Shown here piece by piece: positions 1 through 30,565 of a stretch of DNA of 30,565 nt. The notes under the pieces are model-generated. The model was not told the DNA's origin and ran no database searches. It saw only the letters and a program-made list of their open reading frames with translations. Where the stretch lies: the IMG/VR virus record IMGVR_UViG_3300028392_000215, positions 1 to 30,565 of that record, one strand, 5' to 3'. Made by a program: the position numbers and the translations under genes. How positions within the stretch are numbered: the first letter of the stretch is position 1; every line of letters begins with the position of its first letter. The stretch comes from a virus.

Positions 1-504
1 AAGATACAGTATATTATCCAAATATTGTTGCTTTTGTTTGGGCAAGCTTTCGGCATGATAGCTCACTGTAAATTCATCAACTAAAGGAATTACTTCTGCC
101 CATCTGTTGGCTCCAACTACTGCATTGGTGGTACAAGTAATTGTTAGATGCCAACTGTCCTGATACTGTTCGTATTTGTTGTGGCATTCTTTAAGTATCT
201 CAACAATGTCTGGATGGAATAAACTTTCACCTCCATACACATTCAGTATAACTTTGCGTTGGGTTGGCTTCTTATACTTCATGTATTCGTTGACATACTG
301 GTACATAAAGTCAATGGACTGTAAACATTCTTCCAGTGGCGGGTGTTCAGTATTGTTGTCATGTCCTGCATGTAGACCCCACTCGGGTATAGTGCCACAA
401 TATTTACAATCCAAGTTGCACCGTTTGGTCACTTCCCAATCTAGCAAAAATGCCGGCACATTGGCCGGATCCAGAGCAAAACCAATTGAGTTAACGGTAT
501 TCAT
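1..504 (-). CDS. Radical SAM enzyme, N-terminal part (runs off window edge)
   Basis: The window holds the first 168 codons; the 3' part lies beyond base 1. The start is the ATG at 502-504 (MNTVNSIG...). The radical SAM cluster is visible as Cys29, Cys33 and Cys36 (CNLDCKYC), followed by the SAM-contacting GGES motif at residues 91-94. Such enzymes bind a 4Fe-4S cluster and cleave S-adenosylmethionine to a 5'-deoxyadenosyl radical. Unlike the two other radical SAM proteins in this cassette it has no cysteine-rich domain before the cluster; one could follow it outside the window. Its start overlaps the end of the upstream radical SAM gene by 14 nt, so the two are probably translated together. 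The substrate is unknown. Family call is firm, function is not. Confidence 0.88.
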   Translation of the reverse strand, partial: MNTVNSIGFALDPANVPAFLLDWEVTKRCNLDCKYCGTIPEWGLHAGHDNNTEHPPLEECLQSIDFMYQYVNEYMKYKKPTQRKVILNVYGGESLFHPDIVEILKECHNKYEQYQDSWHLTITCTTNAVVGANRWAEVIPLVDEFTVSYHAESLPKQKQQYLDNILYL

Positions 505-1624
505 ACAACTCCGCAAATATTTTACTGCTGTCTAAATTTCTCCTAGCATCCAAATTGGCAATTTGTTCAAATGAGTTGGATAAATTTTTATTGAAAGATT
601 TGTCTAAATAACTCAGCATATTTTTATAACTGTCTTCTAGCAAGTATCCTGGTTTATTTGCAAGTTTTGTTGTCAATATAGTTTTTACTTCATCAATGGC
701 ACTATCGGGCAAATGGCGTATATTCAAGTATTCTGGACCTAACAACGGTCCAATGATGAAACTGTTGTTGTGAAAACCTTGTGCTTGAAGAAAAGCTACG
801 CAATCAAACACTGATCGATAATTCAACAAGAAATGTAGCATGTTGAAACTTATTTTATGCGTCAGCTGTTTGATAATTTTTAAATTGTCAAGAAAATCAC
901 ACCATTTTCCGCCATAACGTATGTATTCATATTCTTGCTCTATCGTTTCTAAACTCACTATCCATTGCACATTTTTAAATTCACATATGCGTTCAAATAT
1001 CCTTGTGTCCACTTTGTTCAAATTGGTATTGACACGCAAGTTAACCGATGGATCCAGTAGTTCTAATAGTTCTAAATTTTCCTTCATTAGCAATGGTTCG
1101 CCGCCGGCCATGTAAACATGTTTGAGTTTTCGTGCATTATTGAATATGTATTCTTTAAAATCTGTTGACTGTTTTTGTGTTGGCACATCCAGTTTTACTT
1201 TTAACTCACTGGCCCACTTGCTGCTAAACTCTGGTCTACAGTAGACACAGGCTTGATTGCATAAATTGGACCAACGAACATCAACAGTCTGCAAATCAAA
1301 GTTGCCAACTTGATACGTGTCAGTTGGCACTGTTTTTAATTCACGTATGTAAAAAACTCTATCACTGATGTGATCAAATCCCTTTTTGCCCTGTTCTATA
1401 TCATAACAGGTATGACAAGTTGGTACAGGTTTATGATTTACAATATTCTGTTGTCTAATACCATTGTTGTCAATCAATATTGATTCAATTGAGTTGTCTT
1501 TGATGTTGCCCAGTTTATCGGCACTGCGTATACAGTTTTTAACAACACCGTCAAGGTTATACATTAATCCGGTCCAGGGCATTGGACAAAAATATGGATT
1601 GGTCAGCATGTCCTTGGGTGTCAT
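491..1624 (-). CDS. Radical SAM protein with N-terminal twitch/SPASM-like domain
   Basis: 377 aa. Residues 1-75 carry a SPASM/twitch-like cysteine pattern: Cys13 followed by PMPW, Cys31 after a DGVVKN turn, an LGNI segment, then Cys70 and Cys73 (CHTC). This looks like an auxiliary iron-sulfur site. The radical SAM core follows, with Cys122, Cys126, Cys129 (CNQACVYC) and GGEP at 174-177. In most SPASM enzymes the auxiliary domain is C-terminal; here it is in front, as in the class that databases call N-terminal twitch radical SAM proteins. The gene overlaps the upstream SDR gene by 4 nt (ATGA) and the downstream radical SAM gene by 14 nt, so it is inside a tight operon. Auxiliary-cluster radical SAM enzymes often modify peptides or sugars, but the substrate here is not known. 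Confidence 0.88.
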   Translation of the reverse strand: MTPKDMLTNPYFCPMPWTGLMYNLDGVVKNCIRSADKLGNIKDNSIESILIDNNGIRQQNIVNHKPVPTCHTCYDIEQGKKGFDHISDRVFYIRELKTVPTDTYQVGNFDLQTVDVRWSNLCNQACVYCRPEFSSKWASELKVKLDVPTQKQSTDFKEYIFNNARKLKHVYMAGGEPLLMKENLELLELLDPSVNLRVNTNLNKVDTRIFERICEFKNVQWIVSLETIEQEYEYIRYGGKWCDFLDNLKIIKQLTHKISFNMLHFLLNYRSVFDCVAFLQAQGFHNNSFIIGPLLGPEYLNIRHLPDSAIDEVKTILTTKLANKPGYLLEDSYKNMLSYLDKSFNKNLSNSFEQIANLDARRNLDSSKIFAELYEYR

Positions 1625-2166
1625 TGATTTGCTGGCCCCAAGCTGATGTCCGGAATAGTTAAATTGTTTGATCGAGCCATGTCCAACATATGCACCAATA
1701 TGCTGGCCCAGACATTGACATCAGCTGCAGGTGGCACTGTTTTATCAGGACTTGTGGCTATATTACCAGGTCGAACCAGAGTCAAGTTGATTCCCATTCG
1801 GCGATAGCGTAATTGCTTTACCGCTTCCTCTAGTGCAATTTTTTGTACACGATACGCATCCATATCAAGCCCGGGCAATGTGCTCACTGGACTTTGCGTC
1901 ATTATTGTGCTTATGACTATGATGTGCTTACCGGTATTTTCCCAACGTCGAGCCATTTCAAATAACAATTCCGTTTGAGCATATCCTATTTGAGCATTGT
2001 TAACAAAAACATCGCATGGCTCAATTAACTCTGCAATTTTTGGGATTACTCTTATATTGTGCCCTTTGCGACGACTAAGTCGCAAAACTTCATGCCCTCG
2101 ACTTTCATATTCGTTGCCCAATGCCTGTCCTATTCCGGCAGTACCACCTGTGATTGCTATTTTCAT
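1621..2166 (-). CDS. Short-chain dehydrogenase/reductase (SDR), short form
   Basis: 181 aa, shorter than the usual ~250 aa of SDRs. The nucleotide-binding TGGTAGIG glycine motif is at residues 6-13, an NNAQ variant of the structural NNAG motif at 56-59, the catalytic Ser at 86, the Tyr-x3-Lys pair at Tyr105/Lys109, and RPGNIAT at 132-138. All core catalytic residues are therefore present; the substrate-binding C-terminal part is reduced. It should perform an NAD(P)-dependent oxidation or reduction of a hydroxyl or carbonyl group in the cytoplasm. It overlaps both neighbours by 4 nt (ATGA junctions), which ties it to the radical SAM genes and suggests that it acts on the same substrate or on its precursor. 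Confidence 0.88.
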   Translation of the reverse strand: MKIAITGGTAGIGQALGNEYESRGHEVLRLSRRKGHNIRVIPKIAELIEPCDVFVNNAQIGYAQTELLFEMARRWENTGKHIIVISTIMTQSPVSTLPGLDMDAYRVQKIALEEAVKQLRYRRMGINLTLVRPGNIATSPDKTVPPAADVNVWASILVHMLDMARSNNLTIPDISLGPANQ

Positions 2167-2774
2167 AATAGGTGCGTGGGCTCTTTGAAAAACATACCTT
2201 GTAATCCGATTCTAGGAAACACAGGGTCTTGGTAAAATCCAATGTCATGAGCCACTTGCCCATTCATAAATATGGGTTGATTTTTTGCGAAGTCGTGTCT
2301 ACACACCTCGTTGAAGTCTCTGTATTCAAGTTGATAAACATCTCGATCCTTGCTGTTAGCGTCACCTTTGCGTGTCACCAGTGTGCTCACGTCAACTGTG
2401 GGATCTTTAGGTTCATAGAATCTAACTGATGTTCTGTCCATATTCATTATGGGCCAATTCAGTTTCCAATATACAGGCGGCTTGTCTAAATGTATGGGAC
2501 AGCTGGACTCAGGATAGTCAGGAATGGATATGGTCCATGCTAAAGTAAAGTATGCGTCACGTAGTACCAGTCCTTGTAGTCGTAACCAATCCAGCAACTT
2601 GAGATTTTTACTAACAAAGTGTTTCATATCCTTGCCAAAGCGGTCGGGAAAATTGGCATATTGATATTCTTCAGACTTGGTCAACAGTGTGGTATATGAC
2701 GTTACATAATCTTTGAGATCTTGATTGATTTCTTGGTAGTTGGGACAATCCGGCACAAGATAGTATTGATTCAT
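2163..2774 (-). CDS. Putative Fe(II)/2-oxoglutarate-type oxygenase
   Basis: 203 aa, no certain family match by eye. A possible 2-His-1-carboxylate facial triad is visible: His95 and Asp97 (IHLD), then His176 (VAHDIG) and a downstream Arg188 (PRIGLQ) at the place where 2-oxoglutarate is usually bound. The region between them is rich in aromatic residues and short beta-like segments (WKLNWPI, VRFYEP), as in a double-stranded beta-helix. If this is right it hydroxylates or desaturates a substrate using O2. It overlaps both the SDR gene and the upstream radical SAM gene by 4 nt. The call rests on motif spacing alone; it could be another beta-barrel enzyme such as an aspartyl hydroxylase-like protein. 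Confidence 0.5.
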   Translation of the reverse strand: MNQYYLVPDCPNYQEINQDLKDYVTSYTTLLTKSEEYQYANFPDRFGKDMKHFVSKNLKLLDWLRLQGLVLRDAYFTLAWTISIPDYPESSCPIHLDKPPVYWKLNWPIMNMDRTSVRFYEPKDPTVDVSTLVTRKGDANSKDRDVYQLEYRDFNEVCRHDFAKNQPIFMNGQVAHDIGFYQDPVFPRIGLQGMFFKEPTHLL

Positions 2775-3655
2775 AGCAACCCTCTCAATTGTTTTTGTTC
2801 TTGTATATATCTATTAATTGAGTCTTGGTCTTTGTTCTCTACTGCTAGTACTGTGGGAGTTTTCAAATACGCATACTCATGATCAATTTCGTGTTGTTTG
2901 GCAAATGCTATTATTTCAGATAACTGATGTTGATTTAACACACTGACTGTGGTCCACAAATTTAATCGTACGGGCATGGTACGGTATATCATTAAGTTTT
3001 TATAAAACTCATCCCATTTGATAGGCCAACGCACAAAGTCATGCACTTCGCCTATACCATCAAAACTGACTGTGACTGTGACATCTATTCCACGTTCCGC
3101 TAGTGGTAACAATTCAGTTAACACAGTACTACAGTTGGTATTGAGTCTGACACTTTGAATACTGGCGGGCAAGTTTGCCAATATGTGTCGATATTTTTTA
3201 CTGTAACTGGGTTCCCCGCCATTTATATCCAAGTGCACCACACGATCCAATGGCAACTGCCAAAAGCGATCACTGTTATCCACTATGGGAAATTGTCGAG
3301 ATCGTAGGCTACCAATCTTGGTGCTTAGATTCTCATTGCAAGTCATGCAGGCACTGTTGCATACATTGTCCAGCACACCACCTACTATCAAATAATCCTG
3401 TTGTGTTTGTTCTGCGTCGAATTTAATACTGTGTGTTCGTATACTGGTTCCGTTGATGCTTTCAGTTTGTTTGCAACGCTGACATTCTTTGGGCCATATG
3501 CCCTTGTGCATATATAACTTGACATTGCGAAGCCAAAGACTTGACTCCAATTCATCAAGGGAGTTGAACTCAGGGGCCGCAATCATATGCCCACATCTAC
3601 TTACAGTGCCAGTAGGATTAAAGCGAACAAAATGGTCTAGTCTAGGGCAGTGCAT
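2771..3655 (-). CDS. Radical SAM protein with N-terminal twitch-like domain (second)
   Basis: 294 aa. The N-terminus again has a cysteine-rich auxiliary pattern before the core: Cys3 (HCPRLDH), Cys21 (TVSRCGHM), then Cys58 and Cys61 (CQRC). The radical SAM cluster is Cys99, Cys103, Cys106 (CNSACMTC), and the GGEP motif is at 146-149. The domain order matches the 377-aa protein at 491-1624, but sequence identity is low, so this is a paralogue with a probably different role rather than a recent duplicate. Its end overlaps the oxygenase-like gene by 4 nt and its start overlaps the sulfotransferase-like gene by 19 nt. Substrate unknown. Confidence 0.86.
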   Translation of the reverse strand: MHCPRLDHFVRFNPTGTVSRCGHMIAAPEFNSLDELESSLWLRNVKLYMHKGIWPKECQRCKQTESINGTSIRTHSIKFDAEQTQQDYLIVGGVLDNVCNSACMTCNENLSTKIGSLRSRQFPIVDNSDRFWQLPLDRVVHLDINGGEPSYSKKYRHILANLPASIQSVRLNTNCSTVLTELLPLAERGIDVTVTVSFDGIGEVHDFVRWPIKWDEFYKNLMIYRTMPVRLNLWTTVSVLNQHQLSEIIAFAKQHEIDHEYAYLKTPTVLAVENKDQDSINRYIQEQKQLRGLL

Positions 3656-4248
3656 ATTTCTCTACTGCGTTGAATAATTTCTTCGTACAAGTATTGATGT
3701 TTTGTTTTAATATATCTTCCAATAGCTCTAAATGCCAAAGTCTGTCCCATAAGTTCTTCATAAAGAATTTTATCCAGTTGTAGATAGTAAGACAATTTAC
3801 TATTTTGACTGAAACGATCTATTAGCATTTGATCACGAGTCAATGCATTCCAAACTTCGTGTGTCACACTGGATAATTCATTTATATGCCTGAAGTTTAC
3901 GTGGGCATCTGTCATTCTAGACAAGTTTACAACCCAGTGAAATTGTAGATTAAAATGACTATTTAAAAATAAAAATTCACTAATAAATTTTAATGCGGTT
4001 TCTCTATCTAGGTCAGGATGGTATCTTAGATATGTTTGAACTCCACTGACATAACGCTCAAATGGATCACGAAGATAGATGTCAATTTTGTCTAATTTTT
4101 TTATTTCAAAATAGTTTAATTCTCTTATAGCAATCTTGCCAATGGTACTGCTGGCATTTTTGTATATGGGATAGACGTATTGATTTTCGGTAAGTTCATA
4201 TACCTTCAGCTGGTCTGGAAACAGGATGGGATCAATATATGAAAACAT
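3637..4248 (-). CDS. Sulfotransferase-like protein
   Basis: 203 aa from the ATG at 4248. A longer reading from a TTG at 4287 would translate through a perfect hairpin, so the ATG is preferred. Residues 27-38 (YPIYKNASSTIGK region) resemble the 5'-phosphosulfate loop of PAPS-dependent sulfotransferases, and RDPFERYVSG at 60-69 resembles the 3'-phosphate-binding loop (Arg60, Ser68). These two motifs are the hallmarks of the Sulfotransfer_2 type family, whose members sulfate glycans or other hydroxyl groups. Length is typical of compact bacterial and phage versions. It is the first gene of the minus-strand cassette that also holds three radical SAM enzymes, and overlaps the next by 19 nt. No free Shine-Dalgarno is visible before the ATG. 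Confidence 0.68.
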   Translation of the reverse strand: MFSYIDPILFPDQLKVYELTENQYVYPIYKNASSTIGKIAIRELNYFEIKKLDKIDIYLRDPFERYVSGVQTYLRYHPDLDRETALKFISEFLFLNSHFNLQFHWVVNLSRMTDAHVNFRHINELSSVTHEVWNALTRDQMLIDRFSQNSKLSYYLQLDKILYEELMGQTLAFRAIGRYIKTKHQYLYEEIIQRSREICTALD

Positions 4249-4257
4249 AATCAAGGA

Positions 4258-4280
4258 GGCAGGGGACCGTAACCCCTGCC
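4258..4280 (-). terminator. Strong hairpin after gp32, just before the sulfotransferase start
   Basis: Perfect 8-bp inverted repeat (GGCAGGGG / CCCCTGCC) with a 7-nt loop, between the gp32 stop and the ATG at 4248. On the minus strand it is followed by TCCTTGATT rather than a clean U-run, so it may be an inefficient terminator, an RNA-stabilising 3' end for gp32 mRNA, or an attenuator for the cassette. Confidence 0.6.
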
Positions 4281-4298
4281 GACACAAGCATCTACTGT

Positions 4299-5312
4299 TT
4301 AAGTAGTTTTACGGTTTCTAATCATTGCCAAAATGTCTTCGGCACGTTGGCTGCTGGGTTTAGCTTCTGCTACAACCGGTGCAGTTGGGGTAGGAGTTTC
4401 ATCTACATCAAATGGGGGTTCTTCATCGACTGTTGCTTTGTTAACAACGCTGAGTGCTGGCTTGGCCTGTGCAACTGGGGTTGCTGCTGGCAATGCATCT
4501 GCATCAACACCTGCTCCACCTTGGAAGCCACTTGGCTTGTAGTAGTTGCTCCAACGATCTGGATCGTATGGTTGTCCATCTACGCTGGCCTCAAACATTT
4601 CTTTAAGAACTTTGAGTTCGACTTCGCCCGGACGCTTGGGCAAAAAGTCTTGCAAGTTATACAAACCAAATTTTTCAACAGCTTCTGCTTCTTCGGCAGT
4701 CAGTGCAGTTTCTTTACGTGCCCATGTTGATGTATTGTAGTCTGCATATCCGCCTTTGCTGGTCTTTTTGATGTTGAAATCAAGTCCACCTGCATAGTCA
4801 GTTGGCAAGTTTTCCATGTCTGGATCCATCAATGCATTCTTGATCAAGTTAAAGATCTGTGGGCTAATAATAAATCTACGAATTGGGTTCTCTGGTGTTT
4901 TGTCGTCACCCGATGGATTATCACGAACAAAACCTTGGAACAAGTAACTGCGTTTTTTCCAGTACTTGCGACCCATTTCTTCTAAGTTGGGGTCTTTGAA
5001 CCAAGGGCGAACTTCTGCAAGAATTGGACATGCCTCACCCCACATTTCAACGCAAGGTACTTGCACAACAACAGGCTTACTGTCTGCTTGGCCTTTGACG
5101 CCAGCAAATGGAAGTTTAATCATTGCACGTTCAACCCAAAAGAATGAGTTCTTAGTGTCTGCGTCGGGAAGGAATCTTACGCGAGCTGTTGTATTTTCTG
5201 GAATGTTCCAGTGTGCGTAAATGGCGTTGTCGCCTTGAGATTTACCACCGCTTTGGCCGCGGTTTTCGTTTGCTTGAAGCTTTGCTCTAATTTCTGCTAA
5301 TGTCATTGCCAT
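4299..5312 (-). CDS. 32: gp32-like single-stranded DNA-binding protein
   Basis: 337 aa. It coats single-stranded DNA in phage replication, recombination and repair. The T4 gp32 layout is visible: a basic N-terminal segment (LAEIRAKLQ...), an OB-fold core with IYAHWNIPE / ARVRFLPD and aromatic-rich strands to about residue 240 (DRWSNYYKPSG), a Pro/Ala linker, and an acidic stretch (DEEPPFDVDE) of the type that recruits replication proteins in T4. Of the T4 zinc ligands only a Cys pair (Cys87, Cys95) is evident, so zinc binding is uncertain. The ATG at 5312 has AAAGGA at 5321-5326, 8 nt upstream; a second ATG at 5306 is possible. A late-type box and a predicted pseudoknot in the leader suggest autogenous control. 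Confidence 0.9.
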   Translation of the reverse strand: MAMTLAEIRAKLQANENRGQSGGKSQGDNAIYAHWNIPENTTARVRFLPDADTKNSFFWVERAMIKLPFAGVKGQADSKPVVVQVPCVEMWGEACPILAEVRPWFKDPNLEEMGRKYWKKRSYLFQGFVRDNPSGDDKTPENPIRRFIISPQIFNLIKNALMDPDMENLPTDYAGGLDFNIKKTSKGGYADYNTSTWARKETALTAEEAEAVEKFGLYNLQDFLPKRPGEVELKVLKEMFEASVDGQPYDPDRWSNYYKPSGFQGGAGVDADALPAATPVAQAKPALSVVNKATVDEEPPFDVDETPTPTAPVVAEAKPSSQRAEDILAMIRNRKTT

Positions 5313-5350
5313 GATGTATTTCCTTTATAAATTAAGATGGTCTTTAAAAT

Positions 5351-5385
5351 GTGCCTAAATGTATACAGCACTCCCGCAGTATACA
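5351..5385 (-). promoter_or_regulatory. Predicted hairpin/pseudoknot in the gp32 leader (autogenous operator)
   Basis: On the minus strand TGTATAC (5379-5385) pairs with GTATACA (5360-5366). The last 5 nt of its loop, GTGCT (5367-5371), can pair with GGCAC (5351-5355) after a 4-nt TTTA link, giving an H-type pseudoknot. It sits at the predicted 5' end of the mRNA and is followed by an AU-rich stretch of about 38 nt up to the ATG. T4 gp32 represses its own mRNA through a pseudoknot placed in the same way. Pairing was done by eye; the 4-nt link is tight unless the outer two pairs of stem 1 open. Confidence 0.55.
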
Positions 5386-5389
5386 CTAT

Positions 5390-5398
5390 TATTTATGC
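5390..5398 (-). promoter_or_regulatory. T4-type late promoter box for gp32
   Basis: GCATAAATA on the minus strand, one base from the T4 late consensus TATAAATA. It lies about 78 nt before the gp32 ATG and immediately upstream of the predicted leader pseudoknot, which would therefore be at the 5' end of the transcript. Confidence 0.6.
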
Positions 5399-5409
5399 TT
5401 GTCAAAGAA

Positions 5410-5433
5410 AAAGGCACAAAATTATGTGCCTTT
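5410..5433 (-). terminator. Rho-independent terminator after the 499-aa gene
   Basis: Stem AAAGGCACA / TGTGCCTTT (9 bp) with a 6-nt loop; on the minus strand it is followed by TTTTTCTTT. It closes the 499-aa gene transcript just before the gp32 promoter box. Confidence 0.85.
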
Positions 5434-5458
5434 GAGTAAATTGATTGTTTATGGTATA

Positions 5459-6958
5459 TTAACGTTTCAACCCAGCCAGCCTGCGTAAGAAACCCATGTC
5501 ATCAGACTCGTTTACATTGGGTTCATCCATGCCAGTTGCACCATACTGATCAGTTGGGTTGGCTTGTTGTGGGCTCACTGGTGTTGCATAATTGGTTTGT
5601 GCATCATCTTGATCGTCTTTGCCAAATTCCACATCATCTAGCACTTCGGGCATGTGCGTATTCAACCAAACTTTGATGATTGCTCGTACATCAGCATCTG
5701 GACCTTGTCCACCAACACCTGCATAGTCCGCTATGGTATCTGTTAATTCATCTATGTGATATGTGGGCAATAATCTTTTTAGTTGTGATATGGCGTCAAT
5801 ACCATTGATGCCTGCTCGAACCGGTGCCCGCAACAACTTGTTCAGTGCTTGAATCTTATCATCGCTAGGCAACTCCTCTTCCATCACATAGTTGGCCCAC
5901 TCATCTAGTTCCATGACAACTTGTCCGGCCGCTTCCATCTTCTGACGTTGGTATTCTCTGAACACAATGGGCAATGCATCTTCAAATCGGTCATCATAGA
6001 CCTTTTTAACAAATCTCTCACGCAATGCTGCCACGTCAATTTCTTCTTCAACAGGAGTAGGCGGTGTATAGTTACACGCAAACTCATTATATTGTTTTGG
6101 ACTACGTAATCTCTTCAGTGTGTTTTTTAAACGCTCATAGTGTTTGACTGCGGCCTGAGTCATCTCTGCTGTTTCTTGATCTTCAAACTCGCGTAGTCGG
6201 GTACCACGAACAAAATGTTTCATGGCATTCATTTCTGTGACCATGTCATCAATTGCTTCTGCAATGCCATCGTACACTGTGCCACCTTGGTTCAAGTGTT
6301 CAGCCATGGCATATGCCGCGTGTAGATTAGTGTGGCTCAACAAGAAACGCTCACCACGATCTGTTTCCAAGAAGATTTCTTCAATCTTTCTAGTACGTGC
6401 TCCACGCACCTCATCATTGATTCGGTCTCTGTGGCGTACCAGTATTCGGGTTTTGCCTGCTTCGGCCACACTGTTGTAGGGACGACCTGGTGTACCGTAC
6501 AATCTGCTTTCAGTGATTTTAATCTCGTCAACATTGTATACATCATCTGTGCGGGCTTGCTGTTTGATATCTCTGACATCAAGATTGCTCTTGGTAATAT
6601 CTCTGGTGTCAAACTTTAACAAATTTCTACGTGCAAATTGGCGTAGGTTCCGTAAAAACTGATACCATTCTTTACGCTGGCTTTCATCCATGTTTCTAGT
6701 GATGTTTTGACTAAAGTAAATTTTCAAACTTTCTTCATCAATCAAGCTAACTGTGATTTTACCAAAAGGAATTGGATCAGCTACGTCAGAATCTGCATCA
6801 TTGGCCACTGCATTGCTGGAGTAGGTAAAGTTAAAAAATCGTGCTGTTTCAGGATTATCTGTGGCTTTGGCTTTTTCGTCGCCCAGGGTCACAGGAGCAA
6901 ATCGTGAACGGATTTTATCAAATAATGCAGCGGATATGGATTCAATTTCTTTAGACAT
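5459..6958 (-). CDS. Conserved phage protein of unknown function (499 aa)
   Basis: I do not recognise a catalytic family. The protein is charged and mostly helical by appearance, with many Asp/Glu/Arg residues, several DxRDI segments around residues 115-135 and an acidic C-terminal third (repeated DD/ED pairs). The last residues contain RRLAGL, a short motif that also occurs in the 1060-aa protein and in the 130-aa protein of this window, which suggests a shared partner. Its position between gp17 and gp32 and similar genes I recall from marine T4-like phages make it a conserved phage gene. The ATG at 6958 is preceded by the late box CATAAATA with only 5 nt between and no Shine-Dalgarno. A strong terminator follows the stop. 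Confidence 0.75.
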   Translation of the reverse strand: MSKEIESISAALFDKIRSRFAPVTLGDEKAKATDNPETARFFNFTYSSNAVANDADSDVADPIPFGKITVSLIDEESLKIYFSQNITRNMDESQRKEWYQFLRNLRQFARRNLLKFDTRDITKSNLDVRDIKQQARTDDVYNVDEIKITESRLYGTPGRPYNSVAEAGKTRILVRHRDRINDEVRGARTRKIEEIFLETDRGERFLLSHTNLHAAYAMAEHLNQGGTVYDGIAEAIDDMVTEMNAMKHFVRGTRLREFEDQETAEMTQAAVKHYERLKNTLKRLRSPKQYNEFACNYTPPTPVEEEIDVAALRERFVKKVYDDRFEDALPIVFREYQRQKMEAAGQVVMELDEWANYVMEEELPSDDKIQALNKLLRAPVRAGINGIDAISQLKRLLPTYHIDELTDTIADYAGVGGQGPDADVRAIIKVWLNTHMPEVLDDVEFGKDDQDDAQTNYATPVSPQQANPTDQYGATGMDEPNVNESDDMGFLRRLAGLKR

Positions 6959-6963
6959 AGTAA

Positions 6964-6971
6964 TATTTATG
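6964..6971 (-). promoter_or_regulatory. Late promoter box, 5 nt from ATG
   Basis: CATAAATA, beginning 2 nt after the gp17 stop and ending 5 nt before the ATG of the 499-aa gene. In T4 transcription starts a few bases after the box, so the mRNA would be leaderless or nearly so. Confidence 0.6.
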
Positions 6972-6973
6972 TG

Positions 6974-8536
6974 TTATATCAGTATAAAGGGCATAGGTTC
7001 AATGAAGTTATCGATGCTGTCACGTAGTTCTGCATCCATGCTTGCATCAAAGTTTTGCAATAACTGTATCATTCTAATGGCCAATATCATGGCCATGACC
7101 AAATCATCATGCTCTCCTATTTTTGCAGAATAACTTGATCCTCTGGCCACAAAGGACTTGAGCTCACTGATCAATGGTTTACTGGCAATGGCTATGCGTT
7201 TTGTTTCAACTAGACTTTTTAATTTTGAACATGCTGACAATTTATTTTTGTGACCAGTTGTAAAGCCTTTGCGGTATCTAGTGCCCGCTGCTCCTTTTTT
7301 AGGGTCACTTAAAAATATTCCAGGTATATTTTCTTCACCAATCTCGGATATCGCAACCAGTGCTGCTTCACCCAGTGTGTTGTTTTCAACACTGTAGTAC
7401 ACGCTGTTGATGCCCACTGTGTCAGACAAATATTGACATATTTCCTTCATGATGATGACTTGTCGTTGCACAATGGTTTTGTTATCACACCATTCTGCCA
7501 CTTGTTTCAGTCCCGGCAATTCAAGTACTTGTATGGCTGCAGGATCACTGCCCGTGCCCAGACTGGGGTCAAGGGCAACCACATAGGTGCAATCCTTCTG
7601 TGGCTTCTTATACCAACGTATTTGACCTTGACGTTCAATTGGATCAAGGCCTGCCATTTCAACCAAATGCAAGGGATTGATCAGTGTTTCATCAAATATA
7701 ATGAATTCACATTCCATTTCGCGTCTAAAACGTTCTTCGCCCAGTTGTGATAACATTTGATCTGCCCATGCCTGATCTCTATCAGGATGTTCCTGCCATG
7801 CACTACGGAATGCTCTAAATCCATTTTTGCCCAGAACAGTTTCATTGCCATTTTCATCAAAACAGTTGGTGGCACTTTTCCAAATCTGTGCAAATTGATC
7901 TTCGTCGCTGTTGGGTGTACTTGTGATAATACATTTACCACCAGTTGCCAGTGTAGGTGTAATGGATGTCCAAAACTCTGACGCAATAGTGGGTCGAACA
8001 AAAGCAAACTCATCACAATACAATAATGATATTGACATACCACGACCTGTATTTTCTGTTGTTGTCTGACTTACTATGCGACTTCCATTTTCAAAATCCA
8101 AACTGCCTTTGTTGTAACTTGTGACACCTGCACGTACAAAATTTGGACAGTTCTCGTAGGCATATCGAATGCGTTGCATGATCTCTTGAGCCCCCAGATA
8201 CTTGTGAGCTGCCACAAGAATTGTGCTGTCAGGAACAAACATGGCATACCACAACAAATATCCTGCGGCACTTGTTGACTTGCCAGTTTGCCTTGGCATC
8301 ATAGCTATGGCATATCTATTGCTATGATAAGTTTCAATTAGTCTTTTTTGATATTCAAAAGGATGATATTGTATGGCACCTTTTGTTGGGTGCTGAATAT
8401 AAAAATAATTGTCCATAAAGTATTCTGGCCCAGTTGTTGGGTCAGCACATCGTGCAATCTCTAGAATCTGCTGCTCTGTATAAGTTGCACGTTGATACGG
8501 CGTTTTTATAATGGCTGTTTCTAGTTCTTTACTCAT
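6974..8536 (-). CDS. 17: Terminase large subunit (gp17)
   Basis: 520 aa. It is the ATP-driven motor and nuclease that packages DNA into proheads. The ATPase domain has Walker A PRQTGKST at 81-88, Walker B LLYCDE at 171-176 and the coupling motif TSTPN at 206-210. The RNase H-like nuclease domain has Asp323 (ALDPS), Glu384 (SVENN) and the Asp477/Asp478 pair (EHDDLVMA), the usual acidic metal-binding set. Length is slightly under T4 gp17 (610 aa). In T4 the small subunit gene lies directly beside it; here gp16 is about 6.6 kb away. A late-like box GTTAAATA (8562-8569) lies 25 nt before the ATG at 8536. Confidence 0.96.
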   Translation of the reverse strand: MSKELETAIIKTPYQRATYTEQQILEIARCADPTTGPEYFMDNYFYIQHPTKGAIQYHPFEYQKRLIETYHSNRYAIAMMPRQTGKSTSAAGYLLWYAMFVPDSTILVAAHKYLGAQEIMQRIRYAYENCPNFVRAGVTSYNKGSLDFENGSRIVSQTTTENTGRGMSISLLYCDEFAFVRPTIASEFWTSITPTLATGGKCIITSTPNSDEDQFAQIWKSATNCFDENGNETVLGKNGFRAFRSAWQEHPDRDQAWADQMLSQLGEERFRREMECEFIIFDETLINPLHLVEMAGLDPIERQGQIRWYKKPQKDCTYVVALDPSLGTGSDPAAIQVLELPGLKQVAEWCDNKTIVQRQVIIMKEICQYLSDTVGINSVYYSVENNTLGEAALVAISEIGEENIPGIFLSDPKKGAAGTRYRKGFTTGHKNKLSACSKLKSLVETKRIAIASKPLISELKSFVARGSSYSAKIGEHDDLVMAMILAIRMIQLLQNFDASMDAELRDSIDNFIEPMPFILI

Positions 8537-8561
8537 TGCTATTCATCATATAATATAAGTA

Positions 8562-8569
8562 TATTTAAC
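8562..8569 (-). promoter_or_regulatory. Late-like promoter box for gp17
   Basis: GTTAAATA on the minus strand, 25 nt from the gp17 ATG, in the AT-rich divergent gap between gp17 and the HNH gene. The first position deviates from the other boxes. A TATAAT on the plus strand (8549-8554) could serve the HNH gene, but no good -35 is visible. Confidence 0.35.
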
Positions 8570-8592
8570 ACTTATTTTAAAAGTATTCGAAA

Positions 8593-9171
8593 ATGTCAAA
8601 CACCTTATTGTTAAATTCCAATTACGAACCAATTTCTGTTTTGCCACTTAGTGTTATCAATTGGCAACATTCTATAAAATTATATTTCTTGGATAGGGTC
8701 ACTATTTTAGAATCCTACGACAATTGGGTCATACACAGTGAACATTTGAGTATTAGTGTTCCCAGTGTATGTGTCACCAAAGAATATTTTAATTATAAAA
8801 AGGCAGTAAAGTTTAGTAGAGCCAACATGTATCTACGTGACTTGTACACTTGCCAATACTGTGATGAAACATTTCCCAGCAAGGAATTGACCATTGACCA
8901 TGTTGTGCCCAGGATGGCTGGTGGCATGACCAACTTTGAAAACTGCACAACCAGTTGCAAACCCTGCAATCATCGTAAAGGCAGCAAGTTGAGAAAGCCC
9001 ATACGTATGCCCTACAAGCCAGACTATTATAGTCTAGTTAACAAATGGCGTAATAGGAAAATTCATGTACCGCACGAATCTTGGTACAAATATTTGGGCA
9101 TCACTCCCCCGGATTCGGGCGTTGGCGATACTGAGGGTTCTTACTTAGGTACTTTTCGATTTGATCTTTGA
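8593..9171 (+). CDS. HNH endonuclease
   Basis: 192 aa. Residues 3-40 match the start seen in a widespread HNH family (LLLNSNYEPISVLPL...). The nuclease part is at about 85-130: zinc-binding Cys87 and Cys90 (CQYC), catalytic Asp102-His103, Asn117, a second Cys pair Cys122/Cys125 and His127 (CNHRKGSK). The HNH motif is intact, so it should cut DNA as a nickase or double-strand nuclease. It is the only plus-strand gene between two long minus-strand blocks and sits beside gp17; HNH genes next to terminases assist packaging in some cos phages, while in T4-like phages free-standing HNH genes are often homing endonucleases. Its last 71 nt overlap head-on the end of the next gene, hinting at a recent insertion or an extended C-terminus. 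Confidence 0.88.
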   Translation: MSNTLLLNSNYEPISVLPLSVINWQHSIKLYFLDRVTILESYDNWVIHSEHLSISVPSVCVTKEYFNYKKAVKFSRANMYLRDLYTCQYCDETFPSKELTIDHVVPRMAGGMTNFENCTTSCKPCNHRKGSKLRKPIRMPYKPDYYSLVNKWRNRKIHVPHESWYKYLGITPPDSGVGDTEGSYLGTFRFDL

Positions 9172-9493
9172 GACTGCCGTTTAAGTAGGGTTTGGTAAAA
9201 TTGATAAGGAACCAAAGATCAGTTCCAGGTTGAGCGTGATACTCACGTTCCAGATCTCTACGCTCTTTGGCAGTGTAGCTGATGTTGCTACCAAGTGGAC
9301 TTTCGATGCCTGTTTCTGTGGCCTGTGGTGCACCAGACAAATTGCCGCCCACTGTCATTGCACCGCCAGGCACGGGGCTGGTTTCAGTGAGTCCTGCCAA
9401 TTTGCGTAATTGATTTAGATCTGCAGCATCCATCACTGCATCAGGTTCGCTCTGCTGAGCAAAGTTTGCCGCAGTAATTTTATACTGTTTCAT
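9101..9493 (-). CDS. Small protein with LRKLAGL motif, possible head or packaging accessory
   Basis: 130 aa, not recognised as a known family. The N-terminal third contains LNQLRKLAGL at about residues 26-35, the same short motif that ends the 499-aa protein and recurs in the 1060-aa protein. A Gly/Pro/Ser-rich linker (about residues 38-68) leads to a charged helical segment (TAKERRDLEREY) and a conserved-looking C-terminal part. The start ATG overlaps the stop of the upstream 139-aa gene by 4 nt, so both are co-translated. The 3' 71 nt overlap the convergent HNH gene. Function unknown; co-expression with late genes suggests a virion or assembly role. Confidence 0.68.
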   Translation of the reverse strand: MKQYKITAANFAQQSEPDAVMDAADLNQLRKLAGLTETSPVPGGAMTVGGNLSGAPQATETGIESPLGSNISYTAKERRDLEREYHAQPGTDLWFLINFTKPYLNGSLKDQIEKYLSKNPQYRQRPNPGE

Positions 9494-9909
9494 TTTTTCT
9501 TTGAGGCAATCTCAACACCTTTGCGTTTCAACACAATGGGGCCAGGATTGCGATGTGGACTGTGTTTGTGTGTCTCATGATGTTCTTCGCTTTTACCGTG
9601 TGGTACCAATTGATCTGATTCTGCACCGATTGTTTTCAATGCACCCTGTATCATATTGTGTTCTTCCCTGGTATAAGGATGGGCTGTATTGTATTTTTCA
9701 ACCCAACTGGCTGGATCCATTACTTCTTTGGACAATGCTTGGTCTGTTTTACCATCATGACATGCAGTGGCCATCCACACGCGATTCAAGTGATTGGTAC
9801 GATCGTATCCGCCTTTGTCACGGAATCTTACGATACCAGTGCTGTTTGCTGCTGCACCGTCTGGCAAATCTCCCTTGCGATCTTCACTGATGATATCTTT
9901 TATTTTCAT
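9490..9909 (-). CDS. Small unknown protein with capsid-targeting-like N-terminus
   Basis: 139 aa, no recognised family. The first nine residues, MKIKDIISE, end in an I-x-E site. T4 internal head proteins begin with a short targeting peptide that the prohead protease gp21 removes after (L/I)-x-E, so this could be a packaged internal protein; the resemblance is short. The rest is hydrophilic, with a His-rich patch (HGKSEEHHETHKH) near residues 103-115 and a basic end (KRKGVEIASKKK). The ATG at 9909 follows a late box CATAAATA by 5 nt with no Shine-Dalgarno. It overlaps the downstream 130-aa gene by 4 nt. Confidence 0.65.
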   Translation of the reverse strand: MKIKDIISEDRKGDLPDGAAANSTGIVRFRDKGGYDRTNHLNRVWMATACHDGKTDQALSKEVMDPASWVEKYNTAHPYTREEHNMIQGALKTIGAESDQLVPHGKSEEHHETHKHSPHRNPGPIVLKRKGVEIASKKK

Positions 9910-9914
9910 ACAGT

Positions 9915-9922
9915 TATTTATG
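9915..9922 (-). promoter_or_regulatory. Late promoter box, 5 nt from ATG
   Basis: CATAAATA followed by ACTGT and the ATG of the 139-aa gene. The same ATAAATA-ACTGT-ATG string occurs before the gene starting at 17847. Confidence 0.6.
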
Positions 9923-9926
9923 CGTT

Positions 9927-10000
9927 TGGAGCAGTCGGGCAGGCTTCGAACCTTCTTCTCAGCGGGGGTGCTGTGTTTTACCCGGTTAAACTACGACTGC
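9927..10000 (-). tRNA. Decayed or unusual tRNA-Gly-like gene
   Basis: On the minus strand a 7-bp acceptor stem GCAGTCG / CGACTGC is perfect and is followed by T and an encoded CCA, matching the U73 discriminator of tRNA-Gly. The D arm GTTT...AAAC with GG in the loop is normal, and the T loop TTCGAAG is normal. The anticodon arm is not: only four pairs (CAGC/GCTG) close a 6-nt loop ACCCCC that lacks U33. The T stem has one A-G mismatch and an extra C before the acceptor. Compared with ordinary tRNA-Gly, one base seems lost from the anticodon stem and one from the loop. Its 5' end overlaps the SGNH gene stop by 10 nt. Could be a pseudogene, a tRNA-like processing signal or a sequencing error. 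Confidence 0.5.
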
Positions 10001-11271
10001 AGGCTTTGAAATAAACTGGGTTGACCAGTTATTTTCTTGTAAAAATAGTTGGCCATAGCAGTATGTGTTGCAGGACCAAACGATTCATATACTCCGTATT
10101 GTGTTGCATCATATGGCACAGTGGGATCATCTTTGTTGCATATTAAATCAAAATAGGCAATACCGTACTTGCTACACACGCTAGATAATAGTATTTGATT
10201 TTTATAATAATTGTAATTGTTACTTTGCCAGTCAATGTGTTTCCACCAATCATCATATGGCAAATGATAATTCCTGTGTGTATGAACTCCACATTTGAAT
10301 TTTTTACTCACAAACTCTCTGAGAGCAGGTGGCGGCCAATGTACACATACTGCAACTATACTAGACTGTAATGCTTCGATTGCCCTGACGCCGACCCGAG
10401 TCATGCCATCACTACTGATTCCACGAATTCCAAAATTTAAAACTTGTGCTTCTAATTTGTTTTGCAGTTGACTAGGCCAAATGACATCCAATGGATTAAA
10501 TGCCCCAAACACATCACTGTCTCCCAGACACAAGATGATTTTTTGTTTTTTGAGATCTTCCAACACATAATCAAAATTTGATCGATAGCCCAAATTGTTA
10601 AATTTGTATTCAATTTTTTTATCGGTATCGTACTGTGACATGTTGACCAAATCAGAAGACAGTGCCCTGGGTGAAATATCATTAGCAGCAGGCAAGCTGG
10701 GAGAAAAGAATAAATTTTTATATCTATCTTTACCTAAATAATATTCAATATTTTCATCAGCTGATAGTGTGGGTTTTGTTGCTTCTCTTATGTTGTAGGT
10801 CAACGTGTCTTTGTATTCAATTTTATCCTTTAAAAAATCTGCAATATCGTCCACTGTGTCGGCCAGTTTTCTTAACCTTAAAATACATACAGCACGTTCA
10901 CTGTGTTTTAATGGCAAATTGTACCACATGTGATTGGTATCAAATTCGGCATTGATAATTTTTTGAGACATCGGACGTAGATCAAACTTGTATGTATTAT
11001 TGAGCAAGACGGGATGAAAAAATAGTACGGGTGTGCTCTTGTTTGATTTTACAGCTATTTCAAATTCAAATTGCTTTAAAAATATTTGATCAGTTGAAAT
11101 ATCTACCGATATCGAATCCATCGGAGTTTGAGTATCCCACGTCAATGTTTTCAATGATACTGTTTTTGTTGCAGAACTATTGAGATGCTTGGAAGTTATA
11201 GATATTGATGCAACAATATCTTGATCGGCGATATCCGAAACTGCACAGAAAGGAAATGAATAGGTTAACAT
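9991..11271 (-). CDS. SGNH/GDSL-type hydrolase with beta-rich N-terminal domain
   Basis: 426 aa. The C-terminal half has the block I motif GDSDVFG (Gly250-Asp251-Ser252, nucleophile Ser252), a block II-like NFGIRGISSDG (280-289) and a C-terminal His403 in GPATH. The Asp normally three residues before that His is not present, so the catalytic triad is incomplete or uses another acid. SGNH enzymes remove acyl groups from lipids or glycans; in phages they are often in tail spikes or modify surface sugars. The first ~170 residues are rich in short beta strands (SISITSKH, FEFEIAVKS) and look like a separate binding domain. The gene has its own late-like box and follows a strong terminator. The stop overlaps the tRNA-like element. 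Confidence 0.72.
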   Translation of the reverse strand: MLTYSFPFCAVSDIADQDIVASISITSKHLNSSATKTVSLKTLTWDTQTPMDSISVDISTDQIFLKQFEFEIAVKSNKSTPVLFFHPVLLNNTYKFDLRPMSQKIINAEFDTNHMWYNLPLKHSERAVCILRLRKLADTVDDIADFLKDKIEYKDTLTYNIREATKPTLSADENIEYYLGKDRYKNLFFSPSLPAANDISPRALSSDLVNMSQYDTDKKIEYKFNNLGYRSNFDYVLEDLKKQKIILCLGDSDVFGAFNPLDVIWPSQLQNKLEAQVLNFGIRGISSDGMTRVGVRAIEALQSSIVAVCVHWPPPALREFVSKKFKCGVHTHRNYHLPYDDWWKHIDWQSNNYNYYKNQILLSSVCSKYGIAYFDLICNKDDPTVPYDATQYGVYESFGPATHTAMANYFYKKITGQPSLFQSLQS

Positions 11272-11279
11272 GGCAATGT

Positions 11280-11287
11280 TATTTACA
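11280..11287 (-). promoter_or_regulatory. Late promoter box for the SGNH hydrolase gene
   Basis: TGTAAATA, 8 nt before the ATG at 11271 and just downstream of the terminator at 11309-11332. No Shine-Dalgarno is visible in the short gap. Confidence 0.45.
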
Positions 11288-11308
11288 GACAGTTGGTGCA
11301 GTCAATAA

Positions 11309-11332
11309 AAAAGGGCACCTAAATGCCCTTTT
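11309..11332 (-). terminator. Rho-independent terminator after the 1060-aa gene
   Basis: Stem AAAAGGGCA / TGCCCTTTT (9 bp) with a 6-nt loop; on the minus strand followed by further T residues (TTATT). It lies directly after the stop of the 1060-aa gene. Confidence 0.88.
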
Positions 11333-11334
11333 GT

Positions 11335-14300
11335 TTATAGTTGCTTTTTGATACTTTCGTATTCAGCAGCAAGTTCTTCTGCTAAATCCAACACTGGCTG
11401 TGCCGGACGGTCGGGTCGTTGTGTCATTGGGTTGTCACCCAATCCACCGTACATGTTTTTCTCGCCAAAGTCGCCTTCGCCTGGACGCATGGTACTGGCC
11501 TTCATTGAGTAGTAATCTTCAACTGGATTGTTGGCAAGATCTTCGTCAACTTCCATTTCTGGTTCCATAATGCTCAATTCAACACCGGGCTCGCACATTT
11601 CATCACCTTCACCGTCTAGGTCAAGCGATTGTAATTCTTGTGCTTTGTCTGTGCCACCAAGTCCGGCAATTTTCAACATCTGTAACAGTTCGGAAGCTTG
11701 TTCACCAGTTGCATTGATAGTAACATCTTTGTGTCCGTTGGTATTGATGTTGGTAGAAATATTGATGTTGCTTTCTTGATCAACTGGAGCACCATAGTCG
11801 GCGTTTTCTTCTAAGTTGCTGGTGTCACGATACTTGCGACCATCAATTTCAAATTCGCCACCCTTGGGTGTGGCTTTCAATAGACTAGTAAACTTATTGA
11901 ACCCTTCTGTACAACCACATTGGCTTTCGTACATGCCACACTCCATGCATTTTTCGCAACTGCATTTGCTTTCGTACATGCCACACTCCATGCAAACTTC
12001 TTCGGACTCATCAACTTTCAATCCTGCCAAACGTGCTAATTCGTTTAGTGCAGAGTCTTCTTTGTACATTTTGTCTTTGAGATTTTGCAAATGACCTGCA
12101 TCATCTGGTCCTGTCAGTGCATCAATGCCTTTTTTGGCAATATCCATTGCACGACTTACTGCACCAGGTGCAGGTCCCTGTGTACGACTTGGTTCAAATG
12201 GGCTTACATTTTTTTCTGGCATACCATGTTGTGGTGCAAAGCTGGGACCTTTTGGTACTGCTTCGCCCATCAGCTTTTTGCCATGGTTGTGTATTTTCAA
12301 AAATGCTTCCAACTTGTCACTGCAATGACCAGTTTGCTTGAATGCGTTGATGTCTTTTTGCAACTCATTCAACATTTCAGACACGGTGCCATCAGTCTCT
12401 TTCATCATTTCGGCAAAGTTGATGCCTTCGGCAATTTGAAGTTTACGACTTTCATTTTTAACATTGTCGTACTTGTTGGTTGGCTTGTCTAGTTTGTTAA
12501 CTGGACCAGGCTTGTTAGAGGGATAGTATGCACTCTTGGCCTTGTTCTTTGTGCCAGGAATAGTTGGTTTGGCAACTCTTGGATCAACGTTGGCAAAAGG
12601 ATCGTTGCCTTCTGGTAGTTTGTGCTTTGGTCCTGCAATTTTATACCTGTCACCGTACCGATCTTTTTCTTTGTACTCTTTGCCATACTTGCTAGCCAAT
12701 GGAGCTTGGCCCAGTTTAGCACGACGTGCCAGCTCATCTGGTCTGCCGCTGTCTTTGGCACCCTTGGTATCGTAGTAAAACATTTCATCAACTTCTTCTG
12801 GGCTGTTGTCCCACTCGTGTTTTTGACGATGTGTGACTCGTCCAATGTCTTTGTTGCCAGGCTTCTTACCAATCAAACCAGCAATACCTTTGGTGTTGAA
12901 TTTGGTATCTACTGGATCAGGTTGCACCTTTGGTAGGCTACCGGTTGCACCAGTATAATTTCCTTGGTTACCGTATTTGCCTTTGTGTACTACATCACCT
13001 TCTTTGACTTTTTTCTTGTTTTTGTATGCAAGAGATTCTCTATCTCTGAGAGCTCCGAGTTCTTTTTGGGTGCCTCCATTACGCATCAATTCTGCAGCAT
13101 CTCTCATGTATTTTTCACCATGTTTTTTTCTGCCTATAGATGCCATCAATCCACTTTCGTTCATATCGTCCGACTGTTTGGTCTTGGCTTTTTCAGCAGC
13201 TTGTTGTTGTGCTTTGGCCTGTGTAGGCGTGGGAGTTCGGTGACTATAGTTGTCAGGATTCATTGCTCCGGCACCTAGTCCCACCATTGCGGCTGCAGCA
13301 ACGCCCTTCTTGACCTTGTCGGCAATTGGACCTTCGTCTAGTACTTCTATTTCACCAAACTTGGCTTCCCAACTGGCAATAAAATCTTCACCCACATCAC
13401 AACTGACATAGTCGTTACTCTGCATACCCTGTTCGCTATAATCAACATCTGCACCAGCTAGACCGTGCTTATCTAAGAAATCTTGTAGCTGTCCCATAAA
13501 TGTTTGATCACCATAAATTAATCCATCTTTACGTATATCCCAAGAACTTTTATTGAACTTTACTATCAGCTCGCCAAAGTCTTTGCCTGAATCAAGAACA
13601 TCTAGTTTTATATCTGTAATAGCCACTTTTTTGTCCTGATCGGTATATAAATATACTCCAGGTGTTGCACGTCTATTGTTCTCACTCAAAGCACCCTTGA
13701 TGTCGCCACGGGCCAACTTGCCCAATGGCTCGCCAATCACTTTCTTGGCATGTTGGAATGCTGTTTTTGGCTCTGCAGCTTTTTGTGCATTCTTGGCCAT
13801 CACAGCCTTGGTACGATTTTGTACACCCAACTCACGTGTCTTGCCAATCATGTCTAACTCGACTGGATGTGGCTTTTCACCTTCCGCCACACCTTGTTGC
13901 ATATCACGCTTGACTGCACGGGCAACATCTTGTGCCAGGGCACCTGGGTTACTGTCTCCACCGTAGTTCAATACATCAATGATAGCGGCGTGAACTGTGC
14001 GTTCGTCTGCCCGGCGTGCCAGATTAGGATATATTCTTTCAAACTCTGCATATACTTCATCAGCAAGTTCTTCGCTATCAGCACCTTCCGCCATCTCATC
14101 ATCATAATTATCATCACTACCCATAGGTTCTTTATTGTCCTTACCATAATAGTCATCAGGCATAGGAGGATGTTCATAGCCACCTTCCGCCACACCTTGT
14201 TCGCCTAGTTTCTTGCCCTTGGCGGCAGCATTTTGAAATTTCTTCTTTCCATACTTTTTACGACCAATGCTGGCAGCTAGGGCCTCAGGATTGTCGATTC

Positions 14301-14517
14301 CGCCTTGTTTCTTCAAAGCACTTACTGTTTTGTCAAATCCCATGTACTTTTCTGTCAGTCGGGCTTCAACAGCACTGACGCCTTCTAGCACTGAGCCTCG
14401 AGCTTCAACACTTTCATAGATCTGTTTTACAACAGCATCATGCTTTTGTTGTTCTGTGGGCTGTAGTGCAGCCAGTTTACCAAGAATGGTATATAGATTG
14501 TCGTCGTGGTGGCTCAT
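11335..14517 (-). CDS. Large repeat-rich mosaic protein (1060 aa), unknown function
   Basis: Not assignable to a known family. It looks built of linkers and short modules: LGKLAAL at 12-18; two ASIGRKK(Y/H)G modules at 82-103 and 459-480; two GVAEG segments at 109-113 and 209-213 encoded by a 21-bp perfect DNA repeat; a Gly/Ala hydrophobic stretch at 405-419 that could insert in a membrane or core; low-complexity charged regions around 500-690; LARLAGL at 827-833; a doubled Cys block at 842-869 (CMEC...CSC, CMEC...CGC) that may bind zinc; LKIAGL at 948-953; and an acidic C-terminus. Candidate roles are prohead core, internal head protein or tail component. The ATG overlaps the upstream stop by 1 nt (TAATG) with AAAGGAAA before it. 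I cannot exclude a fusion of several former genes. Confidence 0.75.
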   Translation of the reverse strand: MSHHDDNLYTILGKLAALQPTEQQKHDAVVKQIYESVEARGSVLEGVSAVEARLTEKYMGFDKTVSALKKQGGIDNPEALAASIGRKKYGKKKFQNAAAKGKKLGEQGVAEGGYEHPPMPDDYYGKDNKEPMGSDDNYDDEMAEGADSEELADEVYAEFERIYPNLARRADERTVHAAIIDVLNYGGDSNPGALAQDVARAVKRDMQQGVAEGEKPHPVELDMIGKTRELGVQNRTKAVMAKNAQKAAEPKTAFQHAKKVIGEPLGKLARGDIKGALSENNRRATPGVYLYTDQDKKVAITDIKLDVLDSGKDFGELIVKFNKSSWDIRKDGLIYGDQTFMGQLQDFLDKHGLAGADVDYSEQGMQSNDYVSCDVGEDFIASWEAKFGEIEVLDEGPIADKVKKGVAAAAMVGLGAGAMNPDNYSHRTPTPTQAKAQQQAAEKAKTKQSDDMNESGLMASIGRKKHGEKYMRDAAELMRNGGTQKELGALRDRESLAYKNKKKVKEGDVVHKGKYGNQGNYTGATGSLPKVQPDPVDTKFNTKGIAGLIGKKPGNKDIGRVTHRQKHEWDNSPEEVDEMFYYDTKGAKDSGRPDELARRAKLGQAPLASKYGKEYKEKDRYGDRYKIAGPKHKLPEGNDPFANVDPRVAKPTIPGTKNKAKSAYYPSNKPGPVNKLDKPTNKYDNVKNESRKLQIAEGINFAEMMKETDGTVSEMLNELQKDINAFKQTGHCSDKLEAFLKIHNHGKKLMGEAVPKGPSFAPQHGMPEKNVSPFEPSRTQGPAPGAVSRAMDIAKKGIDALTGPDDAGHLQNLKDKMYKEDSALNELARLAGLKVDESEEVCMECGMYESKCSCEKCMECGMYESQCGCTEGFNKFTSLLKATPKGGEFEIDGRKYRDTSNLEENADYGAPVDQESNINISTNINTNGHKDVTINATGEQASELLQMLKIAGLGGTDKAQELQSLDLDGEGDEMCEPGVELSIMEPEMEVDEDLANNPVEDYYSMKASTMRPGEGDFGEKNMYGGLGDNPMTQRPDRPAQPVLDLAEELAAEYESIKKQL
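11923..11994 (-). repeat. Tandem duplication encoding a Cys-rich block
   Basis: A 27-nt perfect repeat at 11923-11949 and 11968-11994 with period 45 nt. It encodes two 15-residue copies with CMECGMYES in common, each holding four cysteines (C-x2-C...C-x-C). Near identity at DNA level means a recent duplication. Confidence 0.9.
13878..13898 (-). repeat. GVAEG-coding direct repeat, copy 2
   Basis: 21 nt identical to 14181-14201, encoding QGVAEG in the 1060-aa protein. The shared block covers the same codons in frame, and the flanks differ. Confidence 0.85.
14181..14201 (-). repeat. GVAEG-coding direct repeat, copy 1
   Basis: 21 nt identical to 13878-13898. A third, partial match of 12 nt (14082-14093) encodes the MAEG part at residues 142-145. 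Confidence 0.85.
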
Positions 14518-15104
14518 TATTTGTTTCCTTTTTGCGGATTATAAACTTTGTTTTGTTGTGTCATTGGGCTAACATCGCCAGTGGGTGTACCGTTGGTGTC
14601 TTTGCCTTTGGCTGTGCTGGCGGCCGCAACATTTAATTTACGGCTTTCTAGTTCCTTCATCAAACTGCCAACTCGAGCCTGTCCGGCGTAACTTTGGCCA
14701 TCTGGGGCCGCCTTCAATTCGGGTTCGGTTAGTATGGCACCTTCATGATCATGTCCGTATGCTTCTGCTTCTTCGGTGTCAACTGCTTCATTCAAATTGC
14801 GTACACAAATCCAGTCTGGATTTAAATGAGCACGTTCTTTGATGATTTGTCTAACACCGGTAGCTGTCGTTGGGTATGCAATTTTTATATCAAACTGCCA
14901 GCACTCACATGCACCCCATTTGGGAAACTCACGATGCTCTTGAATTGGCAGGCTTTTGACAGCACTCACACTTTCCAATTGGAATGTGTTGAGAGCATTT
15001 TTAATCTGCTCCATGACTTCGCCTTTGGGCTCAATTGTGGCCAACTTGATACGAAATTCGTAGGGTTTGTTTAGCTCAAATATGTATGACTGAAATGGTT
15101 TCAT
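14517..15104 (-). CDS. Putative internal head protein with T4-like capsid-targeting peptide
   Basis: 195 aa from the ATG at 15104, which has AGAGGA 8 nt upstream; a TTG three bases earlier is less likely. The N-terminus MKPFQSYIFE closely matches the capsid-targeting sequence of T4 internal proteins (MKTYQEFIAE): M, K, Q, I and E coincide, and F/Y swap at the two aromatic places. It ends in an I-x-E site of the kind cut by the prohead protease gp21. The body has a beta/alpha part (residues 15-100) with CECWQFDIKIAYP, then acidic and Ala/Gly/Gln-rich linkers. No enzyme motif is visible. The stop overlaps the 1060-aa gene start by 1 nt, so both are probably made together and may be packaged together. 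Confidence 0.62.
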   Translation of the reverse strand: MKPFQSYIFELNKPYEFRIKLATIEPKGEVMEQIKNALNTFQLESVSAVKSLPIQEHREFPKWGACECWQFDIKIAYPTTATGVRQIIKERAHLNPDWICVRNLNEAVDTEEAEAYGHDHEGAILTEPELKAAPDGQSYAGQARVGSLMKELESRKLNVAAASTAKGKDTNGTPTGDVSPMTQQNKVYNPQKGNK

Positions 15105-15124
15105 CAATATAATCCTCTGTTAGA

Positions 15125-15132
15125 TATTTAGT
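15125..15132 (-). promoter_or_regulatory. Late promoter box for the 195-aa gene
   Basis: ACTAAATA, 20 nt before the ATG at 15104, with the Shine-Dalgarno AGAGGA between. This is the conventional arrangement, unlike the leaderless-type sites. Confidence 0.55.
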
Positions 15133-15141
15133 GTAAAATAA

Positions 15142-15630
15142 CTATTTGTTATTCTTGCCCAATATCTGCTTTAATAATTCGTTCCGATCCAGCACAATAC
15201 CTTGTCCGTCAATGGGCACATCTTCTACTTCTTTGCCCGCATCTTTTTTGACTTGATGATCGTGCTTGGCCTTGGCCAACTGCAGCTGAATCATTTTGAG
15301 TTTTTTGTCCAATTTGGCTGTTTTTGCTGTTATGGCATGGCCCAACAATGTGCCCGCTGTCTGAAATATAACACCACCAAAGCGTGGGTCTACATTCATG
15401 CCCAGATCCATGAGATCTTCAAACTTGTTTTTGGCCAAATTGGCCAGCTCATCTAGTTCGGCATCGCCTGCACTCAATTGTCGTACTTGGGGAAGAGCAG
15501 CATCTATTTTATCTATGGCTTCATCCACTTGTTCAATTATTTCCCGATTTTCTTCAATCATGGATTGTGTTTCTTCGGCTGTGGCTTCGATTGACGGTAG
15601 ATTAAATAGTGCTTCTAGTTGTTTGGTCAT
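15142..15630 (-). CDS. 16: Terminase small subunit (gp16-like)
   Basis: 162 aa, close to T4 gp16 (164 aa). In T4 gp16 forms a ring that recognises DNA and regulates the gp17 motor. The protein is helical, with an N-terminal coiled-coil-like acidic helix (about residues 18-45), a central segment KFEDLMDLGMNVDPRFGGV followed by FQTAGTLLGHAITAK, and a basic helix (LDKKLKMIQLQLAKAK). The order of acidic helix, central helices and basic helix, and the ...LMGQ/LLGH-like segment, recall T4 gp16. Separated from gp17 by about 6.6 kb, which is unusual. The ATG at 15630 is preceded by AATAAATA with 4 nt between. Confidence 0.72.
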   Translation of the reverse strand: MTKQLEALFNLPSIEATAEETQSMIEENREIIEQVDEAIDKIDAALPQVRQLSAGDAELDELANLAKNKFEDLMDLGMNVDPRFGGVIFQTAGTLLGHAITAKTAKLDKKLKMIQLQLAKAKHDHQVKKDAGKEVEDVPIDGQGIVLDRNELLKQILGKNNK

Positions 15631-15634
15631 ACCT

Positions 15635-15642
15635 TATTTATT
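15635..15642 (-). promoter_or_regulatory. Late promoter box, 4 nt from ATG of gp16
   Basis: AATAAATA followed by AGGT and the ATG of the gp16-like gene. It overlaps the stop codon of the upstream gp4-like gene. Confidence 0.55.
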
Positions 15643-16075
15643 TGGCACGACCCTGGTGAAAAATATCATTTTCAGTGACAACTCTAAAGACCAAATTGTG
15701 TGCCTTGCACCAAGCTCTGGCGGCTTCCCATTTGGCCATGTTCAATATGGCAGCAGCCTGTGCTCTTGGACTACTTCCCGCATCTTCTAGTGTTGTTTCT
15801 TTTTTGGGCTTGACTTCGATTACTTCTGCGTGTTGATTGCCGGCTGCATCTGTGTATATCATTAAAAAGTCCGGCACATAGATGGTCATTTTGTTGGTAA
15901 ACGGATTGCGATAGTTGATGTGTATGGCTTCACTGGCCCACTGTGTCACTGCTGGATTGTTGTCACACATGGCCATGAATGTGTGTTCCCATCCTGATCT
16001 ATATGTGGGAGTCTTGTTACCCACATACTTGGCGGGATTTTGTATTTGATATTTGCCCTGTGCAAACTTGCTCAT
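15638..16075 (-). CDS. 4: Head completion nuclease-like protein (gp4-like)
   Basis: 145 aa. T4 gp4 is needed to finish DNA-filled heads and has a restriction-nuclease-like fold. Here the matching elements are visible: TYRSGWEHTFM (T4 has TYRSNWEKFFF), a WASE segment near residue 47, a strand with PDFLMIY (acidic Asp of the nuclease core), and EVIEVKPKKET (residues ~85-95), the E-x-K catalytic strand plus the shared KPKKET of T4. A Trp-Lys-Ala helix (KWEAARAWCKAHN) and a final FRVVTEND strand complete the T4 pattern. It overlaps the upstream 131-aa gene by 4 nt and lies just before gp16, inside a head and tail assembly block. Confidence 0.82.
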   Translation of the reverse strand: MSKFAQGKYQIQNPAKYVGNKTPTYRSGWEHTFMAMCDNNPAVTQWASEAIHINYRNPFTNKMTIYVPDFLMIYTDAAGNQHAEVIEVKPKKETTLEDAGSSPRAQAAAILNMAKWEAARAWCKAHNLVFRVVTENDIFHQGRAK

Positions 16076-16467
16076 AATAGTATTGTTCTAGAGACGTACA
16101 CGCTGGTTCTCTTTGAATCCTTGACTCCCAATATGCTGGTCGGAGCTCTACTGACATTTAAAAATGCTATCAAATAATTATTGAGTTCGCCTTTTGGCAA
16201 GTTCTGAAATTCACTTAGCACTGCCAAAGGATTTAGATTTTGTGCAAGAGCCGTATACATGACTGCGGCTGAAAGATTTTTTGCTGTGAGTTTATTGTCC
16301 GTGTACTGTTCAAAGAATGCCAATATTGCATCATTTGAATTTGCAGATATGTCAAATTTAATTGCATAAAAATTATTGAAATATTTGTTAGTGTCAGTCA
16401 ATACCGGACTAGTGGATATGTCGGGACCAGTTATATTGGTTGCTGATGAAATTTGATTTGTTGTCAT
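16072..16467 (-). CDS. Conserved small phage protein, unknown function
   Basis: 131 aa. I do not recognise a named family, although similar proteins occur beside head and tail genes in marine T4-like phages. Residues 35-105 look like a compact helical domain (NDAILAFFEQYT, LSAAVMYTALAQN, LNPLAVLSEFQ, LNNYLIAFLN), flanked by a Ser/Thr-rich N-terminus and a basic C-terminus (KDSKRTSVYVSRTILL). No signal peptide or catalytic motif is apparent. It overlaps the gp4-like gene by 4 nt and starts 9 nt after the preceding gene, so it is co-transcribed with baseplate and head-completion genes. A minor structural or assembly role is likely. Confidence 0.65.
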   Translation of the reverse strand: MTTNQISSATNITGPDISTSPVLTDTNKYFNNFYAIKFDISANSNDAILAFFEQYTDNKLTAKNLSAAVMYTALAQNLNPLAVLSEFQNLPKGELNNYLIAFLNVSRAPTSILGVKDSKRTSVYVSRTILL

Positions 16468-16476
16468 ATTCTATTA

Positions 16477-17847
16477 TCATTCATCCAAAACAACCACCGC
16501 ATATCCATTATCAAATGAAGGACCATTCCATAGATAGTCTCCATAATTCACTACGTTGGTCCATGCTTCACTAATTGGTTTTGCAATATATTCTGAAGCA
16601 AGAGTACTGGCATATTGCGATGCTTTATCAACCAATGGATTGACCAGCTTATCAGTGATATAGGCACTGGCTTTGGCAATGGCATATTGCGTAGCCATAT
16701 TTTCCACCGTCTTCAATGCAGCACTTGGGTTTGCAATGGCCTGGGCCGCTAGACCAACATATGCCGTTCCATTCTTACCAAGACCCTTTGCAATTCCGCC
16801 TGTTATACCGTTTGCCAACGAGGCCGTTGCACTTCCAACAATGCCCGTTGCTGCCGACTGCAACTGCTGACTAATAGTACCTGCATTGGTAGCTCCCTGG
16901 GCAAGACTGCCAAATCCCGGAATCCTTATACCACCGCTGTTGGCAATAGATGCCGATGTCATACCAGTGACTCCGCCAAATGCACTGGCAGTTGATTGAG
17001 CTTTGTTCAGTTGTGTGCTGAGCAATGCACTGTTGGTGCGTAATGCAGGATTGACTGCTGTTGCATTGTTGGCAAGATCAGTGATGGTGTCCGACACCTC
17101 AGCCGATTTCCCCAATGGACTGGGACTAGTGTCGTAGTGTAGATCAATAAATCCGCCCACGTTGTTGCGAGTCACATATCCAGTTAGATATTTTACTGTT
17201 TCGTACTGCACTGCCATTTCGTGAGTCAATAAATTATTTTCACCGTTGACATGATCCCCGTGTTTAAAACTTGTGATTATGGGGTTGACCAATTGATATT
17301 CACTGAATTGTCCTTGATACAAACTGTAGATGCGTATCGATTGAATGTATTGATAGGGCTGTGTACTGTTTGAGTTATTGTATCCCACTGCTGGGCGTGG
17401 GCTATAGCCCCAGTCGAAACTTGGACGACTTTGATATTTGTGCTGTGCAGCATAAGTTGCATCTGCATAGTCTGGATCACGATAAAAGTAACTGTAGTAG
17501 TCATACCAGAAACTTCTTACATTGTCTGCTTGATCATCATGAAACACAATGGTTACTGCATCGTAATTGATTTTGTTCTGAACAATATTTTTTCTGTTGT
17601 AGGCATTGTGTACTTTTGTATCAATAGTGAACTTGGGCAAAGTTGCACTTTTTACAATCATGCCCAATTCTTGAGCCGCATTGTTACTGATGCTGGTGAT
17701 GAGAGGATTAAAGTCAAATTCTACGTAGAATAAAAATCCATATTTGGGACTTAGTCTAAAATTATCATCAGTAAAGATTCGTGCCGCATGACGATAATCT
17801 CGTACTGTCATCGTGGCATCTGACTTTAAAAGATAATTATTGCTCAT
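16477..17847 (-). CDS. Tail-tube-fold protein, probable baseplate-tube junction component
   Basis: 456 aa. Residues about 30-235 resemble a tail-tube domain: YGFLFYVEFDF, a VKSATLPKF turn, IVQNKINYDAVTIVFHDD and SFWYDYYSYFYRD correspond to the strand order of gp19-type tube proteins (a 'K-x-x-LP' turn, then a strand ending in a DD pair). In T4 the tube-fold proteins gp48 and gp54 initiate the tube on the baseplate, and both exceed gp19 in length; this protein, lying next to gp19, is a candidate for one of them. The C-terminal ~200 residues are Ala/Gly/Ser-rich and hydrophobic, with no clear motif. The ATG follows a gp19 terminator and a late box with 5 nt between. Which T4 counterpart it is remains open. 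Confidence 0.62.
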   Translation of the reverse strand: MSNNYLLKSDATMTVRDYRHAARIFTDDNFRLSPKYGFLFYVEFDFNPLITSISNNAAQELGMIVKSATLPKFTIDTKVHNAYNRKNIVQNKINYDAVTIVFHDDQADNVRSFWYDYYSYFYRDPDYADATYAAQHKYQSRPSFDWGYSPRPAVGYNNSNSTQPYQYIQSIRIYSLYQGQFSEYQLVNPIITSFKHGDHVNGENNLLTHEMAVQYETVKYLTGYVTRNNVGGFIDLHYDTSPSPLGKSAEVSDTITDLANNATAVNPALRTNSALLSTQLNKAQSTASAFGGVTGMTSASIANSGGIRIPGFGSLAQGATNAGTISQQLQSAATGIVGSATASLANGITGGIAKGLGKNGTAYVGLAAQAIANPSAALKTVENMATQYAIAKASAYITDKLVNPLVDKASQYASTLASEYIAKPISEAWTNVVNYGDYLWNGPSFDNGYAVVVLDE

Positions 17848-17852
17848 ACAGT

Positions 17853-17860
17853 TATTTATT
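17853..17860 (-). promoter_or_regulatory. Late promoter box, 5 nt from ATG, right after a terminator
   Basis: AATAAATA then ACTGT and the ATG at 17847. The U-tract of the gp19 terminator ends only about 4 nt upstream, so any transcript of this gene starting here cannot have a normal leader. Confidence 0.65.
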
Positions 17861-17868
17861 CATTAAAA

Positions 17869-17892
17869 AACCCGGCTTTTTAATGCCGGGTT
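17869..17892 (-). terminator. Rho-independent terminator after gp19
   Basis: Stem AACCCGGC / GCCGGGTT (8 bp), 8-nt loop, followed on the minus strand by TTTTAATG. It closes the gp19 transcript and directly precedes a late promoter box. Confidence 0.88.
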
Positions 17893-17913
17893 GAAAATAG
17901 TCGTCATCAATGA

Positions 17914-18528
17914 TTAGTTAACTGACTGTCCTGGAGTCTGTGTAATAACTGTTCTAGTGGCCGAAGCACCAGCTGTTTGCACTGCGTTATCAAATTTGAT
18001 ATTCAGCATAATTTGAGCAGGATCATTGCTGTTGTATGCCATATCACCGTAGTCAACACTGCTCAAGAAGCAACCGTCTAATTCCCATGCTTCAAGTATG
18101 CCGGGCATGGTGTTGCCGTTACCGCCATCTAGTACTTCAAATGTCATTTGAAATTTGTAGTTGATGCCAGCAATGGCACTTGACTGTTCCAAAAAGTCAA
18201 ATTGCTTTTGAATCTGTTCGCCAACTAGTCGAGCAACTGATCCTGTGCTGTCATCTCTTAGATTAACTGATGTCTCTTGCCATTCTGGCTTACCTTGCAA
18301 GAATACCTTGCTGTTGTAAACGTCAAGTGTAATTGGATTAAAGTTTACGTTTGGACGCTTGATATCTACCACTTGCTTGGTCAATTCAGTAGTTGGGGTA
18401 CTAACACCAAAATTGATAAAGTTCGCTCTAAAACGATACTTTAATTTTGGCATTAATAGACCTTGACTATCTGCACTCTGACTATTTGCTAGGGGTACTG
18501 TAAATTTACTTAACGATGCGACTGCCAT
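17914..18528 (-). CDS. 19: Tail tube protein (gp19-like)
   Basis: 204 aa. Hexameric rings of this protein form the inner tube through which DNA passes. The tube fold is suggested by LKYRFRANFINFG, the conserved turn with KQVVDIKRPN, a strand-loop FNPITLDVYNSKVFLQGKPEWQE (T4 gp19 has a similar basic loop), NLRDDSTGSVARLV, and a final beta segment DPAQIMLNIKFDNAV. Length is close to T4 gp19 (163 aa) with a C-terminal Thr-rich addition. Upstream are a GATAAATA box and the Shine-Dalgarno CAGGAG before the ATG at 18528; a strong terminator follows. It lies next to the sheath gene, as in T4 (18 then 19). Confidence 0.88.
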   Translation of the reverse strand: MAVASLSKFTVPLANSQSADSQGLLMPKLKYRFRANFINFGVSTPTTELTKQVVDIKRPNVNFNPITLDVYNSKVFLQGKPEWQETSVNLRDDSTGSVARLVGEQIQKQFDFLEQSSAIAGINYKFQMTFEVLDGGNGNTMPGILEAWELDGCFLSSVDYGDMAYNSNDPAQIMLNIKFDNAVQTAGASATRTVITQTPGQSVN

Positions 18529-18547
18529 ATTATTCTCCTGTTATTCT

Positions 18548-18555
18548 TATTTATC
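18548..18555 (-). promoter_or_regulatory. Late promoter box for gp19
   Basis: GATAAATA, 19 nt before the gp19 ATG with CAGGAG as ribosome-binding site in between. Confidence 0.65.
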
Positions 18556-18562
18556 CACTATC

Positions 18563-21500
18563 TTAGGTGTTTGCCGCACCCAATTTGGCCACTGTACCTG
18601 GATTGTACAATGCAATTGGAATGTAGATAAACTCGACGTCACGCATTGGCTCAATAGCTATGTCAACATACAGTTGATTGTTAGCAATAGTGCTTGATGT
18701 GTTGTTGTTTGTGTCACAAATTACCAAGAAGTCATATAATCCACGCTTGCTTAGTACATCATGTAATGCACTTTCAATCTGTGTTGCAATGGTCTTACGG
18801 GTAATTGCGTCATTTGGTTCAAACATAAAGCCATTGGCAATAGATTTGAATATTGTTCTTAGATAATTTTCCAAACGAACCACGTTGACTCTATTTCTAG
18901 AGGTAGATGTTCCTGAACGTGTTTCTTGTCCCCATACAACTAGTCCTGTGCCAGGCAACTGGCAAATTGGATTAATCGATAGATTATACAATGTATCACG
19001 CAAGCCTTGATTAACACCATTGTGTACAAATGCACCTGTGGATGCATTGACATAACCAATATCATTTAGGTTACTGACCAGTCCGCGATGTACACCAGCT
19101 GGTGCAAACCATGGATAACTTACATTGTCATTGTACAAGAATGTGCGTAGTACTGCATGACTTGCAGGAACTGCAACAGTATTTCCAGCCAAATCATTTG
19201 ATAGACCAGATGGATAGTAAACACCTAGATATGGACTGGCCGTTGCCAACCCATTTCCGTTTGAGTTGTTGCTCCATGCACTCAATGCACTTGCAGTTGG
19301 TTCCAATGTCATCGGAGCATCACCGATAACAAAACCTGTACTCAAACGATCATCATTTAACATGACCAAATTATCAATCAGTTCTGGATAACCAGGTGCA
19401 CACAGCAAGTTAAAGCGATATGTTTCTTCACGTGCGTCAATGTTGCTGTCAACGGCACTTTGTAATGCTGCCACAACAATTGCACGTTGTGCTTTTGATC
19501 CGCCCTTTAGTGCACCATTCTCATCTAATCCACTTTCGCTTACCCATGCACTTTTAACAGTGGGCAAAGAGTCATTGGGGTAACTAATCGCATTAAAATA
19601 GTTGCTGACAAATTTCTTAACATTATATCCACTGCGACGTGTGTTAAACAACAATGTACCTTTTGGATATAATCTGTAATCTGGAGCATCTAAATCCAAA
19701 TAATTGGATGTTAAAAGACTCGTAATCGTTGGAATATCATCGGTAACTGTGTCAGTTGTGCCACTAGTTGCCCAACGTGCGTCAGCAAAAATAATTCCAT
19801 TTGACGATATATGATCTGTATTATCAATTGATATCCAGCTTGTTCCGTTCCAACGATACAGTGATGGATAGTTGATCAAATCACTAGTGTCCAACCATAA
19901 ATCTCCTGAAACCAATTGGGTGCCATCAGTTTGGCTAGTTGGTCTTGATGCACTAACGATAGGCCCCAGTGGATCAGTCAATGACAAGTTGTATCCACGG
20001 GCATCTGATGTCACTGTTTGATAGCCTTTCCATGCAGTTCCGTTGTTGATCATGATGTCAACTTCGGCTGGATTGCTGTAATACCATAGTCGTCCGTCAG
20101 CTGGATTGCTATATGGGGTAGAAGACTTATATTGTATATCATCATCGATTCGATACCAATTGGTAACACCAACATTGCCTGTGGCAGTAGTAACTGTATA
20201 GTTAGTACGTTGATATGGTTTGGGCAACGATGAATTTTGTACAAATCCTGCCTGTTGCAACGGGGTTCCGCTGGTATTGACCAAATAAATCTGGCCACCA
20301 GTTGTGTGTATTAAACTGATGGTGCCATCATTGTTCAATCTGGCATTAACGTATGGTATTTCAGCTGATAATATATCACTGACAAAACTAGCAGATGTTG
20401 TTCCAGACAAGGTAACAGTTGTGGTTGTGTAAGTGCTTGTTCCTGGCGATGTAGATACTATTCTCATAGCTCCAGTGATGTTTGTTGAATCAGCTGGAAC
20501 ATCTCCAGTTGCCACAGTAGCAGTGGTATCGCCACTGGTAATTTGTTGAGCAAATGCCAACATGTTATAAGTTGTATCACCAACAGCATAGTTGGCAATG
20601 ACCTGTCCATGCGTGATGTTTGCACCGCCACCCACTGGGTCTAGACCATAAATTGAATCATTATAGGCACTGTACAATGGTGCCGAAACTGATTGCCATG
20701 TATTCAATGACGAGCTGTATTTTTTCAATGCAGCATTAAATCCTGTGCCCGTTGCACTGGTTTTCCACCAAATACTGCCTGAAGGGCGTGGTTGAGTATC
20801 TGTAGAGAACCAACCACCGCTGGGTTGTTGAGCATAACTGCCGTAGAAGAAATAAGGTGCGTAGTAAGACTTGGTTACATCAATGCCACATTTGCTGAAT
20901 GGTGTGTAAGTGCCATCATCTGTTAGTACCAATTTTCCATCAATAGTTGATCCGTTGCTCTTGGCCGCTGAAGTTACATATAGATTAAGTTTTCCTGCGG
21001 CAGTGACCTTGGCTTTGACCCCGGGCACACTTGCCGAGTTAATTGCTGCAGCAAATGCAGCAATGCCGCCAGATACAGTGAATGTGACCGATACTGTGTT
21101 GACAGTGACAGTATTAGTGGACCCAGTGAATGATGGAACTGTGGTTCCTTCTACTGTTCTTAGGAACAACTGCCACTCTGGAGAACCAACTTGGACCCAT
21201 ACATTGGGACCTGGGCCGCCAGTGGCCACTGTAACTGAATCAACGTCAGTTTTGGCAAACAAACGTATTTGATTCAATGGATGAGCTGCGGTGTTGACTG
21301 CGACCAATGCATGATCATGTGGTTTACCAACTGATGTAAGCGGAGTTGGTACGTTAGGAGTACCAGCATAGGTAATATAACTGACTTGATTGACATCTGT
21401 AATGATCAATGGGCTTACGTGGTCAAACATTGATGTTGTTGCATCTAATGAATAAATTCCAAATTCTGTATTGGCAGTATCTAACCATAAACTACCATCT

Positions 21501-21886
21501 GGAACTGTGCCCACTGGACGAGTCGATGTTCCGGTAAGTTGAGCTAGATCAACATCTGCACGTATTGCGTACAACTGATTGCCCAGTCCCAATGCACTGT
21601 ATGCGGTTAGTAGTCCATATTCGTTGAGTTCGCTAGCATTGATTGGTGTACCTGCAGAACTCAATTGGAACGAAGGTGTACCCATTGCTGTTACTAGATC
21701 TCTCTGACTAGTAAACGACAGCAACTTACCAGCATTGGCTTTACTAGTACCTGTGGCGGCTGCATTATTGTATGTTTTATCTTGAGCTGTTGCCAATAGT
21801 ACAAGCGGTACTGAGCCCACGTTACTGTTAACGAATTGACTCTGATCATTAATGGAAATTTGAATTCCTGGTGAAACTAGTGCCAT
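18563..21886 (-). CDS. 18: Tail sheath protein (gp18-like), enlarged by inserted repeat modules
   Basis: 1107 aa against 659 aa in T4. The sheath contracts to drive the tube into the host. The N-terminus (ALVSPGIQISINDQS) and the C-terminal ~380 residues are typical sheath: a SGTSTSRNRVNVVRLENYL segment, AIANGFMFEPND-like helix, TRKTIATQIESALHDVL and a last strand VEFIYIPIALYN. Between residues 128 and 690 are modules not in T4: four GxLW-type repeats (about 130-156, 369-398, 597-624, 660-687; e.g. GSLWLDT, GDLWLDT...NGTSWISI) and two repeats resembling the hook-associated IN motif (265-304, 490-527). These would protrude from the sheath. It has a late box GCTAAATA and AAAGGAA before the ATG at 21886. 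Confidence 0.92.
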   Translation of the reverse strand: MALVSPGIQISINDQSQFVNSNVGSVPLVLLATAQDKTYNNAAATGTSKANAGKLLSFTSQRDLVTAMGTPSFQLSSAGTPINASELNEYGLLTAYSALGLGNQLYAIRADVDLAQLTGTSTRPVGTVPDGSLWLDTANTEFGIYSLDATTSMFDHVSPLIITDVNQVSYITYAGTPNVPTPLTSVGKPHDHALVAVNTAAHPLNQIRLFAKTDVDSVTVATGGPGPNVWVQVGSPEWQLFLRTVEGTTVPSFTGSTNTVTVNTVSVTFTVSGGIAAFAAAINSASVPGVKAKVTAAGKLNLYVTSAAKSNGSTIDGKLVLTDDGTYTPFSKCGIDVTKSYYAPYFFYGSYAQQPSGGWFSTDTQPRPSGSIWWKTSATGTGFNAALKKYSSSLNTWQSVSAPLYSAYNDSIYGLDPVGGGANITHGQVIANYAVGDTTYNMLAFAQQITSGDTTATVATGDVPADSTNITGAMRIVSTSPGTSTYTTTTVTLSGTTSASFVSDILSAEIPYVNARLNNDGTISLIHTTGGQIYLVNTSGTPLQQAGFVQNSSLPKPYQRTNYTVTTATGNVGVTNWYRIDDDIQYKSSTPYSNPADGRLWYYSNPAEVDIMINNGTAWKGYQTVTSDARGYNLSLTDPLGPIVSASRPTSQTDGTQLVSGDLWLDTSDLINYPSLYRWNGTSWISIDNTDHISSNGIIFADARWATSGTTDTVTDDIPTITSLLTSNYLDLDAPDYRLYPKGTLLFNTRRSGYNVKKFVSNYFNAISYPNDSLPTVKSAWVSESGLDENGALKGGSKAQRAIVVAALQSAVDSNIDAREETYRFNLLCAPGYPELIDNLVMLNDDRLSTGFVIGDAPMTLEPTASALSAWSNNSNGNGLATASPYLGVYYPSGLSNDLAGNTVAVPASHAVLRTFLYNDNVSYPWFAPAGVHRGLVSNLNDIGYVNASTGAFVHNGVNQGLRDTLYNLSINPICQLPGTGLVVWGQETRSGTSTSRNRVNVVRLENYLRTIFKSIANGFMFEPNDAITRKTIATQIESALHDVLSKRGLYDFLVICDTNNNTSSTIANNQLYVDIAIEPMRDVEFIYIPIALYNPGTVAKLGAANT

Positions 21887-21918
21887 GGTTTATATTCCTT
21901 TATAATTCATGTTATGAA

Positions 21919-21926
21919 TATTTAGC
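21919..21926 (-). promoter_or_regulatory. Late promoter box for gp18
   Basis: GCTAAATA on the minus strand, 32 nt before the gp18 ATG, with AAAGGAA closer to the start. A mirrored box GCTAAATA on the plus strand serves the zinc-protein gene. Confidence 0.6.
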
Positions 21927-21934
21927 TTAAAAAT

Positions 21935-21970
21935 AAAAAAAAGCCTTATTGCAGGTGCCTTTGCAAAGGT
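21935..21970 (-). terminator. Probable terminator in the gap upstream of gp18
   Basis: On the minus strand CCTTTGCA pairs with TGCAA..AGG across an 8-nt loop with a 2-nt bulge, followed by C and eight T residues (21935-21942). It would stop transcripts arriving from the dNMP kinase side (antisense to the zinc-protein gene) before the gp18 promoter. The region also contains a 12-nt palindrome (21958-21969). Confidence 0.5.
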
Positions 21971-21985
21971 TTGCTGTGATTGACT

Positions 21986-21993
21986 GCTAAATA
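21986..21993 (+). promoter_or_regulatory. Late promoter box, 4 nt from ATG (plus strand)
   Basis: GCTAAATA followed by CGCT and the ATG at 21998. No Shine-Dalgarno is present, so the mRNA would be leaderless or nearly so. Confidence 0.6.
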
Positions 21994-21997
21994 CGCT

Positions 21998-22348
21998 ATG
22001 TCAGACCGAACATTGTGCCCCGTATGCAACACAAATCCAGTGGCCATCAACTATGTCAAAGACGACGCCACCCATTATCGTACCAAGTGTACGTCATGTC
22101 TACGCAAAGGCAAAAAACTAAAACCCATACCGCCCGCTTGGGCCAAAAGCGGATATAAGAAAAGCTCACAGTGTGAAAAGTGTGGATTTAGATTTAAACT
22201 GATAGAACAAAGCAATGTGTTCTACGTTGACGGCAATTTAAAAAATAACAATTGGGTCAACTTGAAGACCATTTGTTTAAATTGTCAAAGAGAAATATTC
22301 AATAGTCGAGTGGGATGGAAAGCTGGACCTATTGTACCAGATTTTTGA
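21998..22348 (+). CDS. Small zinc-binding protein, HNH-like fold with altered first His
   Basis: 116 aa from the ATG at 21998; a TTG at 21980 would run through the late box, so it is not used. Two zinc sites are likely: Cys7/Cys10 with Cys31/Cys34, and Cys59/Cys62 with Cys93/Cys96. The stretch FYVDGNLKNNNWVNLKTICLNC (described at residues 75-96) has the shape of an HNH core (H-x-D-G-N...N-L...C-x2-C), but the first catalytic His is Tyr76. It is therefore probably a DNA-binding treble-clef protein derived from an HNH nuclease, or a nuclease with a changed active site. The last 20 nt overlap the convergent dNMP kinase gene. Confidence 0.72.
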   Translation: MSDRTLCPVCNTNPVAINYVKDDATHYRTKCTSCLRKGKKLKPIPPAWAKSGYKKSSQCEKCGFRFKLIEQSNVFYVDGNLKNNNWVNLKTICLNCQREIFNSRVGWKAGPIVPDF

Positions 22349-22940
22349 GTTGTTGATACAAGTTATCAATTGTGCCATCGTTGTCAATGATGGCGTCAAA
22401 ATCAGTGCCGGCCCAGCTGGTTTCGCTGGAGTGAATGTTGTTTTCAGCTAACCAGGCTGTGGCATTTACGCTGCCACGGTTTGCTTGAGCTGCAATATCA
22501 TACCAATGAGGAGTAATTCCACGTTGTATCCAAATAATTTTGCCACCTTGCTGTTTAAGACCTGATATTTCGTTGGGGAAACGACAATCTGTTATGACAA
22601 TGTTGTCTCTGCTGGCACGTATCTTGTTTTCCAAGCTGGCAATCCACATGTCATCATGGAATCCTTGTCGAATAACTTCAGTGCCCCAATATTGTAGTAT
22701 ATATCTAGGAGTTATATCTCGGCCCAGGCGATTGCTCCACCATTCATCTGGCTGTTCACGCCAGGCACGACTTTCAGCAGTTCTGCCTTCCAGCATGGTT
22801 CTGTCCCATCCAAACACATGAGCCACTGCATCTTTGAGACTGGCTGCAAAACTTTCCCGTCTATATCCATGAAAGTTCACTAGATAGTCAGCAGCAGTGT
22901 CTTTGCCACTGCCAATAAACCCACAAATTCCTATAATCAT
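22329..22940 (-). CDS. 1: Deoxynucleoside monophosphate kinase (gp1-like)
   Basis: 203 aa, P-loop kinase. Residues 7-16 (GFIGSGKDTA) are the Walker A loop. LKDAVAHVFGWD and a Trp-rich lid region (QPDEWWSNRLG) follow, then TDCRFPNE at about 117-124, the conserved D-x-R-F-x-N-E strand of the T4 dNMP kinase family. It phosphorylates dNMPs to dNDPs for phage DNA synthesis. Its ATG at 22940 directly abuts the U-tract of a terminator; the only Shine-Dalgarno-like bases, AAGGGG, lie inside that hairpin. The gene therefore depends on read-through and may be translated only when the hairpin opens. Confidence 0.85.
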   Translation of the reverse strand: MIIGICGFIGSGKDTAADYLVNFHGYRRESFAASLKDAVAHVFGWDRTMLEGRTAESRAWREQPDEWWSNRLGRDITPRYILQYWGTEVIRQGFHDDMWIASLENKIRASRDNIVITDCRFPNEISGLKQQGGKIIWIQRGITPHWYDIAAQANRGSVNATAWLAENNIHSSETSWAGTDFDAIIDNDGTIDNLYQQLKNLVQ

Positions 22941-22946
22941 AAAAAA

Positions 22947-22960
22947 GCCCCTTGCGGGGC
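22947..22960 (-). terminator. Terminator/attenuator hairpin touching the dNMP kinase ATG
   Basis: GCCCC-GCAA-GGGGC then TTTTTT on the minus strand: a 5-bp GC stem with a GNRA tetraloop. It ends the gp13-like transcript. The T-run ends exactly at the ATG of the dNMP kinase, and AAGGGG in loop and 3' arm is the only candidate ribosome-binding site. Confidence 0.8.
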
Positions 22961-22970
22961 AATTTTAACA

Positions 22971-23882
22971 TTAACCTGTTATCCAAGTCAAGGGCTGTGA
23001 TCCATCAACATAGGTTTTTAAGTCCTCTTCCAGCTTGATCATTTCTTCTTTGGCTTCTGCCACCATGGCTGCACCATTTAATTGTGTGCCGCCCTGTGGG
23101 CCAGTGATCTGACTAAACTTGCTGTAGGCCTGTCCTAATAACATCTTACTGAAACTGTAGGAATATTCCTGTAACCAAGGAAATGCATATGTATCGTTTA
23201 GCAACATCTGATCTGGTTTGATGTTGTATATCCAAAGCAACACTGATTCCTGTTGGTCTAACGGAGGATTGTGTCCTTGATATGGCATTTTACGCACAAC
23301 CGTTAGCTTTTTAGTAACTGGATTAAATGTAAAGTTCATGTAACCACCAAACATGGTCATGGCCAATTTTTGATAACTTACAAATAGCTCATAATTTACT
23401 AACCCACCTACACGTCCTGCAGTCAACATGTAAGTGTTTAAGTATCCTGACGCAAATGGTTCAAATTGGCTTGCTGTTGTTCCAGTTACACTGCCAATAC
23501 CACGACGGAAAATAGCTCTTACTGTTTGCACTTCGCTTGGTAGGATGTACTCTTGTGTTTCTGGCATTAATTGTAAATGAGCATAACTTTCTTCCACTGA
23601 GTTTTGTGCCCGCTGGCGATACTTTACCAGTGATTGTTTAATGGCCATAGCATAATGTTCATTTTCTAATTCAACATCAACTAATCCATCTCCTAAACGC
23701 ATACGCACATAGTCAGTAATGGCGGCTCTTTGGGCATCACTGGTAGTATAGTCCGTTGGATCATATGCAATATGTCCTGCTCCGGTACCTGTAGCCGGAT
23801 CAAACAGGCTTTTAGCTCCAAAGTTTTCGTGAGCATCAAAGCCTGTTTCTTGTGTTGGGGTATTTGGATACGTGGTTGCCAT
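22971..23882 (-). CDS. 13: Neck protein (gp13-like)
   Basis: 303 aa, near the size of T4 gp13 (309 aa). T4 gp13 joins the gp14 ring that seals the filled head and accepts the tail. The assignment rests on size, context (gp14- and gp15-like genes 2-5 kb away, late box) and resemblance to proteins I recall from marine T4-like phages annotated as neck proteins. Visible features: a Thr/Pro-rich N-terminus, a helical region with VRMRLGDGLVDVELENEHY and VKYRQRAQNSVEESY (residues 60-100), a central RRGIGSVTGTTASQFEPF, aromatic beta part (YELFVSYQKLAM, YMNFTFNP), and a C-terminal helix EAKEEMIKLEEDL. No enzyme motif. Which neck protein it is remains less certain than that it is structural. Confidence 0.6.
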   Translation of the reverse strand: MATTYPNTPTQETGFDAHENFGAKSLFDPATGTGAGHIAYDPTDYTTSDAQRAAITDYVRMRLGDGLVDVELENEHYAMAIKQSLVKYRQRAQNSVEESYAHLQLMPETQEYILPSEVQTVRAIFRRGIGSVTGTTASQFEPFASGYLNTYMLTAGRVGGLVNYELFVSYQKLAMTMFGGYMNFTFNPVTKKLTVVRKMPYQGHNPPLDQQESVLLWIYNIKPDQMLLNDTYAFPWLQEYSYSFSKMLLGQAYSKFSQITGPQGGTQLNGAAMVAEAKEEMIKLEEDLKTYVDGSQPLTWITG

Positions 23883-23899
23883 ACTATTCCTATATCCAA

Positions 23900-23907
23900 T
23901 ATTTATG
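23900..23907 (-). promoter_or_regulatory. Late promoter box for the gp13-like gene
   Basis: CATAAATA, 17 nt before the ATG at 23882, with TAGGAA as a weak ribosome-binding site. It lies just after the stop of the upstream 388-aa gene. Confidence 0.6.
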
Positions 23908-23915
23908 CTGGTTCG

Positions 23916-25082
23916 TTACGCAACCCTGAGTAGAACTACATCTATACCAATACGCCCGTTTAATTTAGTTTCGGTTGCTTTGATATCATCCAAGAACTTG
24001 CGTAACTGTACTTTGCTGGCTTTGGCAAACTCTTTGAGCTTGTCTTCGGGCTTACGTAGCGTCTTACTGGTGCTTTTATCAGTGTTGTAGCCTGTAATGC
24101 TGGTGCCCTTGACGCCCAATGTTTGATATTCTGCCGAGATATACTTACCAAGTTTCCTGGTCTTGACGTTATAGACCCAAAGCTCTGTGGATCCAACAAT
24201 GTCTGCAGGATTGATTGACACGATCTTGAGAGTCTTATCCTCTTTTGCGTACTTGAGCTTTGCAACCTGCTTTTCTTTACTAGGAGCCTTCTTAACACGA
24301 GCTTTCTTAGTCGCTTTTTTGACTCCGCGGTACTGTTCGATTGCTGTAAGTAGGTCATTGATCCATCCTGTCATGCGTTTAAAGTCAGCAGCCTTGTAAT
24401 GACTGTAGCCTTCTCGTACTTGTTCATCAGTTCGACTTTGAGCCAGTTCAAGTTCAGCTTTGCGTCTCATGTACAAATCTTCGTATTTGTTCAATTGACT
24501 CTGAACCACGTTGTTGGCAACTAAAAAGTCATAGGGTTTGAATGATGTTTTGACATTTTCAATGCATTCATCATAATGTCCCTCAAGCTCTCCAATGATC
24601 TCGCTGGTTTTTTCATTTAATCTGTCTTGAATTGTGGGACGATGGTAAACCTGTTCGGCAGTGGCTATTTTGGGCAACTCTTCGGGCTCTGCTTTATCAA
24701 TAACATTCTGTACGCTGTCGATGATAAACTCAATGTGCCTTCCACGGAATGTCATACCTGCACGATGTGCCATGATCAAACTACACACTGTCATGGGCAA
24801 CAGCCTATCACCAGCACGATTAAACGCACGAACTTCGTCAATGCTGAGTTTGCTGTTCTTTTGAAGCCAATCTATCACATGCTTTTTGCAATCTTTTTGA
24901 TTGTAGTAGTAGTTGTAGTAGTAAAAGCTTTTACGCAAACGGCTATCGAACTTTTCGTTGTCCCAATCCACAGATTCGGGTGGCCATTCAGGCTCGGGCC
25001 CTGTGTATTTCTCATCAGCAAATGCGACCCTTGCAGCACGTGGTGCCTTAGATTTAATCTTAATTCCTGCTACTGTTGCCAT
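23916..25082 (-). CDS. Conserved phage protein of unknown function (388 aa)
   Basis: No family recognised. The N-terminal ~70 residues are basic and include a Tyr/Asn-rich run (residues 54-61, YYYNYYYN) encoded by a TAG/TAT-like triplet repeat in DNA. Residues 70-240 look helical (FIIDSVQNVIDKA, NEKTSEIIGELEGHYDECI, MRRKAELELAQSRTDEQV), followed by a Lys-rich linker (KKATKKARVKKAPSKEK) and a C-terminal part rich in beta strands (LKIVSINPADIVGSTELWVYNV, LGKYISAEYQTLGVKG). That last part could be a small beta-barrel binding domain. AAGGAG stands 8 nt before the ATG at 25082. The basic linker suggests nucleic-acid contact, but this is inference. Confidence 0.68.
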   Translation of the reverse strand: MATVAGIKIKSKAPRAARVAFADEKYTGPEPEWPPESVDWDNEKFDSRLRKSFYYYNYYYNQKDCKKHVIDWLQKNSKLSIDEVRAFNRAGDRLLPMTVCSLIMAHRAGMTFRGRHIEFIIDSVQNVIDKAEPEELPKIATAEQVYHRPTIQDRLNEKTSEIIGELEGHYDECIENVKTSFKPYDFLVANNVVQSQLNKYEDLYMRRKAELELAQSRTDEQVREGYSHYKAADFKRMTGWINDLLTAIEQYRGVKKATKKARVKKAPSKEKQVAKLKYAKEDKTLKIVSINPADIVGSTELWVYNVKTRKLGKYISAEYQTLGVKGTSITGYNTDKSTSKTLRKPEDKLKEFAKASKVQLRKFLDDIKATETKLNGRIGIDVVLLRVA

Positions 25083-25111
25083 TATGCATACTCCTTGATA
25101 ACATTAAACAT

Positions 25112-25540
25112 TTAGTCCTCGAGTGCTCGTCTCACAACAATTTCTTGTTTTGCAAACGCATCTAGTTCCCATGGTTGATCTATATACTTGGTCTTTTTGG
25201 TATACTTTTTGCCCATCCACATGCGTGATTCTCTGGGCAAAAATTTCATCATGCCTTTGGCCAGTTGTCGCACATGCACCATTTCATGAGCCAATGTTGT
25301 TGCCATGTCCAGCAGTTTGACTTCGGTCAAACGCTTGGGTGGACGAATCAAAATAACGTAGCAATCAGCAAAGTCTATGTGCATGGTGGCACCATGAAAA
25401 TCATTGGGCGTGTCACTTGTGACTTTGACCAATACTGCTCGCTTGCTGTTAGTTAGACCCAATTGCCCAATCATTGATGGCATCAAGGCATCTAAAAACT
25501 TGCGAGTACGTGTGTTTGTGGCTTCAATTTTGTATTCCAT
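25112..25540 (-). CDS. SprT-like zinc metalloprotease
   Basis: 142 aa. The zincin motif HEMVH is at residues 85-89 (TTLAHEMVHVRQLAKG), with catalytic Glu86 and zinc ligands His85 and His89. A Glu at 125 in PWELDAFA is in the right place to be the third ligand of the SprT/gluzincin type. The N-terminal half is beta-rich (AVLVKVTSD, CYVILIRPPK), as expected before the active-site helix. SprT/Spartan proteins cut proteins bound to DNA. It lies beside a putative neck gene and a protein of unknown function, so it could act in replication repair or in maturation. A TATAATAC box ends 4 nt before the ATG, with no clear Shine-Dalgarno. Confidence 0.78.
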   Translation of the reverse strand: MEYKIEATNTRTRKFLDALMPSMIGQLGLTNSKRAVLVKVTSDTPNDFHGATMHIDFADCYVILIRPPKRLTEVKLLDMATTLAHEMVHVRQLAKGMMKFLPRESRMWMGKKYTKKTKYIDQPWELDAFAKQEIVVRRALED

Positions 25541-25579
25541 AACTGTATTATAACATCACATTCATTTATTGATCCAAAT

Positions 25580-25843
25580 TTAGTACATTAATGCGGCCAT
25601 TACTGTCCATTGCTCAAATGTAGTAATAGCTTCTACGTACTTGACTTCCAATTCTGTGTACTTTTGTGTTAATTTATCCCTGCGTCTGCAATTCACCATT
25701 TCTTTATCCATTTCTGTGTAAATTTCTCGACAGTTTTTATAGAACTTGTACAAAGTACTACGGGCACGTATGTCCAACGAAGAGGAAACTGACTTCAACA
25801 GTTGTTCCAACTTTACACTATGTGCCTCGTGGTGTTCTTGCAT
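25580..25843 (-). CDS. Small helical protein, unknown function
   Basis: 87 aa. Not recognised. It is charged and very likely all-helical: residues 9-30 (VKLEQLLKSVSSSLD), 30-60 (TLYKFYKNCREIYTEMDKEM) and 58-85 (RRRDKLTQKYTELEVKYVEAI) form amphipathic helices that could pair as a coiled-coil hairpin. There are two Cys but no metal motif. It is the last gene of the minus-strand block and diverges from the gp14-like gene. A TATAATAG box (25850-25857) lies 6 nt before the ATG at 25843. Confidence 0.58.
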   Translation of the reverse strand: MQEHHEAHSVKLEQLLKSVSSSLDIRARSTLYKFYKNCREIYTEMDKEMVNCRRRDKLTQKYTELEVKYVEAITTFEQWTVMAALMY

Positions 25844-25868
25844 ATGTATCTATTATACGATAAAACGG

Positions 25869-25876
25869 ATTAAATA
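25869..25876 (+). promoter_or_regulatory. Late promoter box for gp14-like gene, and TTG start context
   Basis: ATTAAATA on the plus strand, 20 nt before the start at 25897. AGGGG (25886-25890) stands 6 nt before the TTG at 25897, which supports TTG as the initiator. Confidence 0.5.
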
Positions 25877-25896
25877 GTTAATTACAGGGGAATATC

Positions 25897-27072
25897 TTGA
25901 GCAGGCTCAGTTTATGGAAAGATGGCAGACACTCAAACGATTACAAGTTCATGGACCGACGCATCAGCGAAATGTTCACACTTGGTGGTACTGGCATATT
26001 AGTCAACAAATATCTCGGACCAATAGAACAAACAGGCAGTACTGATCCAACCAAGCCCAATTACACCACACAAAGTGAACTGAACATTCAAGATCTGCTG
26101 TGGATTGAAAATAGAGATCGAAAGTATGATCAAGATGTTTACAAAATGCGTGGCATCTATCAACGCGGTGATCAAGACTTTGATCTGAGCCAATTTGGTC
26201 TGTTCCTACAAACCGGCACAATCTTTATGGTGTTCCATTTACGTGACATGGTAGACACATTGGGTCGTAAACTAATGTCCGGCGATGTGTTGGAGCTAGA
26301 GCACTTAAAAGATTATGATGCACTAAATGAAGATGTGCCCGCGGCACTGAAACGTTATTATGTTGTGGGCGATACCAGTTTTGCCAGTGAAGGATTTGGC
26401 CCAAGTTGGTGGCCTCATCTATGGCGTGTCAAACTCAACCCATTAGTGGACAGTCAAGAATACAAAGACATCTTGGACAAGATCAAAGCTGGACCCAATA
26501 CCAACACTCCAGTGGGTCAAATTCTCAGTACCTACAATACAATGTTAAACATCAATCAGGCTGTTATTGCTCAAGCCGAACTAGATGTTCCAAAGTCAGG
26601 ATACGATACCAGCAAGTTCTACACCATGCCAACTAATGAAGATGGCACAAGGCCATCAGGTGATCCAGTAACTATAGACAGCAACATCATTACAGCAGAC
26701 AACACTGCACCCAGTGCTGATACTGGTGTTGGAAGTCCAATAAGCAAAATAGAAGGATACCTGACAGGAGATGGCATTGCTCCCAACGGATTGGTCACCG
26801 GATCTGGTATTGCTTTCCCGGATAATCCTGGACAGGGAGACTATTTCTTGCGTTTAGATTACTTGCCCAATAGATTATTCCGCTTCTCAGGCAGTCGTTG
26901 GGCCAAGATTGAAGACAGTGTACGCACCAACTTGACCCCAGGGGCCACAGATAATAAGACACAACGTGCAGGATATGTAAATAACACTAATACATACACA
27001 GATGCAGAAGGTCATACTCACAATGAGTTGCAACCACTGAGTCGGATACTAACACCCAAGGCAGATAATTAA
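25897..27072 (+). CDS. 14: Neck protein (gp14-like) with C-terminal extension
   Basis: 391 aa from a TTG (SD AGGGG 6 nt upstream; the next in-frame ATG at 25951 would delete LSLWKDG...NDYKF, which looks conserved). T4 gp14 is 256 aa and forms the neck with gp13. Resemblance to T4 gp14 is weak but consistent: DQDVYKMRGIYQ near 78-90 against its MRGVELYYV, and LMSGDVLELEHLKDYD near 126-141, then WWPHLWRVKLNPLVDSQE (171-188), against its EGDLIYFPMDN...LFEINWVEPYDP. The gene leads directly into gp15 (1-nt overlap). Residues 290-345 carry an extra module with PGQGDYFLRL...FRFSGSRWAKIED, like the repeats in the sheath protein. Call is by order and pattern, moderately sure. Confidence 0.6.
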   Translation: MSRLSLWKDGRHSNDYKFMDRRISEMFTLGGTGILVNKYLGPIEQTGSTDPTKPNYTTQSELNIQDLLWIENRDRKYDQDVYKMRGIYQRGDQDFDLSQFGLFLQTGTIFMVFHLRDMVDTLGRKLMSGDVLELEHLKDYDALNEDVPAALKRYYVVGDTSFASEGFGPSWWPHLWRVKLNPLVDSQEYKDILDKIKAGPNTNTPVGQILSTYNTMLNINQAVIAQAELDVPKSGYDTSKFYTMPTNEDGTRPSGDPVTIDSNIITADNTAPSADTGVGSPISKIEGYLTGDGIAPNGLVTGSGIAFPDNPGQGDYFLRLDYLPNRLFRFSGSRWAKIEDSVRTNLTPGATDNKTQRAGYVNNTNTYTDAEGHTHNELQPLSRILTPKADN

Positions 27073-28445
27073 TGGCAGTACAATTTGTTTACGACGGCCA
27101 GCTTCGTCGATTTGTGACACAATTCATTCGCATGGTGTCAAACTTTCAAGTTGAATTTGGCAAGGACACTGATGGCAATCGCACACTGCAAACTGTGCCT
27201 GTTTATTACGGAGATGTAAGCAGACAAGCGGCCATGATATTGCGTAACAACAGTGAAAATAGTTTGAATACTGTACCTGCCATGGCCGCATACATAAGTG
27301 CATTGTCCTATGACCGAGAACGTGTACAAAATCCCTATCATGAAAGCATCATGCGTGTACGCGAACGCACTTACGATGCAGGATCAGAAACTTACCAACA
27401 ATCTCAAGATGGCATTTATACCGTTGAACGACTAATGCCCGCTCCGTACAAATTGACCATGAAATTGGACATATGGACCAGTAACACTGAACAGAAACAT
27501 CAGTTAATTGAACAAATTACACCTTTGTTCAATCCTGGATTGGAAATACAAAGCACAGACAATTACATTGATTGGAGCAGTCTCAGTGTGGTGTTGCTAA
27601 CTGACATTGCCTACAGCAGTAGAACAGTGCCTTCAGGATCAGATGAAAGCATTGACATTGCCACATTGACCTTTGAATTGCCAATTTGGATCACCTTACC
27701 AGCCAAGGTCAAGAAGATGGGAGTTGTTGCTCAAATCATTGCCAGCGTGTACGATGCAACTGGCGATGTAAGCCCAGAATTCCTAACTACGGCTCAAGGA
27801 CTCATGTTCCAACAACGATTTACTCCCATGAACTACAAAACTGTATTGCTGGGCAATAAATTAATATTGTACAAAGAATCAGCCAGTCAAAGCGGCAACA
27901 ATGTCTATGGTACCAAAATAAAATGGCGTGATTTGGTAAACTTATATGGTCCATTGACCAATGGCATTAGTCAAGTTAGACTGACTTTTGAATACCCCGA
28001 TGGTCAACATGAGATTGTTGGCACGGTTGCATATGACCCAACTGATGATGCACAACTACTGTTTACGCCATTTAACGCCACCTTGCCAGCAAATACATTG
28101 ACTGCGGTAACAGCAATTATTGATCCATACAATGTCACTGTGGACAGTAACATATTATCCCCTGCCACTGGCACAAGATATTTGATATTGAATCCAATTG
28201 GCGATGTAAATTCCATGCCTGCAGCGGCTTGGGCAGGCACAAGTGGCACAAATCTAGTGGCCAATGCCAATGACATCATTGAATGGAACGGCAGTTATTG
28301 GACTGTTAGTTTTGACAGTGCTCAATCAGGAATACAGTATGTGTCCAATTTAACAACCACGGTGCAATATCGTTGGACTGGTCAGGAGTGGACCAAAAGC
28401 TACGAAGGATTGTATTCAGCAGGATCGTGGAGTCTGGTGCTGTAA
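27072..28445 (+). CDS. 15: Tail sheath stabiliser/completion protein (gp15-like)
   Basis: 457 aa against 272 in T4. T4 gp15 forms the ring that ends the tail and attaches to the neck. The first ~225 residues match the T4 pattern: FVYDGQLRRFVTQFIRMVSNFQVEF (T4 FYNSSFRRYATLMGDLFSNIQI; described here as residues 5-28), a TVPVYYGDVSRQA segment against VPITYASKE, then PAPYKLTMKLDIWT with EQITPLFNPG against PIKMIYELSIFT with EQILPYFQP. The C-terminal ~180 residues are an addition, ending in two W-containing repeats (IIEWNGSYWTVSF, YRWTGQEWTKSYEG). It overlaps gp14 by 1 nt (TAATG) and the next gene by 1 nt. Confidence 0.85.
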   Translation: MAVQFVYDGQLRRFVTQFIRMVSNFQVEFGKDTDGNRTLQTVPVYYGDVSRQAAMILRNNSENSLNTVPAMAAYISALSYDRERVQNPYHESIMRVRERTYDAGSETYQQSQDGIYTVERLMPAPYKLTMKLDIWTSNTEQKHQLIEQITPLFNPGLEIQSTDNYIDWSSLSVVLLTDIAYSSRTVPSGSDESIDIATLTFELPIWITLPAKVKKMGVVAQIIASVYDATGDVSPEFLTTAQGLMFQQRFTPMNYKTVLLGNKLILYKESASQSGNNVYGTKIKWRDLVNLYGPLTNGISQVRLTFEYPDGQHEIVGTVAYDPTDDAQLLFTPFNATLPANTLTAVTAIIDPYNVTVDSNILSPATGTRYLILNPIGDVNSMPAAAWAGTSGTNLVANANDIIEWNGSYWTVSFDSAQSGIQYVSNLTTTVQYRWTGQEWTKSYEGLYSAGSWSLVL

Positions 28446-28876
28446 TGGAAGTTGATCACACCGAAGGCGTTGGTGCATTGATTTACGCCAAGACCACTAA
28501 CCGTTACTTATTTTTATTGCGTAACAAGAGCAAACATGCAGGGTCATGGGGAATAGTTGGCGGAAAAATTGAATCCGGCGAAACTGTAATACGGGGATTG
28601 GTAAGAGAAATACGAGAAGAAATTTGTGTTGACTACACTAACAAAAAATTTATTCCATTAGAAACATTCACTGCAGACAATCATAAATTTGTCTACTATA
28701 CATTCCTTGTCACCGTGGACGAAGAATTTGTGCCAAAACTAAACGATGAACATCGAGGATACTGTTGGGTTGAATTGAATGATTATCCAAAGCCAATGCA
28801 TCCTGGACTTTGGAGAAGTTTTAATTTTGATATTGTTAAAAAGAAGATTCGTACGTTGGAATCTATTTTAAATTAA
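28445..28876 (+). CDS. NUDIX hydrolase
   Basis: 143 aa from the ATG at 28445, which overlaps the gp15 stop by 1 nt (TAATG); an earlier start inside gp15 is unlikely. The Nudix box G-x5-E-x7-REU-x-EE is at residues 40-59 (Gly40, Glu46, Arg54, Glu55, Glu58, Glu59), so the catalytic site is intact. The fold is seen in GVGALIYAK, YLFLLRN, SWGIVGGKI and a C-terminal helix. NUDIX enzymes split nucleoside diphosphates linked to another group (for example oxidised dNTPs, ADP-ribose, NADH or capped RNA). T4 also codes for one (NudE). Placement directly after gp15 ties its expression to late genes, which is unusual for nucleotide clean-up. Confidence 0.92.
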   Translation: MEVDHTEGVGALIYAKTTNRYLFLLRNKSKHAGSWGIVGGKIESGETVIRGLVREIREEICVDYTNKKFIPLETFTADNHKFVYYTFLVTVDEEFVPKLNDEHRGYCWVELNDYPKPMHPGLWRSFNFDIVKKKIRTLESILN

Positions 28877-29265
28877 GATATATTGACAAAAATATTAATG
28901 GTGTGATATCCGCCAGCACATTCATCTATTGCTCTACCAATAATTGTACCAGGGGCCTGTGGGTCATTTAAAAAATCATACAGTGCGGTAACACTTTGTG
29001 GACATCCACTAGGGCCAATGACCAACACATCGCCTTTGCTGATTGGCCCAACCACTTCACATGTTACTCGCCCAATGACGGCAACTGTTACCACGTTTGT
29101 TCCACTTAATGAATTGTTTAATACTAAATCGGATCTATCAGTGACTACTCCGCACATGTTGGTAGAATTACCACCTGCCCGAGTGACCTCATTGTCTCCG
29201 CCAAAGGCCAGCACTGTTCCCACACCATATGCTTGATCTGCCAAAAATTTACTTGCTATATTCAT
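28873..29265 (-). CDS. Stand-alone fibre-tip domain, related to the tail fibre protein
   Basis: 130 aa. Residues 13-100 align with the C-terminal domain of the fibre gene at 30014-30565: YGVGTVLAFGGDNEVT against YEPGTVLVFGGDYEVT, CGVVTDRSDLVLNNSLSGTNVVTVAVIGRVTC against AGVVSTDPAHLMNGGLQGANVVALGLTGRVPC (each shown only in part), then GPISKGDVLVIG against GPVNKGTVLVTS. This beta-rich domain resembles the autoproteolytic or chaperone-like end domains of phage tail fibres. As a free protein it may be a fibre-tip subunit or a fibre assembly factor. It overlaps the NUDIX gene by 4 nt, tail to tail. Confidence 0.65.
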   Translation of the reverse strand: MNIASKFLADQAYGVGTVLAFGGDNEVTRAGGNSTNMCGVVTDRSDLVLNNSLSGTNVVTVAVIGRVTCEVVGPISKGDVLVIGPSGCPQSVTALYDFLNDPQAPGTIIGRAIDECAGGYHTINIFVNIS

Positions 29266-29273
29266 GTGTTTGC

Positions 29274-30014
29274 TTATATATCAGCTTCTAACACAAAGCC
29301 TCTAAAATCAACTTGTCTTAAGTTTGGTAACTTGGCCAAATCCTCATGCATCCAGTAGTTCTGCGTGGGCATGACACGTACAAAATCCACATCTGGATAT
29401 GTTTTTATCACCATGGTTAGTGTATTGGCCCAAAATTTTCCGTTGTCTTGTTGTTGTGTACTAGGTGCATACCCTGCAGTATCTTTGTAAACATTATTGA
29501 CAGGCCCCATTCCGTGATCACTATCGTATCCCAACAAGAACACTCGTGTGTGCCCGTCAAAGCAGGCCAAATATGCGGCAGTTGCACCAGCATCAAATGC
29601 TGGATTTTGCGGAGTTAAGTAAAATTTACCGGGGTATTCTATAATATGTTGAGCATTGGTGTAGACAATATGATCGTTTACATATGTGGAATTGGCCAAT
29701 TCTGCAATTATGTCAGTGCCAGTTGCAACCAAAAAGTCTGGTGTAAAATCTCTATATAGTGCATTACATCCATAACTTTGTAATTTATCCACAGCCAACA
29801 CACCGCCTTGATGTCTGGCAATATGTGTCAAATCAAATCCCACACGACTTTCCCCGTTGCCAATGGCAATAGCCTGTCCAGTGGTGTGAGTGTTGGTAAT
29901 TTGATTTTGGACTGCTTCTGTTTCGGGCATCCATTGATTATTTTCCAGTGTCAAACTGGTCACAATTGACTCTCCCGAGTAAGAACTTCTATATATCTGT
30001 CGTAATTTTTGCAT
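29274..30014 (-). CDS. Rossmann-like protein with GNGES motif, possible transferase
   Basis: 246 aa. Residues 48-58 (AIAIGNGESRVG) form a glycine motif after a strand; SYGCNALYRDF is at 80-90 and FLLGYDSDHG at 159-168. The G-N-G-x-S start followed by a GCN-x-x-Y segment is similar in layout to family GT42 sialyltransferases and to DUF115-type proteins, but this is weak. I recall close relatives as hypothetical proteins in marine T4-like phages. It lies between two copies of the fibre-tip domain and overlaps the fibre gene by 1 nt (TAATG), so it may glycosylate or assemble the fibre. Could equally be a structural protein with a Rossmann fold. Confidence 0.6.
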   Translation of the reverse strand: MQKLRQIYRSSYSGESIVTSLTLENNQWMPETEAVQNQITNTHTTGQAIAIGNGESRVGFDLTHIARHQGGVLAVDKLQSYGCNALYRDFTPDFLVATGTDIIAELANSTYVNDHIVYTNAQHIIEYPGKFYLTPQNPAFDAGATAAYLACFDGHTRVFLLGYDSDHGMGPVNNVYKDTAGYAPSTQQQDNGKFWANTLTMVIKTYPDVDFVRVMPTQNYWMHEDLAKLPNLRQVDFRGFVLEADI

Positions 30015-30565
30015 TAGAATCTCCCGACAACAATTTCTATTGTGTCTATGCTATCAGTATTTATAGATTCCAGCGATTTACCCAGTACACATCCTGGTCT
30101 AAATTGACTGTTGTCTATTGCTTGGGCCACTCCGGGAATGGTGCTTGTGACCAAAACTGTGCCTTTGTTAACTGGGCCCAGCACACGACAGGGCACACGC
30201 CCAGTTAGTCCAAGAGCAACTACATTAGCACCTTGCAAACCACCATTCATTAGGTGAGCTGGGTCTGTAGAAACAACCCCTGCTGCTCTTTCATCGTGGT
30301 CAGTTGTTGTGGTAGTTACTTCGTAATCACCGCCAAACACCAATACTGTACCCGGTTCATATTCGGCATCGGCTTGATAGTTTTCTGCCAAGTCGGCATA
30401 TTTGGCCTGTGTTGATACCCCATAAAAGGTGCCCCACCAGCTGGTTGTTGTTCCGAGATTTTGTGATACGTTGGATGTTGGAATATGCCATCCAGAATGA
30501 TACACATTTCCGCTGATACCTGCACCTCCAACTACCACCAACGCACCTGTTGTGGCACTGGTACT
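30014..30565 (-). CDS. Tail fibre/structural protein, C-terminal part (runs off window edge)
   Basis: 184 codons are in the window, open to the right edge; the N-terminal part lies outside. The reading frame continues through base 30565 without a stop, and the first codon of an apparent ORF at 30541 is TTG (Leu) inside the repeat STSATTGALVVVGGAGISG. Such TTGALVV-type repeats are typical of long marine phage fibres. A short KYADLAENY segment marks the entry into the C-terminal domain that is duplicated as the 130-aa gene at 28873-29265. The domain may act as an intramolecular chaperone or tip. Host-receptor binding is the likely role of the whole protein. Confidence 0.72.
   Translation of the reverse strand, partial: STSATTGALVVVGGAGISGNVYHSGWHIPTSNVSQNLGTTTSWWGTFYGVSTQAKYADLAENYQADAEYEPGTVLVFGGDYEVTTTTTDHDERAAGVVSTDPAHLMNGGLQGANVVALGLTGRVPCRVLGPVNKGTVLVTSTIPGVAQAIDNSQFRPGCVLGKSLESINTDSIDTIEIVVGRF

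Follow-up and report, generated by a model that had tools for sequence, protein, structure and literature searches.

A conserved cassette of radical SAM, oxygenase-like, and sulfotransferase-like genes at the gp32-uvsX site of uncultured aquatic phages

Many uncultured environmental phages of a T4-superfamily group carry a conserved, movable cassette of enzyme genes made up of two blocks. The core block combines genes for a sulfotransferase-like protein (ST) and a radical SAM protein (rS1), and the second block combines those for a short-chain dehydrogenase/reductase (SDR) and a twitch-domain radical SAM protein (rS2); added to these blocks are an Fe(II)/2-oxoglutarate oxygenase-like protein (OX), radical SAM proteins that include a third one (rS3), and a protein of the SGNH-like type. 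That the cassette is one functional unit is well supported, and its enzyme chemistry suggests the tailoring of one scaffold.

The cassette was analyzed starting from the 30,565-base IMG/VR virus record IMGVR_UViG_3300028392_000215 (the window). On its minus strand, in the order of transcription, a virion structural gene is followed by the gene for a gp32-type single-strand DNA-binding protein (SSB; positions 4299..5312; phrog_1192, E = 3e-69), which forms the upstream border of the insertion site, and then by ST (4248-3637), rS1 (3655-2771), OX (2774-2163), SDR (2166-1621), rS2 (1624-491), and the start of rS3 (504-1), which is open at the window edge. Neighboring genes overlap by 19 (ST/rS1), 4 (rS1/OX), 4 (OX/SDR), 4 (SDR/rS2), and 14 nt (rS2/rS3); the last overlap extends to 26 nt if an upstream TTG is taken as the start of rS3. 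The six-gene cassette that the original prediction had placed at positions 1-4248 is therefore present there as six overlapping minus-strand open reading frames, whereas the description of the virus as a T4-like phage holds only broadly, as its terminase is closest to those of the jumbo phages Paride/PA5oct (54%) and its SSB to that of Sinorhizobium phage Phosso (50%). Elsewhere in the window, the structural region encodes a 1060-aa protein (11335-14517) with a repeated Cys-rich motif (MECGMYESKCSCEKCMECGMYESQCGC), and an SGNH-like GDSD motif is seen in a protein of 426 aa (9991-11271) whose gene lies two positions upstream of that for the terminase.

Scans of viral contigs recovered 84 relatives of rS2 and, in independent runs, the best 80 of 171 relatives of OX and the best 80 of at least 494 relatives of rS1, so that distant forms are under-sampled. 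Removal of near-identical copies left 127 loci, 97 of them with both gp32 and uvsX; as these loci were recruited by cassette genes, the counts describe the make-up of the cassette and not its prevalence among phages. The ST-rS1 pair is found in 96 of the 97 non-redundant loci with a complete gp32-to-uvsX interval (one interval has a 169-aa gene in the place of ST) and stands alone in two. The ST-rS1-SDR-rS2 arrangement is found in 41 of these intervals and ST-rS1-OX-SDR-rS2 in 32, and the minor variants include extra radical SAM genes, rS3, or SGNH. Overlaps of 4 nt are seen in 49 of 52 OX/SDR junctions and in 54 of 58 rS1/SDR junctions. The recurrence of gene order and overlaps in 97 non-redundant loci argues that the arrangement is not due to chance. 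It also answers the question, raised with the original prediction, of whether the same families co-occur in other phages: they stand together in these intervals and are not scattered. A constant partner that would name the substrate was not found, although an SGNH-like protein does recur.

Evolutionary distances point to the same two blocks. Those of SDR and rS2 correlate beyond what the flanking genes account for (partial r = 0.48, null 95% 0.15), those of ST and rS1 correlate weakly (partial r = 0.20, null 0.06), and in the other gene pairs the correlation is absent or barely present, with a Spearman coefficient of about 0 for rS1 versus rS2. These values agree with what is seen at eight loci from the OX scan, where the cassette families lie away from gp32 and uvsX. 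Four of them have both pairs (L108, L121, L124, and L128), and here transcription passes through SDR-rS2 before ST-rS1: each block is kept, and the two have exchanged positions. At the rearranged loci, OX is found beside the blocks together with an extra radical SAM gene (rS4), most loci carry an SGNH-like gene that converges on rS1, and several of the eight are close to genes that, by inspection, resemble those of the gp41 helicase and gp61 primase. Co-occurrence, coupling overlaps, the block exchange at the second site, and absence from cultured phages together back the claim of one undescribed system. Phage-encoded Gram-negative porins (PF13609) were also noticed near the rearranged cassette (L121, 7832-8764; L108, 3343-4401).

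In the cultured phages Phosso, Atu_ph07, and RaK2, the SSB gene adjoins the RecA/UvsX gene with gaps of about 75-80 bases and without the cassette, which identifies the cassette as an insertion; in Paride, the SSB gene and uvsX are likewise adjacent and cassette-free, and uvsX itself appears interrupted. On the minus strand of the window, a sigma-70-like promoter candidate (TTGACA-16-TATACT, 11/12; 5378..5405) precedes gp32, and a terminator-like hairpin (5410..5433) appears to close the upstream structural gene, each as a consensus match only. A promoter match of at least 10/12 lies upstream of gp32 in 43 of 64 loci and upstream of ST in none of 115. With a median gap between gp32 and ST of 3.5 nt (128 loci), this makes co-transcription with gp32 likely, and the gp32 promoter, as far as can be judged from such matches, likely serves both gp32 and the cassette. 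At the other end, L013 and L036 have rS3 at full length, and the window copy (the first 168 of about 370 aa) is 82% and 77% identical to these, respectively; in L036, rS3 is directly followed by uvsX, and by analogy uvsX presumably follows rS3 beyond base 1 of the window.

The enzyme families named in the original prediction, i.e., three radical SAM enzymes, an SDR, a putative Fe(II) oxygenase, and a sulfotransferase-like protein, are each supported by motifs, profiles, folds, or relatives, the last one as a probable assignment. The CxxxCxxC motif and radical SAM matches are found in rS1, rS2, and rS3. The 377-aa rS2 protein (CNQACVYC) scores above the cut-offs of PF04055 (46 bits), PF13186, and, over its full length, NF033640 (N_Twi_rSAM; 226 bits against a curated cut-off of 170), whose name gives no reaction or substrate. 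The truncated rS3 passes PF04055 (33 bits) and stays below the NF033640 cut-off (35 bits). The 294-aa rS1 protein (CNSACMTC) matches radical SAM PHROGs and is below the cut-offs of both NF033640 (130 bits) and PF04055 (20.7 bits; cut-off, 29.5); it is a divergent relative of the NF033640 family, and rS1 and rS2 are related to each other (hhalign 99%). In addition to the radical SAM motif, both rS1 and rS2 have four conserved N-terminal cysteines, in a twitch-like region in rS1 and at C13, C31, C70, and C73 in rS2, and C3, C21, C58, C61, C99, C103, and C106 of rS1 are invariant. Cellular relatives of rS2 come from Bdellovibrionota and other metagenome-assembled genomes, and none found exceeds 27% identity, so no close cellular orthologue was detected; one Bdellovibrionia genome (L168) has a weaker SDR gene beside a twitch radical SAM gene. 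An A-type Fe-S carrier is encoded in one of three partial phage genomes.

The 203-aa ST protein is probably a sulfotransferase, as judged by conserved motifs and relatives rather than by a Pfam score of its own or a solved fold. It contains KNASST (5'-PSB-like) and RDPFERYVSG (3'-PB-like) motifs, whose Lys/Ser and Arg/Ser residues we take to be PAPS-binding. Among 51 relatives, K30, N31, S34, R60, R65, and S68 are invariant or nearly so, with K30, S34, R60, and S68 invariant or conserved in at least 90%. In the Pfam scan the window protein has no match, including to PF03567, whereas 7 of the 51 relatives match that family (E up to 0.1, best 0.0024), and comparison with phage sulfotransferase models in BFVD gave E values of 4e-25 and 6e-4. 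Its predicted model (pLDDT 90.9) has no significant PDB fold match, with sulfotransferases among the weak ones, and PDB profile searches with ST, OX, and the SGNH-like proteins returned nothing useful. ST is the most variable cassette member (median distance 0.64, versus 0.31 for gp32 and 0.20 for uvsX). APS kinase was absent from three partial phage genomes, so PAPS would need to be supplied by the host. A 2023 paper describes the role of phage sulfotransferases as unclear (PMC10580990).

The OX protein (203 aa) also lacks a Pfam match of its own, but its AlphaFold2 model (pLDDT 92.4) finds nearly exclusively Fe(II)/2-oxoglutarate oxygenases among the top PDB fold matches (probability up to 1.00), consistent with a double-stranded beta-helix that carries the H95xD97/H176 triad and distal R188 as conserved residues. 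Five distinct OX relatives (in L033, L042, L153, and L225) have HxG instead of HxD, a change seen in some Fe/2OG halogenases that may instead mean lost activity. OX paralogues adjoin a conserved AAA ATPase gene at L104, L105, L107, L109-L112, L114, L119, L130, and L131, mostly without the cassette, and OX therefore also exists outside it. The SDR protein passes PF00106 (29.1 bits; cut-off, 26.6) and has the complete classical motifs, a TGxxxGxG-type glycine motif (GGTAGIG) and Y105xxxK109, along with a subfamily signature, QTELL; at 181 aa it is shorter than usual SDRs.

No cassette enzyme has a characterized close relative, so specificity has to be read from context. Of the roles first suggested (modification of a glycan, a peptide, or a nucleotide), context favors the glycan, and our leading, if still tentative, reading is that the cassette tailors a saccharide, most likely a host envelope glycan or a phage glycoconjugate. 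Favoring this are the PF03567-like (carbohydrate-type) signal of ST relatives, the location of OX and a radical SAM gene next to those for a DegT aminotransferase, an NAD epimerase, and a cytidylyltransferase in one genome (G001), the cytidylyltransferase-cupin and GT8 genes found just beyond uvsY, and the porins at L121 and L108. Literature precedents point the same way. The radical SAM dehydratase AprD4 and the NADPH-dependent reductase AprD3 act on an aminoglycoside (PMC5461906), and in pelagimyophages radical SAM cassettes are placed in a host recognition cluster that also holds LPS glycosyltransferases (PMC7029224). Another enzyme of aminoglycoside biosynthesis, HygY, is, by the title of a reference cited in PMC10991966, a twitch epimerase. 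The likeness of SDR-rS2 to AprD4/AprD3, a radical SAM enzyme paired with a reductase to edit a sugar carbon, is an analogy of logic only, and the cassette differs from AprD4/AprD3, HygY, and BtrN, itself a twitch radical SAM enzyme of aminoglycoside biosynthesis, in that its four-Cys domain is N-terminal (NF033640 type). Against a saccharide stand the glycosyltransferases, which are near the cassette and not inside it, the canonical site, which lies among replication genes and not envelope genes, and, for ST, the lack of a significant solved-structure match and the need for host PAPS.

For the expression, substrate, order of steps, and purpose of the cassette we infer the following. Inserted between gp32 and uvsX, it would be read through from the gp32 promoter. 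SDR-rS2 would act as a radical SAM/reductase pair on a sugar or glycan intermediate, oxidizing, epimerizing, or deoxygenating one of its carbons; rS1 would add a second radical step and OX a hydroxylation or desaturation, and ST would form a sulfate ester on the product, with host PAPS as the donor. Most likely, the outcome would be a change in a host envelope glycan, for example one that limits how well progeny or competing phages re-adsorb, or in a glycoconjugate of the phage. A bolder version, which we consider rather unlikely in its full form, is that of a dedicated, transferable phage pathway with two exchangeable modules (ST plus a twitch radical SAM protein, and SDR plus a twitch radical SAM protein). 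It would build a saccharide that is sulfated, edited by radical chemistry, and not known from cells, and would thereby rewrite the infected cell's surface. A glycan product would represent a phage-specific envelope edit.

Peptides are also among the substrates of twitch/SPASM-type radical SAM proteins, and 2-oxoglutarate oxygenases include enzymes that modify proteins or nucleic acids. The strongest competing explanation, itself unlikely, is that the cassette modifies a virion or host protein or a peptide encoded elsewhere, with radical steps on side chains or the backbone, OX as the hydroxylase, and ST as the sulfating enzyme. Peptide-modifying radical SAM enzymes are suggested by the twitch-like domains with four N-terminal Cys and by SkfB (E = 3e-5), the top PDB sequence match of rS2, and the fold neighbors of OX include prolyl hydroxylases as well as oxygenases of small molecules. 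However, the SkfB match is confined to the shared radical SAM core, and the cassette, whose genes overlap, contains no conserved small open reading frame, so that no dedicated precursor peptide lies next to its radical SAM genes. An 84-aa acidic open reading frame after uvsX was considered as such a precursor and rejected as a core gene that is also present in the cassette-free Phosso and Atu_ph07.

Less likely still is the synthesis of a small molecule or cofactor-like metabolite, such as a sulfated cyclitol or lipid, with a supportive or defensive role in the infected cell. The enzyme mix resembles that of natural-product tailoring, with SnoN and KanJ among the fold neighbors of OX, and the radical SAM clusters of Campylobacter phages have been proposed to boost host metabolism (PMC2853527). 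These fold neighbors are not specific, though, and the cassette lacks a scaffold-building enzyme, all its members being of the tailoring kind.

Modification of phage DNA, a nucleotide, or tRNA would account for the gp32-uvsX location, and other phages have 2-oxoglutarate oxygenases whose targets are bases; both known sites of the cassette adjoin replication genes, at the second site as judged by inspection. Nevertheless, this explanation is improbable: PF00303 (ThyA-type hydroxymethylase) was unmatched in six partial phage genomes, the Pfam scan found no DNA-binding domain, and the relatives with an intact, cassette-free gp32-uvsX junction indicate that the site does not depend on what the cassette does. 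Finally, unrelated accessory genes that have in common only an insertion site, one that is permissive and highly expressed, would fit the variable presence of OX, rS3, and SGNH and the independence of rS1 and rS2 distances. They are very improbable, largely refuted by the reunion of five families, with both blocks intact, at a second genomic site; the conserved coupling overlaps also speak against them.

Phages rich in radical SAM genes are already known, and we regard this cassette as a novel form of such gene sets. None of rS1, rS2, rS3, OX, and ST had a match in 50,697 phage records, and no description of the gene set, the two blocks, or the gp32-uvsX site was found in about 5.4 million open papers (subscription papers were largely outside this coverage). 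Reports of such phages go back to 2010 (PMC2853527), with enzymes that, in the available part of that literature, have no demonstrated function. Because the unit is compact, has a clean empty site, and consists of a minimal core (ST-rS1) and a second module (SDR-rS2), its function is testable. The accessible parts of the accounts of marine T4-like environmental genomes and pelagimyophages describe Fe-S genes and up to 12 radical SAM genes (PMC5332604, PMC7029224) and, compared by description, do not mention this gene set, its blocks, or its site. The Campylobacter phages CP220/CPt10, distant relatives of T4, each carry 11-12 radical SAM genes, five of which form, with an amidinotransferase gene, a block that is interchangeable; no ST-rS1-OX-SDR-rS2 unit is described there (PMC2853527). 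The likeness extends to the number of radical SAM genes, of which our three longest records have 9-14 each, and to a weak amidinotransferase homologue (24%) in the radical SAM run of L158. This run (1-16001) and those of L159 and L160, which include GT8-like, amidinotransferase-like, carbamoyltransferase, and SGNH-like genes, make up another cluster of these phages, larger than the cassette.
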